From: Desulfoscipio gibsoniae DSM 7213
GTDB taxonomy: Bacteria > Bacillota > Desulfotomaculia > Desulfotomaculales > Desulfallaceae
Direction of reading: 5' to 3'
Assembly (NCBI RefSeq): GCF_000233715.2
Contig: NC_021184.1
Coordinates: 3,744,001-3,808,000 of the forward strand
Length of the DNA stretch: 64,000 nucleotides
Under the pieces are notes generated by a model that was not told the DNA's origin, made no database searches, and saw only the letters and a program-made list of their open reading frames with translations. A program made the position numbers and the translations under genes. Below, one piece after another: positions 1 to 64,000 of the stretch (position 1 is the first letter of the stretch; the number at the start of each line of letters is the position of its first letter).

Positions 1-46
1 GGCTGCGTTATACATCCGTAAAGCAGCCTGCTTTCTTTCAACTAAT

Positions 47-343
47 TTAGGCTCTGGCAATCCAGTTATGACCGCTATTATTATCCCAGTTATTAGCACT
101 ATCTTTAAAACAAAAAGCCATGGTATGGTTTTTCATGGGCACGTTTTGCTCCCACCCTCTAGCTGTACGATCCATATTAGTGGTAATTGTTTCCTGCCAG
201 TTGTTGGGATCGCGGTAACCGCAGTGCAGGTATACCTGGTCAGCACCGGACTTGTCAAGCAACCCGGAGTAACAAATATTGATTTGGTTTCCAAAGGTTG
301 GTCTTACTTCAACGCCCTTCTCCATGTCGTTCCAGCTTTGCAA
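47..343 (-). CDS. Stand-alone starch/glycogen-binding module protein (CBM25/CBM53-like)
   Basis: Single carbohydrate-binding module with no catalytic domain. Visible family pattern: an IxYxGLL strand near residue 25, then VYLHCGYRD, NNW, a MDRTARGW segment, and AFCFKDSANNWDNN followed by HNW near the C-terminus; the Trp/Tyr residues are the expected sugar-stacking positions. There is no signal peptide, so it probably acts in the cytoplasm; binding of storage glucan is an inference, and a glycogen phosphorylase lies about 18 kb away. I chose the TTG at 343 because GGAGGTG ends 6 nt before it; the ATG at 358 overlaps that ribosome-binding site and has none of its own. About 98 residues. An inverted repeat GGCTGC/GCAGCC at 1-28 follows the stop codon. 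Fold assignment is fairly sure; ligand and role are not. Confidence 0.75.
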   Translation of the reverse strand: MQSWNDMEKGVEVRPTFGNQINICYSGLLDKSGADQVYLHCGYRDPNNWQETITTNMDRTARGWEQNVPMKNHTMAFCFKDSANNWDNNSGHNWIARA

Positions 344-477
344 TAATGACACCTCCATAGTTTTTTAAATTTTAAAGCAAAAACAAAGAAGAACTAATAT
401 TTATAGTGCTTTTTTTTGGTTCATTTATACGTGGAAAAATGTTATATTGTATTTAGAAAAATTTAAGGGGCGTTTTT

Positions 478-822
478 ATGAACTGGTTACTCACTTTTTT
501 ACTTAATGCGCTGGCCGTGGTACTGGCTGATCGTCTACTGGCAAATATCCACATTTCAGGTATCGTACCAGCGCTAATGGCCGGTGCGGCACTGGGTATT
601 GTCAACACATTTTTGCGCCCGATACTCATGCTGCTGACCTTCCCATTGACATTATTTAGCCTGGGGCTATTTATTTTCATCATCAACGCTATTACCTTTA
701 CAATCGCCTCCTGGCTGGTACCCGGGTTTGATGTACTCAGTTTCGGCGGTGCCTTTTGGGGTGCATTAATCACAGGCATAATCAGCTGGCTGCTTAATTT
801 GCTGTTTCAAGAAAGAAAGTAA
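478..822 (+). CDS. Phage-holin-4-type small membrane protein (holin superfamily IV, YvlD-like)
   Basis: A 114-residue, very hydrophobic protein with about four membrane segments, matching the family annotated as mycobacterial-type phage holin (Phage_holin_4_2). The segment GIVNTFLRPILMLLTFPLT and the C-terminal WLLNLLFQ are typical. In Firmicutes such proteins are chromosomal and not part of a prophage; their role is unknown. AAGGGG precedes the ATG at suitable spacing. It is followed by a separate promoter (833-860), so it is probably monocistronic. No phage genes are nearby, which argues against a lysis function. Confidence 0.75.
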   Translation: MNWLLTFLLNALAVVLADRLLANIHISGIVPALMAGAALGIVNTFLRPILMLLTFPLTLFSLGLFIFIINAITFTIASWLVPGFDVLSFGGAFWGALITGIISWLLNLLFQERK

Positions 823-832
823 AGTTAATTAT

Positions 833-860
833 TTGACAATTAAAGATTAAGTGATAGAAT
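833..860 (+). promoter_or_regulatory. SigA-type promoter for the bifunctional-nuclease gene
   Basis: TTGACA at 833-838 and TAGAAT at 855-860 with a 16-nt spacer. It lies about 95 nt upstream of the ATG at 955. Confidence 0.6.
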
Positions 861-954
861 AACCACAGACAAACGAGCATATATACAGGTAACCGCAGCA
901 ACCATCGGACCAGCAGCCCCAAAAATACTATATTATTCCGGGAGGTATGGTCCC

Positions 955-1428
955 ATGATCGTTAAAGTAAAAGGAATTGCTTATGATATGTCGGGCAGCC
1001 CTATAATATTGCTGACCGATTCCACGGAAAAAAGGGTATTGCCGATCTGGGTCGGGCTTTTGGAGGCCCACTCCATTGCTTTGGCCATGGAAGGAATTCC
1101 CCAAACACGACCACTGACCCATGATATTACTCTAACCATCTGCCAAACCCTGGGTGCCAGTATTACCGGGGTGGAAATTTCCGATTTAAAGGACAACACT
1201 TACTTTGCCGAGTTGTATGTTTCATCCGGGGAAGATAAATATTTGATTGATGTTCGTCCAAGCGATGCTATTGCCCTGGCATTAAGGGCGGGAATACCTA
1301 TTAATATTTCCCAAACGCTCCAAGGACAGATGCTGGATATCCAGGAAATTCTTGATGAGGATGCTAAAAAAACCCTTGAGGAGTTATCTGATAACCTGCT
1401 TGATGAGTATAAGAAGTCATTACATTAA
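955..1428 (+). CDS. Bifunctional nuclease family protein (DUF151/BFN)
   Basis: 157 residues. The N-terminal 130 residues match the BFN/DUF151 domain: VKGIAYDMSGSPIILLTD, LPIWVGLLEAHSIALAM, a TRPLTHDI segment, and DVRPSDAIALALRAGIPI, which is the most conserved family block. The C-terminal 25 residues are acidic, as in many homologues. Family members have been reported as dual DNase/RNase proteins in plants and structurally studied from Thermotoga; the role in Firmicutes is unresolved. Start ATG follows GGGAGG. The unit ends in a clear terminator at 1431. Confidence 0.85.
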   Translation: MIVKVKGIAYDMSGSPIILLTDSTEKRVLPIWVGLLEAHSIALAMEGIPQTRPLTHDITLTICQTLGASITGVEISDLKDNTYFAELYVSSGEDKYLIDVRPSDAIALALRAGIPINISQTLQGQMLDIQEILDEDAKKTLEELSDNLLDEYKKSLH

Positions 1429-1430
1429 AA

Positions 1431-1456
1431 CCCGCCTGATATCAGGCGGGTCTTTT
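1431..1456 (+). terminator. Rho-independent terminator
   Basis: Perfect 20-nt palindrome CCCGCCTGATATCAGGCGGG followed by TCTTTTATAT, directly after the BFN stop codon. It may also serve the opposing histidine kinase gene. Confidence 0.85.
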
Positions 1457-1491
1457 ATATATAACTTACCTTAATGGCTATTTTTTATTTA

Positions 1492-2793
1492 CTAAATCAC
1501 GTCTGACCCTGGCTGGCTTAATGGCATATCAATGCATACTGCCGTACCTTTGCCGTTACTGCGCAACATTATTTTTCCCCCGTGGGATTCAACCACTTTT
1601 TTACAAACAGTTAATCCCAAACCCACACCGTTTGCTTTAGCGCTGACAAAGGGCTCAAATATAGCATGCTGTATTTCCTTGGCCAAACCTAAACCACTAT
1701 CCTCAACTATAATAAAACTTCTTCCCTGACCTTCAGTGGTAATAATGCGCAGGCGGCCGCCACCCGGCATGGCATCCAGAGCGTTTTCCATAATATTACC
1801 AAAAACAGCGTGCATTTTCTCCCGATCCAAATATAGTTTCAGAGAAGGGGCATAATCCTTTACCACTACCACATCCGGGTCCATAATCGGACCCAGCGTT
1901 TCCAAAACCTCGTCCAACAGATCGTTCACGTCCAACCATTCCTTCTTAAGATGAAGATCATGGGAGAGGTTAAGTAAAAAACTGATGGTTTTGTCCATAT
2001 TTTTAATTGACCGGTCCATTTGCTCTAAATCCTGCTGGGCCATTACCCCGGAAGTAAAATTTCTGGCCAGAGAGTAAAAAGACATTTTGAGATTGGAAAG
2101 GGGGTGGCGTAATTCTTTAGCCATTACAGTTGACACTGATCCCAGTGCCTCCATCTTTGGATCCTGGCAGTCGCTTCCATTGGCCGTTTTGGGACTATCA
2201 CCAATCCGCCCGTTATCTGACCCGACTACTCCTCCAATCTGCCAGCTGGCCTGTCTTATTCTAATGTTTTTAATTGTAGGGGCAAGTAAATTAGCGACTA
2301 TCTCCAGCAGCTGTATATCTCTGTTGCTAAAATCACCGGCGTCTTCCCCGCGTCCCCAATGAATACTGCCCAGAATTTGCTGTCCCTCACGGATAGGAGC
2401 TCCAGCTGTGTATAAAATATTCATTTTGGAAAGCACATTAATATAAAAAGGGTGTTTTTTAATGTGCTCTAAGTCTAGGATTTGCGTAGATCGCCAAGTT
2501 CTACCGGTAGCTTTAATTTTTTTTAGCAAAAAGTTTGTACCCGCCCCTTTACCCAGGGTAACGAGCATTTTATCGTTGATGCCCAACCCCACTTTCACAT
2601 TCAGCCTGCCCTTTTCTTTGATGTATAACACGTCATGATCTATATTTACAATTTCCTTCAAATAAGCATGGATCACTTCAAACATATTTCGATAAGGCAG
2701 ACTTGATGTAATAACCCTGCTAATCTCTAAAAGCAAGGATAGTTCCCGGGGCGAAAGCCCGCTGTTATTAAATTGTTCATTAATTACAGGCAA
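1492..2793 (-). CDS. Soluble GAF-domain sensor histidine kinase with altered H-box
   Basis: No membrane segment. Order: a sensor region of about 180 residues that looks like a GAF domain, a variable linker, a HisKA-like dimerisation helix pair, and a C-terminal HATPase_c domain with N-box (ENALDAM), G1 (DSGLGL), F-box (IFEPF) and G2 (GVGLGL) all present. The H-box reads AKELRHPLSNLK where the family has (S/A)HE(L/I)R(N/T)PL: the phospho-acceptor His is Lys, while a His stands four residues later. Start chosen as TTG 2793, preceded by GGTGAGGGT at 2801-2809; the longer ATG at 2862 has no visible ribosome-binding site. No response regulator gene is adjacent. Confidence 0.8.
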   Translation of the reverse strand: MPVINEQFNNSGLSPRELSLLLEISRVITSSLPYRNMFEVIHAYLKEIVNIDHDVLYIKEKGRLNVKVGLGINDKMLVTLGKGAGTNFLLKKIKATGRTWRSTQILDLEHIKKHPFYINVLSKMNILYTAGAPIREGQQILGSIHWGRGEDAGDFSNRDIQLLEIVANLLAPTIKNIRIRQASWQIGGVVGSDNGRIGDSPKTANGSDCQDPKMEALGSVSTVMAKELRHPLSNLKMSFYSLARNFTSGVMAQQDLEQMDRSIKNMDKTISFLLNLSHDLHLKKEWLDVNDLLDEVLETLGPIMDPDVVVVKDYAPSLKLYLDREKMHAVFGNIMENALDAMPGGGRLRIITTEGQGRSFIIVEDSGLGLAKEIQHAIFEPFVSAKANGVGLGLTVCKKVVESHGGKIMLRSNGKGTAVCIDMPLSQPGSDVI

Positions 2794-2958
2794 AGTAATC
2801 ACCCTCACCGATGCATATATGCGCAAAATGAATTGCCGGGATACTCTATTGCTTAATATCATTGCACTACATCGGCTAAAGTGTCAATAAAACAACTGTG
2901 AACGGTCACATACTTAACCCCTGCGGTGATAACCTCCAGCGAACGCCGTAATTTATAG

Positions 2959-4116
2959 CTATTGGCCGGCGTAGGCTCTTTGGGGGAGTGAGTTAAGTAA
3001 TTCCACCTGCCTGCGTACCGCTCCCTTAAATACTTGCCTGTATATTCCTTCCACTATGTCGGGGTCGATGCCACTCTGACAGGCCATTTGTTTTACCCGG
3101 TGCATAACCTCCTTTTCCCGCTGGCTGTCCACCACTGCATCTTTGCTTTTAAAAGCAGCTATCTGTTCAACCAGCTGCTGGCGCCTGGCCAATAGATGCA
3201 GTATATCAGCATCTACTTGATCAATTTCTCCACGCAGTCCGGGCAAATCAGCTAAATGCACCTTTTCCCGGTGACTATGCCGGGATTCTCCGGCATAGTC
3301 AGGGTAGCAGCCTAATAATTTGAGCCATAAGCTATTTCTTCTCAACTCTTCAATGGCATTACTCACTTCAGGGCAATCAGTATGCCCCTTAAAATCGATA
3401 AAAAATATATACTCACCCAGTTTACCACCGGACGGTCTTGATTCTATGCGCGTCATATTTATTTCCCGCTGAGCCAGCGGCCTTAAGATGCGGTACAGTG
3501 CACCGGGACAATCCTGCAGGGCCAGCACCAGTGATGTTTTAGCCGGTCCGCTGAAGGAAACCTCTTCCCCTGCCAGCACAAAAAACCTGGTTGTGTTGTC
3601 GACATTATCCTGTATATCAGCATGCATTATTTGCAGCCCATAGGTGGCAGCCGCGCTTTGGGAACCCACCGCCGCCAGCGCTATAGCAGTACTCTCAGCT
3701 ACCTTAAGGGCGGCAGCCGCAGTGCTGGTTGTTTCCTCTACGGGCGTCCCCGGCAGCCTTTGTTCCAGAAAACAACGGCACTGGGCCAGGGCCTGGGGAT
3801 GGGAATATACTTTCTTTATAACCGCCAAATCCGTCCCGGGTCGGGCCAGCAGGTGCTGCCTTACCGGCAGCTTTAATTCACCTGTTACGTGTATACCCCC
3901 GATAACAGTTAACAAGTCCAGTGTCTCCCCCACCGAACCGCCCAGGGAATTTTCCACCGGCACAATGCCGCAGGTTAAATCCCCGGATGCCACCTGTTGG
4001 ACAACCGACCGCAAGCTTGCGCAACATACAGGGGTATAACCGTGCCTATCGCAGTAATTTAATGCAGCGGTATGTGAAAAGGTGCCGTAAGGCCCCAAGT
4101 AACCCATGGTACGCAT
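2959..4116 (-). CDS. pheA: Prephenate dehydratase with C-terminal chorismate mutase (PDT-ACT-CM fusion)
   Basis: Makes phenylpyruvate from chorismate via prephenate. Residues 1-180 are the prephenate dehydratase domain (GYLGPYGTFSH, VPVENSLGGSV, and DNTTRFFVL containing the catalytic Thr of the TRF motif). Residues about 195-275 are an ACT domain with GALYRIL and ESRPS, the expected Phe-binding region. Residues about 290-370 are an AroQ-type chorismate mutase (LRGEIDQVDADILHLL, then K, REKEVM). This order is the reverse of enterobacterial PheA, which has the mutase at the N-terminus. ATG 4116 follows AGGGGG. It is the second gene of an operon with aroF, 26 nt downstream of it, so it falls under the T-box leader. 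Confidence 0.92.
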   Translation of the reverse strand: MRTMGYLGPYGTFSHTAALNYCDRHGYTPVCCASLRSVVQQVASGDLTCGIVPVENSLGGSVGETLDLLTVIGGIHVTGELKLPVRQHLLARPGTDLAVIKKVYSHPQALAQCRCFLEQRLPGTPVEETTSTAAAALKVAESTAIALAAVGSQSAAATYGLQIMHADIQDNVDNTTRFFVLAGEEVSFSGPAKTSLVLALQDCPGALYRILRPLAQREINMTRIESRPSGGKLGEYIFFIDFKGHTDCPEVSNAIEELRRNSLWLKLLGCYPDYAGESRHSHREKVHLADLPGLRGEIDQVDADILHLLARRQQLVEQIAAFKSKDAVVDSQREKEVMHRVKQMACQSGIDPDIVEGIYRQVFKGAVRRQVELLNSLPQRAYAGQ

Positions 4117-4142
4117 AATGATTCCCCCTATTGTTTTTTTGC

Positions 4143-5174
4143 TTATTGTACCGGGCTATACTGCAACTCGCGCCCCACGGCCTCAGCCAGAGGCCGAAGA
4201 CCGGCCATCAGACCGTCGAACTCTCCCGGGTCGAGGGACTGGGGGCCATCACATAATGCCACCGCAGGATCAGGATGCACTTCTATAATCAACCCATCAG
4301 CCCCCGCCGCAACCGCAGCCCTGGACATGGCCGCCACTAATTCCCGCTTGCCGGTGGCATGGCTGGGATCAACAATTACCGGCAGGTGCGTCAGCTGTTT
4401 AGCCAGGGCCACCGCACTCAAATCCAATGTATTGCGAGTGCTGTCTTCAAAGGTGCGTATACCTCGCTCACACAATATCACTTCACCGTTGCCTTCCGAC
4501 ACTATATACTCGGCTGCCATCAGCCATTCCTCTACCGTGGCTGAAAGGCCTCTCTTCAATAAAATAGGCTTTCTAATTTGGCCGGCCAGGCGAAGCAGCC
4601 GGAAATTCTGCATATTTCTGGCCCCAATTTGTAATATATCAACATACCGGGCGGCAATGGCCAGGCTTTCCTCATCCACTACTTCAGTAACGGTAGCCAA
4701 CCCGGTCTCGGCACCCACTTCCGCCAGCAGACACAGCCCCTCCTCCTCAAGACCCTGGAAACTATACGGGGATGTTCTGGGTTTATAAGCACCGCCCCGT
4801 AGTACATTGGCCCCGGACAGGCGCACCGCTCGGGCAGCAGCCAGCAATTGCTCCCTGCTTTCCACAGCACAGGGACCGGCAATAACAGTTAATTTATTTC
4901 CACCGATATTGACACCGCCAACCCTCAACACTGTATCTTCCCCTTGCACTTCCCGGCAAACCAATTTATAAGGTTTCATGATGCGCAGCACCTTTTCCAC
5001 CCCGGGCATGGATTCCAATGCAGCCATGTTGACAGGCTGCCTGTCACCCACGGCTCCAATAACTATACGCTTAACACCCTTAATGAGGTGGGTTTGAAAA
5101 CCATTGTTCTTTAACCGGCTGACCAGGGCAGAAATTTGTTCCGCACTACTGTTAAGCTTCATAACTATGACCAT
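4143..5174 (-). CDS. aroF: 3-deoxy-7-phosphoheptulonate synthase with N-terminal regulatory domain (type I beta)
   Basis: First committed step of the shikimate pathway: PEP plus erythrose 4-phosphate to DAHP. About 343 residues. Residues 1-70 form the ferredoxin-like regulatory domain ([14 protein letters not shown], then VIGAVGDRQ). The TIM barrel follows with [61 protein letters not shown] and IIEVHPDP, which carry the metal and PEP ligands. I start at ATG 5174 because GGAGGGG lies just upstream; the frame-extending codon at 5189 overlaps that site. It heads the aroF-pheA operon behind the tandem T-box leader. A second, shorter paralogue ends the trp operon at 36797. Confidence 0.95.
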
Positions 5175-5205
5175 ATTTAACCCCTCCAAAAGGAAAAATA
5201 TAAAA

Positions 5206-5246
5206 AGCCCGTCACACGTCCCCTGCAGGGACGAAAGCGACGGGCT
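5206..5246 (-). terminator. T-box terminator, module 2
   Basis: On the minus strand AGCCCGTC...GACGGGCT encloses an inner GTCCC/GGGAC stem and is followed by TTTTT. It is mutually exclusive with the antiterminator formed by the T-box sequence at 5251-5269. Confidence 0.85.
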
Positions 5247-5339
5247 GCTTCCGCGGTACCACCCTGGTTGACCCGCTGACAGCGGGCCCCCTCAAATCTA
5301 AGGTACGGGAAAATATACTGCCGCGATATTAATCAAAGA

Positions 5340-5367
5340 AGCCCCTCATCCCAAGGGACGAGAGGCT
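5340..5367 (-). terminator. T-box terminator, module 1
   Basis: Minus strand AGCCTCTCGTCCC / GGGATGAGGGGCT hairpin with a two-base loop, followed by TCTTTG. It follows the first T-box sequence (5374-5392). The U-tract is weaker than that of module 2. Confidence 0.75.
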
Positions 5368-5642
5368 GTGCCACCGCGTTACCACCCATGTTGATCTGAT
5401 TTTTTTGGAACAGATCCACTTGGCCAGGTACAGGAATATAATCCGATACCCCCTTCCCTGTAACGTGGGAGGAATACGTCCTGGCCTACTTGCCTGATTG
5501 GTTTCAGCCGGCTTCTCCGGAGAGAACTTCAGTTGGTCATAACCCGGGAACGCTTCCAGTCGGTGACGTTCCCTCCCTGGGGGCCTGTTACCAGCCTACT
5601 TTTCTCCTTCATAGAATTTATACAATCTTAATGTTGGATAAT

Positions 5643-5671
5643 AATATATCACCATCGAGCAATTTTGGCAA
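5643..5671 (-). promoter_or_regulatory. Promoter of the T-box aroF-pheA operon
   Basis: Minus strand TTGCCA (5666-5671) and TATATT (5643-5648), spacer 17 nt, about 10 nt upstream of the T-box leader start. Confidence 0.55.
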
Positions 5672-5939
5672 GTGTTGAGCAGGGAAAATTATTTACAAAA
5701 TAACTCCAAAATAAATTATGATTCTTTACGCACACATATACGGTATAACAACCAAGTCTTACCGAGCACTTTGACGAAATTTTTCAAAATATTAAAATTA
5801 TTTAAGGTAAATATAGTTTGTTTTAGTATATACTCACTTCTAACCTGTGCTAAAATATTATTAGTTTTGATAATATTAGCTAATAAATTTATCATGCGTT
5901 TTTAGGACAATTTTTTTTAAAATTCATCGGAGGTTAAAA
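5672..5939. other. AT-rich intergenic region without a supported gene
   Basis: Very AT-rich. The only reading frame is a 77-codon low-complexity one without a ribosome-binding site. It presumably holds the promoter of the acyl-CoA synthetase gene, but no single -35/-10 pair stands out. Confidence 0.5.
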
Positions 5940-8063
5940 ATGGGACATCATATTTTACTGGATTCCTTTGTTAACCCGCAGTCAATAGCTGTGATCGGGG
6001 TTTCTTCACGCACCGGACCGGGCACCTTTAACGTGCTGGAACGAATGCTGGCCAGCGGCTATCAGGGTGTCATTTACCCGGTTAATCCCCGGGGCGGCAG
6101 CATACTGGGCCTTAAGGTCTACAAATCAGTAAAGGATATTGACGGGCATGTGGACCTGGCTGTCATTGCCACCCCGCGCACCGCTGTGCCCGGAGTAGTT
6201 AAGCAATGTACGGAAATGGGCATTAAGGCAGTTGTTATTATCACCCAGGGTTTCTCGGATGCCCATGACGAGGCAGGCATGTTGATGCACCAAGAAATAG
6301 TCAACACTATCCGTGGTACTAAAACCAGGGTAGTGGGACCGAACACTATAGGTATCGTCAATACTTTTGCTAACGTTGATACTTCCTTTGTGTCGTTTAA
6401 CACTCGCACCAGCCCGGTGGGAATAGTCTGTCAATCGGGTATTTTACTTAACGCATCACAGGATTTCGCCGGTGGTTTAGGCATTGGTATCGATATCGGC
6501 AATACTTGCGACATTGGTTTTACCGAGTGTATGGAATACCTGGCGGACCATGATCAAATCCAGGTAATCAATTTGCATATGGAGGGATTGCGTGACGGGC
6601 GCCGGTTCCTTGCAGCTGCACGCGAGGTCACACCCCGAAAACCTGTACTGGTTCTAAAAACAGGCAGCAGCGAGGAGGGTGCCCGCGCAGCCAGTTCCCA
6701 CAGCGGCTCGCTGGCAGGTGAAGATGCTGTGTTTTCAGCAGCCTTTGCCCAGAGCGGCATTATCAGGGTTGAAGATTCCACCCGGCTGGCTGAGTTAAAC
6801 CAAACTTTTATCACCTACCGGCAAATGAAAGGTAAGCGTATTGCTTTTATGACTATTAGTGGCGGTGCGGGTATTATGGCCGTGGACGCCTGCAGCAAAA
6901 ACGGGCTTAAAGCCGCCCGCTTATCCGACCAAACCATTACGGCACTGGCCGGTATATTCCCGGACTGGATGAAGGTAGGTAACCCTGCGGATATATGGCC
7001 CGCGGGCATGGCTAAGGGATACGGAAAAATTACCGCTCTTGCCCTTGATAAAATTCTGGCTGACGATAATGTGGACGCAGTGCTGTGCGCCACCACGGGC
7101 TACCTGGACCCGGCTAATGACCCGCTTAATACCATCGATGTAATTAATGACATTGCCGCCCGTTACCCGGATAAACCCACTGCTGTATGGGTATTCGGTC
7201 CACATAAGCAGCAGTACGCGAAAAAATTCCGGGACGCCAAGGTGGCGGTAGCCTACAACTCCCCCGAAAGCGCACTGTACTGCCTGGCCAAGCTATACCA
7301 GTACCACAGTACCATCAAGGAGCAACAATACGAACTCTACCAGGCACCGCAGGATACCAACCATGCCGGTGCGGCTGCCATAATTGCCGCAGGGATGGGC
7401 AACCATATTACTGCTTTAAACGAGCAGGCACTGGACGTTGTGGAAGCGTACGGCATACCCGTTGTCAGACGGGGTCTGGCCCAAACCCCGGAACAAGCGC
7501 TGCAGCTGGCTGAAGATTTAGGTTATCCCGTTGCCTTGAAAATAGCATCTTCCGATATTACCCATAAATCCGATGCAGGGGGAGTAATATTAAATATCAA
7601 ATCCGGATATGAATTAGTTAAAGCTTACGATAAAATAATGCAAAACGCGCTGGCTCACCGGCCCGATGCCCGTATTAATGGAGTACTGGTGCAATCCCAA
7701 ATTACCCGGGGAACCGAGGTAATCCTGGGTGGTCGCCAGGATCCCCAGTTCGGCCCCGTACTTGTTTACGGCCTGGGCGGGATATATACTGAACTGGTTC
7801 GGGATGTCACCTTCCGGATAGCCCCGGTAACCCGGGACGAAGCACTGGAGATGATTAAAGAGACCCAATCGTATAAGATTCTTTCGGGTGCCCGCGGCCA
7901 GGAGCCCGGGGATATTGAAGGGCTAGTGGATTGTATCGTCCGTATGGGCGCACTGCTTTGTGACCTACCGGAGATTACCGAGGTGGATATTAACCCATTA
8001 CTGGTAAAACCAAGCGGTTGCCTGGCTCTGGACGCCAGGCTAATACCCGCTTACCGGGAATAA
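5940..8063 (+). CDS. ADP-forming acyl-CoA synthetase (acetate-CoA ligase type), fused alpha and beta domains
   Basis: 707 residues. It interconverts an acyl-CoA plus ADP and phosphate with the free acid plus ATP, so it can conserve energy from acyl-CoA in an anaerobe. Order: CoA-binding Rossmann domain (SIAVIGVSSRTGPGTFN, YPVNP), succinyl-CoA-ligase-like domains with the phosphohistidine in SSHSGSLAGEDA near residue 250, then a C-terminal ATP-grasp domain from about residue 490 (YPVALKIASSDITHKSDAGG, VDINPLLV). Single-chain fusion of alpha and beta parts is common in bacteria. ATG is preceded by CGGAGG. The acyl substrate cannot be told from sequence. A hairpin-forming repeat at 8099 follows the stop. 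Confidence 0.9.
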   Translation: MGHHILLDSFVNPQSIAVIGVSSRTGPGTFNVLERMLASGYQGVIYPVNPRGGSILGLKVYKSVKDIDGHVDLAVIATPRTAVPGVVKQCTEMGIKAVVIITQGFSDAHDEAGMLMHQEIVNTIRGTKTRVVGPNTIGIVNTFANVDTSFVSFNTRTSPVGIVCQSGILLNASQDFAGGLGIGIDIGNTCDIGFTECMEYLADHDQIQVINLHMEGLRDGRRFLAAAREVTPRKPVLVLKTGSSEEGARAASSHSGSLAGEDAVFSAAFAQSGIIRVEDSTRLAELNQTFITYRQMKGKRIAFMTISGGAGIMAVDACSKNGLKAARLSDQTITALAGIFPDWMKVGNPADIWPAGMAKGYGKITALALDKILADDNVDAVLCATTGYLDPANDPLNTIDVINDIAARYPDKPTAVWVFGPHKQQYAKKFRDAKVAVAYNSPESALYCLAKLYQYHSTIKEQQYELYQAPQDTNHAGAAAIIAAGMGNHITALNEQALDVVEAYGIPVVRRGLAQTPEQALQLAEDLGYPVALKIASSDITHKSDAGGVILNIKSGYELVKAYDKIMQNALAHRPDARINGVLVQSQITRGTEVILGGRQDPQFGPVLVYGLGGIYTELVRDVTFRIAPVTRDEALEMIKETQSYKILSGARGQEPGDIEGLVDCIVRMGALLCDLPEITEVDINPLLVKPSGCLALDARLIPAYRE

Positions 8064-8098
8064 CTCCCCCACAACGCTTCGCTATGGGTAATGAGGAG

Positions 8099-8153
8099 GC
8101 GGGGGGAAGGTTCTCTTGCTTCCAAAATTGGAAGTAAGAGAACCGCCCCCCCG
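8099..8153. repeat. Dispersed palindromic repeat, copy 1 (GAACCG(T/C)CCC family)
   Basis: Two near-perfect arms, GGGGGGAAGGTTCTCTTGCT and its inverse with GTAAGAGAACCGCCCCCC, around a short AATT loop. It shares the core GAACCGYCCC with copies at 10498, 43264 and 43328. It lies between the synthetase and the TPR gene and could also fold as a terminator. Confidence 0.65.
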
Positions 8154-8196
8154 CTTCCTTCCGCAAGAATACAAGGATATGCAAGGATGTGATGGC

Positions 8197-8949
8197 ATGG
8201 AAAGAAATATAGCCAAACACGTGCTGGCAGATGTTTTTATGGTTACCCACAATGCCAAAGGAAGGCTGGAAACCAAAGCTATTTATGAGTTATTAAAACG
8301 GTCCTATCGTTCCAGGCAGATGGAGTGGCATGAAGAATGCCTGCAATCAGCCTGGGAACAATACCAGTACTGGCTCAAGTCCGGTAATTCATCTAAAATA
8401 CCAGCTCGGCAGCAGCCGGGAAGCCGCCTGCGCAAAAAAGATGCAGGGTATTCTTACCCCATAAGGCTGGAAAAAAGGGGACGCAATGAATGGGAATTTG
8501 CCTGGCCCAGTGAAATGCTTAACTTGATGGCCAAATTTGACCTGGGCTGTGAACGCATGGAAAATGATGATTATAAGAATGCCAAGCGTATCTTTAATAG
8601 TATTATTAAAGCATGTCCTTATTTCATAGAAGCATATCTTCAACTGGCAGTGATGGAGTGGAACTCTGGGAACCTGCTTCAGGCCGACGGTCATTATAGC
8701 CAGGCTTTGGAAATTGGCCGTTCAGTACTGCCAGCCAATTTTCGGGGCAAATTACCCTGGGAGTGGGAAGATAACCAACCCTTCCTGAGCACCATATACG
8801 GCCTGGCGATGGTGAAGCTGCGCAGGGGCGATACGCAAAGCGCCAAAGAATTACTAAACTGGTTAATTAAACTGGAACCCGGCGATTGTTTCAATGCGCG
8901 TTCTATCCTTGAAGATATTAAGAGAGGAAAGATGACCTGGGATGACTAA
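8197..8949 (+). CDS. TPR-repeat protein of unknown function
   Basis: About 250 residues. The N-terminal 100 residues are basic and unlike any family I recognise. From about residue 115, helical repeats of the tetratricopeptide type appear: LGCERMENDDYKNAKRIFNS, then FIEAYLQLAVMEWNSGNLLQ, and a third at GLAMVKLRRGDTQSAKELL. Start ATG 8197 was chosen because AAGGA lies 9 nt upstream; an earlier in-frame codon at 8116 falls inside the palindromic repeat. Its end overlaps the next gene by 8 nt, so the two are translationally coupled. A scaffolding role is an inference from TPRs only. Confidence 0.7.
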   Translation: MERNIAKHVLADVFMVTHNAKGRLETKAIYELLKRSYRSRQMEWHEECLQSAWEQYQYWLKSGNSSKIPARQQPGSRLRKKDAGYSYPIRLEKRGRNEWEFAWPSEMLNLMAKFDLGCERMENDDYKNAKRIFNSIIKACPYFIEAYLQLAVMEWNSGNLLQADGHYSQALEIGRSVLPANFRGKLPWEWEDNQPFLSTIYGLAMVKLRRGDTQSAKELLNWLIKLEPGDCFNARSILEDIKRGKMTWDD

Positions 8950-9625
8950 ACCACGGCCGTATATGTTAGGCGGCAAGGAAACCGGTCACTACCAGTCCGC
9001 TTTTAATAAAGCTTTGCTTATTTTTAAAGAGCTTGACCCGGAAGAAATGGCCGCTCGCAGCGGGGCTGCTTACGATCCCCGAACATGCCTTTTTACTTTG
9101 CCAAGCTTCGGCCAGAACATCACCATACAATACCCCCGGGGTCTGGTTACTTTTACTTCTTCCGAGCTACCTTTGCTGGGCTGGCGGCTGGTTGTTTTAA
9201 ACTACCTGGTAAGATCCGACGGTATTTCAATGGATAATCGTCTGATATCCTACCGGGAACTGGAAAACGGAACGGTGTTTTACAACGCTTTTCAAAGGGA
9301 AAGCATTCTCACCCTGGGCCAGTGGGTACAGGACAAATCACCATGTATTCTGGCTCAAGCCATGATACGCCTGGGTGCTGCTGTTACCAGCAAAGATGCC
9401 GATTTAGCTGCGACCTTACTTGCACTGCCCAGGTTTCCCATCACCATAAAAATATGGTTTCCAGACGATGAATTACCGGGATCGGCGAATATTTTATTCG
9501 ACTCCAGTGCCAATCATTATCTACATACCGAGGATATTGCCGTACTGGGTGATTACGCCAGCGCTTTTTTAATTAATGAGTATCAGGTTTTAACCGGACG
9601 CCCCTGTCGTCCCATCACATTATAA
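8942..9625 (+). CDS. DUF3786 domain protein
   Basis: 227 residues, soluble, no signal peptide. It matches the DUF3786 pattern common in anaerobes (Desulfotomaculum, Moorella and similar): DPEEMAARSGAAYD, FTLPSFGQ, a short strand ending TFTS, LLGWRLVVLNYLVRSDG, SYRELENGTVFYNAF, KIWFPDDELPGSANILFDS and YLHTEDIA. Function is unknown; family members often lie near corrinoid or methyltransferase genes, but none is next to this one. It overlaps the TPR gene by 8 nt and is followed after 30 nt by a hydrolase gene. Confidence 0.82.
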   Translation: MTKPRPYMLGGKETGHYQSAFNKALLIFKELDPEEMAARSGAAYDPRTCLFTLPSFGQNITIQYPRGLVTFTSSELPLLGWRLVVLNYLVRSDGISMDNRLISYRELENGTVFYNAFQRESILTLGQWVQDKSPCILAQAMIRLGAAVTSKDADLAATLLALPRFPITIKIWFPDDELPGSANILFDSSANHYLHTEDIAVLGDYASAFLINEYQVLTGRPCRPITL

Positions 9626-9655
9626 TCCATCAATTATGATAATGAGGTGATCCGT

Positions 9656-10432
9656 ATGCTGCCAGGTCATAACTGGAAAAGCATAAAATTTAACAATTCC
9701 CCGGGCCATAACCTGAACGGCCTTTTGCTTACCCCGGGCACAACTAAAGGACCGGTGGTAATAGTCTGTCATGGCTTCACCGGCAGCAAGGAAGGCGGCG
9801 GCATGGCCTTGGCCATGGGCGAAGAGTTGGGCCAAAGGGGATACAGCGTATTGCTTTTTGATTTCAGCGGTAATGGAGAAAGCGAAGGGCTGTTTGAACA
9901 AATTACTCTCTCAGGCCAGATCGACGACTTGAAATGCGCAGTAGATTGGTGTATCTCTGCAAGCCTGGACCCGGTATACACTACGGGGCGCAGTTTTGGA
10001 GGCACCACGGTGATTTGTCACGCAGCCAGCGATTTACGGGTGGCAGGTGTATGCACCTGGGCGGCACCGGCCCGGCTAAAGGAGCTGTTTACCGAATTTG
10101 CCGATGGACCGGTGGATGAAAAGGGCGAACTGTACGCCCTGGCGGGAGAGGATGGGGTTACTTACCTGCGCAAAACATTTTTTGACGACCTGGCCGGTTA
10201 CGATGTGCAGGCATTAGCAGGTCAAATAGCACCACGACCTTTATTAATCATACAGGGGGAAAAGGACGAAGTAGTTGATCCGGCTGACGCCAGTCTTATT
10301 TACCATGGGGCCGGGCAACCAAAGGAATTGTTATATATACCCGGTGCAGACCACCGGTTTTCCCGTCATCGCCAAGTGGTATGGAATACATTCTTTGCCT
10401 GGTTGGAAAATAATCAACAAAGGCATATTTAA
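9656..10432 (+). CDS. Alpha/beta hydrolase (serine esterase/peptidase-like)
   Basis: About 258 residues, no signal peptide. Catalytic triad visible: nucleophile in GRSFGGTTV, Asp in GEKDEVVDP, His in GADHRFSRH. The oxyanion motif HGFTGSKEG lies near residue 38. The dienelactone-hydrolase/BAAT-like family includes carboxylesterases and acyl-peptide hydrolases, so the substrate is open. Start ATG 9656 follows GAGGTG by 6 nt; the GTG at 9647 is part of that site. It is the third gene of a likely TPR-DUF3786-hydrolase operon. Confidence 0.85.
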   Translation: MLPGHNWKSIKFNNSPGHNLNGLLLTPGTTKGPVVIVCHGFTGSKEGGGMALAMGEELGQRGYSVLLFDFSGNGESEGLFEQITLSGQIDDLKCAVDWCISASLDPVYTTGRSFGGTTVICHAASDLRVAGVCTWAAPARLKELFTEFADGPVDEKGELYALAGEDGVTYLRKTFFDDLAGYDVQALAGQIAPRPLLIIQGEKDEVVDPADASLIYHGAGQPKELLYIPGADHRFSRHRQVVWNTFFAWLENNQQRHI

Positions 10433-10497
10433 CAACCATAACCCGGGCAAACCGGGCAATATAACCATATATTGATGAATGCAGCCCATCGCCGCTT

Positions 10498-10526
10498 GGA
10501 AGCAGGGGGACGGTTCTCGTGCTTCC
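10498..10526. repeat. Dispersed palindromic repeat, copy 2
   Basis: GGAAGCAGGGGGACGGTTCT followed by CGTGCTTCC; the GGAAGCA/TGCTTCC ends pair. It sits between two convergent genes and has the same core as copies at 8099, 43264 and 43328. Confidence 0.65.
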
Positions 10527-10549
10527 ACCAGGACTTACCAAGATAAGCT

Positions 10550-11458
10550 TTAAGATAATACCTGCCCGGTCAGGTATTTTAAACCATTATGCAAAGCCCT
10601 TGGCCTGAAGCCAAAATTGTTTTCCACGGCATCTATGTCAGTAATGTTATGCACATCCAGTTGCTTTAACTCAACCGGAGAAACAGGCGGGTCCCGTAAA
10701 ATACTGTCCATTAACGGCACCACCAGGCGCATAAGCGGCATGGGTACATACAGTTTATAGCGTTTTTCCCCCAGGCTTTCCATTAAACGATCGAGCATTT
10801 GCGCGTAGCTTAAATGTTCAGGACCGCCGATTTCAATGATTCGGCCCACCATGTCGGAATTCTCGCATATCCGCAACAGGCAGCGCACCACATCCTCCAC
10901 CGCAATAGGCTGAAATAAAGTACTTCCCCTGCCCGGAACAGGAACAAACGGCCTGGGAAACATTTGCAATGATTGAATCATGCGATTAAAAAAATTAAAC
11001 CCCATCCCGTAAATCACTGACGGGCGTAATATTGTCCACTTAAGACCGCTTTGCCTGACCGCCTCTTCGCCGCGCCACTTTGAATAAACATATTTATAAC
11101 GGGAATTATCACAGGCACCAAGGGCACTCATATGAATAAAATGCTTTACCTCGGCCTGGCCGGCTGCAATAACCAGATTCAGGGTACCTTCCACATTTAT
11201 GCGTTCGAAGGTTTGCTCTCCATGTTCTCTGATAATGGCCACCAGATGAATTACTTTATCCACACCCTGGCATGCTTTGTTTACCGACTCCGGGTCATTA
11301 ATTTCACCCTGGACAAATTCAATGCCCCCAGGTAAAACCTCACCGGCTTTTTGAGGTGACCGGACCAGGCAGCGCACGGTGTGGCCTTTTTTTACCAAAG
11401 CACTCACCAGGGGCTTTCCCACCAGGCCCGTACCACCGGTTACAAGTATCACACGCAT
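10550..11458 (-). CDS. Atypical SDR, NDUFA9-like NAD(P)-binding protein
   Basis: About 302 residues. N-terminal Rossmann motif VTGGTGLVGKPLV (GxxGxxG), then DKVIHLVAI, and YSKWRGEEAVRQSGLKWTILRPSVIYG. This is the atypical SDR group related to the complex I NDUFA9 subunit and YfcH/YlbE-type proteins. The usual catalytic YxxxK is only partly kept (YKYVYSKWRGEE), so it may bind a nucleotide or quinone-related ligand rather than act as a dehydrogenase. Start ATG 11458 follows GGAAAGGAAC; the longer frame has no such site. No complex I genes are in the window. Confidence 0.8.
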   Translation of the reverse strand: MRVILVTGGTGLVGKPLVSALVKKGHTVRCLVRSPQKAGEVLPGGIEFVQGEINDPESVNKACQGVDKVIHLVAIIREHGEQTFERINVEGTLNLVIAAGQAEVKHFIHMSALGACDNSRYKYVYSKWRGEEAVRQSGLKWTILRPSVIYGMGFNFFNRMIQSLQMFPRPFVPVPGRGSTLFQPIAVEDVVRCLLRICENSDMVGRIIEIGGPEHLSYAQMLDRLMESLGEKRYKLYVPMPLMRLVVPLMDSILRDPPVSPVELKQLDVHNITDIDAVENNFGFRPRALHNGLKYLTGQVLS

Positions 11459-11607
11459 CCGTTCCTTTCCCCGAAAAATTAGCTTACCGGACAAACTTTA
11501 ATAATTACCCAGGCCAGCCATGTCCAGGGTGTCTGCTGTCTATTTACCAACATAATCATATATTTGTTATCAAGAAGGTAAATTCCTTTAAATCATCATA
11601 AATAAAC

Positions 11608-12198
11608 TTATAACAAAAATCTATGTATTAAAAGTGGTGTTACAAAGGTTTCCACAGCGGCCGCCAAAACCAGCAGGGGCCATACAACCACCAGATAAGT
11701 TTTTAATACCCGCCCAGCAACATGCACCCCTTGACTGTGCAGGCGGCGATAGTAAAAACTGGCCCCGGCAGCCAGAAAAATTGCCGTCAGCTCCGGTACC
11801 CCGTGGGGCAAAAGCCCGAACAGCCAAATTTGGAAGCTGTGGTGGTTAAATAAAACCGCCTGGATTTTTACGGCAAACCCACTGATGGCACCGTTCAGCA
11901 ATAAAACAAGTACCGGCCAAACATTATAAGTGAACATACCCAACACCAACATAGTAAAGCTCACCATACTGTTCCTGGCCAGGATAAACAAGAATACATT
12001 TTCCGGCAAACCTTCCCCAAAGGGATTGGCCAGTATCATATCCCGCACTGTATTATAATACTCGCCGGCCTTGTCGGAAACCAGCACGGCCACAAGATAG
12101 CCAAGACAGACCGCTACTATAAATATGGTCAGGCTAAGCAAACTGTCCTGCTTATAATGCCTGATCTCCCGCCACTCTTTGCTAAACCAGTCCAGCAA
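11608..12198 (-). CDS. SpoIIM-family membrane protein (stage II sporulation protein M-like)
   Basis: 196 residues with about five membrane segments. The family block LLPHGVPELTAIFLAAGAS stands near residue 130, preceded by ARNSMVSFTMLVLG. SpoIIM with SpoIID and SpoIIP drives peptidoglycan remodelling in engulfment; related DUF95 proteins also occur outside sporulation, and no spoIID/spoIIP lies next to it, so it may not be the sporulation-specific copy. Start TTG 12198 follows AAGGTGG. Confidence 0.8.
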   Translation of the reverse strand: MLDWFSKEWREIRHYKQDSLLSLTIFIVAVCLGYLVAVLVSDKAGEYYNTVRDMILANPFGEGLPENVFLFILARNSMVSFTMLVLGMFTYNVWPVLVLLLNGAISGFAVKIQAVLFNHHSFQIWLFGLLPHGVPELTAIFLAAGASFYYRRLHSQGVHVAGRVLKTYLVVVWPLLVLAAAVETFVTPLLIHRFLL

Positions 12199-12224
12199 TT
12201 ATCATCCCACCTTTTGTTAGCTGC

Positions 12225-12608
12225 TTAAATTTTCACCTTTCTGTGCTTACTATTACCGGTTTTTTTTCTTATGGGCTCATAGGCATTAAACAAATCAAAC
12301 ATTTCCGGCTGATAGCTATATTGTTTATATAATTCTCCATAGGAGGGTCCAGGCAGCCGTTTAGCCAAATCCAGCACTTTATAATAATAAAGACCGGACA
12401 GGCGGCTTACATAATGCAGCAGACAAAACCCCGGGCGCAAATCATCACCTTGATAGAACCTGAATTGCAAGGCCCTTTGCCGCCCCCTGGTATCATAATA
12501 AGCAGTTATAAACTGCATCGCAAGGATAGACTTGAAATCATCAGCTACCGACAGATCATCAACATAAACCATCCAGAAGCCATTACCAAGATACCAAATA
12601 TCATTCAT
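12225..12608 (-). CDS. Hypothetical protein
   Basis: 127 residues, not recognised. The N-terminal part is rich in aromatic residues (WYLGNGFWMVYVDDL) and predicted alpha/beta; the C-terminus is basic (KKTGNSKHRKVKI). No membrane segment or signal peptide. ATG follows GAGGTGAC at good spacing, supporting a real gene. It lies 26 nt upstream of the SpoIIM-like gene on the same strand and may form an operon with it. Confidence 0.6.
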   Translation of the reverse strand: MNDIWYLGNGFWMVYVDDLSVADDFKSILAMQFITAYYDTRGRQRALQFRFYQGDDLRPGFCLLHYVSRLSGLYYYKVLDLAKRLPGPSYGELYKQYSYQPEMFDLFNAYEPIRKKTGNSKHRKVKI

Positions 12609-12764
12609 TTATGTCACCTCTGTATTATACTATAACATACAATTTTTACCTGGATACTAATAAATTTAACTTTTCTTATACTGATAAAATCCATTGCCAA
12701 TAAGTACTCTTTAACTTATACTAATTAGATATTGTATAAAAAACACCATGGGTAGGTGTATGAA

Positions 12765-14162
12765 TTGAAAACCACCATCATAGGTGTAGGTAAGATTGGC
12801 AAAGAAATAGCAGCCAGGCTGTGGCACGAGGGTCACGATCTCGTTATTATTGAAAAGAATGAAGCAAAGCTACAAAAAATTGAGGAAGATCTGGATTGCC
12901 ACTGCATCAAGGGCAGCGGTGCCACCGCTAAAACCCTCAGCAACCCCATTGTTGCAGAAAGTGAATTGCTCATTGCAGTGACCAACAGCGACGAAGTAAA
13001 CATGATCGCCTGCATGACAGCCAAGCGGATCGGCATACCACGTACCGTAGCACGTATCCGGGACCCGGATTATTCAAAAAATTTAATTATCAGTAAGGAA
13101 GACCTGGGTATTGATCTTATAATCAACCCTGATTACTCGGCGGCTATGGAAATCAACCGCTTTCTCACTATGACCCTACCTGTGCATATGGAGCCCTTTG
13201 CCAGAGGGCGAGTACAACTGGCTGATATAACAGTAAACGACAGTATGACCATCTTTGCCAACAAAAGACTGATGAACATGGATATTCCCGGGTCATTGCT
13301 AATTGTAGCTATATCACGCAATGGTGACATGATTATCCCCGGTGGCCGGGATATTGTTTTACCTGGTGATACTATTTATCTACTGGGACATTCGGATATA
13401 ATCAATAAAATTTGCTCAAAAGTTAAAAAGAAGCGACAAAAGGTACAAACCGTTATGATACTGGGTGGGGGGCGTACCGGCTTTTACCTGGCGGAAAGGC
13501 TTTGTTCCCAAGGTATGAAAGTAAAAGTTATCGAACAGAACAACGACCGGTGCCGGGAGCTGGCTGAAAAATTACCAGAAGCACTCATTTTGTGTGCAGA
13601 CGGCTCGGATTTAGAGTTACTGCGCCGGGAAGGCATCAAGGATACTGATGCTTTTGTCACAGTTACCGGCCTCGATGAGGAAAATCTATTGCTGGCCCTG
13701 TTAGCTAAACAAATGGGCGCCAAAAGAGTGATCGCCAAAATCAGCCGCCCCGGGTACGCGCCCCTGGTGGAGCAGCTAGGGGTAGATTGCGCCATCAGCC
13801 CTCGCTTGATCACAACGGGAGAAGTGCTGCGTTTTATTAAGGGCGGGCGGCTGGTATCCCTTTTCCTGCTCCTCAATGAAAAGGCCGAAGTTATTGAATT
13901 ATTTGTACAGCCTCGCAGCAAAATTGCCGGCCGCCCCCTGCACAAATCCGGACTTCCGGCCGGAACTATTATCGGTACAATTATGCGGGGCAATAAAGTA
14001 ATCATTCCCCAGGGTAATGACATCATTAAAGAAAAAGACCGTTTGGTGGTGTTTGCCCTGGGTCACAACGTAGGCATCATTGAATCAATGTGTGGTCTTG
14101 GAGGAAACGGGCGTGAACAGGTCACTAATTCTACGGACTCTGGGTCTGGTTCTACTTGGTGA
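12765..14162 (+). CDS. trkA: Trk potassium uptake regulatory subunit TrkA
   Basis: About 466 residues. Cytoplasmic gating ring of the Trk/Ktr K+ channel. Two RCK units in tandem: Rossmann fold 1 with IIGVGKIGKEIA and acidic IIEKNEAK, then a TrkA-C domain; Rossmann fold 2 with ILGGGRTGFYLAERL and VIEQNNDRC, then a second TrkA-C. Double-RCK form is the usual TrkA length. Start TTG 12765 chosen since TAGGTG lies 6 nt upstream; GTG 12756 is inside that site. Its last 50 nt overlap trkH, so the pair is translationally coupled. Confidence 0.93.
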   Translation: MKTTIIGVGKIGKEIAARLWHEGHDLVIIEKNEAKLQKIEEDLDCHCIKGSGATAKTLSNPIVAESELLIAVTNSDEVNMIACMTAKRIGIPRTVARIRDPDYSKNLIISKEDLGIDLIINPDYSAAMEINRFLTMTLPVHMEPFARGRVQLADITVNDSMTIFANKRLMNMDIPGSLLIVAISRNGDMIIPGGRDIVLPGDTIYLLGHSDIINKICSKVKKKRQKVQTVMILGGGRTGFYLAERLCSQGMKVKVIEQNNDRCRELAEKLPEALILCADGSDLELLRREGIKDTDAFVTVTGLDEENLLLALLAKQMGAKRVIAKISRPGYAPLVEQLGVDCAISPRLITTGEVLRFIKGGRLVSLFLLLNEKAEVIELFVQPRSKIAGRPLHKSGLPAGTIIGTIMRGNKVIIPQGNDIIKEKDRLVVFALGHNVGIIESMCGLGGNGREQVTNSTDSGSGSTW

Positions 14163-15555
14163 AGCCGGAGCAATGCTGCCATCACTGGGTATTGCTCTAT
14201 ATTTAAAAGAATCTGCTTACTTCGCCTTTGGCATATCTATTTTGGTGCTGGCACTGATTGGCCTAATCCTTTCCCGCAACCGTATTACCACTAACGACGT
14301 CGGGTACCGGGAAGGATTTATTATTGCCACTGCCAGCTGGCTACTGCTGGCATTGTTTGGGACACTGCCCTTTATGATTTGCGAGGCTATTCCAGGCTTT
14401 ATAGATGCTTTTTTTGAAACCATGTCCGGCTTTACCACCACCGGAGCAACCGTGATAATAGATGTCGAAAGCCTACCCAAGAGCATTCTTTTCTGGCGCA
14501 GTATTACCCACTGGCTGGGCGGCATGGGGATTATCGTTTTAACCCTGGCCTTGATCCCGTCGCTTAAAATAGCGGGGATGAAACTTTTCCGGGCCGAAGT
14601 AACCGGACCGGCCAAAAGCAAGGTATTACCACGGGTAGCCCAGACCTCCAGGGAGTTATATAAAGTTTATATTATGATTACCGTCATAGAAATTGCCGCC
14701 CTGAAAGTGGCTGGTCTTAACTGGTTCGACTCTTTTAACCATTCCTTCAGCAGCGTGGCCACCGGTGGGTTTTCCAATTATAATGAGAGTGTGGGCGCAT
14801 TGAACAACGCTGCGGCGGAGTACATCATTATATTCTTTATGTTGATCTGCGGCATGAACTTTGCCCTGCACTATCATGCATTGCGGGGCAATTTCCGGCC
14901 TTTATGGAAGGACACAGAAACCAGGTTGTACCTTGGAATAACTATAACAGCCTGGCTGTTTATCAGCATTAACTTAATGATAGCCATGGATTACCAAACT
15001 GAAACAGCTTTGCGTCAGTCAGCTTTTCAAACGGTATCAATTTTAACCACCACCGGCTTTGCTACCACCGACTATAACCTGTGGCCTACCTTTAGTCAGG
15101 GTGTAATTTTTTTACTCATGTTTATCGGCGGCTGCGCCGGCTCCACCGGGGGCGGTATTAAAAACGTACGTTACTTAATCCTGGTTAAAGCAGCCTCCAG
15201 GCAAATTTCCAAGCTCATTCATCCTAAAGCGGTTATCCCAATTCGTGTTGGCCGGGACGTAGTACCTGATGAGTTGGTGGAAAGTGTGCAATCATTTTTC
15301 TTTTTATACTTTGGTCTGTTGCTGGTTTGTACACTAATGATTACTGCCATGGGCATTGACCTGCTCAGTGCCATAACAGCTGTAGCCGCTACTCTGGGCA
15401 ATATCGGGCCCGGTTTTGGCATAGTTGGGCCGGCTTCCAATTATGCGGCTATTCCGCCAGCTGGAAAACTACTTTTGACTATTTGCATGCTGGTAGGGCG
15501 CCTGGAAATCTACACCGTACTGGTCTTCTTCAGCGCCCGGCTGTGGCGTTCATAG
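14113..15555 (+). CDS. trkH: Trk potassium transporter membrane subunit TrkH
   Basis: About 480 residues, some ten membrane segments. Four pore-loop filter motifs, each with the conserved Gly, can be seen: SGFTTTGAT, SSVATGGFSN, LTTTGFATT and TLGNIGPGFG. This is the K+-translocating subunit that pairs with TrkA. Start GTG 14113 is preceded by GGAGG with 8-nt spacing inside the trkA reading frame; the in-frame ATG at 14080 has no such site. Confidence 0.93.
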   Translation: MNRSLILRTLGLVLLGEAGAMLPSLGIALYLKESAYFAFGISILVLALIGLILSRNRITTNDVGYREGFIIATASWLLLALFGTLPFMICEAIPGFIDAFFETMSGFTTTGATVIIDVESLPKSILFWRSITHWLGGMGIIVLTLALIPSLKIAGMKLFRAEVTGPAKSKVLPRVAQTSRELYKVYIMITVIEIAALKVAGLNWFDSFNHSFSSVATGGFSNYNESVGALNNAAAEYIIIFFMLICGMNFALHYHALRGNFRPLWKDTETRLYLGITITAWLFISINLMIAMDYQTETALRQSAFQTVSILTTTGFATTDYNLWPTFSQGVIFLLMFIGGCAGSTGGGIKNVRYLILVKAASRQISKLIHPKAVIPIRVGRDVVPDELVESVQSFFFLYFGLLLVCTLMITAMGIDLLSAITAVAATLGNIGPGFGIVGPASNYAAIPPAGKLLLTICMLVGRLEIYTVLVFFSARLWRS

Positions 15556-15775
15556 TGCAGAGGATGATTTTAGAGCCATCCCCTGCCCCTTTGCCCACCG
15601 GTTTATATATTGAAGACAGCGGTTTATGGCTCCGTACCTGTTTTCACTAACCACTTACTTTGTCATATGACACCTCAATATAATAATGCAGCTATTAGAC
15701 TGAATTTTATTAATTTTCTGTAAGTTATATACTATCATAGGCATATAGATAAAAATTATTTGGGAGGTGCGGTAT

Positions 15776-17020
15776 ATGTCTCAACCCTCTAGTACCAAGG
15801 CCTGGCAGATTACCTTCGCCGGAACGGGAATCAACCTGGCCCTGGGCGTCCTTTATTCCTGGAGCGTGTTTGCTGCAGCACTTATTGACCAGTACGGTTG
15901 GACCAAAACGGAATCATCCATTCCTTACACCCTGGCCTGTGTCATTTTTGCCATTTGCATGGTGCCCGCGGGGCGCTGGCTTGACAAATCCGGTCCGCGG
16001 GTGGTAGCCACGGTGGCTGCCTTCCTCTGTGGTTCCGGCATGGTGGTGGCCGGTCTATCCCAATCAGTGGGCTTTGTGGCAGTAGGATTTGGCCTGCTGG
16101 TCGGAGCCGCCATGGGGTTTGGTTATGCAGCCCCCACACCGGCGGCTGTGAAGTGGTTTCAGCCCCATAAAAAAGGGCAAATTGCCGGTTTGGTGGTGGC
16201 CGGCTTCGGTCTGGCGTCGGTCTACATCGCACCTATGACCAACTATTTTTTAGCTACGTTCGGCGTCTCCAGAACGTTCTTCATTGAAGGAATAATGTTC
16301 TTCGTAGTAATTGTGGTGCTTGCGCAGTTCCTGGCTTTCCCACCCACGCAAAACTTTGTACCTTTCGGAGGTCCTCCGCCGGCCAGTACGGCCAAGGCAG
16401 CTTCCAGTTACACCAAGCGTGACTATACGCCCGGTGAAATGGTTAAAACGCCCCAGTTTTATCAACTCTGGCTGATGTTTTGTTTTGCGGCCTCCGCAGG
16501 GTTGTTGATAATCGGGCACCTGGCTAAGATTTCTCAAATACAGGGGGGTATCAACTGGGGATTTGCGTTAGTTGCAGTGCTGGCCATAGCAAACGCCAGC
16601 GGTAGAATTTTGGCAGGTTTTATATCCGACCGTCTGGGCAGAACTAATACCATGCTGCTGGTGTTCAGCATTCAAGCAATTAACATGTTTGCTTTCTCTT
16701 ACTATAGCTCCGCTCCGCTGCTACTGCTTGGGTCAATCTTAACAGGCCTGGCTTACGGCTCGCTGCTTACACTGTTCCCCTCGGCCACATATGATTTCTT
16801 CGGCATGAAAAACTCCGGCGTCAACTACGGCATGGTATTTACCGCCTGGGGCGCGGCGGCACTGATAGGCCCCATTATCGCAGGGCAGGTAGCCGATGCT
16901 ACAGGCGGGTACGGGGCCAGCTATTTAATCTCGGGTGCACTGTTACTGGTAGCCGCACTGATTACATTCTTTACCAAAGCACCACAACCGGTAGCCCATC
17001 AAAAAGCATTGAAAACTTAA
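15776..17020 (+). CDS. MFS transporter, oxalate/formate antiporter (OFA) family
   Basis: About 414 residues with 12 membrane segments. The N-terminus GINLALGVLYSWSVFAAAL is the OFA-family hallmark; GRWLDKSGPR and GFISDRLGRTN are the MFS loop 2-3 and 8-9 motifs. OFA members exchange small carboxylates; the substrate here is unknown. Start ATG 15776 follows GGGAGG by 8 nt. Followed by a strong terminator at 17049, so it is monocistronic. Confidence 0.85.
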   Translation: MSQPSSTKAWQITFAGTGINLALGVLYSWSVFAAALIDQYGWTKTESSIPYTLACVIFAICMVPAGRWLDKSGPRVVATVAAFLCGSGMVVAGLSQSVGFVAVGFGLLVGAAMGFGYAAPTPAAVKWFQPHKKGQIAGLVVAGFGLASVYIAPMTNYFLATFGVSRTFFIEGIMFFVVIVVLAQFLAFPPTQNFVPFGGPPPASTAKAASSYTKRDYTPGEMVKTPQFYQLWLMFCFAASAGLLIIGHLAKISQIQGGINWGFALVAVLAIANASGRILAGFISDRLGRTNTMLLVFSIQAINMFAFSYYSSAPLLLLGSILTGLAYGSLLTLFPSATYDFFGMKNSGVNYGMVFTAWGAAALIGPIIAGQVADATGGYGASYLISGALLLVAALITFFTKAPQPVAHQKALKT

Positions 17021-17047
17021 GCGTTAACTTTTTAAAGTATCAAACAA

Positions 17048-17077
17048 ACCCCCGTCTTTACGGGGGCTTTCTTTTTT
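17048..17077 (+). terminator. Rho-independent terminator after the OFA transporter
   Basis: CCCCCG / CGGGGG stem with loop TCTTTA, followed by CTTTCTTTTTT. Confidence 0.85.
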
Positions 17078-17181
17078 GGCAGACTACACCATATTTGTTT
17101 AATCGGGCTCAGGCTAAAAATTATGGTTGTATTCATTTAGTACCACCCGTTAGTTCTTTACAGCAGTTAATCTCCAGGATA

Positions 17182-17562
17182 TTAAAAAATATTTTCCAGA
17201 TTAACCTTTTCCTTTTCAGGGATATGCACCAGCAATTGCTTGAGCACTGCCAATTCACTTGAGGCCATAACGCGGTCCTGCATGCTTATATAATGCTTAA
17301 TTCGGGCCAGTGACATACTAATGTTATCAATCTCCTGATGATCAATAACCATAGCCCACCAGCTTTTGTGCTCATTCCATAAGTTTTCTACTTTTGCAAT
17401 ACCGGTACCGGCATATTCCCAGTTATCACCGGCAATAGCCATTTCCATCCCGCCAAGCCCGGCTACCATATCATTTGCGCTGCTTTCCAGCTTATTCAGG
17501 GTTATAAAGCTAAAGGACAAAACCAGCAACAGCACAACTACCACCGCTGCATAAATCCTCAT
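17182..17562 (-). CDS. DUF4363 protein
   Basis: 126 residues. One N-terminal membrane anchor (YAAVVVVLLLVLSFSFI), then a helical extracytoplasmic domain with WNEHKSWWAMVIDHQEID, the conserved centre of DUF4363. Function unknown. Its start overlaps the DUF421 stop (17559-17562), a coupling typical for this pair in endospore formers. Confidence 0.82.
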   Translation of the reverse strand: MRIYAAVVVVLLLVLSFSFITLNKLESSANDMVAGLGGMEMAIAGDNWEYAGTGIAKVENLWNEHKSWWAMVIDHQEIDNISMSLARIKHYISMQDRVMASSELAVLKQLLVHIPEKEKVNLENIF

Positions 17563-18260
17563 ACCCGGCCACCGTCCGGTTTACCCTTTAGCTGGTAAAA
17601 CAATTGTCCCGCTGTATCCAGACTGGCAAAAAGAACCCTCTTAAAGTCATCGATACCAAACTTGTGCAGCTCTATCACCAGCCATTCCCTGGTCAAGTTA
17701 ACTTTACGCAAATTTTGCTCATTTAACTGCCCATCAATAATCAGCGTTAAAGGTATGCCCTCGTATTTAGTATTAATTTGCAAATCCACAGGCTGCAGTG
17801 CCCGCTTTTGCGACTTGGGTATCACACTGAGCTGGCCGTTGGTTTCCAAAATGGCAAATTCCACATCAGCCAGATTGGGATAATTTTTAGCCCGCAGCTG
17901 TTCCAGCAAGTCATTAATATTATAGCGTAAATACCTGAGTTCCTGTTCTACCAGCTTACCATTGGCTACCACCACGCTGGGTCTGCCGCAGATGATGCCC
18001 CGGGCGTTCAAACTTTTCATGGAAATATAGGACAGTGCAACCTGGGCCGCCATTAAAATAATAATGGGGATAATACCACTTAACAGAGGTATACCGGTAT
18101 CTTGCATGGGAATGGCGGCCAGGTCGGCTATCATTAGCGCCACCACCAGTTCAAACGGCTGCAATTGCCCGATTTCCCTTTTGCCCATAATACGCATGAC
18201 GGTAAGCACGGCAATATAAAGGATCAGTGTTCTAATGATGATCAAAAGCACAAGAATCAC
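17559..18260 (-). CDS. DUF421 (YetF-like) membrane protein
   Basis: 233 residues: three N-terminal membrane segments, with MGKREIGQLQPFELVVALMI as family signature, then a cytoplasmic domain with two similar halves (GRPSVVVANGKLVE and IPLTLIIDGQLNEQNL). Bacillus homologues YetF/YrbG/YkjA are linked to spore or membrane physiology without a clear reaction. GTG at 18260 is used; a second GTG at 18251 with GGGTGA upstream is an equally possible start. Operon with DUF4363. Confidence 0.85.
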   Translation of the reverse strand: MILVLLIIIRTLILYIAVLTVMRIMGKREIGQLQPFELVVALMIADLAAIPMQDTGIPLLSGIIPIIILMAAQVALSYISMKSLNARGIICGRPSVVVANGKLVEQELRYLRYNINDLLEQLRAKNYPNLADVEFAILETNGQLSVIPKSQKRALQPVDLQINTKYEGIPLTLIIDGQLNEQNLRKVNLTREWLVIELHKFGIDDFKRVLFASLDTAGQLFYQLKGKPDGGRV

Positions 18261-18311
18261 CCGAATTTTGGCATGGAAATATCGTAATTATCATAAGTGC
18301 CGCTACCTGCC

Positions 18312-20858
18312 TTAAAAACATTCCGCCCACCTCACCAAGGGGATTTCAAATTTGCCGTACATATATTGATGGGCGGGCCTTACCCTGACAGTATAGCCAT
18401 AAGTTCCCTGGGACAGGGGTACTTTGCCGGTATAGCGGTAGGTGCCATCCCCCAGTGTTTCCTTTAACTCCATAATAATGGTATTTAAATTGCTGATATA
18501 CGGCCCTTGATCACTTCCGAAAGCGATCTCCACAGCAACTTCCGAAGGCCTGATAGGGCCCAGCTTCACCACCGATCCCACCACCAGCTCCTCACCAGCC
18601 TGCATATCCCATCTACCATTGGAATCCGTACGCTCAACCTTTACATGATGCCAGTTCTCCTGAATAAACCTCTTAAACCGGCAAGCTTGTTCAGCCGCTG
18701 CATAATTTGATTCCATGAAAGCAATGCCCCGGTCAATTGCCGCAGCATAAAGCCTGTCCGTATACTCCATAACCATCCGGGCGGTACTGAAAATAGGTAT
18801 TATCGTGCGCATGGAGCTGCGCATCATGGCCGCCCACTGGCCGGGAATATCGTTCTGCCGGTCATAATAAAGCGGTATTACTTTTTCCTCAAGCACCCTG
18901 TATAAATAATAAGTATCACTTTTATCCTGCTGTGTTTCGTGCAATTGTAAATCACCTGGATGCCCAATAGCAAAACCGTTTTTACCGTTGTATGCCTCGG
19001 GCCACCAACCGTCCAGCACGCTGCAGTGCAGAACACCGTTCATTGCAGCTTTCATGCCACTGGTGCCGCTGGCCTCCATAGGCCAGCGGGGGGTATTCAG
19101 CCATACATCTACACCGTGAACCAAATGTCGGGCCACATTAATATCGTAATTTTCCAGGAAAACAATTTTACCTTTAAAAGGCTCCTCCCGGGAAAAATCG
19201 ATGATCTTTTTGATTAGCTCCTGGCCCTCACCATCTTTGGGATGTGCCTTACCGGCAAACACGATTTGTACCGGCCTGTCCAAATCGTTGAGTATGGCAG
19301 CCAGACGTTCCGGATCATTGAAAATCAGTGCGGCCCGCTTGTAAGTGGCAAAGCGGCGGGCAAAACCAATGGTCAAAGCATGCGGCAGTAAAACACCCCC
19401 GGCCTCGGCAATAAGTGCTTCTGAACCGTGATTGCGCCGGCAATTTTTCTTTATTCTATCCCTGATGTATTGGATGGCCTGTTCTTTCAAATACATATGT
19501 GTATCCCAGATTACCTGGTCCGGAATTTCGTCAATCCTTTGCCACATTGCGGGGTCAGTTACCTTGTCCGCCCAGTTTTCCCCCAGGTACTGGCTAAAAA
19601 TATTTTTCCATACTTCGGCAATCCAGGAACGGGTATGTACCCCATTGGTCACCGAAGTAACCGGTACCTCCTCCACCGGAATAGCGGGGTAAAACCGGTG
19701 CAACATTTGGCGGGTCACTTCTCCGTGCAGCTTACTGACCCCGTTACAAAAACCGGCCATACGCATGGCTAAAACCGTCATATTAAACTCATCTTGCTGG
19801 GCGTCCCAACCCAGCTCCAGTAATGTATCACAGTCCATGCCGGTATCGCGGCATAACTCTGCCAAATATTTTTCTGTCATATCCCGGTCAAAAACATCAT
19901 GACCGGCGGGCACGGGAGTATGAGTTGTAAATATGGTATTGGCCCTGATGGCTTCCCGGGCTGTGGCCGAGGGAACACCCTGGCTGACCATTTCCCGCAG
20001 CCGCTCCAGTGTTAAAAAGGCCGAGTGCCCTTCATTAATGTGCCATACGGCCGGAGTAATACCCAAGGTCCTTAAAGCCCTGACCCCGCCCACGCCAAGC
20101 ACTATTTCCTGGGCAATACGCATTTCACGCCCGCCACCATATAACTGACCGGTAATTTTGCGATCCTCTTCCATGTTCAAGGGAAGATCAGCATCCAGGA
20201 GAATTAACTGCGACAGCCCCACCTGAACCTTCCATATCCTTATATGAACCGTTCTGCCTGGCAGCTCCACCGATACAGTGGTATCCAGGCCACTTTCTCC
20301 GACCACTGGTATAATGGGCATTTCATTAAAATTCAAATCCGGGTAATAAGTTTCCTGGCGGCCTTCAGGGTTGATGAATTGGTTAAAATAGCCATGTTTA
20401 TATAATAAACCTACACCCACAAAGGGCAAACCCAAATCGCTGGCCGATTTGGTATGATCGCCGGCCAGCACGCCCAGACCGCCTGAATAAATGGGCAAGG
20501 ATTCATGCAAGCCAAACTCAGCAGAAAAATAAGCAATGTTTTTATCCTTGAACCGGGGATAAGTTTGTTGAAACCACTTTTCCTCGCTCATGTAGCGATC
20601 ATATCTGGCCATTACAGCATCATATTTTTCTAAAAAATGCTGGTTGGCGGCAACCCGGTCCAGTTCCTCACGGTGCACCCGCTGTAAAAATTTAACCGGG
20701 TTATGTTCCACCTGTTCCCAAAGCCCGGGATTTATTTCCCGGTACAGTTCCCTGGCCGGGCTGTGCCAGCTGAACCAGAGGTTATAGGAAAGATCACGCA
20801 GGCGTGCAATGCGCTCCGGCAGCGGCGGGTTAACCGTTACAGTACGGAAATAAAACAT
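18312..20858 (-). CDS. glgP: Alpha-glucan (glycogen/starch) phosphorylase with DUF3417 N-terminal domain
   Basis: 848 residues. Releases glucose 1-phosphate from alpha-1,4-glucan. N-terminal DUF3417 (LSYNLWFSWHSPARELYREI), then the GT35 core: YFSAEFGLHESLPIYSGGLG, WHINEGHSAFL, TTHTPVPAGHDVF, and the PLP lysine in GTSGMKAAMNG near residue 605. A C-terminal beta domain of about 100 residues (VKLGPIRPSEVAVEIAFG) matches the short Thermotoga-type phosphorylases rather than the GlgP of enteric bacteria. ATG follows GGAGG. No glgA/glgC lies nearby; the starch-binding-module protein at 47 is a possible partner. Confidence 0.93.
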   Translation of the reverse strand: MFYFRTVTVNPPLPERIARLRDLSYNLWFSWHSPARELYREINPGLWEQVEHNPVKFLQRVHREELDRVAANQHFLEKYDAVMARYDRYMSEEKWFQQTYPRFKDKNIAYFSAEFGLHESLPIYSGGLGVLAGDHTKSASDLGLPFVGVGLLYKHGYFNQFINPEGRQETYYPDLNFNEMPIIPVVGESGLDTTVSVELPGRTVHIRIWKVQVGLSQLILLDADLPLNMEEDRKITGQLYGGGREMRIAQEIVLGVGGVRALRTLGITPAVWHINEGHSAFLTLERLREMVSQGVPSATAREAIRANTIFTTHTPVPAGHDVFDRDMTEKYLAELCRDTGMDCDTLLELGWDAQQDEFNMTVLAMRMAGFCNGVSKLHGEVTRQMLHRFYPAIPVEEVPVTSVTNGVHTRSWIAEVWKNIFSQYLGENWADKVTDPAMWQRIDEIPDQVIWDTHMYLKEQAIQYIRDRIKKNCRRNHGSEALIAEAGGVLLPHALTIGFARRFATYKRAALIFNDPERLAAILNDLDRPVQIVFAGKAHPKDGEGQELIKKIIDFSREEPFKGKIVFLENYDINVARHLVHGVDVWLNTPRWPMEASGTSGMKAAMNGVLHCSVLDGWWPEAYNGKNGFAIGHPGDLQLHETQQDKSDTYYLYRVLEEKVIPLYYDRQNDIPGQWAAMMRSSMRTIIPIFSTARMVMEYTDRLYAAAIDRGIAFMESNYAAAEQACRFKRFIQENWHHVKVERTDSNGRWDMQAGEELVVGSVVKLGPIRPSEVAVEIAFGSDQGPYISNLNTIIMELKETLGDGTYRYTGKVPLSQGTYGYTVRVRPAHQYMYGKFEIPLVRWAECF

Positions 20859-20933
20859 GTAATAACCTCCGTTGTCTTATGTAGGATTTTTTTATTTTAT
20901 CCTCGGAATGGAATCGCAATGCACATTAAAATA

Positions 20934-20972
20934 AAAAACCGGCCAGGAGGAAATTATACCACCTGCCGGTTA
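20934..20972 (-). terminator. Terminator after the zinc-ribbon gene
   Basis: Minus strand AACCGGCAGG...CCTGGCCGGTT hairpin followed by TTTTTATTTT, between the zinc-ribbon gene and glgP. Confidence 0.75.
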
Positions 20973-21036
20973 TTTAAACTACAGCCCCATAAATAAGGCT
21001 TTATATGTGAGCATTATGCAGATATATAAACGTCAC

Positions 21037-21345
21037 TTACGCCCAGGAACGGTTCGACCGCTTGGACTGATAGCAATCCTTGCAATAAACCGGCCTGCTG
21101 CCGTTTGGCTTGAAGGGAACGCTGGTCATAGCACCGCACTCATCACAAACCACTTCATACATTTGCCTTTCCCTGGCACCACCAGCACGGAAGTTATTAT
21201 TCTGGCGGCGTGCCTTGCGGCATTCCGGACAGCGGGAAGGAGCGTTTTCAAAACCCTTTTCAAAGAAAAACTCCTGTTCACCTGCTGTAAACACAAACTC
21301 TTCTCCACAGTCTTTACAAACTAAATTCTTGTCCGAAAAAACCAT
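21037..21345 (-). CDS. Small zinc-ribbon protein with four CxxC pairs
   Basis: 102 residues. First half: CKDCGEEFVFTAGEQEFF then CPEC, the pattern of the zf-trcl / probable zinc-binding domain. Second half: CDECG then CKDCYQSKR, the CxxC-x17-20-CxxC domain found at the C-terminus of many small Firmicute and archaeal proteins. Eight cysteines therefore give two zinc sites. Role unknown; nucleic-acid or chaperone functions are only guesses. Basic C-terminus. Own terminator at 20934. Confidence 0.82.
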   Translation of the reverse strand: MVFSDKNLVCKDCGEEFVFTAGEQEFFFEKGFENAPSRCPECRKARRQNNNFRAGGARERQMYEVVCDECGAMTSVPFKPNGSRPVYCKDCYQSKRSNRSWA

Positions 21346-21503
21346 ACCCTGAAATTGTCCTCCTTATGAATTATTATTACCCGATGGAACCTTTGACAGA
21401 TGATTCGCCTATTCATAAGAAGGACAGACAAACACCGCAAAACAATTCCATGAGCATCTGATATAATAATATGAGAAAACAATCTAAATTACAATAATTA
21501 CTT

Positions 21504-22043
21504 TTATAATTTTCTTGCTCGCAATATAGAAGCCCATTTTTTAGGTTTCTCCGGGCCTGGCTTTTCTGTTGGCGCAAACTCCTCCGCTGTTATTGCTATT
21601 TCCGCCCTGGCCGGCAGATAGTTCACCGGGCTAACAAATTCCGGACGATACTGTTCTTGTTCCAGGCGACGACGCATATCCAGTATGGATTTTTCCAGCC
21701 GTTCCACCCGCTCCCAAGTGGTTTTTTTCTTTTCCGCCTCCACCAGGCACGCCAAATCCCTAAGCCTGGCCCGCAGCTTGAAATTATCAGCGCTCAGACG
21801 CTCAATCTCATTGGCCATCTCCAGGTACTTATCATTACTAAACAAAGTATTCTCCAGTTCTTCAATGCGCTCCCGGTAGATACTATTGGTCCGGCTCAAT
21901 GCTTCATTTTCTACAATACTATTACGTAATTGTTCTTCCCTCTCCTGGTTCATGGTACCGCTAACCAGGCGGTAGGTCAAAAGTGAACCCACTGCTGCGC
22001 CCGCACTCAGCCATGTCAAAATCATTGCCCCTTCTATTAGCAC
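21504..22043 (-). CDS. Membrane-anchored coiled-coil protein, unknown
   Basis: About 179 residues: an N-terminal membrane segment (LTWLSAGAAVGSLLTYRLV), then a coiled coil of about 100 residues with regular Leu spacing (RERIEELENTLF, MANEIERLSADNFKLRARL, VERLEKSILDMRRRLEQEQ), then a Pro/Glu-rich tail. Not recognised. Start GTG 22043 chosen, with GGAGGG 7 nt upstream; TTG 22058 overlaps that site. Topology suggests a cytoplasmic coiled coil tethered to the membrane. Confidence 0.6.
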   Translation of the reverse strand: MLIEGAMILTWLSAGAAVGSLLTYRLVSGTMNQEREEQLRNSIVENEALSRTNSIYRERIEELENTLFSNDKYLEMANEIERLSADNFKLRARLRDLACLVEAEKKKTTWERVERLEKSILDMRRRLEQEQYRPEFVSPVNYLPARAEIAITAEEFAPTEKPGPEKPKKWASILRARKL

Positions 22044-22270
22044 ATCCAATCCCTCCAACCAATAAAGTAATCCGCCTATTACCTATTCTAGATAAATATG
22101 GCTTTTCCTTCCATAAAATACAAAATAATTGCACCTTGTTAAGTTGCTTAATCTAATAAGCTGATATTTATGTTTTGACCTGAATTTTAAAATTATTTAA
22201 AAGTAAAAGGTAAAGCATAAAGCCATAACGAAATTATAACGGGAAAATGTATGAAAAATGGGGGAAATTA

Positions 22271-23134
22271 ATGCTTGCAGAAAAAATTGCTCTAGTAACC
22301 GACAGCACCTGCGATCTGCCAGATGAAATATTACATAACCTTAATGCCTGGATACTGCCTTTAAAAATTATTTACAAGGACCGGGTTTTTGCTGATAGAT
22401 TGGAAATACAGCCCCAGGAAGTATACGACAATCTTAAACGGGAAGTACCCACCACTTCACAACCATCTCCGGAGGATACCCGGTCACTGTTTGAAAAGCT
22501 CCGGAATCAAGGTTTTACACACGCCATAGCCATTCACATTTCCAGTGGGCTAAGCGGCACTTATGCAACAGTTAAAATGATGGCCAGGCAGTTTAATCAA
22601 ATTAAAGTGGAAGTCATAGATTCCAAAGCACTTTCAGTTGCTCTGGGTTTTCTGGTGCAAGAGGCCAGCCGCTGCATTAAACGGGGTTTACATTTTGAAA
22701 AAATTGTTGCCCGGTTACATGAAATGCAAAAAGACGTAAAAGTTTTCTTTGTAGTAAAAACTTTGGAATATCTGAAGAGAGGTGGACGTATTGGTTATGT
22801 AGAAAGCACAGTGGGTCAGATTTTAGATATAAAACCAATTATATCCATCAACAACGAAGGTAAGTATTATAGCTACTGCAAAGCCCGGGGCAGAAAAAAA
22901 TCAATCAACAAACTGGTGGATATTTTAAAGGAACAGACAGCGGGTAAAAAAATAAACCTGGCCGTAGCCCATGGCGATGCCCGGGAAGAAGCGGCAGCAC
23001 TTTTGGACAAAATATTAGATATAAAGGACATAAATATAAATAATGCTATGTTTTGCCAATTAAGCCCTGTAATGGTGGTCCACACGGGTCGGGGCCTTAT
23101 TGGCCTGGCCTACCACGAAGTCCGCGAGGATTAA
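22271..23134 (+). CDS. DegV family fatty-acid-binding protein
   Basis: About 287 residues. VTDSTCDLPDE at the N-terminus and SSGLSGTYATVKM near residue 95 hold the residues that bind the fatty-acid carboxylate in DegV/FakB proteins. EYLKRGGRIG and KPIISINNEGK are family blocks too. FakB-type members present exogenous fatty acid to the FakA kinase; no fakA is in the window. Start ATG 22271 follows GGGGG by 7 nt; the upstream ATG at 22247 lacks a site. Followed after 15 nt by the UPF0178 gene. Confidence 0.9.
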   Translation: MLAEKIALVTDSTCDLPDEILHNLNAWILPLKIIYKDRVFADRLEIQPQEVYDNLKREVPTTSQPSPEDTRSLFEKLRNQGFTHAIAIHISSGLSGTYATVKMMARQFNQIKVEVIDSKALSVALGFLVQEASRCIKRGLHFEKIVARLHEMQKDVKVFFVVKTLEYLKRGGRIGYVESTVGQILDIKPIISINNEGKYYSYCKARGRKKSINKLVDILKEQTAGKKINLAVAHGDAREEAAALLDKILDIKDININNAMFCQLSPVMVVHTGRGLIGLAYHEVRED

Positions 23135-23149
23135 AGAAAGGCTTGTACA

Positions 23150-23593
23150 ATGAAAATTATAGTTGATGCCGATGCCTGCCCGAAAAATGTACTGCAAATC
23201 TGCTCCCTTTTGGCCGGGGATTATCAAATTCCCCTGTACACTGTAGCCAGCTTCAACCATAATATCATCTCCGACCACCATACCACGGTGGGCAATGCCT
23301 CCCAGGAAACCGATATAGCCGTTATGAATATGACCGCCAGGGGCGATATTGTGGTTACCCAGGACGGCGGCCTGGCCGCCATGGTGCTTGGTAAGGGAGC
23401 CGCGGGCATAGCACCAAGCGGCAAAATATACCGCAAAGAGACCATTGTGTTTTTGTTGGAGGAAAGGGAAACCAAAGCCAAGCTGCGCCGGGGTGGTAGA
23501 CGCACCAGGGGACCGCGCAAACGTACACCCGAGGATGACCAGCGGTTTACCGCCAGCCTGCGCAGGCTGATTGAGGAACGTAGTAAAGTTTAA
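23150..23593 (+). CDS. UPF0178 (YaiI/YqxD) family protein
   Basis: 147 residues, whole-length match to the family: [12 protein letters not shown] at the start, [13 protein letters not shown] in the middle, [14 protein letters not shown] near the end. The fold is PIN-like with conserved Asp residues, so a nuclease role has been suggested, but no activity is established. AAAGG precedes the ATG. It likely shares a transcript with the DegV gene. Confidence 0.9.
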
Positions 23594-23639
23594 TATTTCG
23601 GGACTTTAAGTGTAAGTTGTTAGAGGATTATTACACTCA

Positions 23640-24395
23640 TTACTTCACCTGTAAAGCACACATAATTTTTCTTTTCAGAGCCAGAAAATCGGGGGCGGTA
23701 AATAATTCAGCGCGCCGCGGCCTGGGCAGGCGTACCGGCAGGTGCATGCATACCCTGGCAGGCCTGGGAGTAAGCACGTATACCCGGTCCGACAGAAAAA
23801 TCGCCTCGTCAATATCATGGGTAACAAATAAAACTGCCTGCTTGAAATTATTCCAGACTTTAAGCAGCCACTGCTGCATACGGGTACGGGTTATGGCGTC
23901 CAGTGCTCCCAGGGGTTCGTCCAAAAGTAGCACCCGCCGCCTTGCCAACACAGTACGCATCAGTGCGGCCCGCTGGCGCATGCCGCCGGAAAGTTCAGCA
24001 GGGTAACAGTTTTCAAAACCGGCAAGCCCAAAAAGCGGCATTAACTCCCTGGCCTCATGCTGCACGGCTATCCGGTCTCTTCCTACGGCCCGGCGAGCCA
24101 AAATAACATTGTCCAATACGGTACGCCAGGGCAACAGCAAGTCCTTCTGGGGCATATAGGCCACTACTTCCCCCGCAGGCACCCCATACTGATCACCCAG
24201 CAGCACCCGTCCCCGATCGGGAGCAGTTAAACCGCAAATAATATTAAAAAGCGTGCTTTTACCACAGCCGCTGGGTCCAATGAGGCTGACAAACTCCCCC
24301 TCCAGCACCTGCAAACTTACGTTGTCTAAAACAGGCAGGGACGTACCGTTTAACAGAAATGACTTGGCCACCCCCTCCAAAAATATCTCTACCAT
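23640..24395 (-). CDS. thiZ: ABC transporter ATPase, thiamin-precursor uptake (ThiZ-type)
   Basis: About 251 residues. Walker A GPSGCGKST, signature LSGGMRQRAAL, Walker B VLLLDEPLGALD, and the H-loop in LFVTHDIDEAI. It belongs to the nitrate/sulfonate/taurine/HMP ATPase group. Specificity is taken from context: last gene of the TPP-riboswitch operon after ThiX and ThiY. Start ATG 24395 follows GGAGG by 6 nt. Confidence 0.85.
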   Translation of the reverse strand: MVEIFLEGVAKSFLLNGTSLPVLDNVSLQVLEGEFVSLIGPSGCGKSTLFNIICGLTAPDRGRVLLGDQYGVPAGEVVAYMPQKDLLLPWRTVLDNVILARRAVGRDRIAVQHEARELMPLFGLAGFENCYPAELSGGMRQRAALMRTVLARRRVLLLDEPLGALDAITRTRMQQWLLKVWNNFKQAVLFVTHDIDEAIFLSDRVYVLTPRPARVCMHLPVRLPRPRRAELFTAPDFLALKRKIMCALQVK

Positions 24396-24569
24396 TTTTG
24401 CCTCCAATCAGCCAGTAACGGTGTAAAAATTGAAAACAGCTGCGCAACAGCAATTGTGCATGTCAAATAAAAGGCAACGCACGGCGCTAAAAAAACAAAG
24501 TTAGGCTACCTGTATGCATCAGGTATGTACAATACTTTTTGCCGGCGTACGGCGCAGCTGTCAACCCGG

Positions 24570-25586
24570 TTATTCAGGCAAAAATTCGTTGGTAAAAGCC
24601 TTGTGGGTATCAATTATTTCAGGCAGCAAATTATTCTGATGCATCCATTTGGCGTAACGCTCCCACACCTGGTTATCTTGTTCCCCCCAGCGGGCGGCGT
24701 CATCCTGGTAGCGCGGGCTCAAATACTTCTGGCTGGCCAGTACCAGCTGCTCATCCAACTCGGGCACATCCTCCAGCAGTATCCGGGCGGCTTCATCAGG
24801 CTGTTCAATAGCCAGCGTATAACCTTTGGCCGTGGCCCGCATAAACTTTTTCACCAGCTCGGGGTTGTCTTTAATCAATTGCTCGCTGGTAATTAAAACA
24901 GGAGTATAGTAATCCAGTGCCGGTTCGAAATCACGAAGTTCCAGGAAATTCAGATCTAGACCCCTTTGTTCAGCCTCTATTCCGGTCCAACCATAATAGA
25001 TCCAGGTAAAATCAACGTCCCGCTCAATAGCCGTAAAAAAGTCCGCCGAGCCGATGTTCAATATTTGCACCTTGCTGAAATCTCCGCCATCATTTTCCAC
25101 CACTGCCTTGAGCACAGCTTCCTCACTGGGTGAACCCCAGCCACCATAACGTTTGTTCTCCATTAAGCGAGGGCTGGTAATACCTTTATCCTTTGTGGAG
25201 GCAAAACCAGAGGTATTGTGCTGTATTACCGCAGCAATGGATACCACCGGAACATCACTGGCCCGGGCCTGGGTAACGTCTTCCTGATAACTCACCCCAA
25301 ACTGGGCCTTGCCGGTAGCCACCAGCTGGGTGGTACCACCCTGGGTGGGCTCTACAATAGTCACCTGCAGCCCCTCATCGGCATACCAGCCCTTATCCCT
25401 GGCCACATAAAGGCCGGTGTGATTGGTATTGGGCACCCAGTCCAGCATTACCGTAACGGGCTGCAGCTCCCGGTTATCCGGAACGGATGTCCGGTCATTT
25501 CGATCAGGTGAACCACTGCCGGAAGAACAGCCTGCAACAATCAACATTGCGACCAGTAACGCAATGGCAGTAATTTTTCTAAACAT
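24570..25586 (-). CDS. thiY: HMP-precursor-binding lipoprotein (ThiY-type, NMT1/THI5 fold)
   Basis: About 338 residues. Lipoprotein signal with lipobox IVAGC, so membrane-anchored on the outside. The mature part begins with LDWVPNTNHTGLYVARDKGW, the hallmark of NMT1/THI5-like proteins that bind formylamino-pyrimidine or related thiamin precursors, followed by VEPTQGGTTQLVATGKAQFG. Start ATG 25586 has AAAGGAG upstream and lies 2 nt after the permease stop. The TPP riboswitch upstream supports a thiamin-precursor ligand. Confidence 0.88.
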   Translation of the reverse strand: MFRKITAIALLVAMLIVAGCSSGSGSPDRNDRTSVPDNRELQPVTVMLDWVPNTNHTGLYVARDKGWYADEGLQVTIVEPTQGGTTQLVATGKAQFGVSYQEDVTQARASDVPVVSIAAVIQHNTSGFASTKDKGITSPRLMENKRYGGWGSPSEEAVLKAVVENDGGDFSKVQILNIGSADFFTAIERDVDFTWIYYGWTGIEAEQRGLDLNFLELRDFEPALDYYTPVLITSEQLIKDNPELVKKFMRATAKGYTLAIEQPDEAARILLEDVPELDEQLVLASQKYLSPRYQDDAARWGEQDNQVWERYAKWMHQNNLLPEIIDTHKAFTNEFLPE

Positions 25587-25587
25587 T

Positions 25588-26382
25588 TTAATTATTTCTC
25601 CTTTCATTATAGTACCAGGGCATAACCAGGCGGGCCAACAATTCAATCAATGTGTAAATTAGCAAGCTAACTAGTACAATAATAAAAATAGCGGCAAAAA
25701 CCCGGTCCAGCTGATAAGCGTGGGTAGCCCTGGTCATAAATACCCCGAGACCGCTTACCGCGCCCAGCCACTCGCCTATAACCGCCCCCATGACTGAATA
25801 AGTGCCCGCAATTTTAAGACCGGCAAAAAAGGAAGGCAAGGCTGCTGGAAACCGCACCACCCTGATGACCTGCCAGCGGGAATAACCCATTACCCGCAGC
25901 AAATTAACCATATCCCCATCCGCAGACTGCATACCTTCCACCAAACTGACCACCACGGGGAAAAAGCAAACCAACGCCACCACTACCACCTTGGGCAAAA
26001 TACCGTAGCCAAACCAGATAATAAACAGCGGAGCAATGGAAATAATGGGCACTGTTTGGGAAACCACCAGTAACGGGTAAAGCCCCTGCCGAACCCAGGG
26101 GTGCAGGTCCATCAGCACAGCAAGCACCAGCGCCACCGCAACTGCCGCCGCCAGTCCCGATACCGCCGCCAGTATAGTGCTCTTGGAATGGTTGGCCAGC
26201 AGCGGCAGCATGTCCCCAAGTGTTATAATTACCTGGCTGGGAGCCGGCAGCAGATATGGCTTGATGGCAAAAACACGCACACCGGCCTCCCAGACAGCCA
26301 AGAAAGCCAGCAAAAAAAACAGTGCAGGCCATAGCCTATTACCGGCTGCAACATGACCGCCTATGCGGTTTAGCCGCGACAT
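25588..26382 (-). CDS. thiX: ABC permease, thiamin-precursor uptake (ThiX-type)
   Basis: About 264 residues, six membrane segments, BPD_transp_1 fold. The EAA loop reads MVNLLRVMGYSRWQVIRVVRFPAALP. It belongs to the SsuC/TauC/ThiX permease group. I start at ATG 26382, which overlaps the end of the upstream gene; the longer frame upstream merely reads through that gene in another phase. Follows the thiamin-binding MTH1187 gene and precedes thiY. Confidence 0.87.
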   Translation of the reverse strand: MSRLNRIGGHVAAGNRLWPALFFLLAFLAVWEAGVRVFAIKPYLLPAPSQVIITLGDMLPLLANHSKSTILAAVSGLAAAVAVALVLAVLMDLHPWVRQGLYPLLVVSQTVPIISIAPLFIIWFGYGILPKVVVVALVCFFPVVVSLVEGMQSADGDMVNLLRVMGYSRWQVIRVVRFPAALPSFFAGLKIAGTYSVMGAVIGEWLGAVSGLGVFMTRATHAYQLDRVFAAIFIIVLVSLLIYTLIELLARLVMPWYYNERRNN

Positions 26383-26669
26383 GGCCTGTATTTGTCCACT
26401 TTTTCCGCCATGGTCACGCCTTCGGGTACATAGTCTATTTTGACCAGCGTCATTACCCGGCGCGCCCCCGCGTCGATGCATGCTTGCTGGGCTTTTTTCA
26501 CTATCTCCAGCAATTCATCCAGATCCCCTTCCATGGTGGTTTCCATGGGACCTACTTCATATGGGACGCCGGACTGCTGTACTACTTCGATGGCTTTGTC
26601 CACCACGGCATAGCTGTCCCCATCAGGTACCTGGGGCAATACCTGAAAACTGACATTAATCGACGGCAC
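26370..26669 (-). CDS. MTH1187-family thiamin-binding protein (DUF77)
   Basis: 99 residues, ferredoxin-like fold: NVSFQVLPQ, YAVVDKAIEVVQQSG, YEVGPMETTMEGDLDEL and RRVMTLVKIDY. Family members (MTH1187/YkoF-like) bind thiamin in the cytoplasm. Encoded inside the thiamin operon between thiN and thiX, which fits a soluble thiamin- or pyrimidine-binding partner. It overlaps thiX by 13 nt. Confidence 0.88.
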   Translation of the reverse strand: MPSINVSFQVLPQVPDGDSYAVVDKAIEVVQQSGVPYEVGPMETTMEGDLDELLEIVKKAQQACIDAGARRVMTLVKIDYVPEGVTMAEKVDKYRPCRG

Positions 26670-26751
26670 CTTGCATCAGCTCCTGTCGTTAAGATTGGTT
26701 TGCTTGTCTTTCAACTTTCAACTTTCAACACCCGGCACCAAAGCCAAAGCG

Positions 26752-27390
26752 TTAATTTACTTTGATTAGCAACATTAATCCAGAAGCAATGGTTATCTCG
26801 GCCTTATCCCCGGCCAGCCGATTGCTTATACCGTATGGGTTACCTATGCTGAAGGTGGCATCCTTTAGCGGCCACCGGGCACAATGCACGCACACACCGG
26901 TGACCTTCTCGGTAAGGGGCAGCAGTGAGAATACATCACCGGGCCGGCCCTCAACAACAGCGGGTTGCTGCGGTGCCACCAGGCTGATTTCATTGTATTC
27001 ATTGATAATCCTGGCAGGTACATGGTGTTCAAAAGCGACCCGCAATAGATGCACATTGGCCAGGGTATGGTCCATGCGGGTGCCCGTGGCACCTAAAATA
27101 ACCACTTCATCCGGAGGGCCTGCCAGCGCTTCGGCTATGGCCAGAGCCGTATCTGTATCATCCTTTTCGGCGGGATACTCCTTAACAACCACGCCCTGCC
27201 GGTAAAAACTTTCCAGCAGAGACTGGTCTATGGAATCCATATCACCTACAATGACTTGGGGGACAATTCCCAAAGCAGCCGCATACCTTGCCCCGCTGTC
27301 GACACAAATCAACCGGTCAGCCCCGGCAAGAGCCCGGGCCAGCCACTGTAAATTATCTACTGTTCCCCCGGTCAATACAACACAACGCAT
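26752..27390 (-). CDS. thiN: Thiamine diphosphokinase
   Basis: 212 residues. Transfers pyrophosphate from ATP to thiamin to give TPP, the ligand of the riboswitch upstream. Motifs: CVDSGARYA, VIVGDMDSID, PAEKDDTDTALAIA (acidic Mg/ATP site), ILGATGTRMDHTLANV, and the C-terminal thiamin-binding beta domain with GISNRLAG near the end. Length is normal. First complete gene of the operon, with ATG after a GGATGGTG site. Confidence 0.92.
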   Translation of the reverse strand: MRCVVLTGGTVDNLQWLARALAGADRLICVDSGARYAAALGIVPQVIVGDMDSIDQSLLESFYRQGVVVKEYPAEKDDTDTALAIAEALAGPPDEVVILGATGTRMDHTLANVHLLRVAFEHHVPARIINEYNEISLVAPQQPAVVEGRPGDVFSLLPLTEKVTGVCVHCARWPLKDATFSIGNPYGISNRLAGDKAEITIASGLMLLIKVN

Positions 27391-27428
27391 TTGTTCACCA
27401 TCCGTTAAGGTTTTATATAAGCGTAGCC

Positions 27429-27518
27429 CTAACCCACGTCCTTATTTTGCACATTGATAAGCACCCTCGGCCACCTTCCAGTTTCATTAACATGGAAAAG
27501 AACTTGCATTTTGCTCAT
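27429..27518 (-). pseudogene. Truncated DsrE-like gene remnant in the thiamin leader
   Basis: A 29-codon frame with a good ribosome-binding site (GGGAG, then ATG 27518). Its peptide VLFHVNETGRWPRVLINVQN resembles the N-terminus of small DsrE-family proteins; the stop comes where the conserved LLKD-type helix should continue. No continuation is seen in other frames downstream. It lies between the TPP riboswitch and thiN. It could be a decayed gene or a genuine short peptide; the former is more likely. Confidence 0.45.
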
Positions 27519-27629
27519 AACTTTAGTCTCCCTTCATAAAACACTAATCAATCATAGCGGTTAATAAGAAAAAAGGCGGCCTCCGGACAACCAAACGGTT
27601 ATCCAAAACCTGTTCATACACATTTCTTA

Positions 27630-27662
27630 AAATAAAAAAGCACACCCACAGGTCAGGTGCGC
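27630..27662 (-). terminator. Riboswitch expression-platform terminator
   Basis: Minus strand GCGCACC...GGGTGTGC hairpin followed by TTTTTTATTTT, 20 nt downstream of the TPP aptamer. Confidence 0.8.
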
Positions 27663-27680
27663 TTAAGATTGTCATTTATA

Positions 27681-27766
27681 CCTTTCCTACGCGGGCATTA
27701 CCCCGTTCAGGTTCATGGGTCAGGTGCTTACAGCCCTTTCTCAGCCCATACAATGAGCTCCCCCAG
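27681..27766 (-). promoter_or_regulatory. TPP riboswitch (THI element)
   Basis: Minus strand shows the conserved parts in order: GGGGGAGC, GGGCTGAGAAAGGGC, ACCTGACCCATGAACCTGA, GGGGTAATGCCCGCGTAGG and AAAGG. It controls the downstream thiN, MTH1187, thiXYZ operon by transcription termination: TPP binding favours the hairpin at 27630. Confidence 0.93.
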
Positions 27767-27787
27767 TTAGTATATTGGTTTTTCTTT

Positions 27788-27815
27788 ATTATATATCATC
27801 GCATATTACAGTCAA
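27788..27815 (-). promoter_or_regulatory. Promoter of the thiamin operon
   Basis: Minus strand TTGACT (27810-27815) and TATAAT (27788-27793) with a 16-nt spacer, about 20 nt before the riboswitch. Confidence 0.7.
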
Positions 27816-27852
27816 TAGAAAATTACCAACTTGGCAAGACCATGGCCCAATA

Positions 27853-28590
27853 CTAAACCAGCAACTGCCCACTCATTTTAAACGGGCGAAGAAAACGCTG
27901 AACCGCCGGGACAGCGACTTCACCCGCCAGCAAACTTTTTAGCCCCCCTTTATATACAATGGCACCTGCATCTATTACCGCCACGTTATCTGTCAGATAG
28001 GGAATTTCGTTAAAATCATGGGTAACAAAAACTGTGGTGCTGCCGGTATTGGCCAGCTGTGTGCCTAAATCCTCCAAAAGTTCCAAACGTGTAGAAAAGT
28101 CAAGGGCCGAAAAAGGCTCGTCCAAAAAAATAACCTCGGGTTCCAGTACAAAAGCACGGGCCAGGCTGACCCGCTGTGCCTCGCCACCGGACAGGTGCAA
28201 AGGCTTACGATTACGGAGGGCCGTAATACCAAACCGATCCAGCCAGTAATCAACCCGGCGCTGCCTGTCCACCCCGGCAATGCCCCGGAAATGCATACCC
28301 TGAGCCACGTTATTAAAAACAGTTGTATTTAATAACAGAGGTTCCTGGAACACCACAGCCATGCGCCTGCGAAAGGTCAGGCTGTTTTGACCCGTCACTT
28401 TGTCCCCCCGAAAAAAAATTTCCCCGGCCGTGGGAGTTTCCAGTAAGGCAAGCACCTTTAAAAAAGTGCTCTTGCCCGCCCCGTTGGGGCCGATCACTGC
28501 CAGCCTTTCCCCTTCCTCAAGCCGAAAATCGCCGATCTGCAGAATAGTCTTTTTATCCCTTACCACGACTATATCTTTTAAAGTTAGCAT
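27853..28590 (-). CDS. Orphan ABC transporter ATPase (tungstate/molybdate TupC-like)
   Basis: About 245 residues. Walker A GPNGAGKST, signature LSGGEAQRVSLARA, Walker B VIFLDEPFSALD, H-loop VFVTHDFNEI. The core resembles TupC/WtpC-type tungstate ATPases, but there is no permease or binding protein next to it on either side, so the substrate is a guess. Start ATG 28590 follows GGAG. It faces the riboswitch of the next operon on the same strand. Confidence 0.72.
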   Translation of the reverse strand: MLTLKDIVVVRDKKTILQIGDFRLEEGERLAVIGPNGAGKSTFLKVLALLETPTAGEIFFRGDKVTGQNSLTFRRRMAVVFQEPLLLNTTVFNNVAQGMHFRGIAGVDRQRRVDYWLDRFGITALRNRKPLHLSGGEAQRVSLARAFVLEPEVIFLDEPFSALDFSTRLELLEDLGTQLANTGSTTVFVTHDFNEIPYLTDNVAVIDAGAIVYKGGLKSLLAGEVAVPAVQRFLRPFKMSGQLLV

Positions 28591-28931
28591 AAACACTGCT
28601 CCTAAGTTATTGCGGTTATATATTTAATATACCAGTAAATTATTTTTACTACAATATTACTAGGGTAAAGTACCCCCTAAGCACTCTAATAAGAAAATTA
28701 TTGCTAATCAAGAAAATTATTAAAACATAATTGCGCTAAAGGGAGCCGGAAAATAGTTGGATACATCCAATACTGTAATGTTTTCCAGAGGCAATAAAAT
28801 AAACCCACCCTTCGCTGAAAGCTCATTGCACTTGATACTAATGTGATTCTTCCCCGAAGATGTTTTCTAAAGCTCTGCAAACAAAAACTCTGTAGTACGA
28901 TATATATTTATAAAACGTCTAAATTAGTTAG
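28591..28931. other. 341-nt intergenic region, nothing recognised
   Basis: AT-rich, no reading frame with a ribosome-binding site and no hairpin with a U-tract. It should hold the promoter of the orphan ABC ATPase gene; no convincing -35/-10 pair found. Confidence 0.4.
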
Positions 28932-29477
28932 CTAATCAATTTGACACTCTTCCAGTGTCACCTCAACCATGCCCCGGTGACAACGTGGAGGTAGGGCCAA
29001 ATAATAGGCGGTGGCATCATTAAGGGATTGCCGCATTTTATCGGATATCTCGGCAACCACTTTTGCCGGCACCCCAAGCACCAGCTTATTGGGAGGAATA
29101 ACGGTTTTTTCGGTAACCAACGCTCCGGCACCTATGCAGCACCCATCGCCTATTTCGGCCCAGTCCATAATGATGGCCCCCATACCCACCAGTACATGTT
29201 CCCCAAGGGTGGGAGTATGTAATATCGAACCATGCCCGATATGGCTCCTGGGCCCAAGCAAAGCCGTTTCACCGGGAAAAACGTGAATAACGCAGTTTTC
29301 TTGAATATTCGAGCCGGAACCTATCACAATCGCTCCCCAATCACCCCGGATGCAGGCCCCGGGTCCAATATAACAACCCTCTCCTATGGTTACATCTCCA
29401 ATAATAGTAGCATCAGGATGCACATATGTACCCTTGCCGATGGACGGTTTTTTGCCCTCAAATTGGTAAATACCCAT
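28932..29477 (-). CDS. Gamma-carbonic-anhydrase-like hexapeptide-repeat protein
   Basis: About 181 residues, left-handed beta-helix. Hexapeptide repeats run from DATIIGDVTIGEGCYIGPG to VIPPNKLVLGVPAKV. Metal ligands of the gamma-class are present as ENCVIHVF, GHGSILH with the HIGHGSILH block. YrdA/PaaY/CaiE group; zinc-binding is likely, carbonic anhydrase activity uncertain. Start ATG 29477 follows GAGGAGG. Stands alone. Confidence 0.85.
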   Translation of the reverse strand: MGIYQFEGKKPSIGKGTYVHPDATIIGDVTIGEGCYIGPGACIRGDWGAIVIGSGSNIQENCVIHVFPGETALLGPRSHIGHGSILHTPTLGEHVLVGMGAIIMDWAEIGDGCCIGAGALVTEKTVIPPNKLVLGVPAKVVAEISDKMRQSLNDATAYYLALPPRCHRGMVEVTLEECQID

Positions 29478-29647
29478 ACAATACCTCCTCATTTATCACT
29501 ACTGTAAAGCTAAATTAAAACACACACTATAATTAATTCTATCAAATTTTAAAAACAATTGTTTTACCAAAAAACATAAAATTTTTAAAATATTAATTAT
29601 ATCCATTACCAGTTGTTTTTCCTAAAAAAACCGATTAAAATTTTTTA

Positions 29648-29699
29648 CAAAAAAGCGCTCGGCCCCCGATCGGCAAATGCCGAATCAGGGGCCGAGCGT
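29648..29699 (-). terminator. Strong terminator of the DUF364/FecCD/radical-SAM operon
   Basis: Minus strand CGCTCGGCCCC / GGGGCCGAGCG stem (with GATTCGGC/GCCGATC inner pairs) followed by CTTTTTTG. It lies 95 nt after the ABC ATPase stop. Confidence 0.88.
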
Positions 29700-29792
29700 G
29701 CAGTACTGCGTGGCCACTATCATATTATGCAACGCCGAATATTTTGTGCAAAGAAATTTTTAAAATTGCAGCCTATCAGTTTTCTTCTATCT

Positions 29793-30578
29793 TTATCCCG
29801 CAAGCAAAGGAATACAGGTTTTAATCGGCTCACCTTTGTTGTTACACGTATGGGTTATTTTAACGTTGATACCGTAGGCTGCTTTTAAGTTTTTCTCTGT
29901 AATCACTTCATCCACACTACCTACGGTAAAAACATTATTCCTTTGCATCAAGGCAACCTTAGTTGAACAAAGAAAAGCATGATCCGGAAAATGTGAGGTC
30001 ATAATTACTCCCAAGCCCTTCTGGGAAAGACGGTTGATTTGCTCCAGCACCCTGATTTGGTTGCCAAAATCCAAATTGGAAGTAGGCTCGTCCATAACAA
30101 GAATCTCCGGTTGCTGGGCCAACGCCCGGGCAATTAACACCATCTGTCTCTCACCACCACTGATTTCGGTATAAATCCGGTCTTTGAGGAAAGAAACATT
30201 GAGGATATCTAAAGCTTCCTCAGCAATGTCCAAATCGGCCAAAGAGGGTGCCCCGGCTATGCCTAAGTAAGCTGTTCTGCCCATAACCACTACATCAATT
30301 ACTTTAAAAGGAAAGGGTGGGGTATGAGCCTGAGGCACATACCCCAGCGCTTTGGCCAGGCGCCTGCGCGACCAGCCATGCACATTCTCACCATCCAGTA
30401 AAATCTTTCCCTTGCGCAGTTTCAAAAAGCCCAGGATAGTCTTAAATAAGGTAGTTTTTCCCACCCCGTTAGGTCCCAGAAGACACAGTATCTCCCCGGA
30501 TTCCAGCTTGATGGATATATCCTCAACAACGTTTTGTTTACCATAGCCGCATGAAGCATGTTTAATCTCCAGTTTCAA
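29793..30578 (-). CDS. ABC ATPase, FecE/BtuD-type (metal-chelate uptake)
   Basis: 261 residues. Walker A GPNGVGKTT, signature ISGGERQMVLIARA, Walker B ILVMDEPTSNLDF, H-loop in MTSHFPDHAF. Typical partner of FecCD permeases for siderophores, heme or cobalamin. Start TTG 30578 follows GGGAGG. Last gene of the operon that starts at 36201; separated by 65 nt with a small GGAGCTT hairpin from the radical SAM gene. Confidence 0.88.
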   Translation of the reverse strand: MKLEIKHASCGYGKQNVVEDISIKLESGEILCLLGPNGVGKTTLFKTILGFLKLRKGKILLDGENVHGWSRRRLAKALGYVPQAHTPPFPFKVIDVVVMGRTAYLGIAGAPSLADLDIAEEALDILNVSFLKDRIYTEISGGERQMVLIARALAQQPEILVMDEPTSNLDFGNQIRVLEQINRLSQKGLGVIMTSHFPDHAFLCSTKVALMQRNNVFTVGSVDEVITEKNLKAAYGINVKITHTCNNKGEPIKTCIPLLAG

Positions 30579-30643
30579 AGGCTATACCTCCCTGGTTAAC
30601 AGGCTATCCCATAAAGCGCGGAGCTTCACGGAAGCTCCCCCAG

Positions 30644-32428
30644 TCAGTCGTTTCGCCATTCCCACTTGTTGCTGGGCTTACTGAAAGAGCGGTTGATCTC
30701 CGCCAGGGAAAAATCCGACCCATAAAATTGTTTATAAAACCTGGCTGCCTCCGCCCATACATCAAAATGATATACCTCCGGATGAAGCATATTGGCCATA
30801 TACAGTAAACCCAGGATCCACCGGGGGCTGCCAAAATCCCAGCCGGGAGCGGGGTGGGAATATATGCGTTTGTTCTTCACCGCACCAACATTTATCCCGG
30901 CTTTACAGCATTCCGCATAAAAATCCTCAACGGAAGAGGATAGGAAAGCCGATATAAATATAACATCCGGATTAAGGGCATTTAATTTCTCAACAGAAAT
31001 TCGACTGCCGGGCCTGCCGGAACATTCTATTTCTTTATTTACACTGATCCCCCCGGCTGCTTCAACCAACTGATTTTCGAAACGCTTCCCCATCAGGCAA
31101 AAAAGCGGTTTTCCCATGGCATAATATACACGGGGCTTTTTCTTAACAGCAAGTAACGATATATTAATTAAAGAAATTTTTTCTTCTATATAAGCAACCA
31201 GTTCTGCGGCCTTTTCTTCCATCTGGACCAACTTGCCAAAATATCTGATTACCTCAAGGTATGAACCAATGTTTTGAATGCTTTGATGTAATTTTTGCAG
31301 TTCATTTTGGCCAAGCATACTTTCCCAAACCTGTACCACTTGTTTTATATCAGTGACGCCTATGGTGATTAAGATTGCTTCCACCATTTCCAGTGCTCTG
31401 GTAAAGGGGTAGCCTCCCTGAAAATCACCTTCCCGGTAATTTATTTCCGCAGGCAGTGCTTTTATGGGGATTTTCCAACCGCATTGCGGGCAAATATTGT
31501 TGCGGGCTGAATCAGACTCGGAAAATAGTAATTTTGCTCCCATCGGGCCGTAAAAGTCTCTTTTAAAGATAACCTCCCCGCAATTGGGGCAGAATGTATT
31601 GAGATAGTCCGTCCCGGGTGAATTAAAGAGATATACATAATTGAGATGTTTTCTTAAACTTTGATATAGATTTTCGGCAGACCGGATGGAGGGCTCCAAA
31701 GCCGGGTCAGCCCCTTCCAGAGGTATAAAGCGCATTAGTTGTAAAGGTATTTCCGGCGATATGTTGGCTAATTTCTTGGCCAGTTCCAATACTTCTTCCA
31801 TATTATTATTTTGCAAAATACAAGAAACTTCCACATGGATACCACTTTGATAAAGCCTTTTAATATTTCTCAAAACCGGCTGAACCGTACCACCGCCACA
31901 ATTTTGATATGCCCGGAGGGACAAGCCCTTAACACCTACATTGATAAAATCTAAATAACGAGTTATTTGGGCCAGTGATGTTTCAGTAAAATAGGCATTT
32001 GTGGAACAACCTACCAATAAGCCGTTTTTTTGGGCCAAGGTGGCTACTTTTAAAAAGGTAGGAAGTGATGCCAGTGGATCGTTAAGTAAAAAGGCTATGC
32101 CAATGCACTCATTTTTTACTGCTTCATCCACCACCTGTTGGGGAGATAATTCTCGTAAGGCTTTACTGGTAGGGGCCATTTCCTTAGCAATAACTGTGGA
32201 AAAACAGCCTCTACAATTAAAATTACAGCCCGTAGTGCTGATTTGCAGGAATTTCCCCCTCGGGTAGAAGTGCAAAACAGGCATTGTTTCAATGGAAATG
32301 GGGCATACAGTTAAGTATTTATTGGGAAAGAGCTCAATTATATTTTCCCCGTTGTTTTTATAAAGTCCACAGGCCCCGGTATTTCCTTCCGGAATGGTGC
32401 AGCCTCTTTCACAGATATTACATTTCAT
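30644..32428 (-). CDS. Radical SAM enzyme fused to the C-lobe of a metal-chelate substrate-binding protein
   Basis: 594 residues, no signal peptide. Residues 1-20: Cys-rich CNICERGCTIPEGNTGACG. Radical SAM core with CX3CX2C (GCNFNCRGC) near residue 68, of the PFL-activase-like COG1180 group. Two CxxC knuckles (FCPNCGE and NICPQCGW, about residues 283-317) form a zinc-ribbon-like or auxiliary metal site. From about residue 385 the chain aligns with the backbone helix and C-lobe of the neighbouring binding protein: RVYYA.G, NPDVIFI, WILGLLYMANMLHPEVYHFD and FYKQFYGSDF match RVYYAEG, NPEVILT, WLGNLLYPQVFNYD and FYKKFYHYTL. The N-lobe is absent. Reaction unknown. Overlaps the methyltransferase gene by 11 nt; ATG after GGAGAAG. 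Confidence 0.85.
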   Translation of the reverse strand: MKCNICERGCTIPEGNTGACGLYKNNGENIIELFPNKYLTVCPISIETMPVLHFYPRGKFLQISTTGCNFNCRGCFSTVIAKEMAPTSKALRELSPQQVVDEAVKNECIGIAFLLNDPLASLPTFLKVATLAQKNGLLVGCSTNAYFTETSLAQITRYLDFINVGVKGLSLRAYQNCGGGTVQPVLRNIKRLYQSGIHVEVSCILQNNNMEEVLELAKKLANISPEIPLQLMRFIPLEGADPALEPSIRSAENLYQSLRKHLNYVYLFNSPGTDYLNTFCPNCGEVIFKRDFYGPMGAKLLFSESDSARNNICPQCGWKIPIKALPAEINYREGDFQGGYPFTRALEMVEAILITIGVTDIKQVVQVWESMLGQNELQKLHQSIQNIGSYLEVIRYFGKLVQMEEKAAELVAYIEEKISLINISLLAVKKKPRVYYAMGKPLFCLMGKRFENQLVEAAGGISVNKEIECSGRPGSRISVEKLNALNPDVIFISAFLSSSVEDFYAECCKAGINVGAVKNKRIYSHPAPGWDFGSPRWILGLLYMANMLHPEVYHFDVWAEAARFYKQFYGSDFSLAEINRSFSKPSNKWEWRND

Positions 32429-33053
32429 CTCTTCTTCTCCTTATCAATATCCATAACCCCGCTTCATCCCGGTTTATTTCAAAAAACGCTATTTTTGTAT
32501 TCTGTAATATTTTAGTGAAAGCTTCTGGGGCATTCTCTCCAATGTTTTTATTCATCATTGCTCGCCAATTCTTATTATCTTTTTCCATTCTGGCAGCAAT
32601 CTGCTTTTTAAGCTCCGCCGAACCAAAACCGCCGCCAATGTAAGCAACACCCCCCGGAGCAAGTACCCGGTATATTTCTTCAAAGGCCTTTTGTTGGTCT
32701 TCCCAAAAAAATATTGAACCCCTGCTTATAATCAAATTGATGGATTGATCAGGTAGTGGGATTTTTTTAACATCGGCAAAAAAAGTTTGCATTCTTGTTT
32801 TCAACCCGGCGGCAGAAATGTTGCTAGCAGCAATTTCTAGCATTTCCAGTGATTTATCCAATAAATAAATATAGAGTTCCGTAATGCTGGCCAGGGCAAT
32901 GCCTAAATAACCGCCACCGCAGCCAATATCCAAACACTTCCCGGTGGTAATACCGGTCTTCTGTTTGATCTGTTCCGCAATAACAGGATAAATCGGGGCA
33001 AAAACTTCCCGGGCAATATTATCAAATTCGCAAACATTCATTTTTGTATCCAT
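32418..33053 (-). CDS. Class I SAM-dependent methyltransferase
   Basis: About 211 residues. SAM-binding motif I CLDIGCGGGYLGIAL, acidic motif II LLDKSLEML, motif ADVKKIPLPDQSINLIISRG, and VLAPGGVAYIGGG. It resembles methyltransferases of the UbiE/Methyltransf_11 type. Start ATG 33053 follows AAAGGTG. Placed between the binding protein and the radical SAM fusion, so its substrate is probably the imported ligand or a product derived from it; this is inference. Confidence 0.82.
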   Translation of the reverse strand: MDTKMNVCEFDNIAREVFAPIYPVIAEQIKQKTGITTGKCLDIGCGGGYLGIALASITELYIYLLDKSLEMLEIAASNISAAGLKTRMQTFFADVKKIPLPDQSINLIISRGSIFFWEDQQKAFEEIYRVLAPGGVAYIGGGFGSAELKKQIAARMEKDNKNWRAMMNKNIGENAPEAFTKILQNTKIAFFEINRDEAGLWILIRRRRDEM

Positions 33054-33193
33054 GTTTCCTATCACCTTTCTTCTTGGATGCTTTTAGAACAACATGCCAA
33101 AGAGGTTATTAAAATCTTCCGGATGACACAGTGGACAGCCAAAAGATTGCTTTATCAAGTTCTATTACTTCTATATCCATCCAGTTAAGTTAA

Positions 33194-34294
33194 TTAGCCC
33201 TTTTGACTCAGTAGTGCTTTCGCTTGTTCATCAGTAAGAGTGTAGTGATAGAATTTCTTGTAAAAGTCTTTTACCTCCGCCACCATGTCGTAGTTAAACA
33301 CCTGGGGATAGAGTAAATTGCCGAGCCATTTAAATCCGATAATCCGGTTAATTGAGGGCGGCCTGTCAAACCAGTTGTAAGGCGCATTGGGAATTCGATA
33401 GACACGATGTTGTTGGACAGCTTTAATTGCCTGCCAGGCCGGATCGCTCATAATCCCCTGATAGAATCCTCCCTGATTCTCTTGCCAGGTCAGGATTACC
33501 TCGGGATTCCATGACAGTACCTGTTCCATGGAAACCGGTGTCATGCCCGCGTTCATACCTCCCGCTCCTTGTTGAGTAACGTCAGCCACGTTAATTCCAC
33601 CGACCACCTGCAGCGTTTCAATATGTCTTGAACCATCCGGTTCTGTCTCCAAGCCTTTCGGGCCTTCCGCATAATATACCCTGACACGCCGGTCACTGGG
33701 AATTTGGGCGGCTTTGGCTGTAACATCGTCAATTGTATTACGGCAATAATCAGATAATTCTTGAGCACGAGCTTTTTCGTCAAGCAGGTCCCCCATAAAT
33801 TCCAGAGCCTTGTCCATACCCGTCACGGGAGCATCAATCAAAACCACCGGTATCCCCAATTGTTTCTGAATTTTATCGGCATTGGAAATCTCGGTATTGT
33901 TGATAGCGCCCATATTGATGAGCACATCAGGTTGTATTTTCAATAACTCCTCTGTATTACCGGTGTTCTTGGCATACCATCCTCCCAGATTGGGTAAAGA
34001 CTGGTACTCGGGTAAAATAAACTTTTTTTCGTCGGGCCGCAATTCGTAATTCCACCCCACCATTTTATCCGGACACAACGCATAAAGCGCAATAGTGCCC
34101 ACCGGGCTGGTTGAAAAGGCCGTCTGAATCGTGGCGGGAACAGTTACGGTTCGCCCCGCCATATCTGTAATCGTACGTGTTGCCTCATCCTGACCGACCG
34201 GTGTGGAAGCAGTACGGCCGCACCCGGCGAGACTTAATACAAACAGAACGATGATCGTCAAACCGAGCAAGCAGCTGATTTTTTTCTTATTCAT
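33194..34294 (-). CDS. Substrate-binding lipoprotein, FepB/BtuF-type
   Basis: 366 residues. Lipobox LSLAGC after a hydrophobic signal, then a Peripla_BP_2 (TroA-like) fold: RTITDMAGRTVTVP, VGTIALYALCPDKMVGWN, LLKIQPDVLINMG (N-lobe), a long backbone helix, and RVYYAEGPKGL, VLSWNPEVILTWQ, NAPYNWFDRPPS in the C-lobe. Related proteins bind ferric siderophores, cobalamin or other metal chelates. ATG follows GGAGGAG. The C-lobe is homologous to the C-terminal part of the radical SAM protein two genes downstream. Confidence 0.88.
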   Translation of the reverse strand: MNKKKISCLLGLTIIVLFVLSLAGCGRTASTPVGQDEATRTITDMAGRTVTVPATIQTAFSTSPVGTIALYALCPDKMVGWNYELRPDEKKFILPEYQSLPNLGGWYAKNTGNTEELLKIQPDVLINMGAINNTEISNADKIQKQLGIPVVLIDAPVTGMDKALEFMGDLLDEKARAQELSDYCRNTIDDVTAKAAQIPSDRRVRVYYAEGPKGLETEPDGSRHIETLQVVGGINVADVTQQGAGGMNAGMTPVSMEQVLSWNPEVILTWQENQGGFYQGIMSDPAWQAIKAVQQHRVYRIPNAPYNWFDRPPSINRIIGFKWLGNLLYPQVFNYDMVAEVKDFYKKFYHYTLTDEQAKALLSQKG

Positions 34295-34376
34295 CAGTTA
34301 TTCTCCTCCTACCTCAATTATTTGCGGAAAATCTCCGACCAACTTTTACCAGCTACCTTATATAATCCTGTCGGGC

Positions 34377-35453
34377 TCACTCCCATCCTTTCCTGCCGGA
34401 CACCAACAGGTAAAAGAAAAACGGTGCCCCGATGAGTGCGGTAAGAATCCCCAGGGGAATCTCCACAGAAGCCATGCAGCGGGCCAAATCATCAACAAGC
34501 AGCAAATAGGCACCTCCAAGAATAATTGACGTCGGCAGCAGTACTTTATAATTTGGACCGACAATCATGCGTGCCCAATGCGGCACGATCAACCCCACCC
34601 ATCCGACGAGACCGCTAATTGATACAGCGGCCGCGGTCATAAGCGTAGAACACACAATGACAATAAACCTTAATCTTCCGGTCTCCAGTCCCATGGCCAT
34701 AGCTTCTTCTTCACCCAGGGATAAAACATTCAGCCGCCACCGCAAAATATACAGGGGTATCCCCCCCAGCAGAATGGGAATTATTCCTGTCAATACATCT
34801 TGAGGTGTTATGGCGGCCAGGCTGCCCATCAACCAAAAGGTAATGGCCGGAAGTTTGTCATAGGGATCGGCTACGAACTTGATTAACGACGTGGCTGAGC
34901 TAAATATCGTGCCCACTAATACCCCGGTTAAAACCAGCACCAGCGTAGGATCCAGCCGGACCCTCCTACTGATAAAATAAGTAAGCATCACGGCAATAAG
35001 GCTGAAAATAAACGCTGATAGTTGAATACCGAAAACATTGAGTGAGAAATAAATACCTAGGGCAGCTCCAAACCCCGCACCGGCAGAGGCCCCAAGAATG
35101 TCTGGAGATACCAGCGGGTTTTTGAACATGCCCTGGTAGGCCGCCCCGGAAGTAGCCAGGGCGGCTCCAACCAGCAAAGCTGCAAAAATCCTTGGCAGCC
35201 TCACATTAAATACCACAATATCCATAGTAGCCGGCCAGGTATGAGTAATAGGAAATATTTTGGCGGCTAAAATCAAGAATAAATTGTCCAAGGGCACCGG
35301 ATACCTACCAAGAGGGAAGGAAAGTATAAAAATCAAAAGGGCTATAACTACGAGAATTACTTCTTTATGCCAGTGTTTAAACGTTTTTGCTTTAAGTCCT
35401 TTCGCCCTCCCCAATTCCTCGCTGATCTTCCCGTCTATCATTTCATTAGACAT
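34377..35453 (-). CDS. FecCD-family ABC permease
   Basis: 358 residues, about ten membrane segments. RLPRIFAALLVGAALATSGA, then NPLVSPDILGASAGAGFGA, and GWVGLIVPHWARMIVGPNYK are the classical FecCD motifs. Single permease, so a homodimer. Its ATG lies 8 nt inside the DUF364 stop, giving translational coupling. N-terminal 30 residues are polar and charged before the first segment. Confidence 0.92.
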   Translation of the reverse strand: MSNEMIDGKISEELGRAKGLKAKTFKHWHKEVILVVIALLIFILSFPLGRYPVPLDNLFLILAAKIFPITHTWPATMDIVVFNVRLPRIFAALLVGAALATSGAAYQGMFKNPLVSPDILGASAGAGFGAALGIYFSLNVFGIQLSAFIFSLIAVMLTYFISRRVRLDPTLVLVLTGVLVGTIFSSATSLIKFVADPYDKLPAITFWLMGSLAAITPQDVLTGIIPILLGGIPLYILRWRLNVLSLGEEEAMAMGLETGRLRFIVIVCSTLMTAAAVSISGLVGWVGLIVPHWARMIVGPNYKVLLPTSIILGGAYLLLVDDLARCMASVEIPLGILTALIGAPFFFYLLVSGRKGWE

Positions 35454-36201
35454 TTTTTATCTCTGAACTTGATATTTTAACCATATTACAACCGTGTTCA
35501 AATATGGCCATACCGCCACCACCTTGCCGGACAAAACTCCATATCTTTGCATCAGTTATCACCGAGCCGGCCAAAGCCGAAATGCCATATGCAAATAGCC
35601 GTGGAGTTAAAGGCGTACTTGGTCCCACCAGGATCACCTTGCTTTTTCCTGCCAGCTGTAACAGGCGCGGGAGGGTTTTATTAATGAGCGTAGTAGCTGT
35701 AATAAAAACATAATCTTGCTGCGGCAAAAGGAATTCGCAGGCCGGGTCGGGGAAATCATCAGGCCCGGGACGCCGCTCAAGTACGGATATTTCACATATA
35801 TTCTTTAATTGATCCAAATCCGGAAAACGCCCAATTACCGCCACTTTCTTGCCGGACAACAGATTGCTATAATATGTAAAAGCATTTGTTTGTTGATGGT
35901 TAGTCACGGAACACTTTGTCATCCGCTCGACCTGTTCTTTGGTATTAATAGCGGAATTGATCGCTGCCAGGGCAACCGCCGCCTCTAAATTGTTCCACGA
36001 TTTGATATAACCCGCCAGTTCTCGCACACTCATACCCACAATATCGCCAGCCATGCTGCTTAAACCGCATCCTTCTTTTGGTGTCATGGCAACACCGGTG
36101 GTTTTTGATTTGACCAGAATCCAATGAAGCCCAACACAACAATCACTTACCATTAAGTCCCGGGGCACGGACTCAATTAATTCGTCATAGATTTTCCACA
36201 T
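35446..36201 (-). CDS. DUF4213/DUF364 putative metal-chelation protein
   Basis: 251 residues. N-terminal DUF4213 half (CCVGLHWILVKSK, GLSSMAGDIVGMSVRELAGY) and C-terminal Rossmann-like DUF364 half (KKVAVIGRFP, ISVLERRPGPDDFP, DYVFITATTLINKTLPRLL, LVGPSTPLTP). Structural work on a Desulfitobacterium homologue suggested an enolase-like plus Rossmann arrangement with a possible heavy-metal chelation role; no reaction is proven. ATG follows GAGGAGG. First gene of the operon, which points to a central role rather than an accessory one. Confidence 0.88.
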   Translation of the reverse strand: MWKIYDELIESVPRDLMVSDCCVGLHWILVKSKTTGVAMTPKEGCGLSSMAGDIVGMSVRELAGYIKSWNNLEAAVALAAINSAINTKEQVERMTKCSVTNHQQTNAFTYYSNLLSGKKVAVIGRFPDLDQLKNICEISVLERRPGPDDFPDPACEFLLPQQDYVFITATTLINKTLPRLLQLAGKSKVILVGPSTPLTPRLFAYGISALAGSVITDAKIWSFVRQGGGGMAIFEHGCNMVKISSSEIKNV

Positions 36202-36454
36202 TATTACCTACCTCCTCACCCGTTTCTTGAACAAACTTTTCTCCTTTCTATACAAAATCACACCCCTTTGCGGATTAATTCACCTGCTGTAAAAGCATAA
36301 AGGTTTTTGTGCTTGGCTAAAACCTGAGTAAGCAACTAACTAGCTTATTTATACATAAATATATATAACATTATATAACATAATTACTCATGATAATATT
36401 TGCCTAACACAAAAAACTTAAATAGACATAACAATACATAACGTGTTTTAGGTA

Positions 36455-36483
36455 ATAATAAATTATGGTAAAATATTTGTCAA
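36455..36483 (-). promoter_or_regulatory. Promoter of the DUF364/FecCD/radical-SAM operon
   Basis: Minus strand TTGACA (36478-36483), 17-nt spacer, TATTAT (36455-36460). The 250-nt leader that follows is AT-rich and contains repeated TTATATAA-like half-sites at about 36355-36380 that could be an operator. I see no cobalamin riboswitch in it. Confidence 0.75.
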
Positions 36484-36553
36484 TAGACTTGAATCTATAA
36501 ACCGGGTTAAACACCATTATTAGTGTCTATATCCCTGAGTCGCAGTGTGGGTC

Positions 36554-36625
36554 ATTAACTGACTTATGGCTTTACCGTTATGCATGTTCCTCTATTCGGT
36601 TTCCCCACAAGATAAGCCAGTTAAT
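36554..36625. repeat. Long-range inverted repeat in the trp/DUF364 intergenic region
   Basis: Arms ATTAACTGACTTAT (36554-36567) and ATAAGCCAGTTAAT (36612-36625) pair over 14 nt with one mismatch around a 44-nt loop. It lies upstream of the operon promoter and downstream of the trp terminator, with no gene. No U-tract follows. It could be a small structured RNA or a remnant of a mobile element. Confidence 0.5.
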
Positions 36626-36673
36626 AGCGGACCTTACAACATTTGTCCAATGCTTTAGTACATGCAGATAAGT

Positions 36674-36703
36674 AAAAAAAAACAAGACCGGGATGACCGG
36701 TCC
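36674..36703 (-). terminator. Terminator of the trp operon
   Basis: Minus strand GACCGG/CCGGTC stem then TTGTTTTTTTTT, about 95 nt after the aroF stop. Confidence 0.85.
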
Positions 36704-36796
36704 TGATATATATTCTCAAATTCTATTGAAATCATTCTCAACTTCAGTGAACTCATAACCCGAATATCAAAATTTTCCCAACCGTATACGCTACAC

Positions 36797-37627
36797 CTAA
36801 GCGCTAACCCGTGCGCTGCAGCACCCTACCCCGGCACCGCGCAATTCTTCCATAAATACGGCCAGTTCACCGGGCGGCAGCGACTGCGGCCCGTCGGAAA
36901 GAGCGTTCTCCGGTGCCGGGTGCACCTCCAGCATCAGGCCGTTGGCCCCGGCGGCCAAAGCGGCCCGGGCTACGGGTAATACTAACTCCCGGCGGCCGGT
37001 GCCGTGGCTGGGGTCGGCGATCAGAGGCAGGTGGGATAGGTTTTTCACCGCCGCCACTGCATTGATGTCAAAGGTATTCCGAGTATAGGTTTCAAAGCCT
37101 CGAATACCCCGCTCGCACAAAATAACCTCAGGGTTGCCCTCGGCAAGTATATATTCCGCAGCCAGCAGCCATTCTTCCAAAGTGGCGGAAAGGCCTCGCT
37201 TGAGCAGCACGGGATAACCGACCCGGCCCACTTCTTTTAACAGCTCGAAATTCTGCATGTTCCGGCTGCCGATTTGGATAATCTGGGCATAGCGACAAAC
37301 CTCCGGCAGATAGCGCACATCCGTCAATTCGGTAATCACCGGCATACCGGCTGCCCGCCCGGCTTCGGCCAGAATACGCAACCCGTCGGCGCCCAAACCC
37401 TGGAACGAATAGGGCGAAGTGCGGGGCTTGTAAGCGCCGCCCCGGAGCACCTGAACGCCCATCCGCTTCAGCTGGCGGGCCAGTTCAACCAGCATTTTCT
37501 CTTCCTCCACGGCGCATGGCCCGGCGATCACCACCGGGGTTTCCCCGCCAATCAGACAGTCCCCAACCCGCACCACGGTATAGTCCGGCTTATTCTCCCT
37601 GCTTACTAGTTTATACGGCGGCAACAT
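36797..37627 (-). CDS. aroF: 3-deoxy-7-phosphoheptulonate synthase, short form without regulatory domain
   Basis: 276 residues. Same barrel motifs as the copy at 4143 ([70 protein letters not shown]), but the chain begins about 8 residues before the linker, so the ferredoxin-like N-terminal domain of about 70 residues is missing. That domain mediates feedback control in type I beta enzymes; this copy may be unregulated at protein level. ATG 37627 follows GGAGGTG and overlaps trpA by 17 nt, so it is the last gene of the trp operon. Confidence 0.92.
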   Translation of the reverse strand: MLPPYKLVSRENKPDYTVVRVGDCLIGGETPVVIAGPCAVEEEKMLVELARQLKRMGVQVLRGGAYKPRTSPYSFQGLGADGLRILAEAGRAAGMPVITELTDVRYLPEVCRYAQIIQIGSRNMQNFELLKEVGRVGYPVLLKRGLSATLEEWLLAAEYILAEGNPEVILCERGIRGFETYTRNTFDINAVAAVKNLSHLPLIADPSHGTGRRELVLPVARAALAAGANGLMLEVHPAPENALSDGPQSLPPGELAVFMEELRGAGVGCCSARVSA

Positions 37628-38453
37628 CGCTCACCTCCGGCCCGGTCAGGGCATTTTTTATATCCCGCACCCGCAGGCAAACCGATTTGACCATTTCGGG
37701 TGCACCGGCATGTTGGGCAATGATATTTACCAGTGCACTCCCCACAACCACTGCATCACAGTGCCGGGCCACACCGGCGGCCTGGCCGGGGCGGGCGATA
37801 CCGAACCCCACAGCCACGGGTAGATCGCTATGCCTGCGTACCCCGTTGGTCATAGCAGAAAAATCAGTAGCGATGCTTGCACGTTCCCCGGTAACCCCGG
37901 TCACGGACACGCAGTAGATAAATCCCCCGGCACGCTGACAAATCAACGGCAGCCGCCTTTCCGGAGTATTGGGAGTAACCAGCGGTATCAAATCAACACC
38001 ATGTCTATCTGTAGCCTGCAGCAGCGCCCCGGATTCTTCGGGCGGCAAATCCGGCAGGATTAAACCGTCACCGCCTGCCCGGGCCACATCAGCGGCGAAC
38101 TGTTCCACGCCATACTGGTAAACCGGGTTATAGTAGGTCATCAGCACCAGGGGTATGTCACTATGACGCCGGATTCGCTCCACTGCCTTGATGATACCTT
38201 GCACCTTGACACCGCCGGCCAGCGCCCGCTGGGAAGCCGCTTGAATGGCCGGGCCGTCGGCCACCGGGTCGGAGAAGGGCACCCCAAGCTCCAGCACATC
38301 AGCTCCGGCCTCATCCATAGCTACCGCCAGTTCCACCGTGGCATCGAGATTCGGGTCACCTGCGGTAATATATGCAACCAGCCCTTTACCGCCCCGGTCC
38401 AGTACGGTCCTTAATTTCTTTTCTATCCGGCTGCCGTATGAGTTTTTATTCAT
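37611..38453 (-). CDS. trpA: Tryptophan synthase alpha chain
   Basis: 280 residues. Cleaves indole-3-glycerol phosphate and passes indole to TrpB. Motifs: [10 protein letters not shown], the catalytic Glu in [15 protein letters not shown], the catalytic Asp in [11 protein letters not shown], and the phosphate-binding [10 protein letters not shown]. It overlaps trpB by 8 nt and aroF by 17 nt. Confidence 0.96.
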
Positions 38454-39678
38454 CTATGGACACCCCCATTTCAGCTGCCACAGTATGCACATCTTTATCG
38501 CCGCGCCCGGAAAGATTAACCAGCATAATGTTATCCCGGGACAATTGCGGGGCCATGCTTATGGCCGCCGCCAAAGCGTGGGCGCTTTCCAGAGCTGGTA
38601 TAATGCCCTCGGTGCGGCAGAGTATTTTAAATGCTTCAAGAGCCTCCCGGTCAGTGGCAGTAATATACCCGGCCCGGCCTATTTCCTTGAGGTAACTGTG
38701 CTCTGGACCCACCCCGGGGTAATCAAGCCCGGCGGAAATAGAGTGCACCGGAACGACCTGGCCATCGCTGTCCTGGAGCAGGTAACTTAGCGAGCCATGC
38801 AGCACTCCCGGCTTACCCCGGGTAAGTGTAGAGGCATGCAGCGGCGTATCCAAACCGTGCCCGGCCGCCTCCACGCCCACCAGGGCTACCTGTTCATCTT
38901 CCAGGAAGGGATGGAAAATGCCCATGGAGTTACTGCCACCGCCCACACAGGCCAGCACATAGTCAGGCAATCGCCCGGTCTGTTCGTGTATTTGACGTCG
39001 GGCCTCTACGCCTATGATGCGCTGGAAATCCCTAACCATCATGGGATAGGGATGTGGTCCGGCCACCGATCCTATCAGGTAATAGCTAGTGCCAATATTA
39101 GTTACCCAATCCCGCATTGCCTCGTTCATGGCATCCTTGAGCGTTCTGCTGCCCGAGGTTACCGGCACCACCTGAGCGCCCAGCAGGCGCATGCGGAAAA
39201 CGTTCAGCGACTGGCGGCGGATATCCTCTTCACCCATATATACGGCGCACTCGAGACCGAACATCGACGCCACAGTTGCCGTAGCCACACCATGCTGCCC
39301 CGCGCCCGTCTCAGCAATGATGCGTTTTTTGCCCATACGCCGGGCCAGCAGCACCTGACCCATGGTATTGTTGATTTTATGTGACCCGGTATGGTTCAAG
39401 TCCTCCCGTTTTAGATAGATCCGGGCACCGCCCAAATGCTCGGTAAGCCCCCTGGCAAAGTACAGTGGAGAGGGGCGACCTGCATAATCAGCCAGGTAAT
39501 ATTGATACTCCTTATCGAATTGAGCATCCCACTTAGCCTGTTCATAGGCTTCGGTTAATTCTTCCAGTGCGGGCATCAGCGTCTCGGGAACAAATTTGCC
39601 GCCAAAGCGGCCGTAATAACCGTTTGGATCGGGCATCTTATCGGGCTGTGTATATCTATCCGGTGATGGCATGGTCAT
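38446..39678 (-). CDS. trpB: Tryptophan synthase beta chain (TrpB1 type)
   Basis: 410 residues. PLP lysine in [14 protein letters not shown], glycine loop [27 protein letters not shown] at the N-terminus, and [13 protein letters not shown]. The TrpB1 class pairs with TrpA, encoded next. ATG 39678 follows AAGGGGG and overlaps the trpF stop by 4 nt. Confidence 0.97.
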
Positions 39679-40499
39679 ATCAAAACCCCCTTGGCCTGTG
39701 AAATAAACTCTTTTATTTTGTGTACATCCTTGCGCCCATCAGATTCTACCCCACCGGAAACGTCCACAGCGTATGGTTTGGCTAGCTTGATGGCACTTTG
39801 AACATTAGCGGCTGTCAGCCCTCCCGCCAGTATTACCGGCTTGGGGCACTTCATATTTTGCAGTATCTGCCAATCAAAGGTTTCCCCGGTACCCCCGTAA
39901 GAGTCTTTTTTGTAGGTATCAAATAAAAAGGCGGCGGCCTGGCAGCCGGGCCACACAGGTAGTGCCCTGCCTGCACCGACCCGTAGTGTTTTTATTACCG
40001 GCAAGTTATAGTAAAAAGTTTGACCACTCGGTGCAGCACTGTAAACAGGGTCAGCCATTGTTTGTTTTGAGCACCGGGCACAGTCTAAGGTACAGCCGGG
40101 TAATGCATTACTGTCTGTTTGACCGTCGCCGGAATTTACGGAAGTGGTACCGTCAAAATTATCAGCACCGCTTATTTGTATGGCAGTAAGGCCACAATAA
40201 GCAGCTAGATCAGCCATTTCAACGGGCGCTGTGTCAACAAACACCCCTACCCGGGCTACAAAAGGCGGCAGCTGCCGGATAATATCCCGGGCAATTTCCG
40301 GTGTTACCCGGCGGCGACTGTCCGCAAAAACAAACCCCAGGGCATCCGCACCGGCTTCTATTGCCGCCAGAGCGGTGGCCGCATCAGAGACGCCGCAGAT
40401 TTTTACCCGTACCCGGCGGCCCTCAAATCCCAAGCCCCTGAAAGACAGGCGAGTTAAGAATTTGCCGGATTTCAACCGCCAGCGCCGGTTTGCTTTCAT
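39675..40499 (-). CDS. trpF: Phosphoribosylanthranilate isomerase with an internal Cys-containing insertion
   Basis: About 274 residues; usual length is about 205. Catalytic Cys in VKICGVSD and Asp in FLFDTYK; C-terminal phosphate site [11 protein letters not shown] and VDVSGGVES are normal. Two oddities: an N-terminal extension of about 28 basic residues before VKICG, and about 40 extra residues between strand 4 (IQISGAD, normally QLHG) and VIKTLRVG that include [10 protein letters not shown], a CX3CX2C spacing. Start ATG 40499 overlaps the trpC stop as ATGA; a TTG nearer the domain is possible. Confidence 0.9.
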
Positions 40500-41380
40500 A
40501 CGCCCGCCACCCCCCGGCTGTCCTCCAAGCCGCACTGTTCTTTCCGAGGCAGCGCTGTTACCCCCCGCAGCCGGGCTACACCCTGGCGCTGATCACCGGA
40601 GGCCATTAGCGCCTCGCCTACCAGCACTGCGTCAACCCCACAGTTACCCAGCTGCTGCACGTCGGCTCGAGTTTTAATGCCACTTTCACTAACTACGATA
40701 GTACCGGGTTGATCAATATATTTAATCAGATCGGCCGTTACCCCAATATCCACCTGGAAAGTGCGCAAATCCCGGTTATTAATGCCAATTATCAACGCAC
40801 CACTATCCAGAGCCTGCCTGATTTCTTCCGGTGTACGAGTCTCCACCAATGCCTCCATGCCCAGTGACCGGGCCAGCCCTATAAACTCGCCCAGTGCATT
40901 GCCTTTCAGCACCCCGGCCAGCAGCAGCACAGCATCCGCGCCAAGCATCCGGGTTTCATAAATCTGGTATTCGGTTATGATAAAGTCCTTGCGCAATAAC
41001 GGCAGGTTGGTTATTGACCGGGCCGCGCCCAGGTACTCCGGTGCCCCGCCGAAAAAACGCCTGTCGGTTAATATAGAAATAGCATCCACCCCGGCATCCT
41101 GGTAAGCCTGCACTGTAGCTGCCGGGTTAAAATCCGCTTGAATAATCCCCCGGGATGGAGATTGCCTTTTTACCTCGGCAATCAGCGCCACCTGCCCGGG
41201 TAGCCGCAGCGCAGCAGCAAAGTCACGGCGCTGTGGCGGGGGCGATGACAACATATCTTTAAGCCGTTCTTTTATTTCCCGCAGTGGCAGCCGTCGCCGG
41301 GTTGCCACTACTTCCTCCCTTTTATGCTGCAATATCCGTTCTAAAATGCTATCATCAACAGATACCGTCATAATGCTCAT
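40496..41380 (-). CDS. trpC: Indole-3-glycerol phosphate synthase
   Basis: About 294 residues. Catalytic Lys in IAEVKRQSPSRG, LRKDFIITEYQIYE, ALVETRTPEE, IGINNRDLRTF, VSESGIKTRADV. The C-terminal 35 residues after the barrel are longer than usual. Start ATG 41380 overlaps the trpD stop (ATGA). Confidence 0.96.
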   Translation of the reverse strand: MSIMTVSVDDSILERILQHKREEVVATRRRLPLREIKERLKDMLSSPPPQRRDFAAALRLPGQVALIAEVKRQSPSRGIIQADFNPAATVQAYQDAGVDAISILTDRRFFGGAPEYLGAARSITNLPLLRKDFIITEYQIYETRMLGADAVLLLAGVLKGNALGEFIGLARSLGMEALVETRTPEEIRQALDSGALIIGINNRDLRTFQVDIGVTADLIKYIDQPGTIVVSESGIKTRADVQQLGNCGVDAVLVGEALMASGDQRQGVARLRGVTALPRKEQCGLEDSRGVAGV

Positions 41381-42414
41381 AGCCCGGCCACCCTGGCTTT
41401 CCGGCACCCGGCGGTAAAGGTAATCATAGACTGTAGTTTTTCCCGGGCCGATCCCTGATCAATACTCCGGGCCGCCAGTTCCAGACCGGCGGCAAAATCA
41501 TGAGCCAATCCGGATGCCATGAGACCCAGGGCGGCATTCATTAAAACCGCATCCCGGCGGTGGCCCGTTTCACCTTCCAAAATGCGCCTTACAATAACTG
41601 CGTTTTCTTCCGGGGAACCACCGGCCAGGTGCTCCGCAGCAGCCTGTCTAAAACCGTAATCCAGCGGATTAACAGTATATTCCTTAATACTACCGTTATT
41701 AACCTCACCAACTATGGTGGGACCAACCGGGGACATTTCATCCAAACCACCGGCACCATGCACCACAAAAGCCCGCTCCGCCCCCAGACGCAGAAGCACC
41801 TCGGCCATTACATGAACCAAAGTTGGGCTATAAACCCCCAGCACCTGGGCCCGGGCCCCGGCCGGGTTGGTCAGTGGACCCAGAATATTGAACACCGTCC
41901 TGAAACCCAGCTCCCGGCGCGGGCCGGCGGCAAATTTCATAGCCCCGTGCAATGCCGGGGCGTATAAAAAGGCCATCCCCACTTCATCCAGACAGGCCGC
42001 AACTTCATCCGGTTCCAGGTCCAGATTCACACCAAGCGCCTCCAGCACATCAGCGCTGCCGCACCGGCTCGATACAGAACGATTGCCGTGTTTGGCCACC
42101 TTGACGCCTGCACCGGCCAGTACCAGTGCAGCAGTTGTAGAGACATTGAAGGTATTGGCCCCGTCGCCGCCGGTGCCACAGGTATCCACCAGCAAAGGAT
42201 GCCTGGAGGGTACCTGTGTTGCCTTACTTCGCATCACCCGGGCAAACCCGGTAATTTCGGAGGTGGTTTCCCCTTTCAACTTGAGCGCAGTGAGCAACCC
42301 GGCAATCTGGGCCTGGGTAGCCCGGCCGTCCATAATCTGCTCCATAGCCTGCATGGCCTCCGACTCGCTAAGATTTTGCCCGGCCACTACCTTGTGCAAT
42401 AACTCTTTAAACAC
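41377..42414 (-). CDS. trpD: Anthranilate phosphoribosyltransferase
   Basis: 345 residues. Glycosyltransferase family 3: N-terminal helical domain, then VDTCGTGGDGANTFNVST (pyrophosphate loop), KHGNRSVSSRCGSADVLEALG, and LGPLTNPAGA. Not fused to trpG. GTG start at 42414; its GGAGGAG ribosome-binding site lies inside a run of five GAG triplets spaced 5 nt (see 42414-42436), which suggests translational control. Confidence 0.96.
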   Translation of the reverse strand: MFKELLHKVVAGQNLSESEAMQAMEQIMDGRATQAQIAGLLTALKLKGETTSEITGFARVMRSKATQVPSRHPLLVDTCGTGGDGANTFNVSTTAALVLAGAGVKVAKHGNRSVSSRCGSADVLEALGVNLDLEPDEVAACLDEVGMAFLYAPALHGAMKFAAGPRRELGFRTVFNILGPLTNPAGARAQVLGVYSPTLVHVMAEVLLRLGAERAFVVHGAGGLDEMSPVGPTIVGEVNNGSIKEYTVNPLDYGFRQAAAEHLAGGSPEENAVIVRRILEGETGHRRDAVLMNAALGLMASGLAHDFAAGLELAARSIDQGSAREKLQSMITFTAGCRKARVAGL

Positions 42415-42436
42415 TCAGCTCTCCTCCTCTCAGCTC
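42414..42436 (-). promoter_or_regulatory. TRAP-like binding site over the trpD ribosome-binding site
   Basis: Minus strand has GAG at exactly 5-nt steps five times (plus-strand CTC at 42414, 42419, 42424, 42429, 42434), spacers CU, AG, GA, CU. The first GAG overlaps the GTG start. TRAP recognises (G/U)AG repeats with 2-3 nt spacers; five is fewer than the 11 of an ideal site, and purine-rich ribosome-binding sites can mimic it. Confidence 0.5.
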
Positions 42437-42562
42437 TTGTAACATGTTTATAATTGGGTGACATTTATAATGTCCATTATGGTGAAGTACCGCCCCCGCC
42501 TATGCCAATGCCTACACAGTATGTTTAATACATCACCATATTACCCAAAGTTAAAGTTATAG

Positions 42563-43138
42563 TTAGTTTAAGCCTGACCCCTTAAGAAAGTTGGCCAACA
42601 GATCCATGCCATATTCGCTGAGCATGGATTCGGGGTGAAATTGCACTCCCTCCACCGGCAACTCGCGGTGTCTAAGGCCCATGACCTCCCCGTTATCCGT
42701 CCAGGCGGTCACTTTAAGACAACTAGGCAGTGTTTCCTTTTCTACTACCAGTGAATGGTAGCGCACTGCCTTAAATGGTGAAGGCAGACCCGCAAATATG
42801 GACTTACCGTCGTGGTGAATCAAAGATATTTTACCGTGCATAGGCATTTTAGCCCGTACCACCCGGCCGCCGTAAGCGCGGCCGATAGCCTGCAGCCCAA
42901 GACACACCCCCAGTATAGGCCAGTGTCCCGCACAGTCCCGCACGGCCTGCATCAGTATACCGGCATTATCCGGTATACCTGGCCCCGGTGACAAAACCAG
43001 GTAATCGGGTTGCAGCTCCAGCACCTGGGCAACGGTAATGGCATCGTTGCGTTGAACGGTTACCGATTCTCCCAGCATGGATAGATATTGAGCCAGATTA
43101 TAGGTAAATGAATCATAGTTATCAATCATCAACAGCAT
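42563..43138 (-). CDS. trpG: Anthranilate synthase glutaminase subunit
   Basis: About 191 residues. Class I glutamine amidotransferase: MLLMIDNYDSFTYNL start, oxyanion SPGPGIPDNAG, nucleophile in GVCLGLQAIG, and His/Glu in GVQFHPESML. Provides ammonia to TrpE. Start ATG 43138 with GAAAGG upstream; upstream in-frame starts lack a site. Separated from trpE by about 460 nt with its own promoter and attenuator. Confidence 0.95.
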   Translation of the reverse strand: MLLMIDNYDSFTYNLAQYLSMLGESVTVQRNDAITVAQVLELQPDYLVLSPGPGIPDNAGILMQAVRDCAGHWPILGVCLGLQAIGRAYGGRVVRAKMPMHGKISLIHHDGKSIFAGLPSPFKAVRYHSLVVEKETLPSCLKVTAWTDNGEVMGLRHRELPVEGVQFHPESMLSEYGMDLLANFLKGSGLN

Positions 43139-43248
43139 TTGAACCAGCCTTTCACGTATTTCCAGCGTAATTATCAACCAAGAATTAAGTACCTGCTACT
43201 TGGATTGAACCACTACAAGCTAAATTTATAGGTGCTGTCTAATAAATC

Positions 43249-43292
43249 AACGCTAGTGAATTAGGAAGCATAAGAACCGTCCCTTTTGCTTC
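43249..43292. repeat. Dispersed repeat, copy 3 (tandem unit 1)
   Basis: AACGCTAGTGA, a short spacer, then GGAAGCATAAGAACCGTCCC and TTTTGCTTC. The same unit recurs at 43313-43356; the core matches copies at 8099 and 10498. Confidence 0.65.
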
Positions 43293-43312
43293 GATGCCTT
43301 TTGCTTCGATGG

Positions 43313-43356
43313 TAACGCTAGTGACCAGGAAGCATGAGAACCGTCCCCTTGCTTCC
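43313..43356. repeat. Dispersed repeat, copy 4 (tandem unit 2)
   Basis: AACGCTAGTGA, then GGAAGCATGAGAACCGTCCC and CTTGCTTCC; GGAAGCA/TGCTTCC-type ends pair. Direct duplication of the unit at 43249, inside the trpG leader. Confidence 0.65.
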
Positions 43357-43365
43357 CCCAAAACG

Positions 43366-43395
43366 CAAAAAACCGGCACTCAAATGAGCGCCGGT
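43366..43395 (-). terminator. Attenuator terminator upstream of trpG
   Basis: Minus strand ACCGGCGCTCATTTGAGTGC then CGGTTTTTTGCG. Its left arm CTCATTT can instead pair with AGATGAG at the end of the GAG-repeat block, an antiterminator. Confidence 0.85.
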
Positions 43396-43499
43396 CATTA
43401 AATGGCCATCGTTACTCATCTCAGCTCAACTCTGATAAAATAAATTAAAGACTCAACTACGCTACACTCAACTAAACTTAAGGAAATACTATTTAATTA
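43366..43499 (-). promoter_or_regulatory. TRAP-like attenuator leader 2, upstream of trpG
   Basis: Minus strand carries two blocks of NAG triplets in exact 5-nt steps. Block 1 (43479 to 43452): AAG, UAG, GAG, UAG, UAG, GAG. Block 2 (43432 to 43415): GAG four times. A 19-nt gap separates them. The terminator at 43366 follows. The architecture copies the trpE leader. The regulator mtrB is not in this window, so the factor is inferred. Confidence 0.78.
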
Positions 43500-43505
43500 C
43501 AAATG

Positions 43506-43534
43506 ACTATACTACTTATCACATCGGCTGTCAA
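43506..43534 (-). promoter_or_regulatory. Internal promoter for trpGDCFBA-aroF
   Basis: Minus strand TTGACA (43529-43534), 17-nt spacer, TATAGT (43506-43511), between the trpE stop and attenuator 2. Confidence 0.75.
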
Positions 43535-43603
43535 TAATCCTTTTATCTTCCATGCGCTAAAATTATTCATTGCAGAGAAATTATTGACTCTGTGTCATGC
43601 TAT

Positions 43604-45079
43604 TCACCCGTTAGCCACCTGCTTTTCCTCCACACCTAGTGTCTTGAACATAGCCCTGGCTTTACTGGATATTTCCGCGCACTCTTTAAGCGGGTGGGAG
43701 TCGGCTACAATACCTGCACCGGCCTGAATATATACTGTATGATCTTTTATTACCAGCGTGCGAATGGCAATGGCGGTATCCATGTTGCCGTTAAAGCCCA
43801 GATACCCCACGGCACCGGCGTAAATTCCCCGGCGGTAGGGCTCCAGCTCGTCAATTATCTCCATAGCCCTGACCTTGGGGGCACCGCTCACCGTACCGGC
43901 CGGAAAACAGGAAGCCAGAGCGTCCAGCGCACCGGTGCCGGGCGGCAGCCTACCCTCGACCCGGGAAACAATATGCATGACATGGGAAAAATACTCAATA
44001 TCCATAAACCTGGGCACCTCAACGGTACCGGGCAGACAGACCCGCCCCAAATCGTTACGGCCCAGATCAACCAGCATCAAATGCTCCGCCCTTTCCTTCT
44101 CATCAGCCAGCAGTTCACCGGCCAACTGCTCATCACGGGCCGGGCTGTTACCACGGGGTCTGGTGCCGGCAATGGGACAGGTGGTCATGATACCGTTCTC
44201 CACGCGCACCAGCATTTCCGGTGAAGACCCAATAACCCTGATACCCCCCACGTTTAAGTAATACATATACGGTGAGGGGTTGACGCTTCTCAAACGCCGG
44301 TATACCGCCAGGTAATCCCCTTCAAAATCCACGGCATAACGCCGCGACAACACCACCTGGATAACCTCACCAGAGCGGATATATTCCAGTGCCTGTTCCA
44401 CACGCCGACAAAAAGCAGCATCGGTTAAATCCAAACTGATGTCACCCCGCAGCATGAATTGTCCCGAAGCGGGCAGCGGTTTGTTTAAATCCTCGCGCAT
44501 CCGGGCCAGTTTCTGCACGGCCCGGTGGTATACCACAGCCGGGTCGTCACCCTCCTGCAGACAATTTACCACCAGGGTTACAGTACAGCGCACGTGGTCA
44601 AAAATAGCCACCGTGCCGGGAAAAAACTGCAGGCAATCAGGGAGCTGCAGATTATCGGAAGCTGTCCCGGGCAAATTTTCAAGGGAGCGCACCGCGTCAT
44701 AGGCCATGTAACCAACTGCACCCCCGTAAAAGCGAGGTAGCCCTTCAAATCGCGGCACCCGGTAGGATTGCATTAAATTATGCAGTGTTTTAAACGGCGG
44801 GCCGTTCGCCGGTCTGGTTATTAATGAACCGGGATAGGTTACCTTTCCCCGGCCTCCGGTGGACTCAAAGATCAGCAGCGGGTCCAGCGCGATGAATGAG
44901 TAACGTCCCAGGTGCTGTCCTCCTTCCACACTTTCCAGCAGACAGGCAGTATTACCTTGGGCCAGCTTGATAAATAAAGTGATGGGAGTTTCAGTGTCCG
45001 CAATAAATTCCTCAAACACAGGGATCAGGTTATATTGCCGGGCCAAAGTCAGGTATTCTTGCCAACCGGGCTTAATCAT
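43604..45079 (-). CDS. trpE: Anthranilate synthase component I
   Basis: About 491 residues. Converts chorismate to anthranilate with TrpG. N-terminal Trp-binding region contains LLESVEGGQHLGRYSFI, with the LLES motif of allosteric control; the C-terminal chorismate-binding domain has IGSSPEMLVRVENG, PIAGTRPRG, ELLADEKERAEHLMLVDLGR, and SGAPKVRAMEII. Start ATG 45079 after AAGGAGG. Expression is probably controlled by the attenuator at 45159. Confidence 0.96.
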   Translation of the reverse strand: MIKPGWQEYLTLARQYNLIPVFEEFIADTETPITLFIKLAQGNTACLLESVEGGQHLGRYSFIALDPLLIFESTGGRGKVTYPGSLITRPANGPPFKTLHNLMQSYRVPRFEGLPRFYGGAVGYMAYDAVRSLENLPGTASDNLQLPDCLQFFPGTVAIFDHVRCTVTLVVNCLQEGDDPAVVYHRAVQKLARMREDLNKPLPASGQFMLRGDISLDLTDAAFCRRVEQALEYIRSGEVIQVVLSRRYAVDFEGDYLAVYRRLRSVNPSPYMYYLNVGGIRVIGSSPEMLVRVENGIMTTCPIAGTRPRGNSPARDEQLAGELLADEKERAEHLMLVDLGRNDLGRVCLPGTVEVPRFMDIEYFSHVMHIVSRVEGRLPPGTGALDALASCFPAGTVSGAPKVRAMEIIDELEPYRRGIYAGAVGYLGFNGNMDTAIAIRTLVIKDHTVYIQAGAGIVADSHPLKECAEISSKARAMFKTLGVEEKQVANG

Positions 45080-45158
45080 AATCTGCCTCCTTAATGCTTG
45101 TGAGCACCTTGCCGCTGCCAACGTGCCGCTACCGGAGTATAATTTCTCCTACAGGCAC

Positions 45159-45184
45159 AAAAAACGGCACTCAAATGAGTGCCG
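45159..45184 (-). terminator. Attenuator terminator upstream of trpE
   Basis: Minus strand perfect hairpin CGGCACTCATTTGAGTGCCG followed by TTTTTTG. The ACTCATTT arm can alternatively pair with AGATGAGT (antiterminator, 8 pairs with one G-U). Confidence 0.88.
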
Positions 45185-45275
45185 CCCTGATTAGCGTGAC
45201 AACAATACTCATCTAAGCTCAACTGAAAAACTGAACTAAACTCAACTCAACTCTTATATAGATATTGCATTTTAC
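45159..45275 (-). promoter_or_regulatory. TRAP-like attenuator leader 1, upstream of trpE
   Basis: Minus strand from 45253 to 45208 reads GAG, GAG, GAG, UAG, CAG, then a 5-nt U-rich gap, CAG, GAG, UAG, GAG, with 2-nt spacers (UU, CU, AU) elsewhere. Nine NAG triplets precede and partly form the antiterminator. This matches the B. subtilis mechanism, in which Trp-bound TRAP wraps the (G/U)AG repeats and lets the terminator form. No Trp codons occur in the leader, so ribosome-mediated attenuation is unlikely; no T-box sequence is present. Confidence 0.8.
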
Positions 45276-45282
45276 AAAAAAT

Positions 45283-45311
45283 ATAATATAAACTAAATAT
45301 ATAATTGTCAA
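45283..45311 (-). promoter_or_regulatory. trpE promoter
   Basis: Minus strand TTGACA (45306-45311), 17-nt spacer, TATTAT (45283-45288). An inverted repeat AATCGATC...GATCAATT at about 45382-45405 lies further upstream and may be an operator. Confidence 0.75.
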
Positions 45312-45434
45312 TAAGCATACAGCAGTTTATAAATAACTATCTGGTGACGCCAGATCGCTTTTTGTGACATTTCCCGTTAATCAATCGATCAGACAACCGA
45401 TCAATTATCAATTTTTGCATATGGAGCGTTAGTT

Positions 45435-45695
45435 ATGTTAACAATCTATCTACTGGTTATCAACATTATGGAGTTCAGCCTTTTCGGGCTGGATAAGCAT
45501 CGGGCCCGGCGCAGGCTGCACCGGATTCCGAAAAAAACACTGTTTATAGTGGCTTTAGCCGGGGGAACAGCTGGAGCGCTGGCCGGCATATATTTTTGGC
45601 GCCATAAGACCAAACACCTTAAATTTACTGTTGGCATACCGGTTATTATGCTGGTACAAATATTGCTGTATATATTTTACGATGGACAAATCTAA
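45435..45695 (+). CDS. DUF1294 small membrane protein
   Basis: 86 residues, about three membrane segments. The family signature FGLDKHRARRRLHRIPKKTL between segments 1 and 2, then GGTAGALAGIYFWRHKTKH, is clear. Function unknown. Single gene, upstream of lgt. Confidence 0.88.
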   Translation: MLTIYLLVINIMEFSLFGLDKHRARRRLHRIPKKTLFIVALAGGTAGALAGIYFWRHKTKHLKFTVGIPVIMLVQILLYIFYDGQI

Positions 45696-45820
45696 GGATG
45701 GTTCATCCCATTTTAATACTATAATAGCAAATGAATAGCAAACGATATCCCACAAATTATTCTTTTTTGCTTTATTATGGTAAAATACATGGGTTAATAA
45801 AATCATTGGAGGTTTGTCAA

Positions 45821-46591
45821 ATGATCGACCCCGTAGCCGTACAAATAGGCCCCCTGGCAGTAAGGTGGTACGGCATTATCATGGCTACCGCCTTTTTACT
45901 GGGCATATGGTTGGCTTATCGCAGAGCACAGCAAAACAATATTGACCCCAACCACATATTGAACATGGTCACCTTGATCATACCGGCCTCTATCATCGGC
46001 GCCCGGCTTTATTATGTTTTATTTACCTGGGAAAACTACCGGCTTGACCCATTGGAAGCACTCGCTATCTGGCACGGCGGGCTGGCCATTCACGGGGGCA
46101 TTATAGGCGGGCTGGTGGCAGGGCTGTTTTATGTATACCGGTACGGTATTTCCCCCTGGCAAACGGCTGATATTATAGCACCCAGTTTAATACTGGGACA
46201 GGCCATCGGGCGCTGGGGCAACTTTATTAATCAGGAAGCCCACGGCGGTCCCGTGACAGAGCAGTTCATCAACATTTTCCCAGACTTCATTAAAAATCAA
46301 ATGTTTATCCAGGGACAATATTACCACCCTACCTTTCTTTACGAATCGCTATGGAACTTGATGGTATTTATTATCCTTACCTTGCGCTGGCCTAAAAAAA
46401 AGGCCCCCGGGGAAATTGCCTTTTTATACCTGATCCTTTATTCCATAGGACGCTTCTTTGTTGAATCGCTGCGCACCGATAGCCTGATGCTCGGCCCTTT
46501 CAGGGTAGCCCAACTGGTCAGTGTAGTTTTGATATTAATAGGTACGGCAGGCTTATATTTGCTGCGCAGAAAAAAACCTCGCACGGGTTAA
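45821..46591 (+). CDS. lgt: Prolipoprotein diacylglyceryl transferase
   Basis: About 256 residues, seven membrane segments. Transfers diacylglycerol to the lipobox Cys of prelipoproteins, such as the binding proteins and the GerMN protein in this window. Signature GRWGNFINQEAHGG with the essential Arg/Asn/Glu, GGLAIHGGIIGG, and YHPTFLYES. Start ATG 45821 follows GGAGG; the longer frame from 45731 has no site. Confidence 0.95.
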   Translation: MIDPVAVQIGPLAVRWYGIIMATAFLLGIWLAYRRAQQNNIDPNHILNMVTLIIPASIIGARLYYVLFTWENYRLDPLEALAIWHGGLAIHGGIIGGLVAGLFYVYRYGISPWQTADIIAPSLILGQAIGRWGNFINQEAHGGPVTEQFINIFPDFIKNQMFIQGQYYHPTFLYESLWNLMVFIILTLRWPKKKAPGEIAFLYLILYSIGRFFVESLRTDSLMLGPFRVAQLVSVVLILIGTAGLYLLRRKKPRTG

Positions 46592-46907
46592 ACCAGGCCG
46601 GACCGGTAAACCGGTCCGGCCTGACGTGCAACTAAACCCCAAAATATAACATAAAAACAAGCAAAAAAAAATCCCTTACGGGATTTTAAATATAATTAAC
46701 ATATCAAACAAACACATCATAGGCGGTAGTTTATGAACAGTTATATATTTCGACACGGTTAGCAAAAATCCTGCAAAAAAAATTACTCTGTACAACCGGC
46801 CCGTAGTCAAAACTCCGCCTGGGTCCCTGGACTTGCCCCGGCGACCATTTTATGGTAAGCTTCTAGATGAGATAATCCGCTAAAATGCTCCAAAGGAGGA
46901 GCCTATT
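46592..46907. other. 316-nt intergenic region with two hairpins
   Basis: Holds a GGCCGGACCGGT/ACCGGTCCGGCC hairpin (about 46595-46620, no U-tract) and AAAATCCC/GGGATTTT at 46668-46687, which can terminate in either direction. The remaining 200 nt up to ftsK show no gene and no clear promoter. Confidence 0.55.
46668..46690 (+). terminator. Terminator after lgt
   Basis: AAAATCCC-TTAC-GGGATTTT followed by AAATATAA; the minus strand has a longer T-tract. Confidence 0.5.
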
Positions 46908-49223
46908 TTGACAAAATCGGCGAAAAAGAAAAATTCTCCACCCAAACCCGGCCCCGGCATTATGCTGGATATAGCAGGACTTACCCTCATAGCTTTATCA
47001 TTAATTGGCCTGGCAAGCATATTCACCAGCAACACGGGTTCTGTTGGAACAGTTGGATTACTAATTAAAAAAGGTTTAAAAACACTGGCAGGGTCAGGTT
47101 ATGTAGTGTTTTTAATACTATTGATACCCGTTGGTCTAAAGCTTATGAACCGCCACAGATGGCGGGTGAACAGCCGTTTTTGGGGACTGCTGGTTCTTTT
47201 CGGTAGTCTGCAAATATTTCTGCACCGGCATATACCCATGTCCAACTCCTTTAGTGCCGGTCTTGCAGGACAAGGTGGAGGGGTAACCGGAGCAGCACTG
47301 GGTTATACCTTGAAATACTCCTTTGGCATCGTGGGCACGTATATATTTTTGGTCTTGTTAATCCTGGTGGGTATCACCCTGTGCACCGGCGTTTCCATTA
47401 AAGAACTGGCGATAAACAGCTGGTGTAAGGTTAAATCTGCAGCAGCCCGCGCAGGCAGCCTGGTTATTAATTTCTTATATATTGAAGTGGATGAATCAGA
47501 ACAGCCCCGGGGAAAGAAGGACCGCCAGCCCGGAGAAGCCAATTTGGCAAAAGAGGATGGACAGATACAACTATCCGAAGAATTTACAGCGCCGGTCATC
47601 GAAGTGTCACGGTCCACCATAGCCCTGGCCGAACAGGATATCAGCAGAGATACACCGGAAGCCGCTATGCAGGAGAAATCACAACAGCCCCACGATTCAA
47701 ACAATATAGAGCCAAATAACTTGCCGGGGGCGCAGGCTAATACACCGGCAGGAGAGCGAGAATACCACCTGCCACCGCTGAGCTTGCTGGCCCCCCTGCC
47801 GAACAGGGCGAATAATCAGGCCGGCCGGGACGTCAATCAACGCATTAAAGTACTGGAACAAATACTGGATAGTTTCGGCATCAAAGCCCGGGTCACCCAT
47901 GTGTCTGTAGGCCCTTCCATCACCAGGTATGAACTGCAGCCACCGCCGGGTGTTAAAGTTAGCAAAATAGTAGGCTTATCGGATGACATTGCCTTGGGCA
48001 TGGCCTCAGCCGGTGTACGCATTGAAGCGCCCATACCCGGTAAAGCAGCGGTGGGCATCGAGGTGCCCAACGGTGAAATTGCCGCTGTAGCACTGCGTGA
48101 ATTGCTGGAGGACAAGACTTTTACCGGTTCGCCCTCCCGGCTCACCATCGCCCTGGGCAAAGATATTGCCGGAGCGGCAGTGACAGCGGATCTGGCTAAA
48201 ATGCCACACTTGCTGATTGCCGGTGCCACGGGCTCGGGCAAGAGTGTATGCGTAAATACACTGATCTGCAGCATTCTTTACAAGGCCACCCCGGATGATG
48301 TTAAATTCTTAATGGTGGATCCTAAAATGGTGGAACTAGCCAACTATAACGGCATCCCCCATCTGGTCAGCCCGGTTGTAACCAACGCCAAAAAAGCAGC
48401 CGGGGCGCTGCGCTGGGCAGTACGGGAGATGGAAACCCGCTATGACCTGTTCGCGGCGGCGGGGGTACGGGACATCACCCGCTACAATGCCTTGTGCGGG
48501 GAATTTGAACAGGCCGGACAAAACCCGCTGCCTTATATAGTGGTGATTATTGATGAGCTGGCTGATTTAATGATGGTGGCACCGGCGGATGTGGAAGATG
48601 CCATTTGCCGCCTGGCCCAGATGGCCCGGGCAGCCGGCATTCACCTGGTGGTGGCCACCCAGCGTCCCTCGGTGGATGTAATCACCGGCCTCATCAAAGC
48701 TAACATACCCTCCCGCATTTCCTTTGCGGTTTCCAGCCAGACCGACTCCCGTACCATACTGGATATGGGCGGGGCGGAAAAGCTGTTGGGTAAAGGAGAC
48801 ATGCTGTTTTACCCGGTGGGCGCGGCCAAACCGGTGCGGGTACAGGGTGCCTTTATATCGGACAAGGATGTAGAAAACCTTGTGGATTTCCTTAAGGATC
48901 AGGCCAGACCTGTGTACAATGAAGCAGTGCTGGAAGAACAAGCAGGGAACGATGCAGTTGGGATAGAGGAAAGCGATGAATTACTTCCCCAGGCCGCCAG
49001 GATATTTATCGAAAGCGGCACGGCTTCCATTTCCATGCTGCAGCGACGGTTGCACATCGGTTATGCACGTGCCGCCCGGCTGGTGGATATTATGGAGCAA
49101 CGGGGCATTGTGGGAGGTTTTGAAGGCAGCAAACCCCGGGCCGTTCTGATGACCATGGAGCAGTACCAACAGGTTTTTGAAATTCAGGAGGTATCACCGG
49201 ACGCTAAAACCGCAGCTTCATGA
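46908..49223 (+). CDS. ftsK: DNA translocase FtsK/SpoIIIE
   Basis: 771 residues, typical of SpoIIIE. N-terminal membrane domain with about four segments (residues 20-165), a Gln/Pro-rich linker to about 290, then the motor: [20 protein letters not shown] (alpha domain), Walker [15 protein letters not shown], Walker [13 protein letters not shown], and the C-terminal gamma winged helix ([19 protein letters not shown]) that reads oriented DNA motifs. In spore formers it pumps the chromosome into the forespore. TTG start after AAAGGAGGAG. Confidence 0.95.
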
Positions 49224-49284
49224 ATGAGCTGCGGTTTTTCCACCTTATGCATGTTATTTTTAAAATTACCTGGAGGTTACCAAA

Positions 49285-50529
49285 TTGAGTGATACACAGA
49301 TGATACCGCAAATTGAACTATATAAGCTACTGCGCGCCCTATCGCTGGCCATGGATTACAACCGCTCTGGATTGATGCGCCACCACCAGCGAGTAGCTTT
49401 GATTTGTTCTTACCTGGCTGAAGAAATACAATTGGATCCTGACCTGCTACCCCAGTTATTCTGCAGTGCCATAATCCACGATGCCGGGACAAGCACTTTT
49501 AAGGAAAAGGCCGACCTGGAGCGATTTGAAACTATTAATCCCTGGCGACACTGCAAAAGGGGTCATCAATTGCTCAGCAAAATGCCTATACTGAAACCGC
49601 TAGCCAAAGTTATATTATACCACCACGACCGTTGGGACGGGCAAAACCAGTCAGGTCTGTCAGGCAGCTCCATTCCCCTGCCCAGCCGCATTATTTTTCT
49701 GGCTGACAGGGTAGATGTGCTGGCCTACCAGACCGGTAATATTTTGGATTACCGGCAGGAAATCGTGGATCAGATCAATGAACAGTCCGGCACCATGTTT
49801 GACCCGGAATTGGTACACGTGTTTAATAAGGTGTCAAGCAAGGAAAGTTTGTGGCTGGACCTTACTTCACAGTTTATGGATAGCCAATTGGGCCGTAGAC
49901 TGCACACCTGCCCGGTGATTACCAGTGAGAAGGAAATCATCGGTGTCAGCAAGATTTTTGCAGATATAATTGACAGCAAAAGCCCCTTTACCTACCGACA
50001 TTCCCGGCTGGTGGCCGAAACAGCATCATTGCTGGCAGGCCAGGCAGGTTTTACCGGCCGGCAGCAAAAAAGAATGTATATAGCAGGGCTGCTACATGAC
50101 CTGGGTAAACTGAGTATACCCGAGGAAATACTGGAGAAACCCGGAAGGCTTAACAAGCAAGAATATAATGTGATTAAACATCACACTTATATCACCCACC
50201 AGATTTTAAGCATGATTGACGGCTTTGAAGTAATTAACCAGTGGGCTGCCTATCACCACGAAAAACTAAACGGAGAGGGCTACCCCTTTCACTTAACGGG
50301 CGCAGATTTGTCCGTGGGTTCCCGAATTATGGCCGTGGCCGATATTTTCAGCGCCCTGGTGGAAGATCGCCCCTACCGCAAGGGATTACCCAGACACCGG
50401 GTGGAAGAAATAATGAACCACATGGTAGCAACAAAAAGCATTGACGGGGAAATAGTTCATATTTTGATGGATAATTACCGGGAGGCGGAAATTTTAAAAG
50501 AAGGAATGCCGGTGAATTGGGCAAATTAG
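49285..50529 (+). CDS. Tandem-HD phosphohydrolase with C-terminal HD-GYP-type domain
   Basis: 414 residues, cytoplasmic. The first HD domain (residues 18-165) has RHHQRVA, IIHDAG, LYHHDRWDG, FLADRVD. The second (residues about 228-400) has RHSRLVA, LLHDLGK, IKHHTYITH, AYHHEKLNGEGYP, VADIFSALVEDRPYRK, the HD-GYP signature, so cyclic dinucleotide phosphodiesterase activity is plausible. Both sets of metal ligands look complete. No receiver or sensor domain. TTG start after TGGAGG. Confidence 0.87.
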   Translation: MSDTQMIPQIELYKLLRALSLAMDYNRSGLMRHHQRVALICSYLAEEIQLDPDLLPQLFCSAIIHDAGTSTFKEKADLERFETINPWRHCKRGHQLLSKMPILKPLAKVILYHHDRWDGQNQSGLSGSSIPLPSRIIFLADRVDVLAYQTGNILDYRQEIVDQINEQSGTMFDPELVHVFNKVSSKESLWLDLTSQFMDSQLGRRLHTCPVITSEKEIIGVSKIFADIIDSKSPFTYRHSRLVAETASLLAGQAGFTGRQQKRMYIAGLLHDLGKLSIPEEILEKPGRLNKQEYNVIKHHTYITHQILSMIDGFEVINQWAAYHHEKLNGEGYPFHLTGADLSVGSRIMAVADIFSALVEDRPYRKGLPRHRVEEIMNHMVATKSIDGEIVHILMDNYREAEILKEGMPVNWAN

Positions 50530-50711
50530 TAACAAGGATACAATTTGTTTCTAAAAAATTATGGCTGGATACCGCTTTCGTAATACAATTAGTACAGCAA
50601 AAAGAGCTTATGGCAGGTAAAGATACTGTAACGCTTTTAAATAAATATTATCCAGTAACATCACACCTAACTTTAACTGATTACACCATACTTGTAGCCA
50701 GCTTATGCTGA
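50517..50711 (+). CDS. Possible small hypothetical protein
   Basis: 64-codon frame starting at a TTG that overlaps the HD gene end; an AAGGA lies about 14 nt upstream. The peptide is helical (LWLDTAFVIQLVQQKELM) with no recognised motif. It might be translationally coupled to the HD gene. Coding is not certain; an inner ATG could also serve. Confidence 0.3.
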   Translation: MGKLVTRIQFVSKKLWLDTAFVIQLVQQKELMAGKDTVTLLNKYYPVTSHLTLTDYTILVASLC

Positions 50712-50728
50712 AAGAAGGTTAGTAAATA

Positions 50729-51310
50729 ATGTCAACCCATAAAACTACCAATATAGTCGATACCATGCTTACACCAAAGGATTATCAATACCTTTATCAT
50801 CTTACAGCCGGACCAACACCGCTTCAAAAAAACTGCGGTGTCCTTTGCGGCAGTGTGTGCTGCCAGCCGGGGGAAAATAATGATTTGGGCATATATTTAT
50901 TTCCTGGAGAAGAAGTCATGTTCACCCGCCGGGAGAGCTGGCTCATTTGGGAAGCCCAAGATCCCGCCGAGCAGCTATTCCCGGCTTCCTGGCCCAACCC
51001 GGTATATTTTGTGCGCTGCACCAGGTCATGTCCCCGGGAAAAGCGCCCGCTGGCCTGCCGCTTTTTTCCTCTAGCACCCCATCTCCAGCAAAACGGAGAT
51101 TTATTAATCATTTATGAAACACTGGATTTACCTTACAGCTGTCCATTAATAACTCAAAACCTGCCGTTACAAAAAACATTTATCCAAACGGTGGCTACAG
51201 CCTGGCAGGTAATGTTGAAAGATTCGCGCATACGCGATTTCGTGGAGGAGGAATCCCGCTACCACGAAGCTCGGGGAATACCGCTGCGCGTGTTGAAAAC
51301 CGAGCCATGA
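50729..51310 (+). CDS. YkgJ-like Cys-cluster protein
   Basis: 193 residues. Cys pattern: NCGVLCGSVCC near residue 36, CTRSCPRE near 99, then RPLACRFFPL and YSCPL. The CxxxCxxxCC start and the RPxxCRxFPL block are those of YkgJ-type metal-binding (zinc or Fe-S) proteins. No partner genes give a function. AAAGG precedes the ATG at 50729. Convergent with the DUF3243 gene. Confidence 0.7.
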   Translation: MSTHKTTNIVDTMLTPKDYQYLYHLTAGPTPLQKNCGVLCGSVCCQPGENNDLGIYLFPGEEVMFTRRESWLIWEAQDPAEQLFPASWPNPVYFVRCTRSCPREKRPLACRFFPLAPHLQQNGDLLIIYETLDLPYSCPLITQNLPLQKTFIQTVATAWQVMLKDSRIRDFVEEESRYHEARGIPLRVLKTEP

Positions 51311-51331
51311 TGCCGGCACACCGGAGATCGT

Positions 51332-51592
51332 TTACAACATTTTATCCGTTTTATCCACCATCCTGATAATAAGTCTGGTCAGTACTTTTTTTTCATCCTC
51401 CCGAGCCTCGTTCCACAACTCATTCAGTAATCTCTGCTCCCGATTGTCAGGGTCAACTTTTTCAGCTAAAAAATCACCCATGCGGCAGGCTATGCCTTCA
51501 ATGTATTCATCTGAAATACCCACCGTTTCAGCAGCATTAACCGCCTGGTGCATTATTTTTTTCCACTGATGCCACGACACCCCAAGTTCCAC
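51332..51592 (-). CDS. DUF3243 protein (YmfJ-like)
   Basis: 86 residues, all helical and acidic. Matches the family: SWHQWKKIMHQAVNAAETVG, GISDEYIEGIACRMGDFLAEK, VDPDNREQRLLNELW. Function unknown; widespread in Bacilli and Clostridia. GTG start after GGAGGTG. Confidence 0.85.
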   Translation of the reverse strand: MELGVSWHQWKKIMHQAVNAAETVGISDEYIEGIACRMGDFLAEKVDPDNREQRLLNELWNEAREDEKKVLTRLIIRMVDKTDKML

Positions 51593-51657
51593 GCAGAAAG
51601 CACCTCCGGGTTTATTTTTCGCCCAGTGACAAAAAAATATGTATATGATGGCGGATA

Positions 51658-52824
51658 CTAAATAACCCCTTGCTGTTTTAATAATTCCAGCTCCTCGTCA
51701 TTGAGTCCCAGTTCGCCGTACAGCGCGGCGTTATGCTCACCCAGAGTGGGCGGGCGTAATGGCTTTCGGCCCGGCTCACCCGGGAACACCAGGGGATGAC
51801 GCACCTGGCGCAGTGTACCCCCGCCGGGATGGGGCACATCAATGATTAACCCCCGCTGGCGGGCATACTCACCCTCCAGCACGGCTCCCGCGGTATCCAC
51901 CGGTGTCAGACAACAGTCCACCTTTTCACCGAACTCCCGCCACTGGGCTTTGGTACGGGAAAGAAAAATGTTTTTTACCTCCCGGTATACGGGGTCATCA
52001 TCCACGGCCCGGGAAAGGTGGCCGGAGGACAGGTCTTCCCGGTCCAGGGCGCGGCAGAAATTTTGCCAGAACTTGGCCTCCAACGCACCCAGCGCCACAT
52101 AGCCGTTATCCTTTGTCCGGTAAACATTGTAACAGGTCAGTGCACCGCACAGCATCATATCCCCCCGAGTTGCCGGTGTCCCGGTGGCCATTAAATTGGC
52201 CAGGTGAATAGACATTATAGAAAACAACCCGTCGGTCATGGACAAATCCAGGTAAGCGCCCCGGCCCTCTCGCTGCCTTTGCCATAGTGCAGACAAAATA
52301 CCGATTACGGCAAACATACCACCGGTAAAGTCGGCCATCTGTATCCCCGGAACTACGGGCTGGGCATCCCTGACCCCGGTGATACCCAGCACACCGCTGA
52401 CCGACAGATAGTTGATATCATGGCCGGCCAGGTTCTTGTAGGAACCGTCCTGGCCATAGCCCGAAAGGGAACAATATACTATACCGGGGTTAATCTGCCG
52501 CACAGCTTCATAATCCAAACCCAGTGTCTTCATCACACCCGGGCGAAAGCCTTCAATAATGACATCGGCATCTTTGGCCAGCGCCCTGAAAATCTCCTTG
52601 CCCCGCTCCTTTTTCAGGTTTAAAGTAATACTTTTTTTATTACGGTTTACGGTCAGAAAAAAAACACTGATTCCGTCCACCTGGGGCATAAATTGGCGCA
52701 TGTAATCACCCGCACCCGGCTCTTCAACCTTAATTACCTCCGCGCCCAGGTCACCCAGCAGCATGGTAGCATAAGGCCCCGGCAGCAGCCGGGACAAATC
52801 CAACACACGAATACCTTTAAGCAT
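51658..52824 (-). CDS. CaiB/BaiF family CoA-transferase
   Basis: 388 residues, class III CoA-transferase. N-terminal GIRVLDLSRLLPGPYATMLL, GAEVIKVEEPGAGD, NRNKKSITLNL; the catalytic Asp lies in LAGHDINYL; VYCSLSGYGQDG and GAYLDLSMTDGL follow. It moves CoA between carboxylic acids or acts as an alpha-methylacyl-CoA racemase; the presence of HD rather than formyl-CoA-type residues does not settle which. Same strand as the UPF0173 gene 30 nt upstream, possibly one operon. Confidence 0.9.
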   Translation of the reverse strand: MLKGIRVLDLSRLLPGPYATMLLGDLGAEVIKVEEPGAGDYMRQFMPQVDGISVFFLTVNRNKKSITLNLKKERGKEIFRALAKDADVIIEGFRPGVMKTLGLDYEAVRQINPGIVYCSLSGYGQDGSYKNLAGHDINYLSVSGVLGITGVRDAQPVVPGIQMADFTGGMFAVIGILSALWQRQREGRGAYLDLSMTDGLFSIMSIHLANLMATGTPATRGDMMLCGALTCYNVYRTKDNGYVALGALEAKFWQNFCRALDREDLSSGHLSRAVDDDPVYREVKNIFLSRTKAQWREFGEKVDCCLTPVDTAGAVLEGEYARQRGLIIDVPHPGGGTLRQVRHPLVFPGEPGRKPLRPPTLGEHNAALYGELGLNDEELELLKQQGVI

Positions 52825-52853
52825 ATAATCACCTGCTTATGAGGATACCTGTA

Positions 52854-53552
52854 TTACAGGAGCACTTCTTCCCCCGGTTGTAAAACCGCCACTTGCACCT
52901 CGGGAGCTTTTTCCCCGGCCAGTTTGACAAACTCACCGGCGTCCTGAACCAAAATGGGGAAAGTTTTATAGTGAATGGGTACAACCTTGCCAGGTTTGAG
53001 CAATGTCAGGCTGTAAGCGGCCTGCAGCGGGTCCATGACAAATACGCTTCCGATAGGCAGTAGGGCCAGGTCGATGTTATAGATTTTTGCCAACAATTCC
53101 ATGCTGGCAAAAATGCCTGTGTCACCGGCGTGGTAAACCGTTTTACCGTCCTCTAAAATTACTATATAGCCGACAGCTTCACCCGCCGTGCCGGAATGAA
53201 AAGCCTGGGTCATAACAACTTTAACGCCCGCCACTTCCACCTGGCCACCTATGTTCATCCCCATGCCGTAAATAATATTTTCGGCGCTGACCCCGGCCTC
53301 TTGTAAAGCACCCGCCAGTTCGGGCTGGGCAATTACCGTGGCACCTGTATCCTTTACTAGATCCGGTATATCCGAGCCCATATGGTCAGAATGGTCATGG
53401 GTCACTAGAATAACATCTACTTTGCCGATCTCTTCCTTCTTGACCGGGCAACTGGGGTTACCCGTAATCCAGGGGTCAATTAAAATCACGCATCCGCTGG
53501 AAGTGGTAATTTGACACGCAGCGTGTCCCAGCCATTTGATACTATGGGACAT
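52854..53552 (-). CDS. Metal-dependent hydrolase, UPF0173/UlaG-type metallo-beta-lactamase fold
   Basis: 232 residues. Starts IKWLGHAACQI; metal ligands in VTHDHSDHMG, AFHSG, VYHAGDTG and IPIHYKTF. The family is common in Firmicutes and archaea (UPF0173); substrate unknown. ATG after AAAGGAGAG. Confidence 0.92.
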   Translation of the reverse strand: MSHSIKWLGHAACQITTSSGCVILIDPWITGNPSCPVKKEEIGKVDVILVTHDHSDHMGSDIPDLVKDTGATVIAQPELAGALQEAGVSAENIIYGMGMNIGGQVEVAGVKVVMTQAFHSGTAGEAVGYIVILEDGKTVYHAGDTGIFASMELLAKIYNIDLALLPIGSVFVMDPLQAAYSLTLLKPGKVVPIHYKTFPILVQDAGEFVKLAGEKAPEVQVAVLQPGEEVLL

Positions 53553-53684
53553 TGTTCATCTCTCCTTTATAGGAAATTTAATTTAAGTTTAACCAAATAC
53601 TTCTGCTTATACCGTTATAATCCTGCTATCAAAATAGACTAATTTACCAAAAAGAATACTTTATCTGAATTTTCAGCATAGCAA

Positions 53685-53713
53685 CAGGCCGTTGTTTAAT
53701 AATCAACGGCCTG
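53685..53713. terminator. Hairpin between SCP2 and UPF0173 genes
   Basis: CAGGCCGTTG/CAACGGCCTG with loop TTTAATAAT; no strong U-tract on either strand. Confidence 0.4.
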
Positions 53714-53724
53714 CATAAACTGGT

Positions 53725-53758
53725 ATAAAAGACAATGAGACCGCCCTCTGCCGGTCTC
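53725..53758 (-). terminator. Terminator after the SCP2 gene
   Basis: Minus strand GAGACCG/CGGTCTC hairpin followed by ATTGTCTTTTATA. Confidence 0.6.
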
Positions 53759-53782
53759 AACATATTTTTATGCTTTTGTAAA

Positions 53783-54103
53783 CTAACCCAGCAGTGCATG
53801 TAAACGCATGGCCAGGGATATGTCACCGTCTATTTTTAATTTGCGGGTTATAAAAGCACTCATGGCGTCTATTTTACCGGCTACCAGGTCTTTAAAATCA
53901 GCAGCATCCATGGAAATAGTGATACTGGGATTATCCGCCACACCCCGGTTAAGCCGGGCTTCACCATCAGTGATAACAACATGGTAATCACCACCGCCGT
54001 CACCTGACATCTTGAACTGGTAAGTTGCCGTTATACCGGCCATTTTAGACGGGTCGGCATCCAGTTTGGTCTGTAATCCCGTCATCAATTCTTGTAAACT
54101 CAT
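53783..54103 (-). CDS. SCP2 sterol-carrier-fold protein
   Basis: 106 residues, whole-length SCP2 domain: LQELMTGLQTKLDAD, ITATYQFKMSGDGG, NPSITISMDAADFKDLVAGK, MSAFITRKLKIDGDISLAMR. Binds hydrophobic ligands such as acyl-CoAs; it lies near CoA-transferase genes. Start ATG 54103 follows GAGGAGG. Monocistronic with its own terminator. Confidence 0.9.
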   Translation of the reverse strand: MSLQELMTGLQTKLDADPSKMAGITATYQFKMSGDGGGDYHVVITDGEARLNRGVADNPSITISMDAADFKDLVAGKIDAMSAFITRKLKIDGDISLAMRLHALLG

Positions 54104-54281
54104 TGATATACCTCCTCTTTTATTAATGTATGTCACCAGAGACTTAGTGTTGATAACTATTTAGAACACCGCAACAATGTTTGGCGAACTTAGTGCACGT
54201 GATATCCTCCTTCATCCCCACTCCGACGCAAGCCCAAGGACGGTATTTCCGCCGGGGTTGAACAACACAGCGGGCATAATT

Positions 54282-57200
54282 TTACCCACTGGTCTCATGT
54301 ACTTGCCCTTTCGCGTACGCTAATACATCGCCACCATAAAACATATACAAGTATGCGGCAGTTACCCGGCGGCCGGTGATAATTTCCGCCGCCCTTATGT
54401 AAAGTTCGAGCTGACTCCCATAGCGCAAGGCCTTTTGCATCAACGTAGCGCGGGTATAGCGGTCGGTTTTGTAGTCCACCAGCAGCAGGCCCGCCCCTTC
54501 ATCAGCCAGGCAGTCGATAATCCCCTGCACCAGCACGGTTTCATCGCTACCGGCGTTTCCCACTACCTGCGGGTAAACCTGCTGTACAGGCAGGGCTAAA
54601 GTAAAGGGAAGCTCCCGGTAAACCCGGTTGCTTTTCAGTATCCTTTGTCCCAGGGGACTACCCCAAAAGCAGGCCACTGCCTCAGGTAACACCACCGAGG
54701 CCTGGGCCCGGCTTAGCTTTTCTTGCTCCACCATGGCAGCTATTTGTTCGCTGATACCTATTATATCCAATTTTCCCCTCAGATCCAGCAGCTGCATCAC
54801 CAAGTGTAGTGCCTGTCCCCGCTCGGCTGCAGTAAGCCCGGTACTTTTTTGCACAAATAGCGGCCTGGCGGACAAACTGCTCTGGAAGTCCCGGTTCTGC
54901 TGTTGTACACCGGGGACCATTTCACCGTGCAGCAGCGTCCCCTTTAAACCGGTTACAGTAGCCCGGGCTGCTAGACCCTGCCAGTGTTGATGCGGGTAGC
55001 GCCAGTTCAGACGGGCTTTAACCTGCTCTACCAATGGACCGTCCCCTGGCACGGGCTCAAGCCGGCGCACATGCTCCATATGGTCAACAGTAGGTGGCGC
55101 ATCAGCTTTCCGCTGCCGGGCATGACTGTCCCAGACAAACACGCGCCAGCGCGAAGGGTCACCCCCAAAAGCCAGTTGCGCAGGTTCCCCCCCCTGTGCC
55201 AAGCCGGAGTGATCCAGAGACAACTGAGCCTCATCTATGATACCGGAGAGTGCCCGCAGCGGCGCACCATCGTGGTGCCTGGCCAGGGCCGGACACAGCC
55301 AGTCCAGGTAATGCCTGGCACCGGCGGTCAGCCAGGGCGGCAGTTGCAGCTGTGGCCTGTGTGCTGCAGCGCACCAACGGGTGGAGGAATCCCGCAGCCC
55401 GCGCACTGCACCCACCAGGATTAATTTTTCCCGGGCCCTGGTCATAGCCACATAAAGCACCCGCATTTCTTCAGCCAGCGCCTCGGCCCGCAGCTTGTCC
55501 CGCACTGCGAGCTTAGCCACCGTGGGGTAGGCAATGCGTTTCTCAGCATCCACCAACTGGGGGCCCAGCCCCAGTTTGCGATGCATCAGCACGCCTTTGT
55601 TTAAATCCCTAAGGTTAAACCTTTTGCCCAGCCCGGCCACAATCACCACGGGAAATTCCAGTCCCTTGCTTTTATGGATGCTCATGATGCGCACAACATT
55701 TTCATTTTCGCCCAGGGCACGGGCCGCCCCCATATCACCGCTATTATCCCTGATACGCTGAATAAAACGCATAAAACGGAATAAACCCCGGTAAGCGGTG
55801 GATTCGTACTGCCGGGCACGGTGATACAGCGCCCGCAGGTTGGCCTGGCGCTGGCCACCCCCTGGCAGGCCGCCCACAAAATCATAGTAACCCGTTTCCC
55901 GGTACAGTGTCCATAACAGCTCGGCAAGGCTGCCCCGGCGGGCCATGGTGCGCCAGCGCTCCAATTGTTGGAGAAACCGCACCAGTGGTTCGATCAGCGC
56001 CTTCGGCCCTTCCAAAGTGCTCAGCACTACTGCGTCATAAAAATCACCCGGCCCACCGCACAGTCTGATTTGGGCCAAATCCTCCGATTTTAAACCCACG
56101 AGGGGCGACCGCAGCACCGCCGCCAGCGGTACATCCTGGCGCGGGTTATCAATAATTTTCAGCAGGGCCAAAATGGTTTCTACCTCGGTGGCCTCGAAAT
56201 ATCCCGTATTAAGCTCTGCATAGGCAGGTATACCCAGCTTGCCAAATTCCTCCAGGAAGACATTGGCCCGCCCGGTTGTGGCCCTTAACAGCACCACAAC
56301 ATCCCGGTAGTTTAGTGTCCGGTACCCATTTTGCTCCCGGTCATATACCCGCCAGCCCTCCTCCACCATTTGAGTGATCCGCTGAGCCACTGTGCCCGCC
56401 TCCATCCGAAGGGCATCCAGGTCCTCCTCGGAATCAGCACCAGGGACATCTTCACCGTCACCGGAAGCGGAAAAATCTTCATCTTCAGCGGCTATATCCT
56501 GCTCCTGCTCTGTTTCAATTAAATGCAGCTCCACCGTTTCCCCCGGTTGCCCCGGTCCTTTCACCCCGCAGGCCGGGTCACCATCGGTTGTTGCTTCGCA
56601 CAGGCACCCCGGCTGAGCGCAATGATCATCCACCACACCCGGTCGGGGCGGATAGCCGGCCCCGTAGATCAATTCTGCTTGGGTATCGTAAGTCATTTCG
56701 CCTACTGCAGGACTCATAATCTGGCCAAATATAAAATTAACCGCGTTTACCACTCCCCGGCGGCTGCGGAAGTTGCGGGCCAGGTTGATTAACCTGCCAC
56801 CGTCACCAGCGGCATACCGATGATATTTGTCCATGAACAATCCGGGCTCGGCCAGACGAAACCGGTAAATACTTTGTTTAACATCGCCCACCATAAACAG
56901 GCCGGATCCTGCATGCCCTTCAGCACCGGACACCAGGTTTAAAATTGTTTCCTGCACAGCATTGATATCCTGGTATTCGTCCACCAGCACCTCGGCAAAA
57001 CGTTCCTGCAGTTCCAGGGCTACGGCGGAGGGGCACAGCACACCGCCACCACCGGTAGCGCTGTCAACACCATTACCGGCGGCACCATGCATGTCTTGCA
57101 AAATCTGCAGTGCATAATGTTCCAGATCGCTAAAATCCACCACCCCGCGATCTAGTTTGACCTGTCGATAATGCCCGGCGAACTGTTCCACCAGTCCGGC

Positions 57201-58226
57201 CAGTGCCCCCAGCAGAGGTACCATTTGCCGCAATTCAATCAGCAGCTGTGCAGCAGGACGATTAAAATAACGGCCCCGCATTTTTTGCACCCGCTCTTTG
57301 GCAGCATTGCGCAGCTTCTGGGCCGTTTTTTTTAAATTTTCATCGGCCACATTCTTTTTACAACTGGCCAGTTTACTGAATACTGTGGCGCTAAACTGCC
57401 GGTGCAGTTTATCCCAGCTAATGGAAGAGGCTTTAATTAAATCATCCACCAGCAGTAGATCCTCCTGCAGAGTAGCCTGATAGGGACCTGGTCCCCCAGG
57501 GCGGCGGGCCAATTGACCGGCTTGTTCCAACATGCCCCGTACGCCGGCCAATTCATTTTTGATGCTCTCTTTTAATATGTTAAACCATGGCAGGTCGTCA
57601 ACCACAGCATTTTCGGGAAGGTTAAACCAATCCGGCAACCGGCGCAACCATTGTCCGGGCCAAGGGGTGCTCCGTGAAAACTTGTATAACTCCAGCACCA
57701 GCTCTTGCAGTCCCGTGTCATCCTGGTGCCCGCCATAGCAGTCCGCCAGCGCCAGAAAATGCTGGTCCCCTGCAGCATACCGGCTTTCAAAAACAGCCTC
57801 AAGCACGTCCAGCTGCAGCAAAGCGGATTCGGCATCATCGGCCACCCGAAATACAGGGTCCAGTTCCAAACGATAAAAGTGCTGCCGGATTAACTCCAGG
57901 CAAAAGGAGTGCATGGTGCTAATGCTGGCCCGCTGTAATAATGCCAACTGGCGGCGCAACAGCCCCGAACCCGGGTCGCTTTCCAATGCCCGGTTAATGG
58001 CCAGGCCAATGCGTTCCCGCATTTCTGCGGCCGCCGCATTGGTAAAGGTAACCACCAGCAGCCTGTCCACATCCACCGGATTCGCGGGGTCTGTAATTCG
58101 CCTGATAATGCGCTCCACCAGCACAGCAGTTTTACCGGCCCCCGCCGCTGCCGCCACCAACAGCCGGCTATCCCGGCAGGTAATGGCATTGAGCTGTTCA
58201 GGAGTCCATCTTTCAGTCATTTTCAT
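54282..58226 (-). CDS. addA: ATP-dependent helicase/nuclease subunit A
   Basis: About 1314 residues. UvrD-type 3'-5' helicase with Walker A LVAAAAGAGKTAVL, helicase motif II LVDEYQDINAVQE, GDVKQSIYRFR, MSIHKSKGLEFPVVIV, and a C-terminal RecB-like nuclease with LLVDYKTDRYTRATLM. A long acidic linker around residues 565-610 is an addition to the usual chain. With AddB it resects double-strand ends. ATG 58226 follows AAAGGCGGGCGG; addB lies just upstream, as in other addBA operons. Confidence 0.95.
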   Translation of the reverse strand: MKMTERWTPEQLNAITCRDSRLLVAAAAGAGKTAVLVERIIRRITDPANPVDVDRLLVVTFTNAAAAEMRERIGLAINRALESDPGSGLLRRQLALLQRASISTMHSFCLELIRQHFYRLELDPVFRVADDAESALLQLDVLEAVFESRYAAGDQHFLALADCYGGHQDDTGLQELVLELYKFSRSTPWPGQWLRRLPDWFNLPENAVVDDLPWFNILKESIKNELAGVRGMLEQAGQLARRPGGPGPYQATLQEDLLLVDDLIKASSISWDKLHRQFSATVFSKLASCKKNVADENLKKTAQKLRNAAKERVQKMRGRYFNRPAAQLLIELRQMVPLLGALAGLVEQFAGHYRQVKLDRGVVDFSDLEHYALQILQDMHGAAGNGVDSATGGGGVLCPSAVALELQERFAEVLVDEYQDINAVQETILNLVSGAEGHAGSGLFMVGDVKQSIYRFRLAEPGLFMDKYHRYAAGDGGRLINLARNFRSRRGVVNAVNFIFGQIMSPAVGEMTYDTQAELIYGAGYPPRPGVVDDHCAQPGCLCEATTDGDPACGVKGPGQPGETVELHLIETEQEQDIAAEDEDFSASGDGEDVPGADSEEDLDALRMEAGTVAQRITQMVEEGWRVYDREQNGYRTLNYRDVVVLLRATTGRANVFLEEFGKLGIPAYAELNTGYFEATEVETILALLKIIDNPRQDVPLAAVLRSPLVGLKSEDLAQIRLCGGPGDFYDAVVLSTLEGPKALIEPLVRFLQQLERWRTMARRGSLAELLWTLYRETGYYDFVGGLPGGGQRQANLRALYHRARQYESTAYRGLFRFMRFIQRIRDNSGDMGAARALGENENVVRIMSIHKSKGLEFPVVIVAGLGKRFNLRDLNKGVLMHRKLGLGPQLVDAEKRIAYPTVAKLAVRDKLRAEALAEEMRVLYVAMTRAREKLILVGAVRGLRDSSTRWCAAAHRPQLQLPPWLTAGARHYLDWLCPALARHHDGAPLRALSGIIDEAQLSLDHSGLAQGGEPAQLAFGGDPSRWRVFVWDSHARQRKADAPPTVDHMEHVRRLEPVPGDGPLVEQVKARLNWRYPHQHWQGLAARATVTGLKGTLLHGEMVPGVQQQNRDFQSSLSARPLFVQKSTGLTAAERGQALHLVMQLLDLRGKLDIIGISEQIAAMVEQEKLSRAQASVVLPEAVACFWGSPLGQRILKSNRVYRELPFTLALPVQQVYPQVVGNAGSDETVLVQGIIDCLADEGAGLLLVDYKTDRYTRATLMQKALRYGSQLELYIRAAEIITGRRVTAAYLYMFYGGDVLAYAKGQVHETSG

Positions 58227-58338
58227 CCGCCCGCCTTTCTTAATAAACATAATTCTTATAACCCATCATAAAATGCCTGTGATTCATATAATAATTATTT
58301 AATTAAAAATACCATTTATAGCTGCAATATGCTCCCTT

Positions 58339-61300
58339 TCACTTATCCTTCCCGTCCCCCAACTGTTCCTTAATGCTCTGCCATACGATGGTATCCTTTT
58401 CCGGTGTAATAATCCTGAAGGCATTGCCCGGCAATAGCAGGTCGAACTGGCAAACCGGTTTATAGGAACAGTAGCGGCAGTAACGAAACTCACCCTGCCG
58501 GTAAGGACTGATATCCTTGATCCCGGCCATTATATCAGCGCCAGCGCCGGCCAGCTGATGCCGCAGGTAGGCCCGCAGCATAGCAAACTGCTCATGGTCC
58601 AGCACCGCGGAGCGGGCAGAAAGGGTGCCGTCCTTTTTAATGCTCACCGGTAAAAGGTCCGAGGCGGACCCGGCCAGGCTGTCCATCAACCGCACCAGTT
58701 CAGGCTCAGCCAGCAGCAGGCCTTTCATTTTCAGTGCTTTAAGCAGCAATCGCTCTGCTTCCCCATCCGCCAGAGGTGAGCCGTCCGTTTGCAGTATAGG
58801 CTCGGCAATGCGAAAATACAGCACAGCACCTGGCAGGCCCCGGTCACCCAGCAGCTGCCGGGAATACTCCAGCGCCACCTCCAGGTAGGTAAGCAATTGT
58901 AGTTTGAGGCCGTGCAGGATATCGCTCAGCTTGATGGTGTTCACCCCTGATTTATAATCAATCACCCGCAGGTACAGCGTGCCTTCGTGCCGCGCCGCAT
59001 CCAGCCTGTCAATGCGGCCAGTGAGCAGCATCTCGTCGCCGCCCGGCAAGCTGAACACCACTCCGGGCAGTTCTCCCCCGGGGCCAAAGGCTAGTTCCAG
59101 CCCCACGGGCCGAAAGCGCCCGCGCCGGGCATGCTCGGCCAGCACCAGCGCCGAGCGCTGCACAATGCGCTTTAATTTACCCGTCAGGTAACGGTGCCGG
59201 GCGGAGCTGAGCAATATTTCACTTTGCAGGTGCGGGGCCAGGATATCAACCACCTCACCGGCCAGTTCCCGGCACCGGTCTGTTTCCAATTCACCCCAGT
59301 CCATCCCCCCATCCTGCAATCGCTGGGCAAAAAGCTTAAGTGCAGCATGGAAAAACTGTCCCGTATCCGGTGCCTGCAGCCGAAACACCGCCCTATCCTT
59401 AAGGCGCAGCCCGTAGGACAAGAAATGGGCAAAGGGACAGGAACGAAACTTCTCAAGACCGGATACTCCGGTTTTAAAGGGCCGGCCGTATAGCTGCCGG
59501 GCTATTGAGCGGGGCAGCCGGCCTTCCCGGTTACTGTAAAACAAGCTTTCCATCACCCGAACAAACAGTGGATGATGGCGGTTTTGAAGAAACCAGTTGT
59601 ATACGTCCCACCACAAGGGGTCTATGTACCGCCCGGCCCCGGCATCGCGTAAACGTCCGGCCAGGTAGGTCAGGCAGCGGCTGGGATGAGTGACAAATGT
59701 CACATCGGGCACTTGGCCAGTCCCCGGTTCCTGCAGCCAGAGTCCTTCCGCCAGGTCGGGAAAAAATTCCCGCACACGGTGCACAACGGGTGACGGGCGC
59801 AGCGCCCGGCCCTCCCCATCGGCCAGTGGATAGGATAACACCAGCTGCTCCGAGGCCCGGGTAAGGGCCTGGTACACCATGTATTGCTCATCAAAAACCC
59901 GCCGCCGCACACCCGGGGCTAGCGACAATCCGCTGCCCTGCAGCCGCTCCCGCTCAATTTCGGTAAATATCCCCTGCTCTGTCAGCCGGGCCGGCAGCAC
60001 CCCATCGTTGATGCCTGGTATGAACGCGGCCCGCACCCGGGGACTACGGGAACGATCCAATGAGCCCACTACCACCTGATCCAGCCCTGGCGGTATAAGA
60101 CCCAGGCGCATGGCATCCAGGCCGGCATCCAAAATAACGTTGTACTGCTTTAACGAGAGCTCTTCTTCGCCCAGGGATTCAACCATTTCATCCAGCAGCG
60201 TCACCAAATCCACCCAGATTTGTTCATGTTCCCGGGCTTCTTCCAACCGGCCTTCCTCCCGGGCCAAAGCAGCCCAGCGTTCCAGCTGCTCCGGAACCTC
60301 CAGCTGTTCCAGCAGCATGTACAGCGCCCCGGTGTAGTCCGCCACTGTGGCACCATCCTGCACAGCCTGGTGGAAACCGGCCAAAACGGACACAGCAGCA
60401 CCCCGGATGCTGTTAATTTGCTCAAGGGCTATTTTTTGCTGTTCAGAAACAACATCATCATCTTCCAAGGTTAACCGGCGACGGTACTCCCAGGGCTGGT
60501 TGTCAAACCAACGACTGCCTCTGATGCCATGAGCCAATACATAGTTCTCCAGAATATCCACTTCATCCCGGCTCAACCGGGCAAGATCGGTCTTTAAGTA
60601 ACGAAATACGGGATCAAAGGGCCAGTTTTCAGCCACTGTTTCCAGAGCTGCTCGGATCAGCTCTACCAGTGGATGATGCAGCACCGTGCGCTTATGATCC
60701 AGAAAAAAGGGGATTCCGTGGTCGTTAAAGACAGCCTCAATCAAATCTGCGTACAAATCCACTTCCCGCAGCAGCACCACAATGTCTCTCCAGCGGTAAC
60801 CCCGGTCACGACACAGGCCGGTGATTGCCCGGGCCATGCCTTCCACTTCGGCGCGGCGGTCGGCAGCGGCTATAACACTTATACCCGTTTCTCCTAAATC
60901 CTTGCCGGCTGCAGCACCATCAGCCGCCTGCTTGCCCTGCATACAGGCTGGATCCGGTGTCTGGTACGTTTCGTTCACGGCACCATCTTGTGTATGCGGC
61001 AGGCTTTTAACCGCCCTGTAATCAAACAAGGTCTTCTCCAAATAAGCCAGGTGCCGGGAGACGAACCTGGGCAGCACACCATTATCCGCAACCGGCACGT
61101 GGTATACCGGTAATTTTATCCCATTTGCCATGTTCAACAGCTCATGGTAGGTCTCCCAAACAGGATAAAAGGGGTCGGTCTCGGTCATTATCTGGTCAGC
61201 AAAGCCAGGGCTTAAACATAAAGTTATATTTAGCCCCCGGGTATGCTGCAGCAGCGCTTCCAGCACGGCGTATTCCCGGGGGGTAAAGCCGGAGAACCCG

Positions 61301-61917
61301 TCCACCCAGATATTAGCCTGGTTCAGCCAGGGTGAAACCCGTATCTTTTCCGCAGCTAGAGCCAGGTAATCATCGGGGTCGATAAAGCGGTCACGCAAAA
61401 AATATGTAAAGTCGGCAAAAATGAGCTGTAAATCACGCAATTTGTCCACCAGCAACCCGGCATCCCCCGCCCGCTCCAGCCCGGCCAGGCAGCGGCACAA
61501 ATCGCCCGCATCCACCTGGTAGCTTTTCAATTCACTCAGCGCGCGGGCCAGCTTGTCCACAAAACCGGGCAACCGGACCGCCCGGCCGAAAATACGCAAC
61601 TCATCCAGCCTGCCTTCCAGCAGCCGCCGCAAAATCATGCGCTTGCCCATCTCCCCCAGAGGCAGCCGGGTAGCACCGCCGGCCTCCTGCAGCACCCGGA
61701 GAGCCAGCCGGCTAAAGCCCAGCACCTGGGCTCGCATAAAACCTCCCGCACCCGTAACCCGGGCTAAAGCCTGCTCAGTTTGAAAAGAAGCTTGCTCGGG
61801 CACCAGCATAATTAAAGGTGTACCCAGTGGCTGCTGCTGTAGTTCATGGCTCATTTCCCGCAGACAGAGGGTTGTTTTACCAGCCCCCGCCCGTCCCATG
61901 ATTAGCCTTAAAAACAA
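58339..61917 (-). CDS. addB: ATP-dependent nuclease subunit B
   Basis: 1192 residues. N-terminal Walker-A-like MGRAGAGKTTLC, an inactive helicase body, and a C-terminal nuclease with LRVIDYKSGVNTIKL. The Fe-S cluster Cys are seen as FRSCPFAHF (residue about 815) and YCRYCSYKPVC (about 1140), the expected one-plus-three arrangement. TTG start after CAAAGG. First gene of addBA. Confidence 0.94.
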   Translation of the reverse strand: MFLRLIMGRAGAGKTTLCLREMSHELQQQPLGTPLIMLVPEQASFQTEQALARVTGAGGFMRAQVLGFSRLALRVLQEAGGATRLPLGEMGKRMILRRLLEGRLDELRIFGRAVRLPGFVDKLARALSELKSYQVDAGDLCRCLAGLERAGDAGLLVDKLRDLQLIFADFTYFLRDRFIDPDDYLALAAEKIRVSPWLNQANIWVDGFSGFTPREYAVLEALLQHTRGLNITLCLSPGFADQIMTETDPFYPVWETYHELLNMANGIKLPVYHVPVADNGVLPRFVSRHLAYLEKTLFDYRAVKSLPHTQDGAVNETYQTPDPACMQGKQAADGAAAGKDLGETGISVIAAADRRAEVEGMARAITGLCRDRGYRWRDIVVLLREVDLYADLIEAVFNDHGIPFFLDHKRTVLHHPLVELIRAALETVAENWPFDPVFRYLKTDLARLSRDEVDILENYVLAHGIRGSRWFDNQPWEYRRRLTLEDDDVVSEQQKIALEQINSIRGAAVSVLAGFHQAVQDGATVADYTGALYMLLEQLEVPEQLERWAALAREEGRLEEAREHEQIWVDLVTLLDEMVESLGEEELSLKQYNVILDAGLDAMRLGLIPPGLDQVVVGSLDRSRSPRVRAAFIPGINDGVLPARLTEQGIFTEIERERLQGSGLSLAPGVRRRVFDEQYMVYQALTRASEQLVLSYPLADGEGRALRPSPVVHRVREFFPDLAEGLWLQEPGTGQVPDVTFVTHPSRCLTYLAGRLRDAGAGRYIDPLWWDVYNWFLQNRHHPLFVRVMESLFYSNREGRLPRSIARQLYGRPFKTGVSGLEKFRSCPFAHFLSYGLRLKDRAVFRLQAPDTGQFFHAALKLFAQRLQDGGMDWGELETDRCRELAGEVVDILAPHLQSEILLSSARHRYLTGKLKRIVQRSALVLAEHARRGRFRPVGLELAFGPGGELPGVVFSLPGGDEMLLTGRIDRLDAARHEGTLYLRVIDYKSGVNTIKLSDILHGLKLQLLTYLEVALEYSRQLLGDRGLPGAVLYFRIAEPILQTDGSPLADGEAERLLLKALKMKGLLLAEPELVRLMDSLAGSASDLLPVSIKKDGTLSARSAVLDHEQFAMLRAYLRHQLAGAGADIMAGIKDISPYRQGEFRYCRYCSYKPVCQFDLLLPGNAFRIITPEKDTIVWQSIKEQLGDGKDK

Positions 61918-62027
61918 ACCTTTGGCCCCCTTACTCTGGAATCAACAGGTTTTTGTTGCTCATAAAATTCTACGGCCTTTAGTATATGTAACCAGAATAC
62001 GTTACAGTTAACGTTATAAAATTTAAA

Positions 62028-62232
62028 GGCCTTCGCATAAACTGCGAAGGCCATCAAAACTGTCTTTCCCACCGGGCCGTTACCCACCAGTTTTTTTATC
62101 AACCCACCTCTCCCAGGTGGGTGCCGACCAGCTGCGTCTGTCTTCCGCCCGTGGCGGCCTGACATAGACAACCGGATCTGATGCTCCCGAATTACATTTG
62201 TAGGTTAAAAAAACAAGGGGTCACGTACCAAG
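62028..62232 (-). ncRNA. 6S-like small RNA candidate with own promoter and terminator
   Basis: A gene-free transcription unit. Minus strand TATAAT lies near 62240; a strong hairpin GGCCTTCGCA/TGCGAAGGCC then TTTAAATTTT ends it at 62028. Within: CATCA/TGATG and TTGTC/GACAG closing pairs, GGCCG/CGGCC, an asymmetrical central part, and a CACCCACCT/AGGTGGGTTG hairpin followed by GGTGGGTAACGGCC. This fits the long, interrupted hairpin of bacterial 6S RNA. A reading frame across it (61908-62171) has no family match. Rfam search would settle the class. Confidence 0.5.
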
Positions 62233-62291
62233 TAGGTAATATTATAATCTCATAAAAATTTTATTAAATCAATATTGACTTTTTAAAATAA

Positions 62292-62655
62292 AAACCGGAC
62301 TATGACCGTAAGCGAGATTCTGTTTCAGCAGTCATCTATCTAGGCAAACCTTGCGGTTCACCTCCCCCTCCCGGGGGTGCCCCTACCCGCAGCTCAAAGG
62401 CTGCCTATTTGGGTTGCACGCTGGCGGAGTTTACCCTTGCACTCACCGGTTACCCGATGACTTAGTTTCTGTGGCACTTTACAGCTACTGAAAACCCATT
62501 GGGTTTCTTTGACCGTCGTCAGGTCGCCCTGCCCCGGCTTGCGCCGGGCACCATTCTACACCAAATGCCTTTATGGACACCCGGTGTGCGTGTCTCGACT
62601 TTCCTCTACCATCCGGTTAAACCGAACAGCAGCGACTGCTCGTCATACTCCAGTT
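62292..62655 (-). ncRNA. rnpB: RNase P RNA
   Basis: About 364 nt, bacterial class A layout. Helix P1 pairs ACTGGAGTATGAC at the 5' end (near 62655) with GTCATAGTCCGGT at the 3' end (near 62294). Conserved blocks in order: GTAGAGGAAAGTCGAG, GGCAGGGCGACCTGA, GCCACAGAAAC, GGTGAGTGCAAGGG, GGTGAACCGCAAGG, TAGATAGATGACTGC and AACAGAATCTCGCTTACGG. A U-tract follows. Precursor tRNA 5' processing. Confidence 0.92.
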
Positions 62656-62834
62656 CTTGTTCAATGGTCACATTACGTAATTATAAACCAATTACCGCCT
62701 GTGTGCAAATGCAATGTGTACCATATTCACCGGCCGATTACCATCTAACAGTCATTGACTAACCAACCGTTTAAATGATACATTTAAAAAAAAGGTTTTC
62801 ACATATTTAAAAATGTTGAGGGGGGAAAATATCC

Positions 62835-62996
62835 ATGGATAACTGGACACCATTTTATATTTTCATGGGTGTAATGGCCGTTATCGGACTTATCGCCGGC
62901 ATATTTGCTAATTCCATTAAAAAAGCCATGGCGGATCTGGAATACTTTTCGACCGGCAAGGTAACTGATCACCACCAATATATTCCATACGATTAA
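62835..62996 (+). CDS. Small single-span membrane protein (53 residues)
   Basis: ATG after GAGGGGGG, then 53 codons to TAA. One membrane helix (FYIFMGVMAVIGLIAGIFA, residues 8-26) with a short outer end and a charged tail (KKAMADLEYFSTGK). Not recognised; similar small proteins are often sporulation- or stress-linked. A strong terminator 55 nt downstream supports its being a real transcript. Confidence 0.65.
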   Translation: MDNWTPFYIFMGVMAVIGLIAGIFANSIKKAMADLEYFSTGKVTDHHQYIPYD

Positions 62997-63048
62997 TATA
63001 TAAAACCGACATACTCTATAAAGCAATCTTATTTGGATTATAACACGA

Positions 63049-63086
63049 AAGAAGTGCTGGCTTTTAAACCAGTACTTCTTTTTTTT
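63049..63086 (+). terminator. Terminator after the small membrane protein gene
   Basis: GAAGTGCTGG / CCAGTACTTC stem with loop CTTTTAAA, followed by TTTTTTTTT. Confidence 0.85.
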
Positions 63087-63271
63087 AGACCGCATTGACA
63101 CCAATTCCGGAAACGGCTATACCGGTAATGGTTCCGCTACCTTACTTATTCTTTTAGTATATTTTTCACGCTGTTTTCATATAATTTACGACAGTTTATT
63201 ATTTATGGAAAAGCCAAGCTATAAGTGGTATACTAAAGATAATTGTCCATAGGGAAAGGAACGGTGACACA

Positions 63272-64000
63272 ATGCATTCACTTGGCAAGCTAACGCTGGT
63301 GAAGCTGTTGGTTGTATTATTGCTAATCCTTAGCGCCGGATGTTCAACCAGCTCTAATGAACAAACGGACAACCAGAATAAAAATGCTGATCAGCAAGAT
63401 AAAGTCGCGGAACAACAGGAACAAACGCCGGACATAAACCTGCCTGTTTATTTTGTCAAATACACCGCTGATGGAGCTTACCTGGTCAGGGAGGTGCACA
63501 CTGTATCTTACACCAAGCAGGTTGCCAATGCCGCTATGCAAGAACTAATTAATGATGAAAAAAGCATTTTGCCCTCCGGCACCAAAATACTGGGTATAAA
63601 TATTGAAAAAGGTCTGGCTACGGTTAATTTTAGCAAAGAAGTTTTAAATAATACCAACGTGGGTTCGGCGGGAGAGCAGTTAGGTATACAAAGCATAGTA
63701 AATACTTTAACTGAATTTCCCAATATAGAAAAGGTGGCTTTTCAAGTGGATGGCCGGGCGGATGGCCGGGCCCAGGACTGGTGGGGGCATGTTGGCCTAT
63801 ACGAACAGCCCTTCACCCAAGATTGCTCCATGGTTTATGAGCCCGCTATTTGGGTGACCCACCCCACACCCCATCAGGTAATCTGCGTTCCTTTGCTGGT
63901 TAAAGGCAGCGCCATGGTATTTGAAGGCGCGGTCAATGCCAGGCTGCTGGACAGCAGCGGTGAAATACTGGCCGAGAGTTACACAACAGCCAAATCGGGA
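63272..64000 (+). CDS. GerMN/Gmad2-type lipoprotein, 3' end outside window
   Basis: 243 codons open at the window edge. Lipobox LSAGC after a hydrophobic signal, a Gln/Asp/Asn-rich linker, then the GerMN domain (LPVYFVKYT, ANAAMQELINDEKS, ILGINIEKGLATVNFSKEV, QSIVNTLTEFPNIEKVAFQV) and the beginning of a Gmad2-like immunoglobulin domain (VTHPTPHQVICVPLLVKGSA). Such proteins are on the cell or spore envelope and in Bacillus GerM affects sporulation and germination. AAAGGAACGG precedes the ATG. Confidence 0.85.
   Translation, partial: MHSLGKLTLVKLLVVLLLILSAGCSTSSNEQTDNQNKNADQQDKVAEQQEQTPDINLPVYFVKYTADGAYLVREVHTVSYTKQVANAAMQELINDEKSILPSGTKILGINIEKGLATVNFSKEVLNNTNVGSAGEQLGIQSIVNTLTEFPNIEKVAFQVDGRADGRAQDWWGHVGLYEQPFTQDCSMVYEPAIWVTHPTPHQVICVPLLVKGSAMVFEGAVNARLLDSSGEILAESYTTAKSG

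Follow-up and report, generated by a model that had tools for sequence, protein, structure and literature searches.

What does an operon import, and what becomes of the imported species, when it joins an importer of the FecCD family to three cytoplasmic enzymes, one of which carries half of a binding protein? This question was raised by six genes of Desulfoscipio gibsoniae DSM 7213 (29793-36201, minus strand), which lie in a window of 64,000 nucleotides, the whole stretch of DNA that was analysed. An earlier sequence-only reading had taken these genes for a candidate undescribed system for the uptake and modification of a metal-ligand complex.

Layout and control signals of the operon

The positions and strand of all six open reading frames agreed with that reading (Table 1), as did the two overlaps, of 8 nt between the DUF364 and permease genes (35446-35453) and of 11 nt between the methyltransferase and fusion genes (32418-32428); the remaining intergenic gaps are 82, 128, and 65 nt. 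The Pfam scores likewise confirmed the families that had been assigned, and the gene families, the layout, the promoter, and the terminator support the combination of a metal importer and cytoplasmic enzymes in a single operon.

Table 1. Coordinates (window numbering) of the genes and predicted control elements of the operon.
Feature	Position	Strand	Remarks
Sigma-70-type promoter, TTGACA-17-TATTAT	36455..36483	-	11 of 12 consensus matches; block conserved upstream in G022 and G017
Operator-like site 1, three tandem 10-bp repeats of GTTATGT type	36416..36442	-	2 mismatches; just below the -10 element
Operator-like site 2, second triple repeat	36353..36379	-	3 mismatches; 63 bp downstream of site 1
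DUF4213/DUF364 protein, 251 aa	35446..36201	-	PF04016 128.7 bits (cut-off 23), PF13938 80.9 bits (cut-off 23.5)
FecCD-type permease	34377..35453	-	PF01032 287.5 bits; closest solved relative MolB (HI1471)
Substrate-binding protein (Peripla_BP_2)	33194..34294	-	PF01497 78.9 bits
Class I SAM-dependent methyltransferase, 215 aa	32418..33065	-	PF08241 (Methyltransf_11) 69.7 bits
Radical SAM/binding-protein C-lobe fusion, 594 aa	30644..32428	-	PF04055 61.2 bits and PF01497 29.8 bits in one ORF
ABC ATPase	29793..30578	-	PF00005 (ABC_tran) 109 bits; closest solved relative MolC (HI1470)
Intrinsic terminator	29648..29698 (about)	-	U run after the hairpin; folding at -41.1 kcal/mol, z -7.9

The promoter (36483-36455) was among the two best of 18 sites returned by a pattern scan. 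Because this number of sites is no better than chance (20.8 expected), support for the promoter comes from its conservation: in two related genomes, G022 and G017, the operon is likewise preceded by the -35/-10 block and the sites that follow it. The terminator hairpin was absent from the pattern-scan list and was recovered by folding, none of 200 shuffled sequences being equally stable. The absence of a cobalamin riboswitch was also upheld: a search of the window with Rfam at gathering thresholds found only RNase P, T-box, TPP, and 6S elements, and at E values up to 10 the region 36180-36800 gave three matches, all far below their own gathering scores. A riboswitch of any kind in the 595-nt intergenic region above the DUF364 gene was rejected, as Rfam matched nothing there above chance.

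The radical SAM fusion and the other cytoplasmic enzymes

The sequence-only reading had described a radical SAM enzyme carrying a binding-protein C-lobe, and this description was confirmed by two Pfam domains in one reading frame (the Peripla_BP_2 score exceeding its cut-off of 27.5), by an AlphaFold2 model with a pLDDT of 92.7, and by 70 further full-length fusions. The CX3CX2C motif (C68, C72, and C75) is invariant in the 71 aligned sequences, and the motif and the fold place the enzyme in the radical SAM superfamily. In the model, residues 33-267 match pyruvate formate-lyase (PFL) activase (3c8f; Z 19.5, rmsd 2.9, 221 residues aligned), with additional matches to NifB (Z 16.7) and QueE (Z 16.4), and residues 343-574 match the binding protein 4hn9 (Z 20.2; 218 residues aligned of a 316-residue chain). 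The C-terminal half is not a complete two-lobe binding protein, as only profile positions 93-232 of 235 were matched. As modelled, the enzyme is thus a PFL-activase-like radical SAM domain fused to the C-lobe of a class III binding protein. Its residues 1-321 also match positions 12-330 of the 349 in the AmmeMemoRadiSam model (NCBIfam TIGR04337), but the score of 121.4 bits is below the cut-off of 220, and the fusion differs by its additional C-terminal binding-protein lobe. AmmeMemoRadiSam enzymes have AMMECR1 and Memo as partner genes, and no Pfam match to either was found among the six operon proteins.

When a profile of the fusion C-domain was compared with open reading frames of binding-protein size, the median score was 69.5 bits at fusion loci and 23.7 bits at control loci, with 5 of the 53 best fusion-locus scores exceeding 300 bits and resembling fusion fragments rather than binding proteins. 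This likeness of the C-lobe to local binding proteins suggests recognition of an imported species. With this likeness, a handover of the imported complex to the C-lobe is plausible, and it is likewise plausible that the ligand is then modified or stripped of its metal.

For the DUF364 protein, the nearest solved structure (3l5o, 159.9 bits) is that of Dhaf4260, a homolog that is also 251 residues long (PMC2954201). The family was linked to genes for transport or chelation of molybdenum, tungsten, vanadium, and iron by Miller et al. (2010), so that its tie to Mo/W transport is not new, and the role proposed for Dhaf4260 was the making of a flavin, pterin, or siderophore-like chelator; the consulted parts of that paper contain neither a radical SAM fusion nor the repeat sites described below (PMC2954201). 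Among viral contigs, no relative of the DUF364 protein was detected. The nearest solved structure of the methyltransferase, 3dlc (187.9 bits), is itself named only a putative methyltransferase.

Importer kinship, operator-like sites, and neighbouring genes

FecCD and Peripla_BP_2 proteins transport siderophore, heme, and corrinoid ligands, and the sequence-only reading had left all of these open. That the importer is a FecCD metal importer stood, and the list of ligands was narrowed to a MolBC-like importer, with molybdenum or tungsten indicated by regulatory sites and neighbouring genes. The nearest PDB chain to the permease is MolB (2nq2_A, 254 bits), followed by FhuB (163.7 bits), and MolC (2nq2_C) is the sole chain matching the ATPase at E ≤ 1e-35. 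The binding protein matched 4pag (179.7 bits), 4ovk (107.4 bits), and MolA (3psa, HI_1472; 69.9 bits, E 1.8e-18), the last being third of 12 matches and the first with an assigned substrate. The permease remained below the cut-offs of two BtuC models (235.2 against 461 bits and 184.7 against 334 bits), and neither by these nor by a B12 riboswitch does the system qualify as a corrinoid (BtuCDF) importer. Among fusion-linked permeases, 44 of 46 fall within one clade of 52. The permease and ATPase of Haemophilus influenzae MolBC-A (HI1470/71/72) are the closest solved relatives by sequence, with binding proteins of the same family. According to the parts of the published account used here, MolBC-A binds molybdate, with low affinity, and tungstate, handles free molybdate alongside ModBC-A, and shows molybdate-dependent repression of molB (PMC4031551). 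Molybdate control, reported for molB and predicted here from operator-like sites, may be common to both systems, whereas the radical SAM fusion, the methyltransferase, and DUF364 are additions of the present operon; the main text of the MolBC-A paper does not contain the term radical SAM (PMC4031551).

Both operator-like sites lie below the promoter, and the position of site 2 is conserved in the alignment with G022 and G017. In the whole 4.86-Mb genome, the triple-repeat pattern had three matches and the reversed control none; two of the three are in the operon promoter, and the other is between modA and a divergent regulator gene (genome position about 2557020-2557991) encoding an excisionase-type HTH and a MoeA-type PBP_like domain. 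Both matches in G022 had the same kind of placement, one at the operon and one at mobA/modA. Across nine genomes there were 29 matches against 6 with the reversed pattern: 9 upstream of the first importer gene of the operon (three of these overlap one another, and the one in G077 was assigned only via a FecCD permease fragment starting below on another contig). Another 5 adjoin mod, mobA, or regulator genes, and the remaining 15 lie at other places or have no assignment. The motif is present at only 3 of 80 fusion loci. A looser pattern with 2 mismatches, which matched 11 times in the genome and 7 times when reversed, was too noisy alone, and the triple-repeat pattern was therefore used instead. 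At five Campylobacterota loci, 7 palindromes resembling ModE boxes were found against a permuted mean of 0.17, with 1 of 300 permutations reaching 7, and modE adjoins fusion-system genes in 4 of the 5. When up to 3 mismatches and spacers of 5 to 7 were allowed, 15 boxes were found in 91 kb at these loci and 32 in 1,990 kb at the other 114 loci, whose base composition differs. In Desulfotomaculales, the operon shares predicted operators with modA/mobA, as would members of the Mo/W regulons under ModE or HTH/PBP_like control (modABC, mobA, and moeA), and a modE or HTH/PBP_like gene stands beside the fusion system at several loci. The repeats shared with modA/regulator and mobA/modA, together with the ModE-like boxes, predict molybdate-controlled expression, and the operon genes appear to be switched by the supply of molybdenum (or tungsten).

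The full-length fusion was found in 10 of the 113 genomes of the class, and 80 fusion loci were kept from named genomes, ranging from Bacillota to methanogens and mainly anaerobes. Sporomusa ovata, Pelotomaculum propionicicum, Desulfotruncus arcticus, and Methanohalophilus are among the carriers. Because the gene set recurs in relatives, the operon is not a chance cluster. The six-gene order, on the other hand, did not hold as a conserved unit and is specific to close relatives, being kept exactly only in the closest one and, with an extra DUF364 copy inserted, in one more. Gene order, importer type, and extra genes vary among loci; the methyltransferase is the commonest partner and its pairing with the fusion the steadiest part. 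Two Syntrophomonadaceae loci have an importer of another ABC type, and a FecCD permease is missing within 6 kb at 39 of the 80 loci, some of the stretches being short. No further dominant partner was seen among the 25 Pfam families listed for 145 of 160 unlabelled ORFs of at least 150 aa within three ORFs of the fusion. In Desulfosporosinus fructosivorans (L051), the methyltransferase and the fusion are separated by a nifDKH-like set; a tetrapyrrole (F430-type) reading of these genes, made for one locus only, was rejected, as they score as nitrogenase-like. At another locus (L049), an XdhC-type gene, for Mo-enzyme maturation, adjoins the fusion.

Mo/W genes were found by profile search near 26 of 80 fusion loci and 1 of 34 FecCD control loci, a comparison biased in favour of the former because profile seeds were partly taken from fusion loci; with seeds from loci of the D. 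gibsoniae genome lacking the fusion, the effect was weaker (14 of 80 against 1 of 34, p 0.037). The profiles detected no Mo/W gene in the stretch examined at 54 of the 80 fusion loci. The controls were 40 regions from 25 of 26 genomes searched, less six with a fusion match above 150 bits. For longer loci the counts were 10 of 21 against 0 of 30, omitting five shorter fusion loci (L064, L065, L069, L074, and L081) and four controls under 16 kb; the zero depends on this cut, because one of the omitted controls, L150 (Campylobacterales), carries modE and no other control carries a Mo/W gene. Other candidate markers were rejected, since they were not enriched: FmdE (8 of 80 against 3 of 34), TrmO (4 of 80 against 2 of 34), and TonB receptors (20 of 80 against 9 of 34), which by themselves are therefore no argument for a chelate, even though a TonB-dependent receptor lies within the cluster at some loci of outer-membrane species. 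As had been suggested, the system seems to be undescribed: no description of the fusion or operon was found in the literature searched, the scope of which excluded most subscription journals, and the parts used of three papers (PMC9431491, PMC10390477, and PMC9765008) do not describe the operon.

Probable acquisition of molybdenum or tungsten

Operator-like sites shared with mod genes, ModE-like boxes, the enrichment of Mo/W genes among neighbours, and kinship to MolBC together indicate that the operon probably encodes a MolBC-type importer under Mo/W control and, with it, a so far unstudied module for processing. We lean, at somewhat better than even chances, towards a molybdenum/tungsten acquisition operon of anaerobes in which import of a chelate is coupled to processing of its ligand by the fusion and the methyltransferase. 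Scarcity of either metal would permit expression through the excisionase-HTH and MoeA-type PBP_like regulator (ModE in Campylobacterota). The binding protein and the importer, with a TonB-dependent receptor at some outer-membrane loci, would take up Mo/W, most likely in complex with an organic ligand, and the cytoplasmic fusion would capture the incoming species by its C-lobe, which would descend from the same line of binding proteins. The radical SAM domain, which occupies in the sequence the place expected for a binding-protein N-lobe, and the methyltransferase might then modify or break the ligand, so that the metal could pass to cofactor synthesis; DUF364 and, at some loci, FmdE and TrmO-like proteins would be accessories. 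More tentatively, and with the chances against it, the fusion may be a catalytic receptor, in which the radical SAM barrel replaced the N-lobe and a Mo/W chelate is clamped between the radical site and the C-lobe and dismantled.

The same neighbours, repeats, ModE-like boxes, and MolBC kinship would also accommodate an explanation that we consider rather unlikely, namely that free molybdate or tungstate is imported and that the fusion, the methyltransferase, and DUF364 build or modify a ligand or cofactor, the C-lobe serving as an oxyanion donor site with no degradation. A second importer needs no chelate, because in H. influenzae MolBC-A handles free molybdate although ModBC-A is also present (consulted parts of PMC4031551), and radical SAM chemistry might just as well serve to build a cofactor, as the matches to NifB and QueE, the nifDKH-like set, and the XdhC-type gene would suggest. 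The methyltransferase/fusion pair also occurs without a FecCD importer in the stretch examined, for instance at L119 to L122, of which L121 and L122 are short contigs. However, the D. gibsoniae genome additionally carries mod genes, so that a second importer requires some other reason, and the likeness of the C-lobe to local binding proteins points to recognition of an imported species. Counted against chelate import itself, no metallophore synthesis gene was recognised in passing at the loci viewed.

It is improbable that the operon encodes an ordinary importer of an iron siderophore, heme, or corrinoid with ligand-processing enzymes and that the Mo genes are nearby by accident. The ligands generally carried by these families, permease scores that are good on BtuC models though under the cut-offs, and the TonB receptors at some loci would fit such an importer, but the solved proteins nearest to the permease and the ATPase are MolB and MolC, Mo-type regulatory sites occur in two phyla, a cobalamin riboswitch was not found in the window, and Mo/W genes are enriched relative to FecCD control loci. 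Least probable of all, we think, is uptake of another metal that the Mo regulators also govern (vanadium, for example), or of the thiometallates that form where sulfide is abundant; the enzymes would then strip off sulfur or organic groups. Many carriers are presumably sulfate or sulfur reducers, green sulfur bacteria, or methanogens, but the neighbourhoods viewed showed no recognisable gene for a vanadium enzyme and none specific to thiometallates. The context reported for DUF364 does include vanadium transport genes (in the parts used of PMC2954201).

What the present analysis adds is a metal: it suggests molybdenum or tungsten for the importer/fusion operon, and the operator-like sites shared with mod genes make such control directly testable. 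Nitrogenase, formate dehydrogenases, aldehyde oxidoreductases, and methanogenesis depend on molybdenum and tungsten, which are scarce in sulfidic habitats. Should the fusion act as a catalytic receptor, anaerobic bacteria and methanogens would have in common a dedicated pathway of Mo/W-metallophore uptake and radical-SAM release, and undescribed anaerobic molybdophores or tungstophores would exist. If anaerobes do import Mo/W chelates and release or convert the metal by radical SAM chemistry, a missing step of Mo/W biogeochemistry would be filled, DUF364 would gain a testable role, and the fusion would be a radical enzyme onto which half of a transport receptor has been grafted.

Operon layout and promoter repeats

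The sequence-only reading had described six tightly packed genes between one promoter and one terminator, and this description was borne out: the six ORFs, all on the minus strand, overlap by 8 and 11 nt or are separated by gaps of 65 to 128 nt, Pfam returned the families claimed (DUF4213/DUF364, FecCD permease, Peripla_BP_2 binding protein, class I methyltransferase, a fusion of radical SAM enzyme and Peripla_BP_2 C-lobe, and ABC ATPase), the promoter is present and kept in two relatives, and the terminator hairpin folds far more strongly than shuffled sequences. The flanking genes are seemingly unrelated, those on one side being named by eye as aromatic amino acid synthesis genes.

Downstream of the -10 box lie two operator-like sites, each consisting of three tandem 10-bp repeats of the GTTATGT type. 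With up to 3 mismatches, this triple-repeat pattern had 3 matches in the 4.86-Mb D. gibsoniae genome and its reversed control had 0; two are the operon promoter sites, and the third lies between modA, which scored above its curated cut-off, and a divergent gene for a 323-aa putative Mo/W regulator (HTH/PBP_like), which combines an HTH of excisionase type with a PBP_like domain akin to the C-terminus of molybdopterin biosynthesis proteins. Among other genomes of the class Desulfotomaculia, the two matches in G022 fall in the operon promoter and between mobA and modA, both in G028 are upstream of the operon, G086 has a cluster upstream of the permease gene and one match between the regulator gene and modA, the single match in G017 is between mobA and modA, and of the five in G096 one falls in the gap separating the regulator gene from a mobA-like gene. 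Nine genomes gave 29 matches versus 6 for the reversed pattern; several of the 29 overlap one another, and 15 lie at other places or lack an assignment. The Big_2 protein gene (table) is possibly a further regulon member. Because matches occurred at just 3 of 80 loci carrying the fusion (0 of 40 control FecCD loci), two being the G086 and G028 loci again and the third from Syntrophomonas, the motif is informative on Desulfotomaculales and near kin, not on all carriers.

Coordinates of the features discussed
Sequence	Position (strand)	Feature
Window	29793-36201 (-)	Six-gene operon
Window	30644-32428 (-)	Fusion gene (594 aa)
Window	36416-36442; 36353-36379	Promoter repeat sites
Window	5351-5621 (-)	T-box leader before gene 4143-5189, by eye tied to aromatic amino acid synthesis
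Window	27667-27774 (-)	TPP riboswitch upstream of 23640-27390: thiamine pyrophosphokinase-like gene and apparent thiamine-precursor ABC importer genes (by eye)
Window	27853-28596 (-)	Lone ABC ATPase, permease/binding protein not directly adjoining; best model tungstate WtpC, far below cut-off (161.5 vs 440 bits)
L039 (Desulfotruncus arcticus)	9511-10290; 10610-10837	Second DUF364 gene; DUF364 fragment; between binding protein and methyltransferase
L048	4925-5935	HmdB/BioB-like radical SAM protein
L051 (Desulfosporosinus fructosivorans)	5218-8924	nifDKH-like set separating methyltransferase from fusion; NifD, NifK models below cut-offs, NifH barely above
L075; L091 (Syntrophomonadaceae)	4923-7447; 5819-8341	Different ABC importer type ahead of methyltransferase and fusion
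L085 (Campylobacterota)	19130	ModE-box-like palindrome
L150 (Campylobacterales, control region)	5444-9404	FecCD permease apart from fusion; FmdE, modE and ModE-box-like palindrome nearby
L209 (G086)	30-1268	Ig-like-domain (Big_2) protein, repeat motif upstream
L220 (G096)	3-1190	By-eye homologue of the L209 protein, repeat motif upstream

Distribution and gene neighbourhood

The fusion query matched 103 of 113 genomes of the class at E 1e-30, with full-length fusions in just 10 (D. gibsoniae counted; identity 54 to 100 percent) and the radical SAM half covered in the remaining matches. All nine other full-length genomes have binding protein, ATPase and permease in the cluster, the permease of L046 being truncated where its contig stops; eight contain the methyltransferase (missing from L045), and six contain DUF364 within the stretch covered. 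The six-gene order recurs exactly in G022; G017 adds a DUF364 copy and fragment inside it, and five of the seven remaining genomes have the order permease-ATPase-binding protein-methyltransferase-fusion.

When genome contigs were searched with the C-terminal domain as query, 108 coding matches appeared; 80 were retained as fusion loci. They belong to Desulfotomaculales, Desulfosporosinus, Clostridium, Sporomusa, Syntrophomonas, Acetobacterium, Moorella, Desulfobacterota, Geobacter, Sulfurospirillum, Chlorobium, Deferribacterota, Treponema, Synergistales, Thiobaca and methanogens; these genera are mainly anaerobes. The methyltransferase is on the strand of the fusion in 58/80 loci, at 45 no more than 150 nt away and at 33 overlapping it. 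When both strands are counted, a distance of 6 kb takes in the methyltransferase at 60 loci, a FecCD permease at 41 and a TonB receptor at 17. Since two Syntrophomonadaceae loci have another importer type before the methyltransferase and fusion (in L091 with the repeat motif upstream of it), the enzyme pair, rather than the importer, appears to be the more constant part. Five loci have an HmdB/BioB-like radical SAM protein close to the fusion or the binding protein, assigned from the L048 protein, with which the genes of L049, L050, L062 and L071 clustered.

Mo/W genes (ModA, ModB, Tup-type, ModE, HTH/PBP_like, MoeA and MobA) were near 26 of 80 fusion loci versus 1 of 34 other FecCD loci, which come from 25 of these genomes (p 5e-4). 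Restricting the comparison to longer loci of shared genomes gave 10/21 versus 0/30 (p 2.8e-5), the length cut dropping the sole positive control, L150; with D. gibsoniae seeds from fusion-free loci the counts were 14/80 versus 1/34 (p 0.037). With these seeds DUF364 was near 20/80 versus 1/34 (p 0.004), and the three further DUF364 genes of D. gibsoniae adjoin ABC importer genes, by eye of molybdate/tungstate or related types, one with a ModE-like gene as well. TonB receptors, FmdE and TrmO were not enriched at fusion loci over controls.

In four of five Campylobacterota loci examined, modE lies close to the fusion, exbB/exbD and parts of an importer. These five loci contain 7 ModE-box-like palindromes at up to 2 mismatches (permuted mean 0.17, 1 of 300 permutations reaching 7). 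Three stand directly after the fusion and before the next methyltransferase, the one in L089 being within a called ORF yet ahead of its likely start; three more separate exbB from modE, and the seventh is the L085 palindrome of the table. The L089 modE, the one scanned, exceeded the cut-offs of both ModE domain models and fell below that of the full-length model. The L150 importer is perhaps a second Mo/W-controlled importer of that genome.

Importer kinship and possible cargo

Among solved structures, the nearest relative of the permease is MolB (254 bits, followed by FhuB at 163.7) and that of the ATPase is MolC, and MolA is the third match of the binding protein, behind two proteins without assigned substrate. 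A FastTree phylogeny compared 46 permeases linked to a fusion (8 kb or less away, that of the window included) with 37 controls: one clade of 52 (support 0.96) held 44 of the former and 8 of the latter, with 7 label changes, where shuffled labels averaged 27.3 and never gave fewer than 20. MolBC-A of Haemophilus influenzae binds both molybdate and tungstate and is a low-affinity molybdate importer working alongside ModBC-A, and molB is repressed in dependence on molybdate (PMC4031551). In our judgement, the evidence as a whole makes it very probable that the operon belongs to a Mo/W regulon.

The fusion was modelled with pLDDT 92.7 and pTM 0.92 (AlphaFold2, 71 sequences). Its residues 33-267 resemble PFL activase 3c8f (Z 19.5, rmsd 2.9, 221 aligned), residues 45-267 NifB 6y1x (Z 16.7), and residues 343-574 class III binding proteins (4hn9, Z 20.2, 218 aligned; MolA 3psa, Z 18.0). 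Because it covers positions 93 to 232 of the 235-position binding-protein profile and no others, much of the N-lobe is absent, the radical SAM half preceding the C-lobe. Invariant across the 71 sequences are N-terminal C3, C6, C10 and C20, the CX3CX2C triad and, in the linker, C280 and C283; the linker residues C313 and C316 are almost invariant. Against ORFs of binding-protein size (270 to 430 aa), the C-domain profile had a median best score of 69.5 bits at 53 fusion loci, where 5 of the 53 best are probably fusion fragments, and 23.7 bits at 29 control loci (p 3.5e-10), which suggests that the C-lobe arose within its own system's binding-protein lineage; it may recognise the same ligand as the local binding protein.

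We favour a chelate as the cargo, whose ligand the fusion and methyltransferase would process, since an importer with dedicated cytoplasmic enzymes needs a reason beyond uptake of the free oxyanion, the MolA-type importer has low molybdate affinity, clusters of some outer-membrane species include TonB receptors, and the fusion enzyme bears a lobe of the receptor. Against a chelate, MolBC-A carries free molybdate (PMC4031551), and the strongest rival is that the enzymes build a cofactor from the free oxyanion. The DUF364 structure was published in 2010, along with the tie of this family to transport genes for Mo, W, V and Fe (PMC2954201). In the open literature searched, which excludes most subscription journals, neither the fusion nor its pairing with the methyltransferase nor the repeat sites were found described; what is therefore new here is an enzyme module joined to a MolBC-type importer.
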